From positions 372,001 to 436,000 of the forward strand of contig NW_026570232.1 in the NCBI RefSeq assembly GCF_019649055.1: DNA of 64,000 bases. The letters run 5' to 3'. The notes beneath the pieces are model-generated. The model was not told the DNA's origin and did no database searches. It saw nothing but the letters and a program-made list of their open reading frames with translations. This DNA is from Paramacrobiotus metropolitanus. Its lineage: Eukaryota; Tardigrada; Eutardigrada; Parachela; Macrobiotidae. Made by a program: the position numbers and the translations under genes. Positions 1-64,000 of the stretch are shown here, in pieces (positions within the stretch are counted from its first letter, which is position 1; the number at the start of each line of letters is the position of its first letter).

Positions 1-511
1 GTGTGGTCATTTTAAGTCAAACTTGGTCTTAAAAAAATCAATATTTTCCTGACCAACTTATCCTGAATTTTGATTTTTTCAAAAAACGTTCTGGTCAGAA
101 AATTATAGAAGTCCGTTTTAAGTATGGCGAAACGCAAGTGCAGTACCAAGAATACTTTACTATTGTGAAGCACAGTATGTATAAAGTACATACGGTACTG
201 TAACCATGGATATGGATCTGTAAGTACACTTTGGTCAGTACAGCAGCTAGGGAAATGTGGATTTTTACGTAGTTCAAATTCTAAACAGCCGGACGACTGC
301 CGGAACAGTCTATAAATTCAAACCTGACCTTTCCAATACAAACGTGCCGAGCGTGAAAGCGCGAGGCTTGTCTCTATACTAACAATCATTATGCTTATGA
401 TACTCGTACAGATTGCGCAATGTGCAAATGATACTCGTACCAATAATAAGTCTTGGAGATGTTAGTTCTCAGTGTATGGGTCTAGTAATGGCGTAATCAT
501 TATGTGAGTAG
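1..511. other. AT-rich flank, no gene seen
   Basis: No supported coding region. Short open frames on either strand show no family signature. A short direct repeat around the words GATACTCGTAC occurs twice near 400-440. Nothing else is recognised. Confidence 0.5.
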
Positions 512-911
512 GTGAATGTTATGCTTGGGTGTGAAGTACTTTGTAGAAGAACTTGTCAGCGGAACAGCCTTCGCCAACGGGAAAGCCGGCTAACAAGATT
601 CTGCATAGTCCGCGGTTTAAACGTTTCATTCAGCAGCGCCCTAGCCGGAAGAAGCTGCACAGCTGTTTTGTCGCACCAGAGCACAGCCAACTAGCGAGAC
701 CAGACGGAAGGAGTATCTACAGGCGGTGCCAGCGGAAGTAGTGCTGCTGCGGTGTCCACGTCTAATGCGAATTGCAGCACTAAAGAGACGTGAGACAGAG
801 CAAGTAACAGCAAGCGCGGGATATTGAGTGCCGTAATTGGTTCGAGTAAGAGCGCTGATAAAACTTGACTTGTGCGAGTGCTGGTGCAGGTGCGATATCC
901 TTTAAAATTGT

Positions 912-1888
912 GTGAGTGGTGACGTTGGAGCATGCAATGCAGGTGACAGCATTGCGAGTGCTTGTGCGAGTGTTGGCATGAGCGAGCGTGAATTCAGTGC
1001 AAGTGTTAGCACTGAGAGTGTCCGTGCGAGTTGTGGTATGGGCAAGGTGAAGTCCTGTGCGAGTCTGTGCACAGTAGCGTGTGTGTCCGGCGTGAGTCAT
1101 GGCGCGGGCAAGTTGGTTAATGGTGATAGTTGTGACACTGGAAAGTCGATATCCAGTGTGAGCGGTGGTTTTGCGGAGATGATGCCGGTCAGTACGAGTG
1201 CCAACACTAGCGAGTGCAGTGTTAGTGTGAGTGGCAGTACTGGCGAGGATGGCATCGGAGTGAACGGCGCAAGTGGTCAGTGTGGTGTCAATGTGATGGT
1301 GACATTGGCGAGTGTGGTGCCAATGTGAGTGGTGACATTGGCGAGAGTGGTGCCAATGTGAGTGGTGACATTGGCGAGTGCGGTGTCAATGCGAGTGGTG
1401 GTATTGGCAGCAGAGTGGTCAGTGCGAGTAGTGGCATTGGCGAGTGTGTGTGCGTGGGGAATACAGATACAGAGAACATCAGCAAACATGACGATATGTT
1501 GCGGACGTGTCAGGAGTTGTTAACCGGATACGTAGACCGGATGGAAGACTCATTACCATTTCCGGCGGAGTTTACATGGATGGCGGATGAGTTGGCCCGG
1601 ATTCGCGTGCAGTTAAGAGCATTAGTCCCACATGGAGCGCAAGTTGCAGCGGATGCGGCGCCAGACTATAGTGGCATAATGGAAACGCTGGACTTTGCGG
1701 ATCTGCTAGTGCGAGGAGGGAGCGCGCCGGAAGTTGTGAGCGAACTAGACGAAGAAGACGCCGGTTACCACGAGACGCCGGCAGAGTCCAGTGCTGATGC
1801 GGTGCCAGTGCGGTCCACACTGATAGAGGAGATGGATACAGATTCGGTGGATGCCGTACCGGAAGGAGGCGAGTGCCATCCGAGTTGA
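912..1888 (+). CDS. Hypothetical Ser/Gly-rich repeat ORFs with acidic tail
   Basis: Two overlapping open frames, 912-1328 and 1280-1888, are Gly/Ser/Val-rich because they run through GCGAGTG-type short repeats. The second (202 codons) contains four 11-residue repeats of the type GANVSGDIGE. It then has a non-repetitive, acidic tail of about 130 residues ending just before 1888, which looks more like real protein than the first half. I recognise no family. It lies on the strand opposite to the large retroelement and is more GC-rich than its flanks. It could be a repeat-driven open frame, a remnant of another mobile element, or a real secreted or linker-type protein. No intron or promoter evidence decides this. 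Confidence 0.25.
1292..1453. repeat. 33-bp minisatellite, about five units
   Basis: Units begin near 1292, 1325, 1358, 1391 and 1424, an exact 33-bp period. The unit core is GTGAGTGGTGACATTGGC with GAG following. The period is a multiple of three, so the repeat translates into 11-residue peptide repeats. The last two units are more diverged. Confidence 0.8.
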
Positions 1889-2056
1889 GGGATGGTGGTC
1901 ACCTTCTGGGACGGTCGGACTCGAGTGTCTGGACGGATTGCGGAGCGTGTGCGAGCGGTAAAGCGACCCATGACGAGGACGTCATGATCCATAGGAGAGG
2001 CGTGTTGCGCAAGTGTACAGCGCAAGCGTGTTCTGTGGGTCATGAGCTGCATGCAT

Positions 2057-3521
2057 CATGAATTACATACATATTTATCATCATAACGGGCGTGCTTAAA
2101 ATGGATACAGTTGCGGATGCGGTTGAATGCGGTTGGTTGTCGTGGTTGAGTGCAGGATAGTTGCTGTTGTGAGCAAGTCAAAGGTTGTGGTTTGACGATA
2201 ACAAGCAAATGATTGAGCGTGAAGAAAGGAATGAATCATTGTGTAAACCAATAGTGTGTCTTTGTTGTCTGCAATGTTTTATCTCTCGTAACATGTATTA
2301 AGTGCCTGGCTAAAAAAGTAGTGTGCGATGAAGTTGTCAAATGATTTAGTACATCTCCATCCAGCCTCGGAACAACTTCTCTTGGAATCTTGCAACTTCT
2401 CTTGCCTTTATCTTTGCATGCCCTTTTGTTAGCATTCGAGTGTTGTCTGCTAATCGGCATTAAAGGTCATTGGGTCGGATCAGTTGTGGCCGCTTTCACG
2501 TTGTAGCAAGTAGCAATAGATAAAGGTCATAACCACCGAGTCACAGCTAACCTTTAGTCGCGTATCATGAATTACGTCATGCAGGATAGTTGCTGTTGTG
2601 AGCAAGTCAAAGGTTGTGGTTTGACGATAACAAGCAAATGATTGAGCGTGAAGAAAGGAATGAATCATTGTGTAAACCAATAGTGTGTCTTTGTTGTCTG
2701 CAATGTTTTATCTCTCGTAACATGTATTAAGTGCCTGGCTAAAAAAGTAGTGTGCGATGAAGTTGTCAAATGATTTAGTACATCTCCATCCAGCCTCGGA
2801 ACAACTTCTCTTGGAATCTTGCAACTTCTCTTGCCTTTATCTTTGCATGCCCTTTTGTTAGCATTCGAGTGTTGTCTGCTAATCGGCATTAAAGGTCATT
2901 GGGTCGGATCAGTTGTGGCCGCTTTCACGTTGTAGCAAGTAGCAATAGATAAAGGTCATAACCACCGAGTCACAGCTAACCTTTAGTTACGCGAGTCACA
3001 GCTAACCTTTAGTCGCGCATCATGAATTACATACATATTTATCATCATAACGGGCGTGCTTAAAATGGATACAGTTGCGGATGCGGTTGAATGCGGTTGG
3101 TTGTCGTGGTTGAGTGCAGGATAGTTGCTGTTGTGAGCAAGTCAAAGGTTGTGGTTTGACGATAACAAGCAAATGATTGAGCGTGAAGAAAGGAATGAAT
3201 CATTGTGTAAACCAATAGTGTGTCTTTGTTGTCTGCAATGTTTTATCTCTCGTAACATGTATTAAGTGCCTGGCTAAAAAAGTAGTGTGCGATGAAGTTG
3301 TCAAATGATTTAGTACATCTCCATCCAGCCTCGGAACAACTTCTCTTGGAATCTTGCAACTTCTCTTGCCTTTATCTTTGCATGCCCTTTTGTTAGCATT
3401 CGAGTGTTGTCTGCTAATCGGCATTAAAGGTCATTGGGTCGGATCAGTTGTGGCCGCTTTCACGTTGTAGCAAGTAGCAATAGATAAAGGTCATAACCAC
3501 CGAGTCACAGCTAACCTTTAG
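2057..3521. repeat. Three 407-bp direct repeats plus a 94-bp companion repeat
   Basis: Three copies of one 407-bp segment start at 2151, 2580 and 3115 and end at 2557, 2986 and 3521. All have the same length and appear identical by eye; the same 74-codon minus-strand open frame is unchanged in each. A 94-bp segment before copy 1 (2057-2150) recurs before copy 3 (3021-3114), so 2057 and 3021 are 964 bp apart. Each copy carries two AAAGGTCAT words. The array abuts the 3' end of the retroelement pol gene, whose stop codon (3511-3513) lies inside copy 3. It may be the 3' untranslated end or an LTR-internal repeat of that element. No matching copy was found on the 5' side. Confidence 0.9.
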
Positions 3522-6500
3522 TTACGCGACAGCGTGGTTCGAAAAAAGGCTTTTGATTCGGTTCAAAATGCTTTTGCGAAGCGCGTTCTGCTACTTCGAT
3601 TTCTTCTCCGATAGCTGGTGACCTTTCTGCCAAATTTCCAGCTTCTGCGTTCAGCTTGATTGTGACTGCTGTTTCAAAATCCTTATCTTCTTTTCGCTTT
3701 CTTCCTCTATTCTTTTTAGGTTTATCTCCGTTTGACCCGTTCGTTTGACCTTTTCCCATTTCTGGTAGCAGGGGTAGTTCGGAGGAAGACTTCTCTAAAT
3801 TATTTTGAGTGCGCTCTGCGCATTCATCCGTTTTATCCGTTTCAGGTAGCGGAGGCGGTTCGAAAAAATTCGAAGTACGCTCTGGTGCTTCCTGCGAGTC
3901 TTTTATTTCGGGTAGTGGCGGATGCCACGGCTTTAATCGATCGATCGAGACCACCTTTAAGTCTGCTTCTTTCTTCGGGTTCTGCTCGATGACTTCGGCT
4001 TCGTTTGGTCGCGGGAAACTGAGAATCTTCCACACTTTGTCGTATTTCGACTTGAAGTCCGATTGGTTTTCTTTCTTCCCTTGTTTCGTATCCTTTGGTA
4101 ATCGTATCAATACGAAATCCCCCACTTTGAAGTTCGGTTCCGACTTCTTCTTATTGTAAATTTCCGCATTCTTCTCATAAGCATCTTTAATGTTGCATTT
4201 CGCCACTTCTTCGGCAAAGGTCAAGTTCTTTTTCATGGTCTCTACCCATTCATCTGGAGTCCCATAGTCGTCGGGTATATTCGTTTTTGTGACCACGTCT
4301 TCCGGCATTGTCATTTCTCTGGCGTGCAACATATAATATGCCGAATATCCGGTTGTAGCGTGTACGACTCGGTTCATTGCTGAGATGACATATGGGAGAT
4401 ACTTATTGAACTTCCTTTCGTTTCCCGCTTTCAGATACTGCGCCAGCCCGTCCGCAATAGTTTGCATCTGTCTTTCGACTTGGCCTTGACCTTCTGGGTG
4501 ATACGCCGTTCCAAACGTGTGTTTAATCTTGAACACGTTGGTGACCTTTGTCAGTACTTCGGCTGTGAAATGCCGTCCACGATCCGTATGTAAGATATGC
4601 GGTGCTCCGTGTACTAATATCACGTGCTTGACAAACACTTTCGCGAATTCTTTGGCCGTTGCTGTCTTCATTGGTACCGCAATCACATATTTCGTCAGTT
4701 GATCGATGAACACTGCTATGTACTTATATCCGCGTTTCTTCGTTGGTAACAGCGGTCCTTTCAGATCAGCGTACACTCGGAAGAACGGATGTCCGACCTT
4801 TATCTCTTGCAATTTACCGGGTGGGCATTTCCTCGGTGTTTTTCGGAACTGGCATCCTTGGCAGGCGAGTATGTAATTCTTTACGTCAGTACTCATTCTG
4901 TCCCAGTAATATCGTAGTCGGATTGCAGATAATGTCTTTTCAAATCCTAGATGTCCTGCCGCTTTCTCGTCGTGCAATGCGTGGATTATTGCTCTTCGCA
5001 TTGACAACGGTACGACGTATGACCTTTCAAGTTTTCCATTTTTATCCTTTACTCGGTACAATATGCCGTTCCACAACTGATAATGTACTTCAAATTTCGA
5101 TCTTGTTTCCGCGTCTGGTAGATGTTCCAATTCATCTATTATCATTGCCAGATGGGGATCTTTCAACTGTTTGTTTCGCAACTGCAAGTTCGAGTCGTCT
5201 TCTTCTTCCTCATCTCCTTGCAGGTTGACGATGCGGACTGTCGCCGTACTGAGTTCATTCCAGTCTTTAATGACCTTACAGCGTGGTAATGGCTTATATC
5301 TCTTTTTCCTCTGTTTCGGGAATCGCAACAGCTTTATCGGACATTCGTTTGATGCTTGTGCCGCTTTGTCCGTTTCCCAAAGGTCATCTCTATTATCCAC
5401 TGCTTCATTGAGTCCGGTGACCTTTCCATTTTGAGTTTCTGATCCTGCTTCAAGTCCGGTGACCTTTAAGTCACTAACCTTTGGCAACCAGCTTTTTACA
5501 CGGTTCACCTTCATTTCTGATTCAGCCGACTCCTTCGCCGTAGCTGAGGTGACCTTTAGGCGTTTTTCGCGTTGTTCCACCATCTGTAGGAACAGCTGTC
5601 CAATTTCAATTGCTGGCTCTTTAGTGTCGAATTCCTTCTTATAATCCTCAAAATTCGGAATCTCGTCAAATTCTTCCTCTTGACATGTCGGGCCTTCAAT
5701 TGGTGCTCTTGATAGCGCATCTGCATTGTCACAGTACTTTCCCGGTTTATATTCAATTTTAAACTGATGGCCTTCCAATGCCATCGCCCATCTCGTCAAA
5801 CGCGGGTTCATCCCAACTTTATTCGTTTCTGACCTCAACAAGTTGGTCAGTGCCTGGTGGTCCGTTCGTACGGTGAATTCTGCATAATCGATGAATGGCT
5901 TGAATTTTCTGACAGCAAACACCACTGCCAGACATTCCCATTCCGTTACGCCGTAATTTTTTTCTGCTCCGTGTAAGACCCGGCTTGCGTACGCGATCGG
6001 ATGTCCATCTTGTGACAACACCGCTCCAATCCCTTCTTTACTTGCGTCGCATTCGATTACCGTCGGTTTTGCAGGATCAAATTTTGCCAATACTGGACCT
6101 TCGCATAACAGCTGTTTCAAACTGTTGAACTCGTCTTCGTGTAGTTTCGTCCAGTCTTTTTTGACTTGTTTATCTTGTCTCAACAGTTCATACAAATGGC
6201 ACGTCTTCTGGGCATATCCCATTATGAATTTGCGATAGTAATTTGCCAATCCAAGGAATGACCTTAACTGTCTTTCTGTTTGAGGCCGTTTGAATTCGGA
6301 GACCGCGGTGACCTTTTCCGGATCCATTCTGATTCCATCTTCACTGAGTATGTGACCCAGGAATCCCATTTGTCTCATTCCGAATTCACACTTCGTTGGC
6401 TTTATTGTAAATCCCGCTTCAACCAGGCTCATTAGGACGTTTCTCAAATTCTGCATGAAAATCGCCCAAGTCTTTCCGGCGAAGATAACATCATCTATGT

Positions 6501-7518
6501 ACCCGAAAACGCAACCTTTTCTTTTCGCTTTCGACAGTACTTTATCCATGCACAGTTGGAATGTTGCTGGCCCATTGCAAACTCCAAACGGCATCCTTTT
6601 AAACCGGTACATTCCATCTTGCGTGACAAAGGTCGTCTTATTGATTGACGCTGGATCCATTGGGATCTGCCAGAATCCGCTTTGCAAGTCCATCTTTCCA
6701 TAGTATTTGTTGCCTGCGCACGCGTCGAGCAACTCATCCGGGTTTGGTAACGGGTAATTATTCTTTCTCGTTAGCTTATTCAGCATAATGTAATTGACAC
6801 AAAATCTCGTTCCCATTGTTCCGTCGCCGTTTTTCTTAACTGCCAACACGACTGGAAAACTCCACTCGGCGTCTGACGGTTCAATTACATCTTGTGCTAA
6901 CATCTCTTCGAAATGCTCCGTTATGAACTCGCGGCCTGTCCAACTCGTTCTGGCCGGGTTACACTTGACTGGCTTTGCATCTCCCGTGTCGATTATGTGA
7001 GTGACCCCTTTTACATCTCCATACGGTTTCTTTGATGTCGGTAGGACTTTCCAAAATTCCCAAAACGCGTTATACACGTCATTTTTCTGTTCTTCAGTTG
7101 GGTCAGGTCCTAGTTTCAAATTCCCAATTATCTTTGTCAGCTCCGCTTTCGTTGTGTCATCCACCTCGGGATCTTCAAGTACATTCTTTACTGTCCCAAC
7201 GTTGACCTTTACATTTTCCATATGTTCGTACGGTTCAACGTATCCGAGAAGTTGGTTTTTCTTCACGACTCGGTATTTGCTACTGTGATTCGCGATGACG
7301 ATTTCGAAGTATTTTCCTCTGTGGTCCGTCACTCCTGCCAACGGTTGCACCTCAGTTTCCGCTTGTGGGACCGGTGTAAACATCAACTTGTTTTGAGCCG
7401 GCGCATATTTTCCCATCTTGACCTTTACACGTGTGCAGTTTGACGGTTTCAATTTGATTCGTTGATCACTGTAGACTTTAATCACATCTTTTGACATTCT
7501 GGCTTTTTCTACTTTCAA
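3511..7518 (-). CDS. pol: Retroelement Pol: reverse transcriptase, RNase H, integrase
   Basis: An open frame of 1,335 codons. By residue: RT about 150-400 with the YIDD catalytic box near 338; RNase H starting near 488 (ECDASKEGIG, later RTDHQALT); integrase HHCC zinc region near 860-900 (HLGFEKT, CQGCQ); integrase core with D near 918 (ADLKGP), D near 976 (HTDRG) and E near 1014 (GQGQVERQ). This order is Ty3/Gypsy-type. The C-terminal 150 residues are Pro/Glu/Lys-rich and repeat short cassettes also found in ORF3 (FFEP, PLLPE). The first codon of the open frame is TTG, not ATG. The frame is -1 relative to ORF4, with an A10 run just before the ORF4 stop, so Pol is probably made by -1 frameshifting. 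Its stop lies inside the flanking direct repeat. Confidence 0.93.
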   Translation of the reverse strand: MKVEKARMSKDVIKVYSDQRIKLKPSNCTRVKVKMGKYAPAQNKLMFTPVPQAETEVQPLAGVTDHRGKYFEIVIANHSSKYRVVKKNQLLGYVEPYEHMENVKVNVGTVKNVLEDPEVDDTTKAELTKIIGNLKLGPDPTEEQKNDVYNAFWEFWKVLPTSKKPYGDVKGVTHIIDTGDAKPVKCNPARTSWTGREFITEHFEEMLAQDVIEPSDAEWSFPVVLAVKKNGDGTMGTRFCVNYIMLNKLTRKNNYPLPNPDELLDACAGNKYYGKMDLQSGFWQIPMDPASINKTTFVTQDGMYRFKRMPFGVCNGPATFQLCMDKVLSKAKRKGCVFGYIDDVIFAGKTWAIFMQNLRNVLMSLVEAGFTIKPTKCEFGMRQMGFLGHILSEDGIRMDPEKVTAVSEFKRPQTERQLRSFLGLANYYRKFIMGYAQKTCHLYELLRQDKQVKKDWTKLHEDEFNSLKQLLCEGPVLAKFDPAKPTVIECDASKEGIGAVLSQDGHPIAYASRVLHGAEKNYGVTEWECLAVVFAVRKFKPFIDYAEFTVRTDHQALTNLLRSETNKVGMNPRLTRWAMALEGHQFKIEYKPGKYCDNADALSRAPIEGPTCQEEEFDEIPNFEDYKKEFDTKEPAIEIGQLFLQMVEQREKRLKVTSATAKESAESEMKVNRVKSWLPKVSDLKVTGLEAGSETQNGKVTGLNEAVDNRDDLWETDKAAQASNECPIKLLRFPKQRKKRYKPLPRCKVIKDWNELSTATVRIVNLQGDEEEEDDSNLQLRNKQLKDPHLAMIIDELEHLPDAETRSKFEVHYQLWNGILYRVKDKNGKLERSYVVPLSMRRAIIHALHDEKAAGHLGFEKTLSAIRLRYYWDRMSTDVKNYILACQGCQFRKTPRKCPPGKLQEIKVGHPFFRVYADLKGPLLPTKKRGYKYIAVFIDQLTKYVIAVPMKTATAKEFAKVFVKHVILVHGAPHILHTDRGRHFTAEVLTKVTNVFKIKHTFGTAYHPEGQGQVERQMQTIADGLAQYLKAGNERKFNKYLPYVISAMNRVVHATTGYSAYYMLHAREMTMPEDVVTKTNIPDDYGTPDEWVETMKKNLTFAEEVAKCNIKDAYEKNAEIYNKKKSEPNFKVGDFVLIRLPKDTKQGKKENQSDFKSKYDKVWKILSFPRPNEAEVIEQNPKKEADLKVVSIDRLKPWHPPLPEIKDSQEAPERTSNFFEPPPLPETDKTDECAERTQNNLEKSSSELPLLPEMGKGQTNGSNGDKPKKNRGRKRKEDKDFETAVTIKLNAEAGNLAERSPAIGEEIEVAERASQKHFEPNQKPFFEPRCRVTKG

Positions 7519-7529
7519 TCTTCTGACTT

Positions 7530-8684
7530 TTATTTCTTTTTTTTTTCCTCATCCACTTCGTCATCTTCATCCAAATCCAGTAAGTCGTCCTGTTCTGAAA
7601 GGTCACTTACACCTGAATCTTCCGAAGTTGTTGAGTTATCGCTTGAGCTCGTCCACTCCGAGTCTGAGTTACTGCTCTCATATTCTTGTGCAGTGGATTG
7701 ACCTTTGTCAGCCTTTTCGAGTGGGCGCTCATCAACTCCTTCGTCTTCTGATGAAAGGTCACTTTCATTTTCCCGCGAATCGCTAAGTTTTTTCGTTTTT
7801 GGACTTTTGAGCAGAGGTTTGTCCGCTTCCTTTACCTTTCTTCCATTTCGTACAGCGATTCTGGGGTGACTCCTTGCTACTCGTATTCTTGTTGATGACT
7901 TTCCTTGATGATCAGAGTTTGAACTCTGTTCCTCTTGGTTTGACTTTTCCAGTTCAATTTCTTCAGGGGTCATTAACGGCTTTTCGGTCGACTCGACCGG
8001 CGGACATTCCTCACCGTTATCGAGTGACCTTTCCCCGTTTTTTGCCTCAGTTACTGGGTTGTGCTGTTCCTTCGATATCCTTTCCACTTCCTCTTTAAAT
8101 TTTCTCCACATCTCCCCTCTATCTGTTAACATCTGTGCGATGTTGAGGGCTGATGCGTGTGATTCTTCTGTTTCATTCGACCCCCTTTCAACCGTTTCCT
8201 TTCCCTCTGCTTCTTTTTCAGTCTCTTTATCCGTTTCCTCCTGTTGGACCGTTTCGTAACCTTTGGGTCGTTTGGGACCAACGAAGACGCAATTTGCCAT
8301 CAATTCTTCGGTGACCCAATCATCGCTTGGAATTGTTTCGTACATGCACCACGTATCTCCTCCTCGTTCTGGATAATCCACTCCATCTGGGTCCGGTGCA
8401 AATGTCGCCTTTTTCTTTTCCATCCACCCCGGTAACCTTCTTTTCCGGGATACTTGTAATTCTCGTATCTCTTTTGTATCAAATATGGGGATGTCCGCTT
8501 CAAATTTCATCCAATATTTGTCAAATATGTCCCAATTATCTTCTTTTAGTGCTTTGCAAAACACCACGACGGATTCGTATACCGGTGTACCAAGTCCTGT
8601 CGGGAATGTGACTGTTCTTCCTTGACCTTTATACATATGGTTTATGCGAAGTCCCAGAACAGTTCTATCCTCGCTTCTTCCCAT
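7530..8684 (-). CDS. Retroelement ORF4, acidic protein of unknown function
   Basis: 384 codons starting at an ATG at 8684 that overlaps the ORF3 end by 43 bp, in the -1 frame relative to ORF3. The first ~150 residues are ordinary globular-looking sequence. The rest is strongly Glu/Ser/Lys-rich, ending in an acidic run (DLDEDDEVDEE) and four lysines. No enzymatic motif is visible. It sits between the protease ORF and Pol, where Gypsy elements normally have no separate gene. It could be a structural or accessory protein, or the N-terminal part of a frameshifted ORF4-Pol fusion. The AAAGGTCA word recurs in its reading frame. I do not recognise the family. Confidence 0.75.
   Translation of the reverse strand: MGRSEDRTVLGLRINHMYKGQGRTVTFPTGLGTPVYESVVVFCKALKEDNWDIFDKYWMKFEADIPIFDTKEIRELQVSRKRRLPGWMEKKKATFAPDPDGVDYPERGGDTWCMYETIPSDDWVTEELMANCVFVGPKRPKGYETVQQEETDKETEKEAEGKETVERGSNETEESHASALNIAQMLTDRGEMWRKFKEEVERISKEQHNPVTEAKNGERSLDNGEECPPVESTEKPLMTPEEIELEKSNQEEQSSNSDHQGKSSTRIRVARSHPRIAVRNGRKVKEADKPLLKSPKTKKLSDSRENESDLSSEDEGVDERPLEKADKGQSTAQEYESSNSDSEWTSSSDNSTTSEDSGVSDLSEQDDLLDLDEDDEVDEEKKKK
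7536..7546 (-). promoter_or_regulatory. Predicted -1 ribosomal frameshift site, ORF4 to Pol
   Basis: On the minus strand the ORF4 codons before its stop (7530-7532) read GAG GAA AAA AAA AAG AAA. This contains the slippery heptamers A AAA AAA and A AAA AAG in the zero frame. Slipping back one base enters the open Pol frame, which has no ATG near its start. An RNA structure downstream was not assessed. Confidence 0.65.
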
Positions 8685-11600
8685 AACTGCACCTCTTCAT
8701 TCATTTCGTCCATTTCTCTTTCAAGTTTTCGTTCCGTTTTTACTGGATCAAGGGGATCTTGGTATCCATTATCCACACGTTGCTGCCAATGGTTTAGCCA
8801 TTTTCCTCTCCCCATTATGAAGTTCTTCACACTTGATAACCATGCCCGATATCTATTCCAATGATATCGTTCAATGTGTGGTTTCCACATTACGTTTGTC
8901 CGTATTATGCTTTTCAGTTCTTTTTGGACATGACCTTTAAGATCTGCTATTGCAGCGTTGCATTTCGGCCATTCCGAAAGGTCATCTTGGGAGGCATTGT
9001 CACGACATTCGGCACATTCCCATTGAGGCTGTACCCTGCACGGATCTTCATAGTAACCGTGGTGACAACTCCCAGCTCGTTCTTCTGGAGTTAATGTCCT
9101 TTGGCTTATTTGCGGGTTATTAACTTTCTGTGCGGTGACATCTTGTTCGCGTTCAATTTGGATTACGCTTGCGTCATCAGAGGATAATTCGATAACTTCC
9201 CGTTCTTTATCCACTTGATGACCTTTCAATTGTTCAATCGCCTTGTCGCGGATTTCACTTGTAAACATCTGTTCTTCTTCGGCTATTCGTTTCAACACCC
9301 GTAACCTTTCACTCTTTTTATCCTTCCACACTTTAGCCGTTTTTATTCCCAGTGCCTCTGGTACTGGGATAGGCTTTGCCCACTCCATGCCAGGCACAAG
9401 CGACTGTTTCGCTGCAGCTGTCGCTTCCTTCTGTGTGGCAGCTATCTCCTCAAGTGTTGGTGACCTTTCGTCATTGATAGCGGAGTGTGGTTCGAAAAAG
9501 GGTTTCTTTTGAGGATCATGTTCTGTTACTTTTTCTGTGGCTTTATCTGGTGAACTTTCATTTTGGGTAGCAGATCGTGGTTCGAAAAGATTCGAAGTAC
9601 GCTCTGGTACTCTTATCGCCGGTGACCTTTCACCTTTCTTTCCCAGTGCCTCTGGTACTGGGATAACACATTCTTTTTCTGTGGCTCCTTGCTCGCAGTC
9701 ATCTGCGATCATACTTCTCTCGTCCGAGAGAAATATGATCGCCTCCTCCATGTCTGGCGCAAGCAGTTCCTTTTTCCTTTCGTTGACTTTTTTGACATTT
9801 CCACTTTCACTTTTCTTCTCCGGTGCCTCTGGTACCGGGATTGTCCGTTGGCTGATCTCGTTCTGCTGCACTCTCGTCATTCCCGGTGCCTCTGGTACTG
9901 GGATGACCTTTTCTCTTCCCTTTTGTGTCAGCATTGTCCGGTTTAATGTATTTTCAATCTCCTGCTGGATCACTTTCAACTGCTCAAATGTTGACAATTC
10001 TTTTTGCGCCATCTTTTTCTTTTCGTTTCCCGGTGCCTCTGGTACTGGGATTAGCGTTTTATTAGCGGTTTGAGCGTTTCCCGTCTGTTTTACAAGTTCG
10101 GTGACTTTTCCGACTTGAACTTTGGCGACTGGTTTGGGGTCATCTTCTTTTTCTTCTTCGCCTTCATTATCCATCAGTACGAACTTCTTCTCTAAGAAGT
10201 CGAATCCCAGTAACACCTGTACGTCGTCACACTTCGGTCGGACGTAGAATGAATGTTCACTTGTCTTTTCTCTCAAGGTCACTGGTGCAACGCAGTAGTG
10301 TGTCACCATGAATCCCGACGTTCCACTAATTCCATTTATCTTCACCAGTCTGTCTGGTGGCAATGGGTGCATATGAAGTCCATTCTTCTCACAAAACGGT
10401 TTGCTGATCAGCGACGTCTCAGCGCCGGTGTCCAACATTGCGTTGACCTTTATATCTCCCACCTTCACTTCATGTGTGTAAGCTTCAATTCTCTTGGGCA
10501 GTTTTCCGTTTTGAATCTTCAGTGTGTGAACCTTACATTTCACAGGGATGAGCGATACTGGTCCCGGATCCATATCGGGAAGCGCTTGTCCTTTCGTCTG
10601 AGTGCAGTTACCTTTGAGTATTTCGCTCAACTTATCGATCCTGTGTGGAACGTCAGTTCGAACATCGTAATATTTTCGCGGTTTTGTCTTGTCAACTTGC
10701 TTCTCTATAGCCGCTTTACCAGTGGTGACCTTTTCAGCCTTCTGCACTTGCTCGTTAGCTTTTGTGCTATCCGCGTGACCTTTAGTCACTTCATTTATCG
10801 TTTGATGAATCAGTTCCTCTTTACGGTTTTCATTTCGTTTATCTCGCAACTTCTCAATGACTTCACTTGTTATTTGGTCAGCTTTCTTCAAATCATCTTC
10901 TTCGCTATCTCTCATCTCGTCCGGTGACCTTTCATATGTAACCATGTCGTATCCCTTCTCGGTCATCCATTCGATCACCTTTACAGACACTTCATTGTTC
11001 GTTTTCGTCGGGTCGATTTGTGAAGACATTCCGTCTGTTCGGGCTGGTGACTTGTCATTGGCATCCTTTTGCAGTGCTTGTGATAAGTCCCGTGACCTTT
11101 CAATTGCGCTACTCTGTTGTGTTTGCGCCGTCTCATTTAACCGTCCTTTTTGTTCATTTTGCGCTAAGTCCTGTGACCTTTCGTTGCGCTTTATAACAAA
11201 TCCGCCGCCTGACAACTTTTGTATGGGAACTTTTTCTCCATAATTCAACGGTTTATCTTTTGGCGGTGCATTTCGCGGGTTATTCATGTCAGCTTGTTTA
11301 TTCTTGTATTCAGTCGCGTTGAATACTGGGGCAGGGTTCGGTGACCTTTGCGTTAGTTTCCCGGTAACTAACTCTTCTAATCGCTTTCTTTCACATTGCG
11401 TTCGCAACTGTTGCATGTCCCAGTAATCTTCTTGTGACATTCCCGCTTTCTGCTTTGCTTTCGGGGTCACGGGTATCCACATTCCGTGATTCCCATTCGG
11501 CCTGTAGGCCACTTTTTGCCACATTTCCTTCTGTTGCAGTGTTACTGCGTCAACGAGTGAGTCATCGGAGTTCTGTTGTGCCGTTTCGCTATCCTTTTGC

Positions 11601-12343
11601 TGCGCTGTTCGCAGTGTCAAGTCTGTCTCTTGACCTTTTAACACGACGCTGTCGCCGTGACCTTTTGCGTTCGCACTTGTTCCTTGACCTTTCACTCGGA
11701 CTTTTCCAACGGGAGGTGACCTTTCATTTTTACTGTTGTATCCAGGTATGTTTTGCTCCATCCATTTTTGCCTTGACAATTTCTCATCTTCGTCTTCTGA
11801 ACAATCCCAAAATTTTGGCTTTGTCTCTCCGTAAGAGTTACAACATGACTCATTCGTTTCATCATTTTCCGCCAAATATTTCCGGAATTTCGCATGTTGT
11901 TCGTTTTCCTCTTGCGCAGTATCGTTCTGCGGTTTCTTCTGATTCAGCAGCGCCTGTTTAATCTTCGCATTCCGTTGTGCGCGTCGTTGCGCTAGCACTT
12001 CTTCGCTGCAGTACGGTGACCTTTCGTTTTGCTGCGCTGTTCGCAGTGTCGCGCTACCGTCACGACATTTTCCACTCGCAGTACCATTCTGCGGTGACCT
12101 TTGGTCCCGTTGCGCGTTTCCACTCGCAGTACCATTCTGCGGTGACCTTTGATTCTGCTGTTGTGACGGCATCCTTATAGCCGCTTCGATTTTCTTTTGC
12201 AGCGACGACATCCATATAGCCGTCTCATTTTGCTGTGGCGGCATCCATATAGCCGTTTGCTGTGGTTGCGGCATCCATATAGCCGGTCCACTTCCTTTTT
12301 GCGCTGACGGCATCCATATAGCCGTCGCAGTGGTCACGTTCAC
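8642..12343 (-). CDS. Retroelement ORF3 with retropepsin-type aspartic protease
   Basis: 1,233 codons in the annotated frame; the first codon is GTG and the frame stays open upstream into the Gag 3' end. A retropepsin-like domain lies near residues 620-720: AMLDTGAETS carries the catalytic DTG, and LLGFDFL follows. The N-terminus has repeated AIWMP peptides. The middle has five copies of IPVPEA(P/L)G and many ERSP peptides. A Cys/His cluster (CHHGYYEDPC, CAEC) lies near residue 1100. It lies in the -1 frame relative to Gag, with a GGGAAAC heptamer before the Gag stop. It is therefore probably translated as a Gag-ORF3 fusion and cleaved by its own protease. Much of the length is low-complexity sequence I cannot assign. 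Confidence 0.85.
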   Translation of the reverse strand: MNVTTATAIWMPSAQKGSGPAIWMPQPQQTAIWMPPQQNETAIWMSSLQKKIEAAIRMPSQQQNQRSPQNGTASGNAQRDQRSPQNGTASGKCRDGSATLRTAQQNERSPYCSEEVLAQRRAQRNAKIKQALLNQKKPQNDTAQEENEQHAKFRKYLAENDETNESCCNSYGETKPKFWDCSEDEDEKLSRQKWMEQNIPGYNSKNERSPPVGKVRVKGQGTSANAKGHGDSVVLKGQETDLTLRTAQQKDSETAQQNSDDSLVDAVTLQQKEMWQKVAYRPNGNHGMWIPVTPKAKQKAGMSQEDYWDMQQLRTQCERKRLEELVTGKLTQRSPNPAPVFNATEYKNKQADMNNPRNAPPKDKPLNYGEKVPIQKLSGGGFVIKRNERSQDLAQNEQKGRLNETAQTQQSSAIERSRDLSQALQKDANDKSPARTDGMSSQIDPTKTNNEVSVKVIEWMTEKGYDMVTYERSPDEMRDSEEDDLKKADQITSEVIEKLRDKRNENRKEELIHQTINEVTKGHADSTKANEQVQKAEKVTTGKAAIEKQVDKTKPRKYYDVRTDVPHRIDKLSEILKGNCTQTKGQALPDMDPGPVSLIPVKCKVHTLKIQNGKLPKRIEAYTHEVKVGDIKVNAMLDTGAETSLISKPFCEKNGLHMHPLPPDRLVKINGISGTSGFMVTHYCVAPVTLREKTSEHSFYVRPKCDDVQVLLGFDFLEKKFVLMDNEGEEEKEDDPKPVAKVQVGKVTELVKQTGNAQTANKTLIPVPEAPGNEKKKMAQKELSTFEQLKVIQQEIENTLNRTMLTQKGREKVIPVPEAPGMTRVQQNEISQRTIPVPEAPEKKSESGNVKKVNERKKELLAPDMEEAIIFLSDERSMIADDCEQGATEKECVIPVPEALGKKGERSPAIRVPERTSNLFEPRSATQNESSPDKATEKVTEHDPQKKPFFEPHSAINDERSPTLEEIAATQKEATAAAKQSLVPGMEWAKPIPVPEALGIKTAKVWKDKKSERLRVLKRIAEEEQMFTSEIRDKAIEQLKGHQVDKEREVIELSSDDASVIQIEREQDVTAQKVNNPQISQRTLTPEERAGSCHHGYYEDPCRVQPQWECAECRDNASQDDLSEWPKCNAAIADLKGHVQKELKSIIRTNVMWKPHIERYHWNRYRAWLSSVKNFIMGRGKWLNHWQQRVDNGYQDPLDPVKTERKLEREMDEMNEEVQLWEEARIELFWDFA
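9348..10049 (-). repeat. Five dispersed short hairpin repeats in ORF3
   Basis: Five near-copies of a ~21-nt hairpin sit at 9348-9368, 9642-9662, 9819-9840, 9882-9902 and 10029-10049. On the plus strand the arms are CCCAGT/ACTGGG in the first two. In the third they are CCGGT/ACCGG, a compensated change. In the last two they are CCCGGT/ACTGGG, a G.T pair. Each encodes IPVPEA(P/L)G on the minus strand. Confidence 0.75.
12167..12325 (-). repeat. Repeats encoding AIWMP peptides
   Basis: GGCATCCATATAGCCG or a close variant occurs about five times on the plus strand within 160 bp, with irregular spacing of about 28-40 bp. It encodes AIWMP/AIRMP peptides at the start of ORF3. Confidence 0.7.
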
Positions 12344-12429
12344 TGCAGTACCATTCTGCAGTGGTGACCTTTCCGTTCCCTTTTTATCCGGTGGTTTAGG
12401 GTCGGGGCGATCAGTAGGCTCACCGGCGC

Positions 12430-15400
12430 CTACTGATCTTGCCCGTTTCCCTGAACCGGCGCACCTCCTTGTTGCGCGCCTTGCACATTTCCTTGCAAAT
12501 TTCCTTGTTGTTGTCCAATACCATTTGCCGGGTTGGGGTTCTGTCCGCCGCCATTATTGCATTGGCCACCACCCTGTTGGTAGTTTCCTTGGCCACCTCC
12601 GTTTCCGCCGCTTTGAGTATTGCCGTAATTTCCGCGGCCAAAGCCTCTGTTTCTTCCTCTGAAGCCGCCGCGGCCGTAGCCACCACGGCCGTAGCCACCA
12701 TTTTGGCCGCCGCCATTGCCGTTTCCGTAGTTCCCGTTGCCTTGTTGGTTTGGGAAGCTGGCTTTGTGCTGATACCATTGGGTGATAATGTCGTATCCAT
12801 TTGCCACCGCTTGGCGCCAACCGCCCAGTCCGCGCAATCGTTGCCATTCTCTGAAGGCAAACAGATTCGGGTTCTGTTCCGGAGGTGTGTTCGCGAACTT
12901 GCATCCTTGCGTCTGGTGGTTGCCATACATACAGTACTGGCACATTTGCACATTGTTCGCCACCCATCCATCAATTAGTTGAAACTTGAATTCAGTTCGT
13001 GACCCTTGATTCTGTTGGTTTCCTCTGAAATTTCTTTGAGCTTGACCTTGTCCCTGATTCTGGAAGTTCCCTTGACCTCCATTCCAGTTTCCATTTCCAT
13101 AACCATTTCCACCGAGGTTTCCGTTACCCACTCCTTGTTGTGGTAATCCTACATTCATAGGAGCTACATTCTGGGCTACTGGCCTCACTTGAGCTGCTGC
13201 CTGTATCGCCGCCACCATTGCGTATGTTATCGGTTGCCCCGTCTGACTGTCGATAAAGGTCACCTTTTCTGTGACCTCTCTGACTGGAGTCTCCATGCGG
13301 TATTCCACTGGCTGTTGAACTGGTGCAACCGCCATCCTCTGTTGCGGTACGCTTTCAACCTGGCCTTGGCGGATGGTGACGTAATCTTGGTTACGTTGAC
13401 CTTTAGGCGCTTTATATTTTTCTTCTCCCGTTGCCCAATGTCTGAAGAAGTCCTTTACATCCGTTGGCGTTCTACACTTTTGTGTACGCAGTGCCTTGTA
13501 GAGTTCATTATCCACTCTGCATCCTTCGATTAGGAAGCCCACTGCTTGCTTTTCCGTGATGATCCTTTTTGCTTTGAAACGCATCATCGCCTGGTAGTAT
13601 TGGTCAAGAGATTCCTTCCCGAGTTCGAATTTTCTCGCATAGGCCTCGCGTAAGCCTAAGACTTCTTCGTCTCGGTCACCATATTCGTCTTTAAATTTAT
13701 CCATCCACTCTGTTACTGAATATTCGATTCCGTCCTCTGATGCAATATCCTTCTCGCTTTCAAACCAAGTTTTGGCAGGACCTTTCACCGCGCTGGCTAT
13801 TTCGATCATGATCTGATCGTCGGTGAGCTGGTAAGTTCTCTGAGTATCTTTTACCAGTCTTGTCCAACCATTTACAGTATCGCGACTGCCGTCAAAGGTC
13901 ACGAGTGGTGTTTTCCGAGCCATGGAGTTAAGTGCTTTTGCTAACGCAAAGCCTCCTCTCGGGTCTTCTTCTTCTTCGCTATTTTCATCGTCATTTGTAT
14001 TTCGCCTTGGCTTTGCATAACGGGATCGTCTTGGGCGCTCCTGACGACTAGAGGGTCTGTCTCGCCGCCCTTCATCAATGAACGCATTCACTTCAATATG
14101 TGGGGGAAATTGTGAAGGTTCACGTCGGCTCGAGTGTGAATAGCCTGATGGTGGTTCTTTTTCTTTATCGTCTTTGGCCTTTTCTCCGTCCTGTTCCACT
14201 TTGATATTTCCCCTGCCGGTGCCGGTCCGTAGTGGCATCTCGAAGTGGAAGCTTTTGCCCGTGCCCGTTTCCTGTGCCTTACTGTAACTGGGCGGGGGCG
14301 ATTCCACTGTTGCTGTCTTGGCTCCGTATTGCAGAAGCTGTTCGTCTTTGTGTTTGTTTGACATATTAAGCGCTTTGTTCTCGTCTTCCAATCGTTTAGT
14401 TCTCAAATGGAGTTCCTCTCTTTCTCTTTTTAAATCGGAATTTTCCAAGTTGACCTTTCGCAGGTGTTCGTGCAACTTAAAAGTCTCCTGCTGCGTGACC
14501 TTTTCGTTTTCTTGTTCCATCCTTTTAATCTGCTCTACCAATTTGGTCACATCTCCTTCGAGTTTCTGATACTCTCCAGCAGCTGATCTCAGCTGATTCT
14601 TGGTTGCAATCAACTCATCATCTTTCGCCAGTGCTGTAGTGGTCATCTCCAGCAGTTCAGTATTCAGCTTTGTGATTTCTTGGCTCTTTTGAGCGACTTG
14701 TTGGTGCCACTCTTTGTCCTTCAGCTCCAATGCTGTGACCATTGTATCCAATCGTCGGGCTTCTTTTTGCCATTTGAGCCCTTCCTTGGTAACCTTCTGA
14801 ATGTCTGCAGTGACCTTTTCGTTTTCGTCGTTGACCTTTTTAATTTCTTCTTTCAGGCGTTCTCCTTCAGAGGCTGTAGTGTCTCTTGCCTCGCGCATCG
14901 TCTTGATTGCGTCATTGCGTAGCTTTTCCGCTTCATCCGCACGTTTCTGGTGACCTTTCGATTCACGTTGTAGAGTGCTGATATCTTCCTCTCGCAGCTT
15001 CAGGTCGTTCCTGAGCTTAAACGTTTCCGTTGCCAGCCTTGTTAGCCGTTGTGTGACCTCTGCAAGGTTGGCGGCGTATTCATCCCGTTTGGCTTCCGCT
15101 TCAGTGACCTTTTGACGCAACTGGTCACATTCATCCTTCAATTGTGCCAAGTGCCGTGACCTTTCAGCTGACTCCTCTGACATACTCTCGTTGAGGTCAC
15201 TGACTGCAAGATGACCTTCCATTTCTCTGTCATCTACCATTTTCAAATATTCCTCCGCGAGTTCCCTTTGGCGTTCATATTTGATTTTCCATTCATCCGC
15301 CGCGCTCTCCAGGTCAACTTGTTGTTGTTCCAATTCGTATATTCGAGTTTCCAGCGACGACAATTTTTCTCGGTTTTCTTTTGTCCGCTTCATTGCCTGA

Positions 15401-15891
15401 CTTTCCTTGGCCTCGAGTTCATTTTCCAATTCCCTCACACGAGTCCTCAAAGTCGTTGTGGGGCTGTTTGGTGATGGTGGTCGAACATTAATGACCTTTC
15501 CCGCTTGTGTCCGTTCGATAAGGCGTTCCGGTATGTCTTTAAACGGCGTCATACCTTCGGCGCGATCAGCCTCTTTCATTGCAGTTTGGAAGGACATATT
15601 CATCGTTGCTTCATCGTCTGTGAAGTACGATTCGTTCGATTCGTCTGAGACCATTGGAGTTGCCCAAAGGTCATCGCCTACAGTCTTATCGTTCACTGAA
15701 AGGTCATCCAGTCCAAGCTCAGCTAATTCCTCTTTGGTGACCTTTGTGTTTTCCATTTTCAGTTGAGTCAGGTTCACATTTTTATCCTGCTCGTTCGTTC
15801 CGGTTGTAGGAACATCCAACTGTAATGCTCCGATTGCTTCCGCTTCCTTTTTTGTGGTTCCATCCTCCCCAGTGACCTTTGTCTGGTTCAT
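12430..15891 (-). CDS. gag: Retroelement Gag with coiled coil, capsid, zinc knuckle and RGG box
   Basis: 1,153 codons. Residues ~165-520 are a long heptad-rich coiled coil. A PPPSY peptide lies near 532 and matches the PPxY late-domain pattern that recruits NEDD4/ESCRT factors in retroviruses. A retrotransposon capsid-like helical region lies near 665-830 (TFDGSRDTVNGW through FFRHWATGEEKY). One CX2CX4HX4C zinc knuckle (CQYCMYGNHQTQGC) lies near 980. The tail is Gly/Gln/Asn-rich with RGG-type repeats, expected to bind nucleic acid. The ATG at 15891 is chosen because the frame is closed shortly upstream. Gag is unusually long, mainly because of the coiled coil. AAAGGTCA words are frequent in it and often read as KVT. 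Confidence 0.9.
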   Translation of the reverse strand: MNQTKVTGEDGTTKKEAEAIGALQLDVPTTGTNEQDKNVNLTQLKMENTKVTKEELAELGLDDLSVNDKTVGDDLWATPMVSDESNESYFTDDEATMNMSFQTAMKEADRAEGMTPFKDIPERLIERTQAGKVINVRPPSPNSPTTTLRTRVRELENELEAKESQAMKRTKENREKLSSLETRIYELEQQQVDLESAADEWKIKYERQRELAEEYLKMVDDREMEGHLAVSDLNESMSEESAERSRHLAQLKDECDQLRQKVTEAEAKRDEYAANLAEVTQRLTRLATETFKLRNDLKLREEDISTLQRESKGHQKRADEAEKLRNDAIKTMREARDTTASEGERLKEEIKKVNDENEKVTADIQKVTKEGLKWQKEARRLDTMVTALELKDKEWHQQVAQKSQEITKLNTELLEMTTTALAKDDELIATKNQLRSAAGEYQKLEGDVTKLVEQIKRMEQENEKVTQQETFKLHEHLRKVNLENSDLKREREELHLRTKRLEDENKALNMSNKHKDEQLLQYGAKTATVESPPPSYSKAQETGTGKSFHFEMPLRTGTGRGNIKVEQDGEKAKDDKEKEPPSGYSHSSRREPSQFPPHIEVNAFIDEGRRDRPSSRQERPRRSRYAKPRRNTNDDENSEEEEDPRGGFALAKALNSMARKTPLVTFDGSRDTVNGWTRLVKDTQRTYQLTDDQIMIEIASAVKGPAKTWFESEKDIASEDGIEYSVTEWMDKFKDEYGDRDEEVLGLREAYARKFELGKESLDQYYQAMMRFKAKRIITEKQAVGFLIEGCRVDNELYKALRTQKCRTPTDVKDFFRHWATGEEKYKAPKGQRNQDYVTIRQGQVESVPQQRMAVAPVQQPVEYRMETPVREVTEKVTFIDSQTGQPITYAMVAAIQAAAQVRPVAQNVAPMNVGLPQQGVGNGNLGGNGYGNGNWNGGQGNFQNQGQGQAQRNFRGNQQNQGSRTEFKFQLIDGWVANNVQMCQYCMYGNHQTQGCKFANTPPEQNPNLFAFREWQRLRGLGGWRQAVANGYDIITQWYQHKASFPNQQGNGNYGNGNGGGQNGGYGRGGYGRGGFRGRNRGFGRGNYGNTQSGGNGGGQGNYQQGGGQCNNGGGQNPNPANGIGQQQGNLQGNVQGAQQGGAPVQGNGQDQ
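12445..12451 (-). promoter_or_regulatory. Predicted -1 frameshift heptamer GGGAAAC, Gag to ORF3
   Basis: On the minus strand Gag ends CAG GGA AAC GGG CAA GAT CAG TAG. G GGA AAC is a canonical X XXY YYZ slippery heptamer in the zero frame, 12 nt before the stop. The -1 frame is open straight into ORF3, which has no ATG near its start. Together these strongly suggest programmed frameshifting. Confidence 0.75.
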
Positions 15892-15905
15892 CGGTTCACT
15901 TCCCG

Positions 15906-16217
15906 CTACAGACGCGGGAGTGTGTTTCTGGTCGTCACTGGAGCTTTCCTGGTTAGCGACCGCCTCGAGCGCCTTCTGGTAGGTGCTATCGGAGCCTCGC
16001 GAATCTTTTTCTCGAATGCCTTGGGCGCTCGAGTGTTCCGCTCATGTCCGACTGGACGTGAGTATGTGTGCAAGTCCTTTTTGTACGGGTTTGGTGCGCT
16101 TTGCTGTGAGCTGCGGGAGCTTGTGCTTCCCTGGCTGCTGGTAGATGTGGGTTGCTCCTTGTCTTTGTCCATGTTGATCGGATAACTTGGACGCTCCTGC
16201 CAATTGTTCTCGCACAC
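15906..16217 (-). CDS. Retroelement ORF0, small Ser- and Arg-rich protein
   Basis: 103 codons ending 15 bp before the Gag ATG, in a different frame. The N-terminal half is Ser/Thr/Gln-rich; the C-terminal half is basic with RRRSRRS-type stretches. I recognise no family. It could be a short accessory nucleic-acid-binding protein or an upstream ORF that tunes Gag translation. Confidence 0.5.
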   Translation of the reverse strand: MCENNWQERPSYPINMDKDKEQPTSTSSQGSTSSRSSQQSAPNPYKKDLHTYSRPVGHERNTRAPKAFEKKIREAPIAPTRRRSRRSLTRKAPVTTRNTLPRL

Positions 16218-16741
16218 ACGTTATTGTATGGTTTATTCAAGTGTCCTAAAGGTCACTTTACACCTCGAAATTTTTCTAAGTCCCTGTTAAAGGTCACTTT
16301 TTCGATAAAAAGTTCGAGAGGTTTGCCCTAAAGGTCACTCTTCAGACAAAAACTTGAAATCGTTTTTACGATTCGAACACGTTTACGGACAAATTCCTAC
16401 AGCTGTTGATATCGCTGTACTATTACGCAATTCAATCTCGCTTCGTTAAGGTCACTGTCAGTCACTTTTAAGTCATAAGGTCACTTCTAACTCAACTCAG
16501 CTAAAAAGGTCACTTTCCAGCTTAAGTGAAGTTAACGGTTTCTTTCAAGCTCAAATCAGTCAAAGGTCACTTTCCAGCTCGATTTCAAGTTCAGAATCGC
16601 TTTCAACTTAATTTCTGTTAAAAGGTCACTTTCAGTTCAACTCAACTCAAAAGGTCACTTCCCTTCTCATTCCGATTCAAATTTCTCATTACAACTCAAG
16701 TTCAACGGAAAATCCCCATTCGGGTTGTTTACTCCTTTCCT
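16218..16741 (-). other. Retroelement 5' leader with repeated AAGGTCACTT words
   Basis: No coding frame seen. From 16241 to 16660, AAAGGTCACTT or a close variant (TAAGGTCACTT) recurs about nine times, at irregular 20-60 bp spacing, separated by AT-rich sequence with CTCAA and TTTCAA words. It lies between the promoter-like motifs and ORF0. Confidence 0.6.
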
Positions 16742-16920
16742 ATTGGTCAGCTAGATCAAATTATTCGGTTCAATTTTCAACCAATCGGAGCTCAGATAAC
16801 TGACCAATCACGTTCCTCCGTTTAAAATTTATATCTGCCTGACGTCACGGTCAACGGCCAGACATGCGCGCCGTGTGCAAAACTCCGCCTACGTCTATGC
16901 TCAGCTCAGAACGGACCAAT
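16742..16920 (-). promoter_or_regulatory. Promoter-like cluster: CCAAT boxes, CRE and TATA
   Basis: On the minus strand TATAAAT occupies 16833-16827. The CRE palindrome TGACGTCA lies just upstream at 16840-16847. CCAAT pentamers in either orientation occur at 16742-16746, 16781-16785, 16803-16807 and 16916-16920. CTGACCAAT and its exact complement ATTGGTCAG form an inverted pair about 60 bp apart. The arrangement would start transcription near 16800, towards the retroelement ORFs. No transcript evidence is available. Confidence 0.45.
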
Positions 16921-17196
16921 AGAAATTGCCAATTTTATCAATTAGCCTATCCCGTAATTAATAACGGTTTTCTACCTGTTGACCGTCCGTTCCACGGGGA
17001 AGATGATCCAGATGATCCAGTTCTTCTCCAAATCCGTTCCCGCGTTGCCGCTGTTCCGTAGCGTGCCTCGCGCTATCAGTCTGCTACTGTGCCGGCTGTG
17101 CCGTAGCAACAGTAGTGATGCTCTACTGCCAATTTGGAGGAGTCTGATCTGTCTTTTCCCGTGCGCCCCTTTCGGCGCTTCGGCTCTTGTGCCCCA

Positions 17197-17345
17197 CGGC
17201 TTAGGCTTCGCTGAAGCCTTGCCGAGTACCAGTGACACCAGTGTAGGTCTTCGCTGAAGACTCTACACCGAGGAACACTGGCGACTGAACTCTTGAACTC
17301 TTTCACAGCTAAGGAAACAGCACGGTTCTTCGCTGAAGATACCGT
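17197..17345. other. Three matched stem-loops with the same apical sequence
   Basis: Stem-loops at 17197-17224, 17241-17268 and 17322-17345 share the apex CTTCGCTGAAG (on the plus strand). All have lower stems of different sequence that still pair: CGGC/GCCG, GTGTAG/CTACAC and ACGGT/ACCGT. In each an unpaired T follows the 3' side of the upper stem. The region has no convincing ORF. It lies upstream of the retroelement promoter motifs and may be LTR U3 sequence, a structured RNA or a repeat. Confidence 0.6.
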
Positions 17346-18087
17346 ACCGAAAACCGAAGCTGGGTATCCGCGTCCGATGGGGAATTGCACCGCTTGTGGT
17401 GTGCGCTTTGCTGTCCGTACAGACCTGTGCCTTACTGGTCACACGGATAACAGATAACAGGCCAATTTTGCCTGACACAAATCAATTAAAATCAGAGAAC
17501 CGCTGTCGGCTCTGCTACCATCTAAAGCTAGATCCAACTGTGATCCAGATACGGCGACCTAAACGGAATAGATCCCGTGGAGCGAGCAATGCGATATGTA
17601 TTGCGAGCTATGCGGAAACACAAAACGTCGCACCGCTAATTGCTAACTTTTAATAATCTTGAAAAGTCTGGAGACCAGAATTCAACAAGTGATCGGCGCA
17701 GCTCGATCGTAAAGCGTAGAGCCCATTCAACAGTGTGTAACGCAGTGCAGCACGTGCTAAGCCGCGCCCACTAACACAACTCAAGCCAATCAAAAGAGAC
17801 ACAACACAGACACGTAATCCGGTGGCGTAGCGTTGCGGACGTGAACGCTAGTGAACCCCCGCTCACATACCGTAAGCTGTAATCATAATGACTTATTTTT
17901 TTGTGATTTTGGAACATTTCTGGTAGTATTTGAGTCAAATCGTCAAATAATTTGACTATTTGTAGTTTGTTTTAACTTGTTTGCCGCTTAATGGTGCATT
18001 AAATTAGTAACTGGTATCTCCAATATGCAAACTTTTCTAATTTTTTAAGTTGGCAGTTCTGGATCTCTGCTGCTTCGGGAAGACAAA
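17346..18087. other. Intergenic, nothing recognised
   Basis: GC-richer up to about 17,900 (continuing the retroelement 5' flank), then AT-rich towards the next gene. No coding region, tRNA or LTR end was recognised. Confidence 0.5.
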
Positions 18088-19319
18088 ATGTTTCGGTGTT
18101 ATCTGTTGGAAAAACTGATTTATGTGCATCCGAATTTCTTGAAGTTGTGGTATAATTTTGAAAATCCGGAAAAATCAGAGCCATTTCGTTTGTCTCGGCA
18201 CCTTCTACAGTGTCAGCTAGTAAATCATGTGAGTAGCTCAGTAGCAAATAAGTTCTCTTTTTAGTCGAAGTTGGAAGAAGAGTGTACGGTACGTTTGGTT
18301 TCTTCACTTTCTTGTAAAACGTTTATTCCAGTAAGTCCAGTATATTATTCCTGGTGTCTGATTACAGATTACATGAATTGTGAACAGATGTTTGGTTTTA
18401 GGTATTGCAAGGAATTGGTTTAGTGGTCATCGTTACAGATATATGGGACATAAAAGACGAGTATTTTGATCCCGTAGATGGTGGCATTTTCGTGCGGGTT
18501 CGCTTCCGCTGCAAAGTGTACTCGCCAGGTAAATACTAAAAACACTGTGCTTTCCGTAACTTCCGTGACGGTGATATGGCTACCGTCTACCTCTTGTTTA
18601 CTACAGTATACGAGTAAATAGGTATTTTTATATCCATGTGGTATGAATACATATTTCTTTCATACACATAACTAAGTACGTTCATCCCGGACACTGCTTT
18701 AATGGAAAACTAAAAAAATTGTAATTATGTAACTAATCAAAAGAGCACGTTGTGTTGTACTACTTGCTATGTGTTGACATATCTCATATCTGTAACCTGT
18801 ATGTACTGTGCAGCATTGATTTACAGTAATAAAAATAAGTATATTAATTTTCCAGTGCCGCGCTCCATTATGCAAGCTACCGTGGAAAAGATCGAGCCGG
18901 ATGCAGTAATCGTTAGGCATTTGGGATTGCCTTCCGTGCGGTTTCCCCTCTCCTCTCTGCATCCGGAAACGCTCTTCAATGCCGAACAGAAATCGTTGGT
19001 GTGGAAGAAGACTCAAGTCGCACAGGCCGACGGCTCTGCCAAATATTTCGAGACCAAAGTGGGCGATAAAGTGAAGTACCAAGTGGACAAGGTGGAATAC
19101 GATGAACACAAGCGCATTTCACCGGCAGATTCCGACGCGTGGACCGTGCATGCCAACATGAAGACGGTGCCACTTGGACCCGTTCACTGGTACAGCACCT
19201 TCCACAAACACACTCCCGCTCCAGCCCATGACCTCCTGAAAGAAGCTCTAAACAAACTTGATCCTGACCAATCGGATAGGTTGCGGTTTTTGCGAAGTGT
19301 ATTGCCCAACCGGAAATGA
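18088..19319 (+). CDS. POLR3H: RNA polymerase III subunit RPC8-like (POLR3H)
   Basis: Three exons, 18088-18228, 18402-18528 and 18856-19319, give 243 residues with consistent phases and GT/AG ends. Exon 1 begins MFRCYLLEKLIYVHP and matches the start of the Rpb7/RPC8 N-terminal (SHS2) domain. Exon 2 has the family signature GIGLVVIVTDI then DEYFDPVDGG and VRFRC. Exon 3 is the S1/OB-like C-terminal half (ATVEKIEPDAVIV, ending in basic residues). RPC8 pairs with RPC9 as the Pol III stalk and helps initiation at tRNA and 5S genes. The spacing of the DEY..P.DG and VRFRC blocks is closer to RPC8 than to RPB7 or RPA43, but the C-terminus is divergent, so Pol II or Pol I paralogues remain possible. 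A polyadenylation signal lies at 19538. Confidence 0.65.
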
Positions 19320-19537
19320 AATTTGTTTTAATACGGATTCGTTGTTTTATGATTATGTTATTTTCGGCTTGCGCTGGCGATATGGCGTTGCAATGGTTGC
19401 TCTAGTTTTATTGTTGAATTCCTTTTGCACAGAAATGTTTGTAGTTCAATTTTGTACACGGCTACAGTGGTAAAAGTGCAGATCCACCAACAGTTCTACT
19501 AAATCAACAAGCAAATAGAATTTTGTATAGAAGTACA

Positions 19538-19543
19538 AATAAA
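19538..19543 (+). terminator. Candidate AATAAA polyadenylation signal (POLR3H)
   Basis: AATAAA lies 218 bp downstream of the POLR3H-like stop, between it and the convergent lin-7 gene. Confidence 0.4.
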
Positions 19544-19653
19544 GAATTAAAGAAAAACCAATTTTCACGAAACAAACAATAAACGAGCAAAAACAGCCCA
19601 CCAATATTTAATAAGTACAGCAAATACTTTGACCAGTGACTATCATGGTCAAG

Positions 19654-19659
19654 TTTATT
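19654..19659 (-). terminator. Candidate AATAAA polyadenylation signal (lin-7)
   Basis: TTTATT on the plus strand is AATAAA on the minus strand, about 26 bp past the lin-7 stop codon. Confidence 0.45.
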
Positions 19660-19684
19660 TTTAAATGCTTGGTTAGGTAGGTTT

Positions 19685-20940
19685 TTAACCGCTGGGTGTT
19701 GTCGGCTGACGCCGGCGGGCGCTGCGCTGCTGATCAAAACGCAGTTCTATTTCTTCGAGAAGTTTCGGACTGTATCGCACAACAAGTTTAACACTTCCGG
19801 TGGCCGATTTCAATAACTCTACGGCCTTTTCGTGGTTTTCTCCCTCCACATTCTATAAAAAATAAGGAGACGTGTCTGTAACTTAATTTTAAAAAGACAT
19901 TACCATGACCAAAACTCATTTTGCAACATCAAAAACGTCATGAGAACTGTCACATACAATGCCGTTCACTGATAACAGCTGATCGCCGCGTTTTAAACCG
20001 CCATGTCGATCGGCTAAGCCGTCCGGAATAATACGTGAAATATATATGGGAGAATTCTGCTCCTTTCCGCCCATAATGTTAAATCCTAGTCCTTCGTCGG
20101 TTTTCGGCAGCTCCACTACTCTCGGATGCGAGTGGCCTTCGCTGGCAGCGAAAGCAGCCACAGTAGCCTATTTTCAGGGGAAATCAGATAATTATGCAGT
20201 GCCATTAGACATACCGATAATATTGCACATCTGCTCGATATAAACATATATAACTTCATTTTTTTCAGTCTAACGACACCTCAGTAAATTCAGAAGATAG
20301 AGATTTCAATAAAAGCAAGCTAGCAGAAAATAGCGTCCAACGTTGATAAGAAATTTCACCGTTTCTGTTCCAAAAAGCATTCACTTACTTTGGCTGTCGC
20401 ATTTGCACGAACTTCCGGACTGCCAGTGTCCTGCACAGTCTGATAAACATATTCATACACTTCACGCACGGATGTGCAGAATTCACTCTGAAGAACACGC
20501 TGAAGAGCTGTTAGTTTTTGCACCGGAAGATTTCCGTCTGCAAGGACAAATATTTAAATAAATACAACATTAATAATATATACATTAATAATAAAGCTGA
20601 ATCGCCCTGCGCAAACCGAGCCACACGCTATCAAACAAAATTCACGACACTACAAAACTCAGCAGATCAGCGTTCCAAACCGTACTTCGTTTCAGTCGTT
20701 CCAGCAGTTCGATAGCCCGTTGAACATCTATTTAAAAAGGAAAGGCAACATTACGTTAGGGACTGCATGATAAAGCCGTTAGGCTTTTAGCAATCACACT
20801 AAAAAAACTGCCATATGTTGCCAGTTGTTACGCTAAGAATGCATAGTTTCGCCTTTGAATGAGAACGGTAAGCCCATAAACATACCTCGAGAAAGATTTA
20901 AAGAGTCGCCGTTGTTGATAGTAGTCGATGCCGTCATCAT
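19685..20940 (-). CDS. lin-7: LIN-7 scaffold protein (L27 and PDZ domains)
   Basis: Five exons on the minus strand: 20940-20886, 20727-20686, 20537-20389, 20167-19958 and 19852-19685, giving 207 residues with all phases consistent. Residues ~18-75 are the L27 domain ([37 protein letters not shown]), which binds LIN-2/[16 protein letters not shown] linker follows. Residues ~95-180 are one PDZ domain ([19 protein letters not shown], with GLGF-type loop). The tail is Arg-rich. Animal LIN-7 is about 195-210 residues, so this copy is full length and highly conserved. LIN-7 works with LIN-2 and LIN-10 to place membrane receptors at epithelial and synaptic membranes. The start is taken at 20940; a second ATG follows immediately. 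It is convergent with POLR3H. Confidence 0.95.
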
Positions 20941-21538
20941 GTTTATTTAACAGATGAGTTTGTGGTGAATCAAATGCGTCTTGTGTCTAACAGTACTACA
21001 ACAAAACAACCACTGCAATACACAAGGCGTCATTAGCGGTGCTGTGCAGGGTCGTAATCATTTTGCACATCCGCAGTAAGACTGCACCATACGTAAAAAA
21101 TAAGGATCTGTGCAGAGCTTCGAACTACGACGACACCCCTTTAGGTAATCAAAATTCAAAAGTGATCAAACAAGAAAAGAATCAGCTTCGTAAGTAAACT
21201 AAAAAATCAATAAGTTTCGCGCGTTCAAAAATGCAAAACATCAACAGCTGCGGGCTTCGCTCTTATTACGCAGAAGTTCAACTTCATACAACATAAGAAG
21301 AACAAATACTCATATCACGCACGATTCACGAGCTACAGTAAGTACGCATTACGGATATGTTCAAATAATTTAAATGCCTTCAATCGTGTGCTGGCTTACG
21401 AATCACGAATTTACGATTGCAGTATTAATTAAATCTACATTTATACGGAGTATTCTCCTGCTTCTCGCTTGACATAGTTTTATTGTGACAAAAAATATAA
21501 ATCGCTAACCTGTTTGTAAATAAGTACTTATTCATATA
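20941..21538. other. Intergenic upstream of lin-7, nothing recognised
   Basis: AT-rich sequence between the lin-7 start and the Polinton insertion. It presumably holds the lin-7 promoter and 5' leader, but I see no clear motif or ORF. Confidence 0.5.
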
Positions 21539-21544
21539 CCAGTG
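21539..21544. other. Target site duplication CCAGTG, left
   Basis: The hexamer CCAGTG directly precedes the Polinton left end and is repeated at 35720-35725 directly after its right end. Six bp is the duplication length made by Polinton integrases. Confidence 0.9.
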
Positions 21545-21685
21545 AGAAGAAACAGTATACTGTATAAACATAAGATGGCGTCGGTTACGTCATAAACTGG
21601 AGTTGGGAGCTGGACTTTCTAGTTACAATTCCCGGTTGTACTTTGTACTTGCAGCTCCCAACTGCAGCATATGATTCAGCACAAC
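21545..21685. repeat. Polinton left terminal inverted repeat
   Basis: About 140 bp matching the complement of 35580-35719, near-identical over the outer 70 bp (differences such as TATACTG against TATATTG). It contains an internal palindrome: CTGGAGTTGGGAGCTG at 21597-21612 against CAGCTCCCAACT at 21652-21663. Confidence 0.92.
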
Positions 21686-22204
21686 TGCAGCATATGATTA
21701 CTGCATATGTACACTGTATAGAAGTACACTAACTAATTTACTCACTTACTGATAATCACACACACACGCGCTGGTGCATCTGCTGTGCATACCTCAAGGA
21801 TGCTCGCAGCCCAGATGCAGCTACCTGTGCAGCCGTGTTGCACGCTTGCAAGTGGTTGTTTACATTCTTTTACCGCATGGAGCGGCATTGGCACATTAGC
21901 GCAACTGGCTCGTCAGCGATGTTGCTGCATACCATGCGCGTCTCTTATTGATTGAAAACACTTATAGTAATGCTGCGCACTTATAATATACAAATTATTT
22001 GTCAACTTATCGAGTAGTTTAATTGCTTAACTGGATTGTGCACGGCTTATATATAATTGTGAAACTTGACATGCGCCCAATGGTTGGAGTACTGTACGGA
22101 TGGATGGATGGTACTGTACTATATGGATACTACTGTACACTGTACAGTTATATTGGTTTACTTTCACTGCTTGATTCAACAAGTTGTTTACATTCTTTTA
22201 CACT
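21686..22204. other. Polinton left subterminal region
   Basis: No complete gene seen. The stretch 21851-21920 (TTGTTTACATTCTTTTA, then an ATG-led open stretch, then CTGGCTCGTCA) is imperfectly repeated at 22183-22240, so the first exon of the following small gene appears duplicated. Confidence 0.5.
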
Positions 22205-22733
22205 ATGGAGGAGCACTTTAACGCATCTGGCTCGTCAAAGCCTTTCAACGCATAGTAAGTGAAATATAATTACTTTTCAGTGGATATTACTAGCTGCTCT
22301 ATTCTCAACTTATTTATACATATATAATCATGGAAACTAACAGGTACGATGGAATATTATCTTCTTTATTACTGTACATTATGCCTGTAGTGTGTAATCA
22401 ATTTTGACAATTATTTGCAGTCTACTGCGTGCATGCTTATGCGTGCGTGCAGATCAACTGGAAAAAGTCCGCCAGGGTCGCTGCAAAATTTTTTCCACTG
22501 GAGCCAAAGCCACATTTCTGTTAACGATTACTCCGCTAATTGCAGAATTTATGAATTTCTTGTACACGAAGTAAGTGAAGCAAGTGTTTTTAGTTTATAT
22601 TACGTTGTAACCCATGCTGTATTTGTCATGTGTACATAGTTTCGGGGCTGCTATAAACAACGAGGGTTTGAGTGGAAAAAGTTGGCCTGAACTTCTCAAA
22701 GAATTTTTCCACCTTGTCAACGGTATGGCGTAA
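22205..22733 (+). CDS. Putative small spliced Polinton gene, unknown function
   Basis: Three exons fit by phase and GT/AG sites: 22205-22254, 22421-22570 and 22640-22733, giving 97 residues. Exon 2 is open with a hydrophobic stretch (TFLLTITPLIAEFMNFLY). Exon 3 reads FGAAINNEG then LLKEFFHLVN. I do not recognise the family. It is on the plus strand, unlike the adjacent TBP-like gene. The model rests on three phase-compatible junctions and could be chance in a decayed region. Confidence 0.35.
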
Positions 22734-23018
22734 TTTGCTGATTCCGCAGTTTCCTGATTACAAAAATTATTATTATATGCTTGTATGTTTGCTCAATGCT
22801 TTTATAACAAAAAAATACATTTCGTAATAAAATCTTATTATCATAATTAATGAGTAATGTATTGTACAGTATTGCATTGTATATGTAGTATGTACCAGAT
22901 ACTTTTAAGGGTAAACGTTCTTTACATTTCTCAATAAATTTAGCACTAATGCTTTGTAATGCCAGGTAACAGAAATATGCAACGATAGCTTTTTTTGTAA
23001 TTTTATTTACTGCTGCAT
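22734..23018. other. AT-rich spacer downstream of the TBP-like gene
   Basis: AT-rich; no gene seen. It contains AATAAA-type words in both orientations that could end either flanking gene. Confidence 0.4.
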
Positions 23019-23546
23019 TTAGGTTCCTAATAACAGGCGCAATTCGTTTTCAGCAGTATGAAGAGTATCAGCATCTTTTGCACCTAATAAATTAATTTTT
23101 CCAGAATGGAAAATCATCGCCATACAACCTTGAAGCCGGACTCGCATGGCCGGAAATATTTCAGGTTCAAACATGGCATCAGCTTTTGCTCTTATTGAGT
23201 TGTATAATTTCTCTAAACTAAGAAATTTCCCAAAATTGAAAGTGGCGACAATGTTAACAATTCTTGGATTCTTTAACGATGCTTTTTGATAGCCGTATTT
23301 TTGCAGTTTCCGGTAATAGTGATCCAATAACGCGAGAGCATCACTGATGGACTTTGCACCATTGACTGTGATCTTGCCGTTGCGGTACACTTGGCAGTGC
23401 GATTTGTAAGGACGAATGGAACGGAGAAGAAGCCCGGAAAATTTATGTGGTGCATAATGAGAAAGCGGAGCGCGTTCGGATAAGCTGGGTAAGTCAATTG
23501 CGCAGCCAAGGTCAGCAGTTGCAACAACGTTAGTTATTTTCGCCAT
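23019..23546 (-). CDS. TATA-binding-protein-like protein encoded by the Polinton
   Basis: An intact 175-codon frame that is almost exactly the TBP core with no N-terminal tail. Two pseudo-symmetric repeats are visible: residues ~1-88 (ITNVVATADLGCAIDL, KFSGLLLRSIRPYKSHCQVY, NGKITVNGAKS) and ~89-175 (PRIVNIVATFNFG, EIFPAMRVRLQG, MIFHSGKINLLGAKD). Each ends in the GK...GAK signature of TBP. Of the four DNA-intercalating Phe positions, three are Phe (KF, EIF, MIF) and one is Tyr (QVY). TBP nucleates transcription at TATA promoters. An element-borne copy could redirect transcription of the element's own genes. Its ATG overlaps the end of the upstream minus-strand ORF. The gene lies well inside the TIRs, so it belongs to the element and is not a flanking host gene. 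TBP is not part of the standard Polinton gene set I know. Confidence 0.85.
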   Translation of the reverse strand: MAKITNVVATADLGCAIDLPSLSERAPLSHYAPHKFSGLLLRSIRPYKSHCQVYRNGKITVNGAKSISDALALLDHYYRKLQKYGYQKASLKNPRIVNIVATFNFGKFLSLEKLYNSIRAKADAMFEPEIFPAMRVRLQGCMAMIFHSGKINLLGAKDADTLHTAENELRLLLGT

Positions 23547-23786
23547 TCAGCCAATTTGCAAATGTCTCCGCTTTTGAAAGCGTTGTTTGTGGTAATGAAG
23601 TAAGCTCCTTAAACTTCGGGCACCCAATGTCTTCAAGATTAAACACTTCAGGCAAATAATTTTCCAAAATCTTTTGCTTTTCCAATCCTTTGGCAAAAAA
23701 CGTCAAACGCGCAGGTCGTTCACCAATAAGCTCCAGCATATCCTGAAGACAATCTCCACGATTATCCGCTTTGAAGTCTCCATTCT
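23530..23786 (-). CDS. Exonuclease/RNase H-like C-terminal fragment
   Basis: An open frame on the minus strand that ends 17 bp inside the TBP-like start. It contains FFAKGLEKQKIL, NLEDIGCPKFKEL and FANWLN. The same spaced motif (AKG.EK, GCP.F..L, NW) occurs in the plus-strand ORF at 30104, so the two are paralogous domains in one element. The motif resembles the C-terminal part of a DEDD-type exonuclease-like domain common in arthropod mobile elements; that assignment is from memory. The frame is preceded by an AG acceptor at about 23787, so an upstream exon may exist, or the fragment may be all that remains. Confidence 0.55.
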
Positions 23787-23836
23787 GTTATCGGTACGCT
23801 AGCAATGAAGCACTCCGTACCTAGCAATAGCTGGAA

Positions 23837-24530
23837 ATGGATTCCTTAAATAGGTATCCGCGCACAACAGCTGATTTGAGATTCCGACTACCCGCTTCAG
23901 TCCTTGTTGTGGGGCCAACGACTTCGGGAAAACGACATATGTGTCAAAATTAATTATGGAGCGCGATAAATTATTTGACCAACCATTTGGACGAATTATT
24001 TTGGTGTACGGAGAAATGCAGCCAGCCTACGAAGTGCTTCAGCGCAAAGTCCCTTGGATTGAACTGACAAAAAATATTCAACAAATTGTGGAGGATGAAA
24101 ATTATTTTGATGGTAAACAAAATATTTTGTTGATACTGGATGACGTGGCAAGTGGTTTGGTGAAAAATGAGCATTTGGCTAAACTCTTCACTCAAAAGTA
24201 CACCATAAACGGCTTTGTGTATTTCTATTATTCAATAACCTATATAAACAAGGGTCTGCTATGCGAGACGTGCATCTTAATGCACAATATCTTATACTGT
24301 TCAAAAATAATCGTGATGTGAACCAAATCAAGATTCTAGAAAGGCAGACTGGTTTAAAACATCTCAGCGGAGCTTACGAGGAAGTCGGCCAGGAACCATT
24401 TCAACCTCTCATTTTGGATATGAAACCGGACACACCTGCCTATTTAAGGATTCGTTCAGCAATATTACCGGGAGAGTTGACTAAAATTTACATTAATCCA
24501 CATACGACAAACTTGCCCAAGAATGTGTGA
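23837..24530 (+). pseudogene. Polinton FtsK/HerA-type genome packaging ATPase, frameshifted
   Basis: An ATG at 23837 opens a frame reaching VLVVGPTTSGK, a Walker A loop, then hits a stop. One base back, the frame from 23941 continues (TTYVSKLI, RIILVYGEMQP, then LLILDD, a Walker B). A second -1 change near 24190 enters the last frame (NLYKQGSAMRD, LNAQYLILFKNNRD, AYEEVG). This matches the Polinton/adintovirus packaging ATPase along its length. It would load the genome into capsids. Both shifts look like one missing base at an A-run. The first coincides with a canonical G GGA AAA slippery heptamer; the second does not. Real decay is the simplest reading. Confidence 0.85.
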
Positions 24531-24851
24531 TCAGATTTTAAAAGACTTTGCACCGTTTCTCCTTACCCTGCGATCGCTGAAACCCAAGCAGCGTCGTTTT
24601 CTTTTGGAAAATATTTCGAAACGACAACTTCGCTGTTTTGAAGAAATTTGTTTGAATTTGGTAAAGAATTCAGTGCCTCTTACCACCGATCAGCTAAAGG
24701 TGTGTCAGCGTTGGCGTCGACCATTAAAGCTGATTGCCCTCAAAAAATATCCTTTACGAAGCAAGAGGAAATTTTATTACAGCGCGGAGGATTCTTACCT
24801 GCGGTTCTACCTGTATTGGCAGCTGTTTTGGGAACTGCCTTACTGAAATGA
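24523..24851 (+). pseudogene. Small conserved Polinton ORF (LKPKQRR type), frameshifted
   Basis: The ATG overlaps the ATPase end. The first frame reads LLTLRSLKPKQRRFLLEN and FEEICLNLVKNSVPLT. The conserved tail (KQEEILLQRGGFLP, then a hydrophobic AVLPVLAAVLG) lies in the -1 frame after an A6 run near 24750. A short protein with this charge pattern and a hydrophobic C-terminus accompanies many arthropod adintovirus/Polinton elements. Its role is unknown to me; a minor virion or membrane-active protein is possible. Confidence 0.6.
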
Positions 24852-25342
24852 AACCGGAAGTGCATTATATTGTTCCCGCGAGCGAAATGAAAAGACTTGC
24901 AAGTGACACGGTTGGTCGTATTGTAACGGATGTCCAATTACAACAGCAGCCTACTGAAGTTGTGGATATTGTAAAACTGGACGATTTGATGAGAGATATA
25001 ATTTCACGGAATACGCTAAGCGAATGGGAGAAAGCGGAACTGTTATCAAGAAACTTGGCTCGCTTTTGGCGCTGAAAGAGTCGGCGTTCGGCCCTGACCA
25101 AATGGTTATTCCGCCTCCAGCATCTGTGCCCCCATTCCAGTACAACTATTAAAGAAGCCGTGGGTACCCCTAATATGCCTGATCGTATGTTAGATGCTTT
25201 CCCTCCTATTCCACCTGCACCCCCGACAAAACGCAAGCGTGCAAAGCGAGAAGTATTTGATGAAAACACTTTACAAATCGAAGGTCCCATCGGTTCAAGA
25301 ACCAAATCCCAGTTCAACTGGATGACTATTAATAACAAATGA
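24848..25342 (+). pseudogene. Unknown Polinton ORF, Pro-rich with basic NLS-like stretch
   Basis: ATG at 24848. The first frame (MKPEVHYIVPASEMK, then LDDLMRDIISRNTLSEWEKAELLSRN) stops at 25075. The reading continues in other frames as PPPASVPPF and then DAFPPIPPAPPTKRKRAKRE, ending at 25342, so two frameshifts are implied. The first part resembles a small conserved Polinton ORF of unknown role. The tail is proline-rich followed by a KRKRAKR basic patch. Confidence 0.5.
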
Positions 25343-25417
25343 GTGGTGGTGGATGCGTTCCCTTTTCTTTGTCTTTGGGTGAAGGTATGACATGGAACTG
25401 CACATCTAGCTGTTGCG

Positions 25418-26388
25418 ATGGATCAAGCAGTAGCGACGACGAATACGATGGCCAATCTACTGCTACGACAAGCGTATCTGAACCCTCAGCACCCGGGCAG
25501 CTTAACAGGGATTCAAAAGTTTCGCAGCCACTTTCCACAAGCACCAAACTATCAACAAACGCGGGAACAGCTGGAGCATCTGGATCCATATACAGTCCAC
25601 AAATTTCGACGCAAAAGGTTCAAAAGAAACCCCGTAGTTGTCTCAAACCTAGCAGAGCAATATCAAGCCGATCTGGCAGACATGTCAAAATATGCGAAGC
25701 AGAACAAAGGATACCGTTGGATATTGTTTGTGATCGACGTCTTCAGCAAGAAAGTGAGCTGTCAACTACTAAAGAATAAAAGCGGTCTAGAAGTAAAACT
25801 TGGGTTGGAAAAGGTGTTTGCAGAACTCGGAGCTCCCATTAAATTGCAAACGGACAAAGGTCTTGAATTTTACAATAAGGATGTTAAGAGTTTTTTGACA
25901 GCCCAAAAGGTTTTTTGTTCTCTTCTGAAAATAAAGCAATCAAAGCATCCTTAGCTGAAAATGGCATACGCAATCTCAAGAAACGAATATGGAAATTATT
26001 TCGACACCGACAGTCTAAAGTGTACTGGGACGTTCTGGGAGATTTGGTAAACAGTTACAACAACGCAATTCATTCTTCGCATAAAGTCACGCCTAATGAG
26101 GTTAGCCAGTCCAATTCTCTGCAAATATTCAATCGACTATATGCAGAATTATTATTGGGAAAGCAGAAAAAGCCAAAGTACAGCGTAGGTGACACAGTAC
26201 GAGTAGCCATCGACAAAACACTTTTTGAAAAAGGATATGAGTCAACATTTAAGGAGGAAATTTACAAGATACACCAAGTATTACCACAACAGCCCGAGCC
26301 CCTCTACGTATTACTGGATGAAAACGGGGACTTAATTCGCGGGAAATATTACGAAGCCGAACTCAGTCGTGTCAGAAATGGCTCATAA
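25418..26388 (+). pseudogene. Polinton retroviral-type integrase, one frameshift
   Basis: The first frame (25418-25954) has the N-terminal region and catalytic Asp residues in YQADLADM and LQTDKG. The second (25915-26388) has the Glu in SLAENGIRNLKK and a C-terminal SH3/chromo-like region (KYSVGDTVRVAIDK, YYEAELSRV). The D,D,E set matches Polinton integrases, which insert the element and make the 6-bp duplication seen at its ends. The frames are offset by -1 at about 25905-25918, near AAAAGGTTTTTT. The end overlaps the start of the minor capsid gene by about 10-20 bp. Confidence 0.9.
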
Positions 26389-27310
26389 TAGCTTTTATGT
26401 CACGCTTCCATCTGATGCCTGTATGCAACAGTTCCCAAAGAATAATGCAGCTGAATGGACCACAAAGTTAAAGAGCGTGATATCGCTACCGGGACAATGG
26501 GAAATGGCATTGGTGGAAATACAGTATCCTAATTCAATGTACAATTTACCCAGTCCCCAAACGTTGCACGTTGACCAAGTTACTTCTATGGATAGCAACG
26601 GTGTTTTCGCTATGGAGAGGGACACAATTACGGTACCTGCAGGGATCTATGAGAAAAGTGACATCATTAATTTTATCAACAGTAAAGTACCACGGTTAAA
26701 GCCATTTCGCGATTCTACAGCGAAAGAACAGGCGGCTTTCGAACTAGAATTATTTGCAACCGAGCCCAAGCTCAAAGTGAAATTTCCCAGCGTACGTGTT
26801 TTTCTGGATTTTCCTCCCTCATCTTTGCATCTATCCCGTATGCTTGGATTTAAAGAACGACGATTTTCTGCTGCACAGTCTGAACAATATGAAAATTTTT
26901 TAATGGAAAAAACGAATTTTGCTTCCGCAGCTACAACACTGTCCGACCAGCTGAAAGCCCTGGCAGAGTTGCAACTGTTGGAGACGTCTATAACAATGAC
27001 AGCAGATAAGCCCGTAAATATGCACATTGGGAACCAGTCAATTTTTGTCTACTGCAACAAGTGCGACTACAATATTGTGGGCGATGAAACTATGCAGCTT
27101 TTGCGCGCTTTCCCCATTAAAGCAAGTGTTCCTCGCTTCGAAATTGTTTCCGAAAGGTTTGAGGATCCACATTATTTACCTGTTTTATACGATCGACTGG
27201 ACACTATTGATATCAACATTGCAACTGATCTCGGAGAAGCGGCAATTTTTCAGACTGGAAAGTCAATGGTAAAGCTGCATTTCCGCCCCATTCAGTATTA
27301 CTATCGCTAA
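26369..27310 (+). CDS. Polinton minor capsid (penton-like) protein
   Basis: An intact 313-codon frame; the second Met (26381) is an alternative start. It has the hallmark N-terminus FYVTLPSDACMQQFPKN, followed by LPGQWEMALVEIQYP, and the C-terminal VKLHFRP typical of this family. The family is the single-jelly-roll minor capsid protein forming virion vertices in Polintons, related to adenovirus penton base. It overlaps the integrase end and precedes the pVI-like and major capsid genes, the usual structural block. It is one of the few genes here with no frameshift. Confidence 0.88.
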   Translation: MSEMAHNSFYVTLPSDACMQQFPKNNAAEWTTKLKSVISLPGQWEMALVEIQYPNSMYNLPSPQTLHVDQVTSMDSNGVFAMERDTITVPAGIYEKSDIINFINSKVPRLKPFRDSTAKEQAAFELELFATEPKLKVKFPSVRVFLDFPPSSLHLSRMLGFKERRFSAAQSEQYENFLMEKTNFASAATTLSDQLKALAELQLLETSITMTADKPVNMHIGNQSIFVYCNKCDYNIVGDETMQLLRAFPIKASVPRFEIVSERFEDPHYLPVLYDRLDTIDINIATDLGEAAIFQTGKSMVKLHFRPIQYYYR

Positions 27311-27314
27311 AAAA

Positions 27315-27735
27315 ATGCCCGTAATCCTCTTTGAGCCGTCACCATCGTTCTATCTGGATTTATTTGCGGGGGGCCGCCACGGGCGCTAATAGCCAGCACG
27401 GCTATGGAGCCGTCATGACACGCTATCGCGGGAGTTTAATGCAAAATGGCAGCGGATTTATGCTACCTAATTTCCTGCGCGCAATGTTTAGTAAATTAGC
27501 GCATTTTGCTGCCCCGGTTATTAAAGCAGCGGCACCACATGCCAGAGCAGCAATCGAAGCAGCAAAGCCCCACTTACGCGACGCAGCGACAACAGTTTTA
27601 AGTGAAACATCCAAGAAGGTAGGAGAGAAAATTTCGGAAGCGTTAACTGCGCAACCTCAACAGCAAGGAGGCATCAAACGGCTCAAGCAGCAGCACAAGA
27701 GGACAAAAGATAAAGAAACCTTCCTTCCGACTTAA
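27315..27735 (+). pseudogene. Polinton pVI-like minor virion protein, frameshifted start
   Basis: An ATG at 27315 opens MPVILFEPSPSFYLDLFAGG and stops after 23 codons. The continuing frame (27331-27735) has QHGYGAVMTRY, GSGFMLPNFLRAMFSKLAHFAAPVIKAA and an Ala-rich amphipathic stretch ending in QQQGGIKR and lysines. This layout resembles the adenovirus pVI/pX-like membrane-active protein of Polintons. The frame change coincides with a GC-rich G-run near 27370. Confidence 0.6.
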
Positions 27736-27763
27736 ACGGCTTAAACGGATTCCCCAAGAGAAT

Positions 27764-29113
27764 TTGAGGACGCATTTTAAAATGGCTTTTATTTTGGAAG
27801 GAAGCGTGCCAGCTATGCAGGTCGAGTCGGATTTATTCTCCGTTCCGGCCACTCTAGCGGATTTTGTGCGGACAGAAGAAGAACGCATTCTACCAACATC
27901 AGGGCAAACAGAAGAAATTAGTTCTGGAGAAATTTCCTTTTACATTCCCCCTTCAACGTCGGCGCTGCTAGTGCTACCGGAAATTACGCTAGAAATGGAT
28001 ATTGCAATCAAAAAGCAAATTGCAGGACTTGGTGCGGCTACGCATATTGAAAACACGGATCTGGTAGCACCAGTGAACTTGATTGCGCATTCTATATTCA
28101 GCTCGGTAGAGGTAACAATGGCCAACCGCCTGATAACTAATTCCACCCCATTATATGCCTACCGAGCGTACTTGGAAAATTTGTTGGGGTACACACCGGC
28201 TGCCCTAAAAGCCAGGCAACAAGTGCTGGATTTTATATAGACACTCCGGGTACCTAGAAGATCATGCCAATAACGCTGGAGAAGTAACGCGAAAAGCTAT
28301 GTTTGTGACCAACGAGTACGTCCCGTTCAGCGCCAAATTATGTACGGACATTTTTCAGCAGGGAAAAAATTTGATCACCGGTGTACCGCTACATGTGCGC
28401 CTCATTTTGAATAAGCCGGAATTCTACCTGCGTTCATATGCCAATCTTCCAGTGGATACCTTTAAAGCATACATTCGCAATCCGCGGTTGTACGTCAAAC
28501 GCTTTGTGCTAATCCGGCATATTTGTCTGCGCTTACTGCCCAATTATCGACAAAGACTGTGAAATACCCTATTGAGCGAGTGTGTATGCGTGTTAATGAT
28601 ATTGGTATGATTCAGAGCACAGTGCTGGCTAATTTACATATTGGAGCAGTACCCAAATGTGTTTTTGTGGGATTTGTAAAAAGCTCGAGTTTTCACGGGC
28701 TGCGCCGAGGTAATCCGTTTAACTTTGAACATTTCAATCTCAACTATATAAGTGTCGAAGTCGACGGACAGTCGTATCCCGCACAAGCCTACCGACCAAA
28801 TTTCGCCACGGGTGATTATTTGCAATCATATGACGGTCTGTTGGAGACGCTCGGCCGCTTGCACGCACCGGACGGGGCGCTGCCTTTCGACCGTAAAGCA
28901 TTTGCGGAAGGATTTGCTATTTGGGGATTCGATCTGACACCTTCACGGACAGGCCGGGGACCGATGAGCACCGTGCGCCAAGGAAATCTATCAATCCGCC
29001 TGCAGTTCGCCGCCCAATTAACTGAACCAATTATGGCTATTACGATGATGGTGTGGGATAATATTATTGAAGTCAATTCACATCGCCAGCTAATTGCGGA
29101 TTTTACAGCGTAA
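27764..29113 (+). pseudogene. Polinton major capsid protein (double jelly roll), two frameshifts
   Basis: Three consecutive frames, 27764-28240, about 28240-28562 and 28523-29113, together give a ~440-residue major capsid protein; the likely start is the ATG at 27782. Visible signatures: ESDLFSVPATLADF near the N-terminus, NRLITNSTPLYAYRAYLENLL mid-way, AGEVTRKAM and KLCTDIFQQGK, then KYPIERVCMRV and GLRRGNPFNFEHFNLN. These follow the Polinton MCP, which forms the icosahedral shell. Shifts lie near 28235 and 28510-28520. The last part is complete to its stop. Confidence 0.88.
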
Positions 29114-29144
29114 AAACCTAACGTAAGTGTTGTAAGACTTAAAA

Positions 29145-29309
29145 ATGCCGTGTTGTTGCCTGCGCGGTAAGCTTCAGGGTCGCCAGCGGGGGTGGGCGCG
29201 CCGTCGGCCCCTTTTGACGCTGAAGAGAATCGTGACGGATGTGGTAAACAATGGGCGACCGGAGCGCTTCGCGCTCTCGGTCGCCCGTTGTTTACAGGAC
29301 AAAGTGTAA
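29145..29309 (+). CDS. Small Arg-rich ORF between capsid and protease genes
   Basis: 54 codons starting MPCCCLRGKLQGRQRGWARR and ending at a TAA before the protease leader. It fills the gap between major capsid and protease exactly and is basic, so a small core or DNA-condensing peptide is possible. The DNA also folds into strong hairpins, so the frame may be incidental. Confidence 0.3.
   Translation: MPCCCLRGKLQGRQRGWARRRPLLTLKRIVTDVVNNGRPERFALSVARCLQDKV
29244..29295. other. Long near-perfect hairpin before the protease gene
   Basis: Arms of about 24 bp (29244-29267 and 29271-29295) pair with one wobble and one bulge around a TTC loop. The stem centre is GGGCGACCG/CGGTCGCCC. It is followed by an A-rich run at about 29305-29320. 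A second, weaker GC-rich inverted pair (CTTCAG/CTGAAG) lies just upstream at about 29170-29225. Confidence 0.8.
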
Positions 29310-29336
29310 AAAAAAAAAATTCAGATTTTATTTTGA

Positions 29337-29876
29337 ATGCAGATTGGCACTAAAATGGACACTGCTGAAATCGACCACGTGCTACGTTCAAGTACCGTGA
29401 CGAAAGACGCTTTTATTGGTGTATTTGCTGCGGACATGTTACCACCGTCCCTGCCAATGAAGCTGCCATGGGCATGCGTTGTCAATACTGACGAAGCTGC
29501 AAAGCCAGGCTCGCATTGGTTGGCGTTCTACCAGGACGTCCCGGGAAAATTGGAATATTTTGACTCTTATGGTCACGAACCGAGATTTTACGGCATCCAT
29601 ATTGAAAGTTTTTGCAAGAACGCCGAGTTAGTTATTTCGCAAGCGCATCGTTTACAAATGGAATGGAGTACCGTGTGCGGACAGTACTGCTGCTTTTTTA
29701 TTCTAAAACGATGCTCCGGCGAGTCATTTACCTCTCTTATTCATTTGTTCACCAATAGCAAATCGTCGAATGATCGAATGGTTTGTGCTTATATTAATCA
29801 TTATTTTGATTTGAACACTGTAATTCGTGATCGCTCTATGATAATTCAGTCTGTTTTCCGTCAAATAATGCAATAA
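29337..29876 (+). CDS. Adenovirus-type cysteine maturation protease of the Polinton
   Basis: An intact frame; the ATG at 29355 (MDTAEIDHVL) is the likely start, giving about 173 residues. The catalytic His is in PGSHWLAFY, the acidic partner region is EYFDSYG, and the nucleophile Cys is in STVCGQYCCFF. This order and spacing fit the C5/Ulp1-like protease that cleaves capsid precursors in adenoviruses and Polintons. It follows the capsid genes. The lack of frameshifts here contrasts with its neighbours. Confidence 0.92.
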   Translation: MQIGTKMDTAEIDHVLRSSTVTKDAFIGVFAADMLPPSLPMKLPWACVVNTDEAAKPGSHWLAFYQDVPGKLEYFDSYGHEPRFYGIHIESFCKNAELVISQAHRLQMEWSTVCGQYCCFFILKRCSGESFTSLIHLFTNSKSSNDRMVCAYINHYFDLNTVIRDRSMIIQSVFRQIMQ

Positions 29877-30103
29877 AATCTGGCCATCCAAACCCTTACG
29901 TATGAGTGTAGGTGTAGTTACTTTGTACCGCAACAAATTGCAGTGCAACAAAATATTACACTACAGCAACATTGCGCTGCCATGTGGATGTTTTGTTTCG
30001 AAATATAAACAGGACATCGCATTTTGTACTCGTGGTCTTGCCAAAAACATGTGCTTCATAGCAGTTTTTCCTTACTGCATCTATTTCTATTTGGCGAAGC
30101 AGA
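29877..30103. other. Spacer, no supported gene
   Basis: A short open frame starting at 29902 has no family signature. Confidence 0.4.
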
Positions 30104-30688
30104 ATGGTTTTTCGAATTGTTGTGGACATCAAATGGTATAATCGTAATGAGAAGTCAATTATAACGGAACTGGCAATTAGTTCTGTTGATTTCCATTGTC
30201 TATATTACACCCGATTTTTGCTTCCTCCGGATAATTACATTGTTAGCAAGTACGGCATCAGTTCCACGAATGTCGATGAAATATTTGTTAAAGCTTTCTC
30301 GGACCTGGAGATTCAGATAAATCGAGCGTTCAGAAACTATCTGCAAAACGTTAAAGACCCCCTAAGCGTTGTTTTCTATGCGAAAGGTTCAGAAAAGTGC
30401 GGTATTATCCAGGATTTATTAAAATCTGATTGCATCAACTTGGACTCGTTAGGCTGCCCGCGCTTTTCCGATTTATGCAATGACAGATGCTACAGTCCCA
30501 ACAAAGCACAGGCTTACTCAAACTGGATGCTGACTCAGTATCTAAAAAGTTCCAAAAAATGCTTGCTTTGCCGCATGCCGATCCCCGACACTGGCGTTCG
30601 TCATCATCGACGATGGCGCAGTCGAATTTCAAGACCAGATCTAAATTACTATTCGGGTACGTGCTCAAATTTTGATGTTCTTTTTTAA
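30104..30688 (+). CDS. Exonuclease/RNase H-like domain protein
   Basis: 194 codons. FRIVVDIKWYN with ELAISSVDFHCLYY at the start resembles the first strand of a DEDD-type nuclease fold. FYAKGSEKCGIIQDLL, NLDSLGCPRFSDL and YSNWML follow. A parallel domain is on the opposite strand at 23530-23786. Domains of this kind are common in insect and crustacean mobile elements. The last ~40 residues (KKCLLCRMP and a basic run) may belong to another frame or intron. Catalytic residues cannot be confirmed by eye. Confidence 0.5.
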   Translation: MVFRIVVDIKWYNRNEKSIITELAISSVDFHCLYYTRFLLPPDNYIVSKYGISSTNVDEIFVKAFSDLEIQINRAFRNYLQNVKDPLSVVFYAKGSEKCGIIQDLLKSDCINLDSLGCPRFSDLCNDRCYSPNKAQAYSNWMLTQYLKSSKKCLLCRMPIPDTGVRHHRRWRSRISRPDLNYYSGTCSNFDVLF

Positions 30689-30947
30689 AACATTTCTGAC
30701 AAGGTTTACGAAATTGCAGATGAACAGGGTAACAGGTGCTGCATCCGTTGTGGAGCTGTATTCATTTCCGGTGAGGACCGCACTGAACAAAAAAGGATCG
30801 CGGATATTAACATGCCTGACATTTTTAGCGCATGAATCATTGAGCGATCTGTTTGGAAATTCAGATGATAACAAAAATGCTGTAGCGGAATTTATTCATA
30901 TATAATCTGAGTATCTTGGGTGCATCTTTGAGACTAGTAAAATCACG

Positions 30948-33900
30948 TTGCCAGAGCTCGTCTTTACGATGACGCAAGTACCTGATCGTGTACAGGGCAA
31001 CTCTAACGCCTGTACTAGTAACCCACAGTTTGCTGATACCGCACTTTTTAATCATGATTATGCTCTTCTTGATCATAATTATACTGTACCACGAGCTGAT
31101 CTGCCAGCTTTGAATATCGCTGACGAAGTCGATCCAGACTTGAATGACATTAAAGATTATTATGTGCTCGAAAATATCGGAGCAAAATATTCCCAGAAAT
31201 TTTCAGTTTCGTTCGAAACTTACAAATGTACAGTGACGGGGCTGGATAATCTATCGTTCAAGTATGCTGTTAAAACGATAACACTCGTTTTGAAAGATAT
31301 TCTGGAGAGTGTGATTGCTGCGATTCCAGCGCATAACCTGGTGCGAATCCGCATGTATCAAAATGCTCTGCAGTATCCAATTTGGATGCCACCTATTCGG
31401 CGGGACCAAATAACAATTGAACGGTGGATGACGACAATAAGGCGGATTCTAAACTCTAATCAGGCTTTTCTGCTAGACGAATCATTTGAACTGTCAGTCC
31501 AGCACACTGATTTGCCATCCGGATCATGCAGAAAAAATGTATCAAAATTGTTGCAGCGGATTTTAGACAACAAAAGATGTATTACCCAGATTCGAAATAC
31601 GGACTGTTTGTGTATGGCCAGGGCTATAGTTGTGGCACAAGCGCATGCAGATGGCGACAAAGAGCTGTACACAAAGCTTTACCGAACCAAAAGTTGCAAG
31701 ACCAGAAGACAAAAGAATTATTGTTGACTGCCAACCTGCCAAACAGAGAATTCAACGTGCAAGATATTCCCCGCTTTGAAGAAGTTTTACCGAATTATCA
31801 GTTTATTGTGGTATCTGTGGATCATGGAAATTCTATCGTCTACTGCGGCGCCTACTGCGAAAAGCGAATTATGCTGCTGCATCACGATCAACATTTTGAT
31901 GTTTTAACATCTTTACCGGCCTATTTTGAGCACCACTATTACTGTTACCGTTGCATGAAAGGCTACGATCAAAGACAGTATCACCGCTGCGAGTTCAAGT
32001 GCCACCAGTGTTTGTCTGCAACTTGCAAAATGAATAAGCAAGAAACCATACACTGTCTGGACTGTAACCGCGATTTCTATGGGCAAGATTGTTTTGACAG
32101 ACACCAAGCTGGGAGCAGCACCATCTGCGCAAATTTTTCATTTGCCGTGAGTGTAAAACCTTTGTCTCTATGGTAAATCGCCGTATGAAGACCAATTACG
32201 ATACAATTCATGGTGAGGACAATGACCAGGACCACGATATTGCTGAGGAAATCGAACTAGATGTTGACGATCAGCAACATCGATGTGGTGAGTTTTTTGT
32301 GCGACTTGCTCGTTATTCTATATGCCGGAGGAAAACCATGTGTGTTATATGAAACCCGTGGAATTTACGGATAAGGAAAAGGCCAAGCACCATAACGACA
32401 AGCTGGCATACTTTGACCTGGAAACATATCAAGACGAGAGTGGAGAATTTAAAGTCAACCTAGCGGTGATCGCGACAAAAAATGAAAAATTTATTCTTCC
32501 AGAAAACGGTAATATTAACGGCGACATTTCACAAGAACTTGGCGATTTCATTTTCAGTGAGCGTTTCCGTGGCTACACATTTATGGCGCACAATTTGAAG
32601 GTAGCGAAAGTCAACACGTTAAGTAACTTCTTTATTAAATAAATTGATAATTCATTTTTCAGGGATTTGATGGATACTTCATTTTGAATTATCTCGTGAA
32701 AAACGGCGTTATTCCACGTCCGCTTATTTTCAACGGGAGCAAGGTTATGCAGATGGACGTGCCCAAACTCAAAATAAAATTTCGTGACTCTATGAACTAT
32801 GTACCATCATCGTTAAAAAATTTTGCGAAAGCATTTGGTTTGCAAGAAACCAAAGGAGATTTCCCACACAAACTTAATAAGCCTGAAAACTGGAATAAAA
32901 TAATTGCTTGGCCCGATCGTCATGACTATGGCTATCAGTCTATGAAAAAGAAAGAACGAAAGCGCTTCATGAAATGGTACCGCAAAGAGCGACGCCGTCA
33001 CAGGAACAAATTCGACTTTAATGCACACTTTATCAAGTAAGCTAAACCCTTATGCTATTTACAGAATCGAACTTATCCGATTCGTTTTAGGTATTGCTCA
33101 CAAGATGTCCTTATTTTGCAACAAGCGTGCGAAAAATTTCGAGCGCTTTTCCAACAGGTAACCGATGGATTATGCCCATTTGCGTCTGGACTAACCACAC
33201 CCGGCATGTGCAATTACTTTTGGAGAGCGCGAATGCTGAAGGAAAACCAAATTGCGTTGATCGGCCCTCCTGGTCAGGGCAAAAAGTCATCTGTCAAAGG
33301 AGAGCGTTGGCTACGCTGGATTGAAATGGAAAATGATGTAAAATTGCAAAAGAGCATCGAATCGGTCACTGGACTGTGGATGGTTTTGATCGGGATACAA
33401 AAACCGCTTACGAGTTTTAGGTTAGTCAGCTCGATATAAATGTTATCGATCACATTCAAAACGCAATTCACCTTCAATGTTTTTGTGCAGGATGTATGTG
33501 GCACGGCTGCAGCGAATGCACAACAAAAAGCACGCTGCATCCCTTTCTGAAACGGCCAATGGAGGAAGTCAACAAAGCAACTGCCTTACGCCTTGAAGCT
33601 ATCAAAACTATGGGCTATTCCGTAGTTTCGATCTGGGAACACGACTATGATAGCCGGCTCACTACTGACCTGGAATTTCAGAAAATAATTCAGTTGACCG
33701 GTATTGAAGAACCTATGCACCCCCGAGACGCATTTACTGGTGGCAGGACAAACGCTATCAAGTTGTACCACAAGTGCGATCCTGGAGAAAAAATCTATTC
33801 GCTCGACGTTATCAGCGAATACCCTTATATTAACAAAAATCTACCTTATCCGGTGGGACCGCCTGTTATCATTACTAAAGATTTTCCGCCTGTGAAGAGT

Positions 33901-35247
33901 ATTTTTGGAATAATTAAATGTCGCGTCATTCCTCCACCGTCGTTGTTTTTACCGGTGCTACCTTACAAAACTGATAAACTGACTTTTCCTTTATGCGCTA
34001 AATGCGTGACGGAACGCGTAAACGAACCATGTTCTCACGATGATGAGGACAGGGCTCTGGAAGGAACTTGGTGCACTCCAGAAATTCATCGAGCATTAGA
34101 AGTTGGCTATCGTATCGATAAAATATACTCGGCTTGGCACTATCCAGAACAAATGCAGTATTTATTCAGAGAATACATTGACCTGTTTTGAAGCTGAAAA
34201 CGGAAGCTTCTGGATATCCACCACAGTGTCAAACGGAAGATGAAAAAGACAGATATATTCAAGAATTCCTTGCTAAAGAAAATATTCTACTGGATAAAAG
34301 AATATTGCGAAAAACGACGCATTGAGAGCTCTTTGCAAGCTTATGCTAAATAGTTTTGGTACACATGTGAACTTATTTAATTTGTGCATGTTCATTATTT
34401 TTACGCTCATTGCAGGGAAAATTTGGTCAACAGGAAGACCGATCCAACACGGATATGGTGGAAAAGAAAGAGGTATTCCATGATTACTTGTTTTCTAACA
34501 AGTACGAAGTCGCCGGGTTCGATTTGGTCACCGATGAAGTGATGGCAGTTCAATACCGCTCCAAGAAGGACTACATTGCGACGAGCAAAAAGACCAATGT
34601 TGTTATCGCAGCTTTTACGACTGCGTACGCACGGCTACACTTATTAAAATTCATGGAAATGGTTGGAGACCGTTTGTTATACCACGATACAGGTGAACGC
34701 GCGAAACAGTATTATCGGCAAATTGCTCATCCACTTCTTTATTTTGCAGACAGCATTTTCTACATCCATAGAGACGATTTGCCCGATCCACCAACGGGAA
34801 CGTGCTTGGGTGATTTGTCCTCGTCTTTACAGCCTGACGAGTACATTGACGAATTTGTAGCGCTTGGTAAAAGAATAATTATCTAGATAATAATATGCGA
34901 GCAACTTAAAATGTTAATTCTTTGTTGTCCCAGGACCAAAAAGCTATGCTTACCGGACAAATACTGGATGTGAAACGATAAAAGTCAAGGGATTTACGTT
35001 GACTCGGCAAGCGAAAAAACAGCTAAACCTGGAAAGCCTGAAAGAGATGCTACTGGAAAGCCTGGCATCACCGGACCAGCCAAGCGGAATTACCGTGAAT
35101 TATCCGTTCAACATAACACGCAATAAGCGCAAGCTGGAAGTTTCGTCGGCGGAAATTAACAAACGATTTAAACTTACTTACTCAAAACGTAGAATTGTTG
35201 ACTCTGATTTTAACACTCGCCCATGGGGTGATGTTTCGATTGAGTAA
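30948..35247 (+). pseudogene. Protein-primed family B DNA polymerase, spliced and frameshifted
   Basis: The N-terminal frame (30948-31727) ends in KRCITQIRNTDCLCMARAIVVA, a Polinton PolB signature. A Cys/His zinc region follows (31900-32130), then the 3'-5' exonuclease (AYFDLETY; GFDGYFILNYL; YCSQDVLIL). Polymerase motif A is at about 33806 (LDVISEYPYIN), motif B at about 34345-34430 (CKLMLNSF, then GKFG after an intron), and motif C DTDS at about 34688-34753. Introns by GT/AG and phase: 32601-32662, 33037-33090, near 34369-34415, 34693-34749 and near 34868-34933. Frameshifts fall near 31690, 32140, 32300, 33340-33430 and 34190. The enzyme would copy the element by protein priming. This copy is broken. 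Confidence 0.88.
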
Positions 35248-35578
35248 ATCATCAACTTCCAGTGCGGTGCAATTGTTAATAAAAGTCCTGACACTGTGGC
35301 TTGCTCCGAAAAATGCTTCCAGCAGTATTATAAGAATTAACATAACAATAATGCAAGTCCCCACCACGGCTTCGCAAAAGTTTTTTTTTACACACAATGC
35401 GCGCCATTGTAACAAAAGTCACTTGTTTTTTTTTTCTAGATTTTATGCGTTCCGTGGTGCCTTTAATACTTACTTCCTCCCGAAAGACTGTAATTAGTTA
35501 ACTATTGTATAAAATTTTAACTACATATATATATATATATATAGTATTATAGTATGCACTATGGACATACACTATACA

Positions 35579-35719
35579 ATTGTGATGACTCATATTCTGG
35601 AGTTGGGAGCTGTAGTCATAAAGTCCAACCGGGAATTGCAGCTGGAAAGTGCAGCTCCCAACTCCAGTTTATGACGTAACCGACGCCATTTTATGTTTAT
35701 ACAATATACTGTTTCTTCT
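35579..35719. repeat. Polinton right terminal inverted repeat
   Basis: Inverted match to 21545-21685. It contains a perfect 16-bp internal palindrome pair: CTGGAGTTGGGAGCTG at 35597-35612 and its complement at 35652-35667. A TA microsatellite lies just inside, at about 35526-35544. Confidence 0.92.
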
Positions 35720-35725
35720 CCAGTG
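35720..35725. other. Target site duplication CCAGTG, right
   Basis: Matches 21539-21544 exactly; the partner of the left duplication. Confidence 0.9.
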
Positions 35726-36955
35726 CTATAAAAGATTAATGCCATCTAAATTCGAATTACGAGTATTTACCTGCAGGATTACCGGTGCTTAATAGTTAAT
35801 ATTATATCGATAGTATGGAAACTATGGATGGACCGATCCAGTTGCGACTTTAAACTTTGCGACTCTTTTGAGTCTTTTCAGCAGGGTGTGCAACAAATTA
35901 ACACATCTTTCCATCAAATTGACACATCTTTTCTAAGGACGAGGGAGTAATATTCAAGTAAGTAATTTTATTCACAGTACTTTTTACTTAACTATGGTAA
36001 AACTGCCTTAATGTCATAACAGGTGCACCATCTACAGAAAGTAAAGTACACTGGAACGAATTATACTGAGAGAACACTACCAAATGGCTCCTAAAACTAG
36101 GAAGAGTGCATTTACGTGCTTTACGCATAAGTATAGATATACGCGACATTACGGGTACATCCAAGGATGCGTGCGCATTGCAGTGTGCTTATTTATAGCT
36201 AAGCGAGCATTGTACTTCCGATCCAGAAAAATCGATCGCACTTTAAAAGCAGCTTTTCAAAAGGATGTGGTGCCAAAAGCTGCGCATCCATAACCAGTTA
36301 TCAGTTTAATCGCGGTCGATTCATTGGGTTAAGTGTGGCGAGTTGACGCTTCCAGCATTTGTAGTAACTTATATCTATAGAAGTATGCTCACTATATATA
36401 CTGTATTTTGTGGATAGAACTCATATAAATTTCTTTGCGTTTTTGGAACCCTTTTCTTTGTGTACCTTACAGATTACAACAGAAACACGTACAACAAAGG
36501 CAAGATCTAGAAGCATCGAATCTCCTTTGCTGTCGATCACAAAACACCGCAGTAACTTCGCAAACTTAAATAATACGAAACACAACACTTTGAGCGACAG
36601 TGCTCGTATTTAACCACCACAAAGCCCGACAAAGGCTACCTACGCGGCGGCGTTGCCGGTACCGGCGGTACGTAACGTTAGCACAATGCCCGCACATAGC
36701 AGTAAATAAAAACATGTTCTAAAAATAAATAAAAAACATATTCATTTTCTATACAATACATAAAAACAAATCCACCTCGCAGCTAAGCCGGCAACAGACA
36801 GTCAGAACTTGTTGTACACATCACGCTCCGCCTCACATGCGTAATATTACAGAAAACATCCGCATTGAACGAACACGCATTTGCACTATTATAATCATGC
36901 ATGTAGTCGTAAATCGTAATCACAAAAAAGTAAACACATTAAAACTGTGTTACAT
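35726..36955. other. Intergenic, nothing recognised
   Basis: AT-rich. Short frames at 36084 and 36410 have no family signature. The stretch separates the Polinton from the 3' end of the MFS gene. Confidence 0.5.
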
Positions 36956-38898
36956 CTATGAAATAGCTGCAATGCCCGCTGGAAGCTCCGTACTGTTATC
37001 ACCTTCGTCGGGGCCTTCTTTTTCTAGATCTTCGTCAGAAAGAATCGTAGGGCACAACGAGAAGGATCCCTTAGGTATGAACGTAGCTGACATGACGCAC
37101 ACAGCAATTATCGTGAAATGCACGCCGCCCACATAAATAATTGCTTCGTGAACGTCTCCGCCGTTCGCACCGCCTGTTCGCGCGTAAACTTGGTCCAAGT
37201 AAGTCCCCAACAACGGTGAAATTATGGCATATATAATTATGTACGTTGAGTACAGGAACGCCATGACCGCGCCCAGTGGGGATACCGCCGACTTGGATCC
37301 TTTGCCCAGTCGGGTCAGTGCTCCCTGGATGTACGCCGATATGGAAACATCGCCAGCGGCCCATCCAAATGAAATCGGAATAAAAGTTGCTGTAAAAAAA
37401 CAGAGTGATATAAATTTTCTGCTTGCGTAGTGGCACAGTATATGCGCACGCTGAAAGCTTGCAGTTTACTAGAAAATAACTGTTTTCTAGTAAACTGTGA
37501 CTAGTTTCTAGTAAACTAAAGATCTTACTGTTGCTACGTAAGATGTTACTGCAGGAATCGTCTGGTAAGCGGTTACTTGAAAATAACTGATCAAACATTT
37601 AGCAATTTAGAAACTAGATGTACTAATTAACTAACTAGATTGCACTTGTTCAAAGCGCATAATAAATTTTAATACTGTCTTTAAATTTCTATATATCTGT
37701 ATCTATTTTTATGCAGCAATATTTCATAGCTTCACCAACAGAAATATTATTTACCAGCAACCATCCAAGCGTATCTCACATCACCAGCGGGAGGATACCA
37801 GAATGGTAGGTACCAAACAATCAATACAGTGAGTGAATCTATCCGTAGCCATGGAATGGGTGTCTTTACGTAATTTGCCAATATAAACACTGTCGCAGCA
37901 CCGCATAATTCGCCAAAATTAGACCCACCGACCATAACTTGCGACCATGCCGACTCTCCTAAATATCGCTTGGCAATGACAGGTGCTAAAGCATTCTCCA
38001 AAAACCGGTGACCGTACAAAGCAACCGCATAACCATTAAACAGCCATATAAATTTCCGGCTGGTGAATATTATTTTTGCTCCGGTCCATATGGACGCAGC
38101 AAACAGATAAAATCCACCTACAATGGCTTTAATGTAACTAGGCTGTTGTTCGAGTTTGCCCAGTTTTTTCTTCTGGAATCCTAAATCGGATATAAACCAC
38201 CAGGTGATTGCTGCAGCGGTGTACAAAAGTGGTGTGATAATGAAGGACATGTTGTTCCCCAGAGCTGGAATTAAAGCCAGCGCGGTGGCAAATGCGCCTA
38301 ATGTACCGCTAACTTCGTAGCAAATGTGGACCAGTGAATCCATCCGGATGAGCTTCTTCACATCCCCACCGACAATGTCTTTGGGAATAACGCGCCTAAT
38401 TAACTCCACCATGCCGTACGCGATGCCGGTTACGCAGTAAATCGGAATAATGCCATCCGTATAATATGTTCCGTAATACGAATAATCCCCTTTCTTGTGC
38501 TTTGCCTCCCAATCTGCCGGCTTAATGTAACCACCTGTTGCTGCGTCAACAATTAACAAAATTGCTGTAAACAGTCCGAAAACGAATACAGCCGCGGTGA
38601 GGACGGTTTTCGTGGGAAACCGTTGTATTAGCGGAGCAATTAGGATGGATCCGACACACTGCAGCGCCTGGTTGAGACCAACCAACAGGCCGACTCTTTC
38701 GAATGTTTTTGCAGTGGTATTGGTGCGAATGGCATCGTAATCGTACCGATTGGTAGCTAATGCAATGATGGATCCATTGAACGCTTCCAAACCAAACTTA
38801 TACAAAGTAATTCCCAAGATGTATATAGCAATATTACGCTTTTCCAGCGGCGAGAATGACCGCCAGGTTTCGCGAATGGACGCTCTGACGTCAGGCAT
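36956..38898 (-). CDS. Major facilitator superfamily transporter, fungal-type
   Basis: Two exons, 38898-37755 and 37389-36956, give 525 residues; the intron (37388-37... side read on the minus strand as GTAAAT...ACAG) is phase-consistent. About 10-12 hydrophobic helices are visible. Distinctive blocks: LEKRNIAIYILGITLYKFG, GLNQALQCVGSILIAPLIQR, VELIRRVIPKDIVGGDV, IPISFGWAAGDVSISAYIQ and SPLGAVMAFLYSTYI. These resemble, from memory, an uncharacterised MFS family abundant in fungi. The acidic tail (LSDEDLEKEG) is cytosolic. The substrate is unknown. The intron and conserved frame indicate a working gene. UNC-93-like transporters are a possible alternative label. The N-terminal ATG at 38898 gives a short leader before the first helix, as expected. 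Confidence 0.85.
37462..37517. repeat. 15-bp perfect inverted repeat in the MFS intron
   Basis: Arms of 15 bp at 37462-37476 and 37483-37497 (core TTACTAGAAAA and its complement) flank a 6-nt loop. A third partial copy follows at 37505-37517. It lies entirely within the single intron of the transporter gene. Confidence 0.7.
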
Positions 38899-41541
38899 CT
38901 TGTTTTCGTGTCGTTAACGTTGTAACGGCGAACGGATTTCTCAACTACCTACAGAGTACAAGCAAATTTTTCGGGCTTATACTATTTTTTCAGAGTCGGA
39001 TAACTGCAGATAATTAAGCAAAAACTAATAATTTACCAGCTATACATATTGTGCAATACAATAATACGGTTCGAGAGACCACGCGCACTTGAATCAGCGG
39101 GGCCACCTTATACACGTGGAAGTTATTAAAAAACAAGATTATTTCAATACTTTTATTGGCAGAATTTTATGGAATAATTATCTCATGCAGTGATCCAAAT
39201 CCTCTATTAGCCAGTAAATTACTTAAGAAACTCCAAAATTAATCACGGTTCATGAGTAAAAATATCTGGACAATCAAAATGCGTGCGCCGGTGCACGGAG
39301 GATTTCCCCAATTCACTCTGTAAAAGTACATCACGCAATGGTATGCTACATGTAAGAACTTATGGTAATTAAAAATTTATAAGCATACCAGAATCACGAC
39401 GACCGTCAGAAAAGATGAGAAAAACGTTTAGACGGTATTTGTAACTTTTCTTGTTATGCTAGCGCTACTATGCAGACTGCAGCTGACTGCCCATCTGCGA
39501 TACAGAAGAAACCTTGAAAAAACAATTTCGCTATGGGTGCTAAAATGGTTTCTACAGTAAACATAAACATTCGCTTCGATTGCACCCAGATGTACGTTTA
39601 ATCTGTTCCGCTTCACAAAAAAACAGAAGCAGACAACTGCACCGTGACAATGACTAATATTTCCCATACTTCTATAGATACCGAACTGCACTTCTCGGTA
39701 AACTGCCGCTAGTGTGGTTAAATGTCTACGAAAAAAAGGTAAACAAAAATTTAATGCCATCGAAAGGATCGTGCCTACAATTTTACCTCGTAAGTGCAAC
39801 AGAGGCGTTATGTAGGTATAGGCAATAGCAGAGATCGTAAACTCTGTTTTTACATGTGTTTTCGAACACCGACATATACAATATTCATATGCAGTTCTAT
39901 ACTCCGTTAAAAACGATATTTATGAAAAAGTACCGCAAATTGTAAACAAAAAACCCAGTAAATTCAAAAAAATCTACGGCTAATAATTACCTGTGCCGAC
40001 ATGGAAATTACAAACCGGCATTTAACACGCTTTTAATTTGTCAATTTGACAGCGGCAGAATGTCATGCACAAAAAAATTTAAGGATTTTTTCAAGTGCTT
40101 GTACTTATTAGCACACTAGAACCACAATTTCATGAAACGATTTTTAAACGAAGCGCATTCAAAGGTTGCACCATCTAATTTATTAGATACATATTACAGT
40201 AAATTCAGTTAAGTTCACAATAATCATAACCGGTTATAATGATAATATCTTGTGGTATTTTATAGCTGTTATATTCGCAAAACTGTTATTATAAACCGAA
40301 TTCTGGTTCGCTAAAATAAAAAGAAAAAGGACATAACGGCCTCACCTGACATCTTTAAAATAAACTAGCAAAATCGAAGGCGTCCTGATAATAATATACG
40401 CGGCGCGCGCAAGCCTTGATCCAGCATGTATCTGTATTTATAATATCATGATTATCACAAACGCATAGCGTAAATAAGAAATTTTGCACTAGCAGTTATG
40501 AGAATGAGAAACGGAAACTCTACTGGAAACCAGACGTGTGAAAATCAAAGCCTGAAAGCAGATTTGGAATGGATTATACGGTAGGAATAGGCGTACCAAG
40601 CGCCAACAAAAGAGTTTTGTGAACGATGATATCGTCTAACAAACAACTGCCAGAAGTATCGGCGATTTTTCACTGGCGTTGTAGATGCCAATACTTTTAC
40701 ATCGCCGATTACCGTGAATGGTATCGCATTGTTGCGCTACAGAATGCTGTTGAGATCCGCTTGAGAGAACGTGTCAGTGTGTATTGTTTTGAACGCTAGA
40801 GGCATTAAGCGTTGACAAAAAAAAACAGTAGCCAGGTATGAACAAAATCATGACAACTTTGACATACGACGCAAACAACTTGAAACAAGCCTCTTCCAAA
40901 TTTTTTTTGCGCAAAGCAGCAATCCACAATAGGTTACGGCATAATCATTACCCGTGCGGTCTTTGTTATCACTTTCTTCGGCTTCTTCGAAGAGCGCATC
41001 GAATTCTTTAGCTCAAGCTTTCTCCCTATACAACATGTACAATGGCAGCTGTTAATTAAGTTTAATTTCTATCTTTTTATAATGCATGGCGTGGCGGCGG
41101 TGTGGTTTCAGTCACTTATTACTACCGAACACTGATGATCCACAACCGGAAGGGAGGGATTTATAAACATTCACAATTTTAACTGAATTGTTAAAACAAT
41201 TCACTTCCGGCTGCAATGCTAAAGAAAACAAATTTTTAGAGAAAAGTAGAATATAAATTGCAAGGTTTACGCACGGATCATTTGGCACGACATTTTTGAG
41301 GAACAAAAAAAGTTCCCTCGTATTTGTTTTGTAGCGCTCTCTACCCGATAGGGCGGCTCAAGTGCCAAGCATCCGTCCGAGTGGACGGTTACGTATATAT
41401 TTTGCCTTGTGGATGCTATGTACTGAAGTTTGCCCGTAATTCGCACTAGCCAGCCAGTTAGTTGTTTCCTCGCTCCTAAACTTTGGGTCTTTGAAATTTT
41501 TAATGATGCATTTTATTCGCATTTTTCGCTGTCTTTAAAAA
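38899..41541. other. Intergenic, between divergent MFS and POLR1A genes
   Basis: 2.6 kb with no supported gene. AT-rich with scattered stops in all frames. It must contain the promoters of the transporter (-) and POLR1A (+). Confidence 0.5.
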
Positions 41542-44500
41542 ATGGAGGTGGATACGAGAAGAGTCAGTCATGCGCCGCGGGAAGTGGCATTCGGCGTACA
41601 TTCTGCCGAAGAAGTTCGAGCCATCTCCGTGCTAGAAATCAAGAATCCTGTTAGCTTTGATCAGCTGGGTACTCCGGTTACGGCGGGGCCTCACGATCCA
41701 GCTCTAGGTTCGTTTCCTATACAGGCTGTACTGTCTCTAGCCTCGTTGCTGGAAATAAACCGGACTAGCAGAATTTATTCTGCTTTTCTTAGGCGCGGTG
41801 GAACGCGGCGAAGTGTGTCCTACTTGTTACCAGATGAGCAAAAGCTGTCCAGGACACATTGGGCATGTTGCGCTACCGGTGCCTGTTTTCAACCCAATGC
41901 TCTTCAAGACTTTGTTAAGGGTAAGTAAATTGGAATGAGGCTTTTTTTGAATTTATTTTCCAAATTTTAGTTTTCGACCGTTTAAAATAAGATTCAGTTT
42001 TGTTTCATAGTAGTAAATTTCACGAAAGTGTGCGATATGTCCGATATCGTAATTTTATCAATAATTCTGGGGTTTATTCGTTTTGCTGGTAAAATTCAGA
42101 GTCTGTTTGCGTTTTCGCTAAATTTGTTTGTTGTACCGCTTATACGTACTAATAATATTATAATCTGGGAATTTTTTGGTCGGGTACGCTTCCAGATTCT
42201 GAAAGGCAGTTGCTATTCATGCAAGTTGCTTTTGTGCGAAGGGAGAACAGCCACAAACTTCGCCTGCCAGATCAGGTTAATTGAAGCGGGACTTACCAAT
42301 GTAGCACTGGATTTTCCTCTGCTGGCGAAGGGCTATTTGCTCAACAATCCCTGTCGTGCTGAAGAAGTTGCGGAGCATTTAAATGCTTATGTGGATCAGC
42401 TCATTGAAGGTAGGCCAACTGTTTCGAAAATTAAAATCTCTCGTCATAAGCACCAGCTCCTACAAGATTTGGTCCGGCTCTAGGAAATTCAACGAATGAT
42501 CAGAATACAATTGATTCTGCAACTGTTTTGAAAGACAAACAGAGTGTGGTGAAAGAATTCCTGCACCGGTCTTTGGGCGCGAATAAAAAATGCTATTTCT
42601 GCCTTGGCAAGAAATGGACTATCAGGTCGTATTTCGATCGGAAAATCACTTACGTGGTGGGCGGAAGAGGTGCTCGCCCGGAAGGAAGCAAATCGAAACC
42701 GAGACCTAATAAGAAAAACGTGGATTTGGCATTAGCAGCCGAACAGCAACAGTATGACTTCCCTTTTTGGTATTTATTTTATTTTTGAGATGAAGAATAC
42801 GTTATAGGGAAGAAGAAACAGTCCCTGAACCCGAGCCTATTCCGCAACCAGAAATTCCTGCAGACAATAGAGCGGTAAAAATGTTTTGCATGATTGCTGA
42901 TTAATTTTTGCAGCAGCTATTTTTGATTTCAGCACGCGTTGTCACCAACCGAAGCAAGGGAATACTTACGAGAAGTCTGGAGAAAGAACAGCGAAATTTT
43001 AGCAGATTTATTCGGAATTTTCGATAAATCACTAGAAAATCCAACTGATATTCTTTTTATTGATGCTCTCATGGTCTCGCCACCTAAATTTCGTCCGGTA
43101 AGAATTGTTTTACAATTTTGAAATTGCGTTTTCTTAAGCACACTCGCGCTTTCAACGCCGGCGTGATTTTCGGTGAGCGTTTTAGTACTAATCCTTCATT
43201 TCAGATTCGTGTCGTTGATGGATTTCGTTATGCTCACGCGGAAAGCAAAAATCTAGAGCGGATTATTCAATGTTGCAATAATATTCGGATTTTAAGGAGT
43301 TTTGTAAAACAAGGCGCCAGTCCAAAAATTGCATTGGTAAATTTATGATTGAATTTACTGTGACTTGTCGCACTACTGTCCGGTTTACATTTTTGGATTG
43401 TTAACTGCTCTTGTTCGTTTTACTATTGTTGATTGTTTTTCAGCCAGAAATTCAGCAAATTCCCGGTAACACGATGGAAGCTAAACTGCTGGAAGCATGC
43501 GACAGATTACAGGTCTACGTGAGCAGCATTGCCGATGGTGATGCCGATAAGATGAACCCGGAATTTTCTAATGGAGTCAAACAGGTGATGGTGGTGTTTT
43601 TAGCACGCTGTGGATAATGTTCTGGTCGTCTAGTCCGGATAATAATGCGCCCATTTACACATGTAGATCTTGGAAAAGAAGGAGGGTTTATTTCGCATGC
43701 ACATGATGGGAAAACGAGTGAATTACTCAGCGCGTTCTGTCATTTCCCCTGATCCTTACCTCAAACTTAACGAAATCGGAATTCCGGAGTACATTGCCTT
43801 GAGATGGACGTATCCGGCGGTTGTGACCACCAACAACATTGATCAACTTCGAAAGGCCGTAATCAATGGACCTGCTGTGCATCCCGGGTGCGTCCTGTTG
43901 AAGCTGTATTTTGAAGTTATTAAGTTGTATGTAGATTCCGCTGAACTTGAGTTTTCGTCAGATATTTCTCAATTTTTATCTACTTTTTTTAGTGCTGATA
44001 AGGTGATAAATGATGACGGAACGGTAACAATATTGAAAGCCGACAATCCCAAACAGCGAATGGCTATTGCCAAGGGACTTCTAGCGGGATTAAAAGCGGG
44101 AGTGACGAAGAAGGTTCATCGTCATCTTATTAACGGTGACATTATGCTGTTAAACCGTCAACCAACCCTGCACAAACCCAGTATTATGGCACACAAGGTA
44201 TTCATTATTTCATTCCGTTAGAATAGTCTTTGGAATATCGTTATCATTTCTCTTCCTCGCAGAACATTTCTTGAAATATTTCGCATAGGCCCGTATCCTG
44301 AAAGGAGAAAAAACCTTGCGTTTGCATTATGCCAACTGCAAGTCTTACAATGCCGATTTTGATGGGGATGAAATGAACGCCCATCTTCCGCAAGACGAAG
44401 TCGCACGATCGGAAGCTCATTCGATACGTGAGTAACAAAATGGAAAATAAATACATTAAAAACAAAATAATACTGGTAAGAACAACCACCAATAGGATTG

Positions 44501-47500
44501 TTTGGCGTTTGTAGTGAACGCTAGTTATCAGTATCTTGTACCGAAGGATGGTACGCCTCTCAGTGGTCTCATTCAGGATCATATCGTTGCTGGAGTTCAT
44601 TTCACCATTCGGGGACGTTTCTTCAACAAAGCAGATTATGAGCAACTTGTGTTTTCGGCTTTGGGGGATTTGCATACTTCTGTCCGGTTTCTTCCCCCTG
44701 CGATCTGGAAACCTGCGCCTTTATGGTCAGGAAAACAGGTACAGTAAGCATTCCATGAAAATTAGACAGTGTAAATACTTAATAATTATAATAAGAAACC
44801 CAGCCAGCAAAGTAAGTGCTTTTACGCTTGACAACGCATTCAGTTGCGAGTAACGGATTAATATCACTTCGTAGGTAATTTCAACTATAGTGATAAATCT
44901 CGTGCCAGAAGGAATGCAACCTTTGTCCCTCCGAACCGCTAGCAAAGTCCCACTGAAAGTACGTTATGGATATTCTGCTGCTATTTGATTTTCTTTTTCG
45001 TGTCAAAAAGCTGGAAAATTGCGGCGCTATAATTTACTGAAGTGTTTTCGTGCAGAGTTGGCAGACTAATCAAGGAAGAAACCGGAAAAGGCCAAATTTT
45101 AGTATAGCCTTGAGCGACGACAAGGATATGACGGAAAGCGACGTCATATTTCGGCAAGGAGAACTGGTCTGTGGAGTTTTAGACAAGGCGCAGTATGGTC
45201 CGTCATCTTTCGGACTTGTGCACGCTTGTTTCGAGGTAGACAATTGTTTGAATTATTTTATTGTTAAATTCCGTGTTCAGTTGAAAAATGAGAAAATGGA
45301 TATTGCAGCTGTATGGCGGAGAGACTTCAGCTCAGCTACTCAGCAGCTTTGCCCGATTGTTCACGTTCTTCCTTCAACTGCAAGGTTTTAGTTTGGGAGT
45401 GGAGGACATCTTGGTTGCCCATGGTGTAAGCTGTGAAATCTACTTTTCACCTACTGCAAACGACAAACCTTAATGCTCATCGCTTGCAGCAAACAGCACT
45501 CTCTTATTTTTGTTATTAATATTTGATTAATTCGTTTCTTTGAAAATTGCAGGCTGATTTTCAGCGGCGTCGAATTATGGCGACAGTGGATCAGTGTGGA
45601 CCGGAAGCTGTGGCGCAAGCGCTGCAACTGGATGCTAATTCTACATCGCCGGAAATGCTAAGAAATCACTTCGAAAGGGCACACCGTGCCGCAGATCAGA
45701 GCGACATGAAGGTTATTGATGGGACAGTGAAAGGCATGGTTGATAAGTTGAATAACGATATTACACGGTATTCAAACAGACTTCAAGATACAATTTCGTC
45801 TACCTTGAGTATCCTGTTAATTTTTCTGCTTTTAGCGCTTGTATGCCTGGTGGTTTGGTTAAAGAATTCCCGCAAAATCAGCTGCAGACTATGGTTATGT
45901 CCGGTGCAAAGGGTGCAACGGTAGGTTGAATATTAAATTCTTAGTCTTGCTTTTCGATGCTTCCGGCAGAGACTGCTGTAAATACGTCGTAATAATAACG
46001 GATTTGGTAGGTTTAACAATCTATTCCAAGAATGTTGAGTTCTCCATTTTCATTGATGATTAGGGAGAAATGATCTCTTGGTAAAGTGAAGGAAAGCTTT
46101 CCGATTTTAATGAGTAGTATGCGTACTGTTGTCGAATATTATTTTCGTCGGAAAGTTTGCAGACAATGAATTCTTTTTTCGTTCGTTAGGTGAACTGCAT
46201 TCAGATGTCGTGTCTTCTTGGGCAAATTGAGCTTGAAGGCGCTCGCCCGCCCTTAATGTTAAGCGGTCGAACGCATCCGTCATTCCGGCCGTACGAGTCG
46301 TCGCCGCGATCTGGAGGATTTGTAGTGCAAAGATTCGCCACTGGTTTGAGGCCGCAGGAATATTTTTTCCATTGCATGGCTGGTCGCGAAGTATGTTTGC
46401 TAATAAATCACTTGTTAATTTTGATTATTATGAAGATGAAAGATGAAGATTCTCTTAGATAAAAGAGACTCTTGATAAAGATTTCTCCGTACTGCGACTT
46501 TTTGTTTCGCACTACTTCATATTTAACTTTCTGTCCACATAATGCTGTAATACACTACTTTCTAGGGTCTTATCGATACTGCAGTCAAAACTAGTCGAAG
46601 TGGCTACCTTCAGAGATGCCTTATCAAACATTTGGAGGGGGTTGTGGTTAATTATGATCTGACAGTGCGTAACAGTGACGGTGGTATCATCCAGGTAAGC
46701 GAATACCGAAGTATATGGTACAGCGTTTTTGACGCATCCAGTTCTAACAGCGCTTTACGTAGTGCCTACAGAGTATGTCAATAACATCGTTTCACGTGTT
46801 TCAGTTTTTGTATGGAGAAGATGGACTGGATATTGGCAAAACTCCGTTCTTTTCGGAGAAACAAATGCCATTCCTGATCTCAAACGTTAATCATTCCACC
46901 AGATCTGAAATAAAAAGGCTGTCGAAAACTATCGATGTCAAAACAGCCGCTGTCCATGATCGCTCGGTATGTTTAATAGTGGTGCTAAATAGTATCAGCT
47001 GTAGATACTTATAATTTTGTTTTTCTGAAATTTCTGTGTGACAGTACCGCTTTTGCGGTGGAATGTGACAACATTTCAACTTCGTTAACTTTTTTTACGC
47101 AGACGCGAACGTACAATACGTGTATATTTTCGTTAAAACATTACTGGTTGGTAAGGAATATAAAATTGCTAATTTTTTTGAGTTGTTCGATGGTGTAATA
47201 TGACAAATGCTGAATGTCAGAGCAGCAAAAATTTAAAATCAACAATCTGCTCTGTATAAGATGATTTATTTCATGCCTAACGTTTAGGTGAAAGCATGGA
47301 AGGAGGAAACAGTTAGACTGTCGGCAAAAGCCAGAAAAAAGCAGAAACTATTGCAAAAGGCACCAGATGAAAATATTGCCTTGCTACAGCTGCCACGGTA
47401 TGTGGCAGATCTTTCTTTGAATTCCGGATATTTGTGCACTGGCAGTCCATTTTAGGATCAGTCGGATGTCGGATACAGGAAGACAGAATGACACTGTCGA

Positions 47501-50229
47501 ACCTACGTTGTCGGCTTGTCGACCGGATATCCATTTTGGGTCTATATCCGAGCGACTGCATTCAATTATGGAAAAGTACATGAAGAACCCGCCCATTTCG
47601 GGGAAGATGTGCCAGACACAGTCGGGCTTCAAGTCTCCAGAAGCACTGGTTCAGAATGTGGTAAATTTGAAGTATATGAAGTCTCTGTGTCAACCTGGAG
47701 AGGCGGTGGGGGCACTTGTGGGTCAGTCCATTGGGGAGCCTTCGACGCAGATGACCTTGAATACGTTCCATTTTGCCGGTCGCGGAGAAATGAACGTAAC
47801 GCTTGGTATACCTCGACTCCGAGAAATCTTGATGACTGGGAGTAAGACCATTAAAACTCCCACTATGGAGGTTCCGGTTAAAAAGGGAATGGAAAACGAG
47901 GCGGAGTTGTTAAGGATTCGTCTGACCAGATTGATGTTTTCGGAGGTTAGTGGGTCGCTTTTATCAATCCAGGCTCGTTATTATGGATCGCATTATTGTG
48001 TATTGTGGTACACTGATACCAATGGGATAATTAGTACTATTATGTACTGACGCTGTTTGCGATCAATTTTTATGATGAGATAAAATTGATGAAACTTCTT
48101 TAACTTTTAAGTTTTAGTTCTTCCGTATATTTGCTGAGTTTCATGAGTCTTATTCGCACACAAATAATTTATTTGCGGTTTATTTCAGATGGTGGATTAT
48201 ATGGAAATGAATAAATACAACGAAGCTCAAGAAAATGATAAGTAAGCTAATGTTTCGGAAGTTTTGATACTTGTAACGCGCTTAACGTGTATGGCTTATC
48301 TTTATGAAACAGCATGGAAACGATTCTGGAATTGTATATAAAATTTATTTCTCCGGAGGAAATTGTGTCGAAAACATGCATAACCTCCCGCAAAGTTCTC
48401 ATGTACTTCGAAAAAGTGGTCGTAAGGCAGCTCGTTAAACGGATTCGCCAGAAAGGGGCTTCAGTGAAAAAGCAGACCAAGTAAGCAGGTTTTGTTTTTA
48501 CAATTTTTAAAATGTTTACTAAATTTTAATCTTGGATGATGGAATAGGAAGGGCCATGGAAATGAAATGGACGAGGCAGTGGAGGCGCGAGGTCAGGCCA
48601 GTGGTGAAGGTGGTGAGGATGGCGGGGAGGAGGCAGCACATAACGAAGGAGACGACGAAGCGGAATCTCTGTATTCGGACGATGAAGCAGCGGATCCCGA
48701 GGGTGGTAAAGCGCAGAGGGCAGCGGATGCTGAGTACAGGGGCGACGAAGATGATGAGATTGTTCGCGAGTGGGAGGATGGAGAAGAAGCCAGAATGGAA
48801 GACGAAGACGGTCCAGATGAACACGACAAAGGTGAGTGCGTTTCAGCTGTATAATTTTTTTTAAATGTTCAGTGGAATAAAAATCACACGATTGTTAGAA
48901 TCAGTTTTTACGCGTATATCTTCACATAATTCCATGCAGTTTAGATAAATGCATCTTTTACTATTTAAATGCAGCGACAGAAATGACAGCAGTTTGAGTT
49001 GAGAAATTTACTAATTGTGATTACGATTTCACAGAAAATTCCCTGCGAAGCGATTCTGATGGGGACGCCGATATAAGTGCGGACTTGTTAGCAAGTTTGA
49101 TTCCGCCAACTCCTCATGAAGGAAAAAAATCTAAGAAGAGGATGAACGCCATTCGTACCGAAGTACGTTGCTGTGGTTGTTGTTTTGTTTGATGGTGATT
49201 TTATTATTATAATCAACGTGGTATGTAGGGAGTAATGGGTGTGGATTCGTGGGTGAAAAATTATCGTTATGATCCGGAAGAGAATAACTGGTGTCGGCTT
49301 ACGTTGGCCATTCCCATGTCCAGTGCGGCTGCCGATCCTCAGTCGCTAATTGAATCCGAACTGAAGAAATGCGTTGTGCATCAGGTGGCCAACATCCGTA
49401 AAGCCTTTCTGGCCAAGGAGAAGAATGGTGTTGTGATGCTGCGAACGGAAGGTGTCAATTTCGATTACATGATGCAGTTTGATGAAATTGTGGACCTGAA
49501 TCGACTCATGTCCAATGATATCCAAGCAGTGGCGGAGCGCTTCGGGATAGAAGCGGCAGCCAAGACCATAATCCGGGTGAGTGAGTGTGTGTGTGTGTGT
49601 GCATGGGTAATGCGATAGCGCAGTCGATAGTTTTTGTCTGGAGCTTAAGGGAAAAAAGTGCCTGGTGTTTCATCTGCTTGACAATTGCTAGGAGTGCAAT
49701 AGCGTATTCGGCGCATACGGGATCGATGTCAATTATCGGCATTTGTCTTTGGTGGCTGATTATATGAGTCGGGATGGCGTGGTTAAAGCGTTTAATCGAT
49801 TGGCCATTGCCAGTAATGCGTCACCGTTCCAGAAAATGAGTTTTGAAACATCCATGAATTTTTACCGGGATGCTGTTGTCAACGGTAAGTTCTTTCGTTA
49901 CTTTGCGAGACAAGAGAGGAGATTCATTGCTTTTGCAGTTACCGGAAATGTTTGCTTTGCGTCGGTTTTTCTCATTTTTATATTGAAACATTCGAGCGAA
50001 GTTAGCATTTTTGAAGTATTAAAAGAAACAACAAATTTTTTTAATGGACAATGGTTTTCAGATATTCGAAAGATATAATAATTTTTTTTGTTAATGGAAA
50101 TTGTGTTTTTCTTTTTCAGGAGCCCGGGATACCCTTCAAAGTCCATCTGCTCAGCTGGTTATCGGAGAACGCGTTCGCGTCGGTACCGGTTTATTTTCGC
50201 TGCGAGCGCCCGTACGGTTGGATAACTAA
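41542..50229 (+). CDS. POLR1A: RNA polymerase I largest subunit (RPA1/RPA190)
   Basis: 29 exons give 1,714 residues, against about 1,700 for animals. Exon ends by GT/AG and phase: 41542-41707, 41793-41920, 42196-42409, 42484-42769, 42808-42874, 42933-43097, 43205-43336, 43444-43584, 43667-43887, 43993-44197, 44289-44427, 44515-44738, 44875-44958, 45056-45235, 45309-45425, 45553-45767, 45836-45920, 46190-46390, 46566-46694, 46805-46966, 47288-47397, 47456-47945, 48189-48241, 48313-48480, 48548-48831, 49035-49162, 49229-49576, 49692-49884, 50120-50229. Clamp zinc ligands are in exon 2 ([17 protein letters not shown]). The metal A loop [10 protein letters not shown] is in exon 11. The bridge helix/trigger loop ([19 protein letters not shown]) is in exon 22. 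The Pol I-specific acidic insertion is in exon 25. It makes the large rRNA precursor in the nucleolus. Confidence 0.97.
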
Positions 50230-50443
50230 AACAGTGGTGGAAAATAATTACCGCTTATTGCGGACTTAGACTTTCCAGTGCCTGGCCAGATGTGTTGTGC
50301 CTTGTGTTATTCTGTGATGAAAAGTTTCTCTTTACGAAGGCTGAATCGTATAAATTTGTACTGGTTGAAGATGCGTCTGTTGAAAATATCCTAGCGCAAA
50401 GAAAAATACAATATCGTTGAACATTGTTGCAATATTTTATGCC

Positions 50444-50449
50444 AATAAA
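50444..50449 (+). terminator. Candidate AATAAA polyadenylation signal (POLR1A)
   Basis: AATAAA 214 bp after the POLR1A stop. Confidence 0.45.
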
Positions 50450-53400
50450 AATTTTACTGTTTATGGATTGCGACACGGCTCTTTTGTGTCTCGTTAGGAA
50501 TTCGAAAGTATAATGAGTCGCGCGTGCATAACAGGAAGCATCTGCGCGGCGAGTATCAAAGCGTGCCGCAGTTTTTGCTCTGATGAGAATAATAACGGTG
50601 AAATGAATAAATTGTCAGCAGTGCCTGCTGTGCGACCACGTCGTGTCCCTGCGAAGAGGGTACAAAGGTTTTGTATATCGCAGTCACATTTTCTCACAAG
50701 GTGTGCCATACGTGACCTTTTCTTACTACAGTTGAAAAGGGATAAGATAATTTCGAAACTCCGTTGAGTAGACGGTGTTTAGCGACGCTTTTCTTTCACA
50801 CAAGACAAATTATAAGCGATCGCGTCGAATGGACAGTGCGGCAAAGAAACACCGTTCTACCACAAAAAAATTAAAAACACAGACGAACGCTTATGCACTC
50901 ACTCCGTTAAATGCAAATTGTTTGCTCTTGCTGTTTTAAAGCATTACCGTGCTGCATATGCATACTTGCGATTGCATAACAACCCGCTGAAATGTGAATG
51001 TACTTTTGATTAGATTAATCGGCGCATTAAAATATCACGTAAACAACAAGTCTTGGGTGTAATACAAATGTACGGGTAAGAGATCTTTCGGCCATTTGTC
51101 TTGTCCCTATTCAGCTGCCAGTTGGGGAGAAATTATAGTCATTTCCTCACGGGACTGGTGATTGGCAGTGCTTGCCGCGTGACCTTAAACAGGTGAAATA
51201 AATGCGAATATCGGCGATGGATGCTCTTATATACAACCGGCACCACATCGCACGGCACAGACGTCGGTTACCTACGCATGCACTATCATCCACCGGCATA
51301 CCAATTTTCCGTAGAAATACCAATACATCGGTCTGCTGGAATTCCTTTGAAAACCCTACGGGACAGTGTGAGTAATCAAATGCGTGGGAAAGACCGGGGA
51401 CGCGGCTAACCATCAATATACCGCGGCGGCTTCTACAACAGTAGCGTATATCACCATTTTGGAAAGTATTCTTCGCCAGCTGGTTAACGCAGCTCTACCG
51501 GTATAGGACACCATAAATCGATATAATATACTTAATATATCAGGTAATGCGGGTCGAAATGGTTTTACGCTGCATGGTGCGCGTACTGTATTTTGGTATG
51601 CATACCTATAGATACAGAACTATTTTGCAGTATATACGTACGTATCTACTCGGTAAATATCAGCGTTCATCAAGGGAAAATCAATAATACATTCCCTTGT
51701 TTTCCAAGGCCGGCAGCCATCAAGCCGAGATGCATATATATTCCCGGTGATGCGTGCTGTAAGTGACCTGCACAGGTGCTGTGCGTGTGCATGTGTGTTG
51801 TATGTATCACTTCTACTTGTGTCGGCAATGAAGCATTGCTGCTGTGGCGAATATCTGGCCGGGATCAGCCAGTGAAGGATCTTCCTGACTCAACCCGGAG
51901 TCACACCAACAGCACTGACAGTTATTAGTGTATGCATGTGCGCGCGCTTGACTGATTCAATAAAGTGTCTGTTTGCTGAAAGTATGATTTTCTCGGTTCG
52001 AGTTACACTGCGTAAACCCCAGGAAATGCGATCGTTGGGCAGGCACCAGCGAATGTGCACTTTTCAGGATCATCCATAATACCATCAACACCGCCTAACT
52101 CCTCCATTGTCACCTTCACAATTCAAGTGTATGGGAAGTTAGCGGGACAAAGTTTTTGGTGTTCTTTTCCCATTTTTAAATGACTTTTCTGACAAGCCTG
52201 CTGAGGAAAGGTTCTCCCTGTTTTTGACACGATAGGTCACTTTATCGCATATATACGGATGTTGTTGTTAGCGATGGATTATGCTGCGCTTATATAGTTG
52301 ACGTCATTTGGGAGATTAAGGACTATGCGAAACGTTATCGATGTGGTACTGTGCATGTTAATTGATGAGCTGTGGAAATGAGGTTGTCCAATCGATCATA
52401 CCGCAAAGCACAGCGTAACCAATGGCCAGAAAAGTATCATTCACTGTTACGCCAACGGTATCAACTGTGGCACCCACACAGGCAGCTGGCGCTGTCGCCA
52501 ACGGACACGGAATTCCCAAAGTCGAGCCAAAAATCGACCTCAAAGATCCTATGCAGATTTTCTGGTTTTTCAAGTGAGATATGATCTGTGCTGCAAAAAA
52601 TTTTATACAAATTCTCATACTTCATTTTTATTTGAAATTCATAACAGTACAAGATTGAAGCAGTGTGTATTATAATTATAGCAGAAAAGGCGGATTTAAA
52701 TGTAATAAGCTAAATTAACCCTAAGAAAACTTATCGGAAGGCGCTGTATACTGCTTGTGTTTAACCTCCAAGCATTGAGCTATTGATAAGAGATTGTATA
52801 GTTTCTTTAGTTGGGAAGTGTTATTCTTTGGTCTTTGTCGGTTTGAAGTGGTCGTCAGTGTGCATTGTTGTACGTGCGTGAAAGAGTGTCCATCGATTAG
52901 GCAGCAGACTTCCTTACTTGTCAAACACGAGCATAATCCGAGAGATGCTACGTTTTCTTTTCTGACTGTCATTGTTGAATGATCCAAAAAGCGGAGTCGC
53001 ATATAGAGAAGTTTTATTGATTCGTAAATGTCGCTGTCGCACACTTTTTGACCAATCATCAATCAATAAGCATGCCGGAAAAACGGCTGGTAACCTTGAG
53101 CGGAAGCATGGTTACGTATTGCACAGGATATCAATAGGGTGTTGTTACGGTAGTTGTGACGACCTTAAGAGGCTGCGATGTCGTAATTACTAATTACAAG
53201 TGCGAGAAAATAGTCGATACTGCTCTTTTGCACCACCGGTAATTTCACGCTTTGTGGACGCTTTTAAAATTACTAACTATTCTAAACTAATTATATAATT
53301 AGAACAGCACACGGTGGTACATGCAGACTGATGCAGTACATCTAATCATACAGTATACTATATACAGAGTATAATTATAAAAAACGTTTGTATGGGCATT

Positions 53401-54396
53401 TATATGCAGGTGGCATTTGGATGCTCGTACGCTGAGTTGTGTTTAAATGTACGGCATGGAATTCGTACACTGCAATCAACTTCACTTCCGACCCCGACAA
53501 TAATTGCACGTCGCGCCCCATATATTAATACTGCGTCAGTTTTTGTAAAAGACTTTGTAGAGCTGTCGGCCGTACGCGTATAGCTAAAATTACTACAATT
53601 ACCCTTTTCAAAATATTGTGTAGATAAAAAATCCCAAAAGGGTCTTTCGCGAGTTACTTGCAAATTAATCAAAATTTCTCTGCCTCCGCACTGTTAATTA
53701 ATCTCTTTTACATATCTGCAGTTGCAAAATTTTTTATTACTTCCAAGTTCGTACCCGCTGCAGTATTTGCTTTCCTCGTACCTGTATAAAAGACGCGAGT
53801 GGCACAAACGGTAACCCGAGCACAAAATATCGTAATCTAAAAATTTCGAAGGATTGGCATCCCGGCGCTACCCACAACACACTCGAGCTCGGACAGTCAG
53901 AGCACCGTAAAGTTCACTGCCAAACTTGCGCTATGGTCTTAGACGGACCGATTCTTGGAAATGCAGTTTTTCTTTACAGTGTCAATATTTTTAGTCTTTC
54001 ACTAAAAATGTGACTGTCTGTAGCCGTATAAGATTAAAGCACATAATTAATATACCTACCGCATAGGTACACGCGAGACTGTGATGATACCCAAATCCGC
54101 AAAACCGAAGTATCCTTTTAATGACGCGTTTTGCATATACAAAGTACTTAATGTAGGCATTGGTTGGCCGTCTCGAATTCTCGATACATAATTATAAGGT
54201 GAACGTTTTAAAGCACTAATAATTCACAGTGTCTACGCGAGTAGCCTAGTAGAGATCGGTCAGTGTTAATAAGCAAACATGACACTCTACAGAAGAATAA
54301 TTACTATATTACGTACGACATAATTTGGTGAATAATTAATCTGAATGACAGCGGCCTTTATGAAAACAAGTAATTGGTAATAATTGCATTATAATA
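50450..54396. other. Intergenic, no supported gene
   Basis: Nearly 4 kb with only short frames lacking family signatures. It may hold upstream exon(s) and the promoter of the channel gene, since the first channel exon seen starts at an AG acceptor. One AAAGGTCA word occurs at 50711 (reverse). Confidence 0.45.
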
Positions 54397-57337
54397 TTGG
54401 ATGTCGGTGATGCAATGATGATTGTCGCTTGTAGATTTAATCCGAACTGGGTAATTAATCCGGAAAGTAATGGATATTATCGTTGGCTGTTTGTTGTGTC
54501 TCTTGCCGTACTCTACAACGTCCTCTTCATTTTCCCGCGGGCTGTTTTCTGGGAGTTCTCCGAGCCGGAATACTGGATATACTTCACTGCCTTAGACTAT
54601 GTTGCGGATCTGGTGTATGTTATCGATCTCTTTGTGCGGATGTGCTGCGGCTACCTGGCCGAGGAACGTGTCATGATTCGGGAGCCGCGTAAATTGGTTA
54701 AACACTGGTTGCGCTCCGTCAAGGGGAAACTGGATGTCATCAGCATCCTGCCCACCGATATTGCCTTTTTCTGGACCGGCCTCCGCTGGCCCTACTCCAT
54801 AATACGGGTGAATCGTCTCCTCAAATACGGTCGCTTCACCGAGTTCACCCGCCGCACCGAGGGCCGGGTCAAAGCCGCCGATATCTTCCGCTTGTCCGTC
54901 CTGGTAATTCGGTTAGAATAAAATTTTTTTATTAAATTAGTATAATAAAGCGCCAACAAACCAACCAACACAGCACACTTGGTTTGTGGACATACGCGTC
55001 TGTCGCTGTTCTGTATTACAAAGTCACAGTAACTTCGTTTGTAAAAATGTCACATTATTTGGCGGTGCATTCACAGGATCAAATCATGATACGATTAGTA
55101 CATGAAATTACTAGTACTACATAGAATTTTTTACATCGTTCCAGGATTAAAATAACTGCAAGCAGTTGCAGTTGCGTACGATTACTTTATCTCTATTGTA
55201 AGGAATGATTAATGCATGTACTTATCAGACATGGATGGTACTTTGTAATTAAATCTTCGCACGGGAGCTTTTGCAAAACGTAATTAAAATTCAGTTTTGT
55301 ATCGTATCATAGACATGTGTGTCTTTAAAATAACTGTGCTATAACTACTTCTATACAAAGTTTATTGACAGTTACTGACATGGATTGGGATGATGCACTG
55401 GTGGGCGTGTTTATACTACTTCATCAGTGAAAAAGTGGGATTAAATAGTGATGGTTGGGTGTACCCTGCCGAAGAGGTGGACTGGAGGAAAAAAGATGGC
55501 ACAACGAACGCAGATGACTCCTTGTACCGGAAGTACATCTGGAGTTTCTACTGGGCCCTCATGACCTTAACGATGATTGGGTCCGTAAACGTACTACTGT
55601 ATTATATATGTACAGAGTAGCAGAATAAAGTACTTACAATTAGTATAGACATTATAGTTTTGGAACATTATAGTTTTAGAACCTGTACATCCTGAAAACA
55701 TTGTTTTCTAAGTTCTTTGTTACTATTTTGTAGTGCTAGCTAGCGCTTCGCCACTTAATTTATACGAGTACTATATGGATTACGAGCTCAATAAAACTGT
55801 ATCACGCAGGCTGTTACGCAACAGAAGGTACAGGTAGACTCACTGCTTTCATTCTTTCTACAGGATCATCAAACAGCCGGAGCTGGAATGGCAGTTTCTC
55901 TTCATGTTCGCCAACTTCACGCTGTCTGTCATGTTGTTCTCGCAAATCCTGGGCAATGTGTCGCGCACCATCATCAACCTTAGCGCACACGAAAACGAAT
56001 TCCGTGCACGAATGGATGCCGTTAAAAGTTACATGGCTGCGAGAAACGTAAGATCACCGTTTCCAAATCTATATACTTTTATATATAATCCTGTCCGGTC
56101 GTTTTTTGGGCGCTATATGAGTATATACTTTTCACTGTACACAATTTTTCTACTGTACTCGTATATAGATTGTTATATTTAGGGTTGATTTATCATTAAA
56201 GTTCAGGCATTGGACAACCAGCTAATTTGAAACTCGGGTTATTAATTGTTTAATATCATTTTATTTAGGAGAAATTAAGGTTCTTTACAGTTGTTAATTC
56301 AAACGTTACCGTTTCAGATCGGCATAGAGCTGCAGCAGCGGATAGTGAACTACTTTGAATACCAGTGGACCAATCAGCAGATTATGGACGAACGAAAAGT
56401 CTTGACCTGTCTTCCTAATAAACTACAAGCCGATATCGCTATGAAGGTTCATTTGGAGACTTTAAAGCATGTTCGGATCTTCCAAGGCGTTGAATCCGGT
56501 TTACTGGTGGATTTAGTGTTAAAACTAAAACTGCAGGTACGACGCCGCAAGCTATAATGACGCAACGATGACGTTTTTAACGACATAACATTTCTGTATT
56601 ATTTATGCTGTTATGTTACCACAGCGCTACATACTTTTGCTGCTCAAATATGCTAAAATAATACATCTGCGCACACTTTTTTTCACTTAAGTTTGCATAT
56701 GAGGCTGTACTAAAGTTTATTTACAGATAAATCAAATCAAATCGATTATAGTCGTCTTTTTATTTCACTTTCTTATGTAATCGCGTGAATTTTAACTGGA
56801 ATGGAATTGCAGGTATTTTCTCCCGGTGATTACATATGCCGTAAAGGTGATATTGGGAAAGAGTTATACATAGTCAAGCGCGGCTGCCTGGAAGTGGTGT
56901 CGGATGCCGGCGACGTGGTCTTTGCCACGCTGGGCGAAGGCAGCGTCTTCGGGGAGATCAGCATCCTCAACATTGTCGGCATTAAGTCCGGCAACCGGCG
57001 CACGGCCAATGTGCGCAGCATCGGCTACTCGGACCTGTTTTGTCTTTCAAAAGAAGACCTGTGGGACGCCCTCAAGGAGTATCCGGAGGGGAAGAGTAAA
57101 ATGATTGAGCTGGGCAAACAGCTGCTGATCAAGGACAATCTGCTGGATGTGGAAGCGGCGGAGCGGGAAGAGCGCCGGCACAATCAGTTTCTCGATAAAC
57201 TGGAAACGGTCGAACGCGACGTGGACGTTCTGCAGACGCGCTTCGCTCGACTGATGGCCGAGCGCGGCAGTGCCGTGCAGAAGATGGAGAAACGCATTGC
57301 GAAAATTGACCATTTGTTCGATCTGAGAATCACTTGA
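54397..57337 (+). CDS. Cyclic nucleotide-gated ion channel subunit
   Basis: Exons: 54435-54903 (or from an ATG at 54397), 55372-55580, 55864-56047, 56318-56536 and 56813-57337. Exon 1 carries S1-S4 (YYRWLFVVSLAVLYN; LDYVADLVYVIDLFVRMCCGYL; LDVISILPTDIAFF; RVNRLLKYGRFTEFTRRTE). Exon 2 carries S5 and the start of the pore (MMHWWACLYYF; YWALMTLTMIG). Exon 3 carries S6 and the start of the C-linker. Exon 5 holds the cyclic nucleotide-binding domain (FSPGDYICRKGDIGKELYIV; FGEISILN; NRRTANVRSIGYSDLF) and a C-terminal coiled coil (LETVERDVDVLQTRFARLM). It matches CNG rather than HCN channels in S1-S4 and the CNBD. The N-terminus probably has exons upstream of 54435 that I cannot place. The pore lacks the usual Glu after TIG. 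Confidence 0.9.
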
Positions 57338-58577
57338 ATCATGTGTTCGATCAGAAACAATTTTACCTGGTTGAAGTGATTGCAAATTCTAGCTGTGTTA
57401 CTACTGAGCATAATATATCCTATGATTTTTTAAAATAATAATTCAAGAAATAATAAAATTAAATGAACGTGAAGTCTTCTGGGCGTGGCTATATGACGGG
57501 AAAACTGCATAGGTTGTCCTGAAAACGGTTACAACTTCGCATGACATACAGAAGTAAAAAGTACTTTGCGAGTGAAGAATTTCAAGGGCAAATCGATTAA
57601 AAGGAAATTTAGCAAATTTTACACCGTTTCGACCTGTATGAAAGCTGTAAAATTACCGCTTTGTACCACGCAAAATGCGTAGACAAGAACGGCCGCTTTT
57701 GAAAGGACGCATTTGATTAGATTTCACTTCGCGCGCCCTAATTTACTCCGGTTTTGGGGAAAGGCGGTAAAGCTTTTTACCGTTAACAAGAGTGGCAGTC
57801 TTCATGTTACGATCACTATTCCCGAACATTGTGACGTCAACGACATGCGTGTTTGGCATCAAAAATAATTAACGTCCAAGATTTTTATGAATGAAGAAAG
57901 CCATCTTTTCATGCATGCGGTCGCGTTTGTTAATTGCTTTTTAACTGGTATACTGAGATGCTTACTTTTATGGCAATTATGTATCTGTATACTGCACAGA
58001 ATACAGATATGTACCGTACCTACATGCAACAGCGCTTGTTGGAGGCTTTGTGTTATGGTATTGCGTCGTACATACTATCGTTCGGAAACGCAGATACCTT
58101 CTACTTGTTCACTATCTTTAAAGGCTCTTCTGCTACGACTTATATTATTAGAGCAAAATAAAGAAATCACAAATCACGACGTTTATTGCTTAATTAAGAG
58201 CGCAGATTTATTCCGTTTGACAGTGCCGTAAAATAAAGGTCATGAAGAACAATGTCACGTATGCGGCAAAAACGATTCAAGGATGATCATGTATGACATA
58301 ATATTAAGTATATCAAAGCGTGGGATGAAGATTAATATTGCGACAGCGGAATGCATGAGCATAATATTGTAAATGGTTATCGATAACTGAGGAAGACTGA
58401 GGATGTGACGAACTACGTGCTACGTCATACAAGTATAAATGAAAATTGCGGTACACATTCATGGCAAAATAAGCAAGTTAAACTGCAAATGATTAGATTA
58501 TAACATTATAACCCTGCCGTTATTTGATAAAGTAATGCAAGAAATAAGAATAAGACAACACTGAGTGCCTAATGCGA
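57338..58577. other. Intergenic between convergent channel and decarboxylase genes
   Basis: AATAAA at 57452-57457 is a candidate signal for the channel mRNA. No gene recognised; open frames near 57890-58230 have no family signature. One AAAGGTCA occurs at 58235. Confidence 0.45.
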
Positions 58578-61500
58578 TTAAATGGGCGTCTGGATGCCGG
58601 TATCGGAGTCGCTCAGGTTGCGCCGACTGGTCATACTGAGAGTGCGGACAATCTTGGGATTGTAGCACTTCGGATCGGAGACCATCCGCACGAAGAAACT
58701 GCGTTTCTGCGAAATACTCATCCGGTTGCGCCGATCCACCACGAACACCTCATCCACCGACTCCTCCGCTTCCCGTTCGCTTTCCTGCGTCTCCGTGGCC
58801 TCCTTGGCCATGATCTGCAGGATGTCGGTGGCCATCTGCGTGATGATGTGCCAGGCGTAGACGATGTCTTCGTCGCAAGCGTTCTGCGCGCACACACAAA
58901 AACGAATAACGTAACGGTCGTTCAGCGATGCCGGCACCATGTGCAATTTGCCCGACGCGTTAATGGAACTCAGGAATTTCTCGTTCAGTGTATTAGAACC
59001 CTATAAGCAAACGTGTATGTACGTACGTGTAGTTGTTGTCAGTAATTACACAACAAAATTAATAACACCGAAGGAACATTTCTGGAATTCTGTATTTTCC
59101 TGGTTACCTGCAGCCGGAAGCAGACCAATCCCAGAACGACATTATTCATAATTTCAAACCGACTGTCCTGCTTAATCAAGTTTTCCATTTTTTTCGCTAG
59201 TCTGCAATGCTGTGAACCGGGAAATGTCAGATGAAAAAATAGACGTGATACGAATTTTCTGTAAATGTGAATACCTCTAAAATGTAACGCCTAAGCCCAT
59301 CTATTCCATAAGATCGTATAACGAACCATAGCTTCAAACTGCGAAACCGCCGACTCAACGGAATTCCCCAGTGCTGCACAAATTAAAGAAAAACTAACGA
59401 TTATGATTATACTTGTTTTCTTTATTTTTTAATTTTTCACACTGACTCGATAATCTATTGCTCGCTCGGAATGACTATGCTTCAGATATAGCGGATCCAC
59501 AATCAATGCTTCCGTCAGCTTAAAACGATCCCGAACCCTAAAACCGCGTTAAAGGTTTCAAACTAAGTCCCAAAGGTCATACGACGGGTCAATAGGTGGC
59601 GTGCACTGCACCGCGGTTTTTTCTGATTTCCCTTCTCAATATAACTGAGTTACGAGAAGTTGACTTACCACATCGTGGAACAATCAAAGTTAACCAGCAT
59701 CCACTTGTTTGGGTTCATGTTGAACGAGCTGGCAAACTGCAAAGGTCATCCGACTAAATAGGCTCAAAACGCCAACAGACAGCTAGTTAATCCAGTCTTC
59801 TCAAAGACGGATAAACCGTTTAATCCCTGGGCACTACATCTACTTATCCTTATTTGGCTCGTTTAAGCGCTCATCTGTTTACTGGTGATAACTGCTGATT
59901 ACGCACCTCGATGCCTTTCATAAGGTAGCGGAACTGTGGACAGATGAAGGAGTTACCGGCATACGCAGCGTCCACGTGCAGCCAGATGTTCTCCTCTTGG
60001 CACACCGGGCCCAGCTCGGACAGTGGATCGAACGAGCAGCAGGATGTGGTCCCGAGGGTGGAAGACACCTGCGACACACGTAACACTCGCCCAGTCATTG
60101 CTGTTATTTAATAATTGGTGATTTACCGGCACACCAGCTTCGTGCATAGTTAACATAACATAAGAAAGCACTGTATGCAAAGGGGCACTTACGAAAAAAG
60201 GAATAAGTCCCATGCTACGATCCTCCTGAATAGCCTTGGCCAGTTTGTTGCCTCGTAATGCATACTTGTCATCCGTTTCCAAGATGCGAATTTTTACGAA
60301 GGCGATCATAGCGGCTTTTTCCACAGACGAGTGAGCCTAGATAAACAGGTTAACTATAATACCGTACTATCGCTATGTAATTTTACCATTTATTGTTATT
60401 ACTTTGGTATGTGACCGCCTCAAACCTGTAGAGATAAGCTATTTTTTTTTGCTTGCTTTATTAATAATTTTCTCAATTAAGTACCTCTTTCGAACAGTAA
60501 GCCATTAGTTTTGAGAGCAGAACGCCCTCTTCGACGAACGGATGCTGTTTCTTCAGTTCCCGGATCGTGTGCTGTCGCGCCGCCAACATACTAACCAAAA
60601 TGCATTCGCTTGCTGAGCCCTGCAAGGAAACAGCCTGATTGTAGCGAAATAGAAGCAAGTTATGTGATTAGGCGCTGATACCTGTATAACACCACCACCT
60701 TTTCCGTTTTCGGTAAAGGGCAAGAATTCCGGCGGCAGCCCAATCATTCGTCCCAACCAGTCCAGCACAATGGTTTCCAGTTCGGTACAAGCCGGACTGG
60801 CCGCCTATCAGTGACACAGCGCGTTCCGAAGTATACCGTATGATAGATAGTAGTCATAGTACTGTACTGCATTAAATTTTATGTATAACTACATACCTGT
60901 ACTTATATTTATAATATTATCTGAAGGCTATTAATTTCAGAACCACCGTGCATGAAACTATCGTTATGCAAACTCAGTAAAAGCGCTATTATTACTATCG
61001 CTACATTTTATAAAAGTTAACGCATACTTCCATCTGATTTAGATCTTTCAGTTGAAGCAAAGTTTTAAATTAACTATTACAGTTTTTGTTAGATCTCCTG
61101 TTTTCTCATTAGCTCACTCGTGTTACAAACTCTGATGGTAACGAAAGATGTACATGTTGCTGGACTCAGCACACTGTTTGAGTGTTAGCGTCTGCGCTTC
61201 CGTTTCAACAGATACCTATCTTTACACAAGCCTGCCTTTAATAAAAGGTCACACACGCCCATAAAAATCTCCAAATATGCAGCTATACTTCCCGTTCTTC
61301 TTAATGAGGCTGCAATCTATGTACAACGCAATTGCTTGTATCTGTTGTATGTAATTTGGAAACCAGAACTCTGTTTGTTATCGAGTCACATTAATTTTTG
61401 CATAGCATACTGTGCGAATCGTCAACCACGAGTATGCTACTACTGTAAATATGGGTATGGCAGGTCCTTCAGCTAAACATCGGACTGGTAATTGGCACTT

Positions 61501-61934
61501 TATACGCTATTTTACCATATCAATAATTCATACCCAGGAGAATCCAACACATCCAATTGCGTCAGAAAGCATATCCGCCAGTATCGATGGATAGGAATTA
61601 CCGGCTGGAAAGTAAGCGTGAAACCGAGAGTGTTGCCAGTGTGTGACCTTTAAAAACAAGCAAAACCCTGCATTTATGTAAGCGGATGTTTTTGTCATTT
61701 ATCACAACTTACTCCTGGCATAATGTGTCGTTCTATATCGTCCATAATTTCTTCCCAATCTTCGGGATACTGCGGCGGCTCATCCGGTATGCATTCGCGC
61801 AGATAGCCCGGCTCAATGGCCGGGGTCACCCGCCGCTCATTGATCGAATCCATGTAATCGGCAATGTAATCCACCATTTCTTTGCCACGCTGGCGAAACT
61901 CGGTTGTATCCATAATGGGCAGATGCGATGACAT
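58578..61934 (-). CDS. Aromatic amino acid decarboxylase, tyrosine decarboxylase-like
   Basis: Eleven exons: 61934-61713, 61647-61534, 60804-60682, 60619-60485, 60336-60193, 60068-59907, 59736-59669, 59537-59447, 59373-59275, 59209-59108 and 59000-58578. From the ATG at 61913 this gives 553 residues; 61934 adds seven, and the frame is open further upstream. The PLP-binding Lys is in [15 protein letters not shown] (exon 7). The cofactor-stacking His is in AHSSVEKA (exon 5), typical of decarboxylases rather than acetaldehyde synthases. The PLP Asp is in HVDAAYAG (exon 6). A catalytic-loop Tyr is in DPLYLKHSH (exon 8). [19 protein letters not shown] and a C-terminal [10 protein letters not shown] block resemble invertebrate tyrosine decarboxylase, which makes tyramine for octopamine signalling. 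Histidine or DOPA decarboxylase cannot be excluded. Confidence 0.9.
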
Positions 61935-63202
61935 GCTATTGCCGTCCAGTGGACCGCCGTTGACCTTTGGCTCACCTTTGGTCAACCGATGCACAACACG
62001 ATGGGCTAATCCACGAATTACTCCCGCAACATCCAGATTCTTCCCGGCGAAGAAGGCCTTGAATTTATCCAAAACGGCGCTGGTGTTGGCATCGGTAGCG
62101 AGAAATTCAAGGACAAATCCTCGTACAAAAGTTTCAAAAATGTTTTGATTTAACAACAATAAGCCAACGGCAGCGATATATGATATTATGTGTTTGAAGG
62201 TCACCGCGCCCAGATTACCGTATTCACGAAGCCGTTGACAAACAAACAGCGGGTGACTACATCGCGCGCACCAAGTTGGATTATAAGAATGTGAATTATA
62301 TCGCCGTTACAAGGAACACGCTGGACACGTAACAGACATTCCCGCGCCGTACAATAAATTTCCGTACTTGAGTCATGACGCCACTTTCCTGACAATTCCA
62401 TCTGGTTCTGACAACATTTAACACGTATGACGAAACCGGGGGCAAAATGATCATCAAAAGCAATTGAAAGCTGAGTGGCGACTAAAGGCTAAATTAAAAT
62501 TATCAATCAATGCTTAGTTTGCTTTCTTTTACACACCCCCAAATTTGTTCACGCAATCGCGACATTAACTCGATATGACCAGCAATAAACATAATGGGTA
62601 ACTGCGCAGATAACTTGTTCCTAAAAACGATACCAACGAATGTCTCCACCCGTTTTTTATGTGAAACTTTTTGTACAGAGATACGTTAGAATTAGAATTA
62701 ATAAAAAATGAAATAACTGCACACCCGAAGCATGCACATATCTATACATTCGAAAAGAAAGCCAAAATCGGAACCGGATTTGTAACGTACAGCTAATCAT
62801 AAGTAGTCCATTACTAATAACCTTACCTTACTTCTTTGAACTAACAATAGATCGCAAACTGTAAGTTTTACTACAACTTCAAAAAATTTTTTAAAGGAAA
62901 GCTCCAGTTTAAGTATTTCCTGCGTTCTTTTAATTCCGACCTCTTTCTTTAATTTTGTACTAATAATATACAAGTATTTTTTAGATAGTTCGCAGTGGTA
63001 AAGTCGTTCTAAATTCACAACTCACGTACATAATGCACCGGCTTTATAAGCAAACGAATATCAGCACGCAAGCGTTACAAAACGTGTACGAAAAGTACCG
63101 ATTTTCGAAGGGAAAAACCGTTACGTGGTCATCACTGAAACCAAAAATTAAACGTTAAAAATAACAAATTGTAATGCACTAAATTTCGTTATACGTAGAA
63201 AT
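61935..63202. other. Intergenic or 5' region of the decarboxylase, nothing certain
   Basis: The decarboxylase frame stays open upstream to 62204, so an N-terminal extension or a coding leader is possible. The rest, to 63202, is AT-rich with no recognised gene. The open frame at 62797-63018 has no family signature. Confidence 0.45.
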
Positions 63203-64000
63203 CTAGTCATTCAGTTCGCTTTCGTCGGATTCAGTGTCTATAAATGGTTCAATATCAATCTCCAGCACCGAGCACGGGTTGACCAGTTCGAAGTCATTCA
63301 AAACTTCCGGATGCAGAACACCAAAAACACCGACTCGTTTGCCCAGAGCGATCACCTCAGCGCATCGTCCAGGGAAGAAAGTCGAATCTATCAAACCAAG
63401 CACCTTTGTTAAAACCTTTTCCGTTACGTTTTAATTAACGTAATATTTTAATAAGCAGTAATAAGCCGGCCGGATAAATATTTAACTCGTATTACAGTTA
63501 AACTGATATAATGTTCGTACCAGAGCCGGCCTGAATACAATATCCTTTCTTGTTTTCCTTGCCCCACGGTATACCCAGCAGCTGCATGAAGCGATCTAAG
63601 AGCCCGTGCACAATCTCAAAACCCGACGTCTTCCCGTAATAGGCCGCACAGAAATGTCGGATATTTCTGGCACCGACATCTATCACGCGAACAAAGGATC
63701 GTCAGCTGTTGATGAAAGATGGGCCACTAACACTGGCCACTTAAAAAAGTCACCAACAGACGCGCTAACCTTTTGTTGCATCCTTCCTCACCACGTCGGA
63801 TATTTCAAAAACTTTCATGGGCAATGGCATTTTCTTGTTACCGGCAATGGTTTTCAGTAATCCGGGTATCAAGGTCGTGCGTGCCACTTGGAATTCCAGC
63901 GTTTTAGGATTTGCAATCTCAACAGCTTCTCGATCACCAATATCATGACGTAATTTCTTGGCAATGTCTTCGATGGAACACTGAATCACAATAAAATGCA
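63203..64000 (-). CDS. FARSB: Phenylalanyl-tRNA synthetase beta subunit, 3' part
   Basis: The last three exons, 63980-63770, 63679-63521 and 63387-63203, continue beyond the window edge. They encode [13 protein letters not shown], then [29 protein letters not shown] and [11 protein letters not shown]; then [15 protein letters not shown] with [15 protein letters not shown]; then [27 protein letters not shown] ending in an acidic tail. These follow the B6-B7 core of the eukaryotic cytosolic beta subunit, which pairs with alpha to charge tRNA-Phe. Phases are consistent across both junctions (GT/AG). Confidence 0.95.

What the first reader, a model, noticed from the sequence alone, without database searches (positions are those of the whole stretch)
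23019..23546. A Polinton that encodes its own TATA-binding protein
Seen: an intact 175-codon frame with both TBP repeats, both GK..GAK signatures and three of four intercalating Phe residues, inside the TIRs of a precisely bounded Polinton. Known: TBP-like genes exist in some giant viruses; the standard Polinton set (PolB, integrase, ATPase, protease, capsids) lacks TBP as far as I know. Inference: a host TBP or TBP-related gene was captured, reduced to its core, and may direct transcription of element promoters or compete with host TBP. It stays open while many neighbours are frameshifted.
Basis: partly seen in the sequence, partly recalled or inferred. Interest (0 to 1): 0.9.

Follow-up and report, generated by a model that had tools for sequence, protein, structure and literature searches.

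The report
Polintons with their own TATA-binding protein
A large group of virus-like mobile elements in a tardigrade genome carries its own ancient version of the protein that marks gene starts, with altered DNA-reading residues and unusual start signals before its virus-particle genes, which suggests that the elements run their own gene-switching system.

Summary
Confirmed and extended. Window 23019-23546 (minus) encodes a complete two-repeat TBP (Pfam E=1.9e-36; AlphaFold pLDDT 96.6; Foldseek TM up to 0.92 to TBP structures) inside an exactly bounded 14,175-bp Polinton with a 6-bp target duplication. It is not a recent host copy: 27% identity to the host TBP, 203 merged TBP loci in this genome (host gene and fragments included), and 117 of 142 capsid-gene loci with a TBP within 14 kb. 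The host is inferred to be the tardigrade Paramacrobiotus metropolitanus (contig lengths). Polinton TBPs form one clade apart from the cellular TBPs compared (100/100), with dN/dS below 0.4. Residues recalled as base-contacting, constant in 13 cellular TBPs, are replaced in almost all Polinton rows. The type II structural operon is preceded by [TC]ATTTAAG, not TATA (18 of 20; random 44 of 12,000); in type III another box precedes it (19 of 25), while the TBP gene keeps a TATA box (24 of 27). Likely function: an element-encoded, promoter-selective TBP, convergent with herpesvirus late TBPs. DNA binding and transcription are untested.

The parts
21545..35719 (.). Polinton element (14,175 bp), termini AG...CT
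   Evidence: TIR arms 21544-21687 / 35577-35720, 88% complementary; ends and length read
21539..21544 (.). 6-bp target site duplication CCAGTG, left
35720..35725 (.). 6-bp target site duplication CCAGTG, right
23019..23546 (-). Polinton TBP gene, intact, 175 aa
23530..23787 (-). fragment (85 codons) of an F11-family frame, its end overlapping the TBP start
   Evidence: related copies L044 and L045 read F11 and TBP in one open stretch of 407 and 403 codons
23956..24321 (+). packaging-ATPase-like fragment (121 aa)
   Evidence: family 7; P-loop GPTMSGK in other copies
24523..24846 (+). F8, conserved small protein of unknown function
   Evidence: family 8
25418..25954 (+). integrase (rve), shortened
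   Evidence: PF00665 E=1.7e-8
26378..27310 (+). penton-like minor capsid (by gene order; no Pfam hit)
   Evidence: family 2, present in 12 of 12 elements
27415..27735 (+). pX-like small protein (name recalled)
   Evidence: family 4
27782..28240 (+). major capsid protein, first piece (broken in this copy)
   Evidence: family 1; relatives named F54H12.2-like
28586..29113 (+). major capsid protein, second piece
   Evidence: family 1
29337..29876 (+). adenain-like protease
   Evidence: PF00770 E=4.2e-6
30104..30688 (+). second F11-family frame
   Evidence: family 11; AF2 model of a relative weakly resembles DEDDh exonucleases
32322..34886 (+). PolB in four separate frames (broken)
   Evidence: PF03175 E=1.6e-16 for 33496-34191; family 6
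24441..24448 (+). TATTTAAG, 82 nt before F8; candidate TATT box, may be coding (ATPase tail)
   Evidence: a TATTTAAG also lies 82 nt before F8 in L012
26246..26253 (+). CATTTAAG, 132 nt before the penton frame; candidate TATT box

Best explanation
The ORF is the TBP of an old lineage of Polintons and not a stray host copy. Shown: TBP recurs in three element layouts, under purifying selection, with the TBP saddle fold and intercalating aromatics kept and a non-cellular set of residues at the base-contact positions. Shown: in the 20 type II loci examined the first gene of the ATPase...capsid...protease operon is preceded by a TATT-type box ([TC]ATTTAAG in 18) and no TATA box; in 19 of 25 type III loci it is preceded by a positioned RGAGTTTTTG-like box, while 24 of 27 type III TBP genes have a TATA box. 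Inferred: host TBP transcribes the viral TBP from its TATA box (type III); the viral TBP, perhaps with the element's PC4-like protein, binds the non-TATA boxes, keeps the TFIIB contact (E188), recruits host Pol II and turns on the structural operon, that is, an early-to-late switch.
For: TBP identity. Linkage: 104 of 164 TBP loci within 12 kb of an MCP match in three stereotyped layouts; chance about 4 of 164 at the 14-kb cut; 117 of 142 MCP loci with TBP; 12 of 12 element loci read (the window and 11 loci chosen for a TBP, mostly with a capsid match nearby) hold integrase, MCP and penton families. Outside this genome: environmental TBP P0033 and MCP P0164 share a contig length of 21,688 (ena), P0031 and P0172 of 20,036 (lgn). 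Selection: nine close pairs (dS 0.05-0.25, not all independent) have dN/dS 0.05-0.39; deeper pairs 0.09-0.17 with near-saturated dS. Contact residues (55 type I/II+environment rows, 10 type III rows): T124 to N 55 and 9, T215 to L 55 and 10, L114 to Q 54 and 10, V122 to T 55 (I in 10 of 10 type III), V213 to N 54 (type III: V 5, T 3, M 2); cellular 13 of 13 unchanged; E188 kept 52 and 10. Promoters. PC4 domain in a linked gene.
Against: No transcript, start-site or DNA-binding data. Distances are to ATGs, not start sites. Promoter copies are related: the 20 type II upstreams fall into 12 clusters drawn by eye (10 of 12 with the box), and 8 of 10 held-out type III loci are 77-99% identical, ungapped, to a locus of the first set (the other two, L086 and L090, have the box with 2 mismatches). 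Host TBP might read TATTTAAG well enough by itself. The type I/II TBP units have no consistent box of their own (TATAWA at 1 of 6 type II F11 starts; the TATTTAAG on the TBP strand in the window is absent in 7 of 7 other copies). Subfamily III-a (3 loci) lacks the RGAGTTTTTG box. Locus L068 has TATAAA at -111 before its operon, one base outside the scanned stretch. 42 of 164 TBP loci had neither MCP nor PolB in the truncated lists, and 25 of 142 MCP loci had no listed TBP. The unbiased k-mer tests alone were not significant.
Confidence: 0.6

Rival explanations
1. The non-TATA boxes are ordinary weak TATA variants read by host TBP; the element TBP has another or auxiliary role (for example, only raising TBP supply).
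For: TATTTAAG is close to a TATA box (inference). Type I/II TBP units show no distinct early promoter.
Against: TATAWA is absent from 20 of 20 type II operon starts, whereas type III TBP genes in the same host have it (24 of 27). Host histone ORF starts: 0 of 21 with the TATT box, 3 of 21 with TATAWA (22 of 30 fetched loci examined, one without an ATG; many are partial ORFs, so a weak control). The contact residues of the Polinton TBP differ from all 13 cellular TBPs compared.
Confidence: 0.17
2. The TBP is a decoy that competes with host TBP or TFIIB and so shuts down host transcription.
For: It mostly keeps E188 (TFIIB contact) and loses the basic helix-2 residues used by TFIIA, Mot1 and NC2 (roles recalled; counts).
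Against: A decoy need not have a near-invariant new base-contact set, nor be accompanied by positioned non-TATA boxes in the element.
Confidence: 0.1
3. TBP and the PC4-like protein act in replication or packaging of element DNA rather than transcription.
For: PC4 folds bind single-stranded DNA (recalled); 83 of 105 PC4-like loci lie within 14 kb of a TBP locus; F11 resembles DEDDh exonucleases weakly.
Against: The boxes sit before gene starts at fixed or narrow distances. Binding sites at the termini were not looked for.
Confidence: 0.08
4. A recent host TBP pseudocopy inserted into one Polinton.
For: None found.
Against: 27% identity to host TBP, 203 merged loci, separate clade.
Confidence: 0.01

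Closest known systems
beta/gamma-herpesvirus late TBP mimic (KSHV ORF24 and relatives)
   Same: Virus-encoded TBP-like protein; late promoters carry TATT in place of TATA (PMC7498053, passages seen); here type II operon starts carry [TC]ATTTAAG.
   Different: ORF24 is a 752-residue protein with a Pol II-binding N-terminal domain and a TBP-like domain found by threading (PMC7498053 passages); the window protein is a 175-aa TBP core with clear sequence similarity. Homology beyond the TBP fold was not tested.
TBPs of Nucleocytoviricota and Mirusviricota
   Same: TBP gene in a large eukaryotic DNA virus: 59% of mirusvirus genomes (PMC10132985, passages); TBP with two TFIIB in CpV-BQ1 (PMC12085832, passages); Foldseek BFVD hits.
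   Different: Those are large viruses; the 50 listed BFVD matches are at 7-22% identity. Here the carrier is a 14-kb Polinton.
Polinton/Maverick elements
   Same: TIRs, 6-bp TSD, PolB, rve integrase, adenain protease, packaging ATPase, capsid operon.
   Different: TBP and a PC4-domain protein are not in the standard gene set as I know it; ten literature searches showed no report (open-licence PMC papers only, and the lists were cut at 30 of 338, 20 of 41 and 15 of 166).
Cellular TBP (host, yeast, archaeal)
   Same: Two-repeat saddle, N159, aromatic wedges.
   Different: Changed at the L114, T124, L205 and T215 positions in nearly all Polinton rows, and at V122 and V213 by type; 26-32% identity.

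Membership tests
TBP (PF00352) | Profile match over the curated cut-off, two repeats | tested here: met
   124.2 bits against cut-off 22.9, 2 stretches
TBP (PF00352) | TBP saddle fold | tested here: met
   AF2 pLDDT 96.6; 44 PDB matches with E<=1e-3, by title and chain TBPs or TBP-containing complexes and fusions; TMq 0.79-0.92
TBP (PF00352) | Intercalating aromatics and central Asn pair | tested here: met
   F/Y at 4 of 4 positions in 65 of 65 rows; N159 65 of 65; N69 57 of 60 rows with a letter there, His in the other 3
TBP (PF00352) | Binds TATA DNA and nucleates a Pol II complex | not testable with these tools
   needs binding and transcription assays
Polinton/Maverick | Terminal inverted repeats and 6-bp target duplication | tested here: met
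Polinton/Maverick | PolB and rve integrase | tested here: met
   PF03175 E=1.6e-16, PF00665 E=1.7e-8, both over cut-off
Polinton/Maverick | Adenain-like protease | tested here: met
   PF00770 E=4.2e-6, over cut-off
Polinton/Maverick | Double-jelly-roll major capsid protein | tested here: inconclusive
   No PDB profile match and no relevant Pfam match among 26 members; assigned by gene order and by the recalled identity of the F54H12.2-like family; not folded
Polinton/Maverick | FtsK/A32-type packaging ATPase | tested here: inconclusive
   Conserved GPTMSGK P-loop in other copies; no Pfam hit over cut-off
Herpesvirus-type late TBP system | Late promoters with TATT in place of TATA | tested here: inconclusive
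   [TC]ATTTAAG 18 of 20, TATAWA 0 of 20 at type II operon starts, 0 of 25 in type III; lateness and TBP dependence not tested
Herpesvirus-type late TBP system | Pol II-binding N-terminal domain on the TBP | tested here: not met
   The window protein is 175 aa, the TBP core alone

The most novel reading that the evidence does not exclude
These Polintons carry a small transcription-control kit of their own (TBP with re-specified DNA reading, a PC4-domain protein, in some copies an exonuclease-like fusion to TBP, perhaps a histone) and run an early-late switch: host TBP reads a TATA box in front of the viral TBP gene (type III), and viral TBP then reads TATT-type or RGAGTTTTTG boxes in front of the capsid operon. 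The TATT box would be a convergent invention with beta/gamma-herpesviruses, in an element of only 14 kb.
Probability: 0.42. Interest if true: 0.92.

Novelty: new variant of a known kind. Interest (0 to 1): 0.86.

Why it matters
Polintons are thought to lie near the root of many eukaryotic DNA viruses and, as far as I know, were not seen to carry their own initiation factors. A TBP kept across three Polinton layouts, together with changes in the protein's DNA-reading face and non-TATA boxes at the element's operon, makes promoter re-specification by a captured general factor directly testable in a small system. It also offers an independent comparison for herpesvirus TATT promoters, and some two hundred natural TBP loci.

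Tried and rejected
Recent host TBP copy: rejected (27% identity, own clade, 203 merged loci).

IMG/VR scans with P0001 and with alignment A1 found no relative (4 and 132 stretches matched a pattern, none confirmed). PHROGs: no match for four element proteins, two of them TBPs.

SL1 search to identify the host was uninformative; the host was named instead from nine contig lengths shared with Paramacrobiotus metropolitanus records.

Unbiased k-mer search before gene starts: no k-mer passes correction. ATTTAAG (6 seen, 0.8 expected) and TATTTAA (7, 1.31) were among the top for types I/II and were then met at type II ATPase starts, which were not in that set. In type III, GGAGTTTT and GGAGTTTTT did not exceed shuffles by count; only the fixed position stood out, tested on held-out loci. 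Rows dropped there: 5 of 20 first-set loci and 3 of 13 held-out loci had no P-loop found.

Rows dropped elsewhere: the tree and the residue counts leave out L002-L007 (near-copies of the window gene), L040, P0032, P0033, P0037 and P0039. The 27 type III TBP starts leave out L040, whose fetched stretch begins inside the gene; L019 counts only with a downstream in-frame Met; L056 had no ATG and counts as a miss. The 142 MCP loci leave out 8 second fragments of 150 matches. From only loci new to the list were typed (17 of 150 rows, and the non-repeated rows of 124).

A shared 'TACTGTTTTGC' before INT and PC4 was dropped: in INT it is coding. The TATTTAAG at window 23852 (minus) was dropped as a promoter: absent in 7 of 7 other copies. 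The three-frame stop count was faulty (it repeated one frame) and is not used. YATTWAAG 20 of 20 was widened after seeing the two misses; random rate 167 of 12,000.

dN/dS within the window family (28 pairs, 0-4 nonsynonymous and 0-2 synonymous changes) is uninformative. The tree lacks NCLDV, mirusvirus and TLF/TRF TBPs and has long branches, so the source of the gene is open.

Full report
Observation. The frame at 23019-23546 (minus) is real and intact. Pfam gives PF00352 in two stretches, E=1.9e-36. AlphaFold2 on an alignment of 34 sequences gives mean pLDDT 96.6, and Foldseek against the PDB gives 44 matches at E<=1e-3, by title and chain TBPs or TBP-containing complexes and fusions, with TMq 0.79-0.92. 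The element around it runs from 21545 to 35719 (14,175 bp) with a CCAGTG target duplication on both sides and AG...CT ends. Inside are frames for ATPase, integrase (PF00665), penton, MCP, adenain protease (PF00770) and PolB (PF03175), several of them broken in this copy.

Host. G000 has 169.8 Mb in 533 contigs. A search with the MCP of locus L010 returned proteins labelled Paramacrobiotus metropolitanus on contigs of 1075524, 183854, 930367, 941505, 4484719, 1324273, 1283027, 1291523 and 1315046 bases, which are the lengths of contigs C44, C181, C60, C58, C1, C26, C32, C31 and C29 of G000. I infer that the host is this tardigrade.

Copy number and linkage. Three own-genome searches (each scored only part of its candidates) merge to 203 TBP loci, the host gene and fragments included. 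In the first two alone, 104 of 164 loci have an MCP match within 12 kb, in three layouts: type I, TBP on the opposite strand (37 loci, with the window); type II, same strand, TBP 2.5-7.5 kb downstream of MCP (54); type III, same strand, TBP 4.5-5.5 kb upstream (13). At the 14-kb cut the uniform expectation is about 4. In reverse, 117 of 142 MCP loci have a TBP within 14 kb and 25 have none listed. Of 164 TBP loci, 31 have both MCP and PolB, 73 MCP only, 18 PolB only and 42 neither. The 42 include the host TBP (C4), and at least one of them (L020) does hold Polinton genes, so they are not all stray. Twelve loci read in full (the window and 11 chosen for a TBP, mostly with a capsid match nearby) all hold integrase, MCP and penton families. 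The MCP is named by gene order and by a recalled family identity; a profile of 26 relatives matched nothing in the PDB, and in Pfam one member of 26 had an irrelevant weak match.

Outside this genome. The protein search found 39 relatives at E<=1e-5, of which P0002-P0033 are 40-52% identical. Two environmental TBPs sit on contigs whose lengths equal those of MCP hits from the same source (21,688 ena; 20,036 lgn), so TBP and MCP very likely share a contig there too. Neither IMG/VR scan found one.

Evolution. In a 78-row tree the 65 Polinton-type TBPs form one clade (100/100), with type III plus P0034-P0036 as one branch and types I and II mixed with environmental sequences in the other. The window protein is 27% identical to the host TBP. 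In nine close pairs inside subfamilies dN/dS is 0.05-0.39, and 0.09-0.17 in deeper pairs whose dS is near saturation. The gene is old in the lineage and under constraint.

DNA-reading face. By yeast numbering, with roles recalled from TBP-TATA structures, the positions that touch bases are changed in a regular way. In types I/II plus environment (55 rows): L114 to Q 54, F116 to Y 55, V122 to T 55, T124 to N 55, L205 to V 50, V213 to N 54, T215 to L 55. In type III (10 rows): L114 to Q 10, F116 kept 9, V122 to I 10, T124 to N 9, L205 to N/K/H 10, V213 kept 5, T215 to L 10. All 13 cellular and archaeal rows keep L, F, V, T, L, V, T. N159 and the Phe at 99, 190 and 207 are kept in all rows; N69 is kept in 57 of the 60 Polinton rows that have a letter there. 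E188 (TFIIB contact, recalled) is kept in 52 of 55 and 10 of 10; basic helix-2 residues are not. Rows were found by similarity to the window protein or to a TBP profile, which favours shared motifs.

Promoters. Type III TBP genes have TATAWA 25-120 nt before the ATG in 24 of 27 loci, against 595 of 9600 random positions and 7 of 112 starts of other element genes; by box position I count about six subfamilies. The ATPase gene, first of the operon, has none within 110 nt (0 of 25 in type III; L068 has TATAAA at -111). In most type III copies a box near RGAGTTTTTG lies at -72 to -66: 10 of 15 in the first set and 9 of 10 held-out loci at two or fewer mismatches, against 7 of 300 windows at other upstream offsets and 3 of 650 in coding DNA; 19 of 25 in all. 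Eight of the ten held-out loci are 77-99% identical to a first-set locus; the two that are not (L086, L090) have the box with two mismatches. Subfamily III-a (L013, L015, L019) lacks it. In type II, [TC]ATTTAAG lies 36-81 nt before the ATPase ATG in 18 of 20 loci (20 picked from 150 ATPase matches; 19 lie 7-12 kb from a listed TBP, L115 has none listed), TATAWA in 0 of 20; random element positions 44 of 12,000, window host DNA 8 of 6000, type III ATPase starts 0 of 25. By clusters 10 of 12; shuffled upstreams mean 0.25 and at most 3 of 20. Host histone starts: TATAWA in 3 of 21, the TATT box in 0 of 21 (22 of 30 fetched loci examined, one without an ATG; many are partial ORFs).

Partners. In type II a gene beside the protease carries a PC4 domain (PF02229 over cut-off in two copies, E=1.9e-8 and 1.4e-8; below cut-off in three, one of them type I; none in L018). 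Of 105 PC4-like loci in the genome 83 lie within 14 kb of a TBP locus. F11, whose frame overlaps or adjoins the TBP start and lies in one open stretch with it in L044 and L045, gives an AF2 model of pLDDT 81 with weak likeness to DEDDh exonucleases (best E=5e-4, TM 0.5-0.6).

Reading. The protein is a TBP and the elements are Polintons. The shared change of its base-contact residues, and the absence of TATA boxes before the operon that it would serve, argue for a promoter-selective factor. The parallel is the beta/gamma-herpesvirus TBP mimic, which replaces TBP at late promoters with TATT (PMC7498053, passages). The switch itself is inference. Ten searches for earlier reports (open-licence PMC papers only, three lists cut short) showed none; passages of PMC10675990, PMC10132985, PMC11071308, PMC12220804, PMC11464507 and PMC12085832 were seen, none with a TBP in a Polinton, and a term search in PMC10120064 found no TATA or TBP. 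Jeong et al. 2023 on nematode polintons was not held, so a mention there cannot be excluded.

Noticed in passing
L146:1-258 (-) = G000 C158:28915-29172; also C31:159027, C90:103391, C41:261481, C10:708406: Histone H2A-like frames (PF00125 E=1.6e-6 for C158; the others weak) about 5-6 kb from MCP matches: some of these elements may carry a histone.
   Followed up: partly
L013:703-1236 (+): BIR (inhibitor-of-apoptosis) domain frame upstream of TBP in a type III-a element (PF00653 E=3.8e-7).
   Followed up: no
L010:3855-4568 (+), L016:4950-5885 (-): PC4-domain protein linked to TBP, possibly with two PC4-like repeats (by eye).
   Followed up: partly
L013:2177-3244 (+), L015:7799-8881 (-): Type III-a TBPs have a C-terminal extension of about 180 residues with no convincing Pfam match (L013).
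   Followed up: no
L013, L015: ATPase-F8-F10-INT-penton-pX-MCP-PRO frames overlap or nearly abut end to start, which suggests polycistronic expression from one promoter.
   Followed up: no
window 3511-15891: Long frames on the minus strand (1328, 384, 1223 and 1153 aa) that look like a retrotransposon by eye, beside the Polinton.
   Followed up: no
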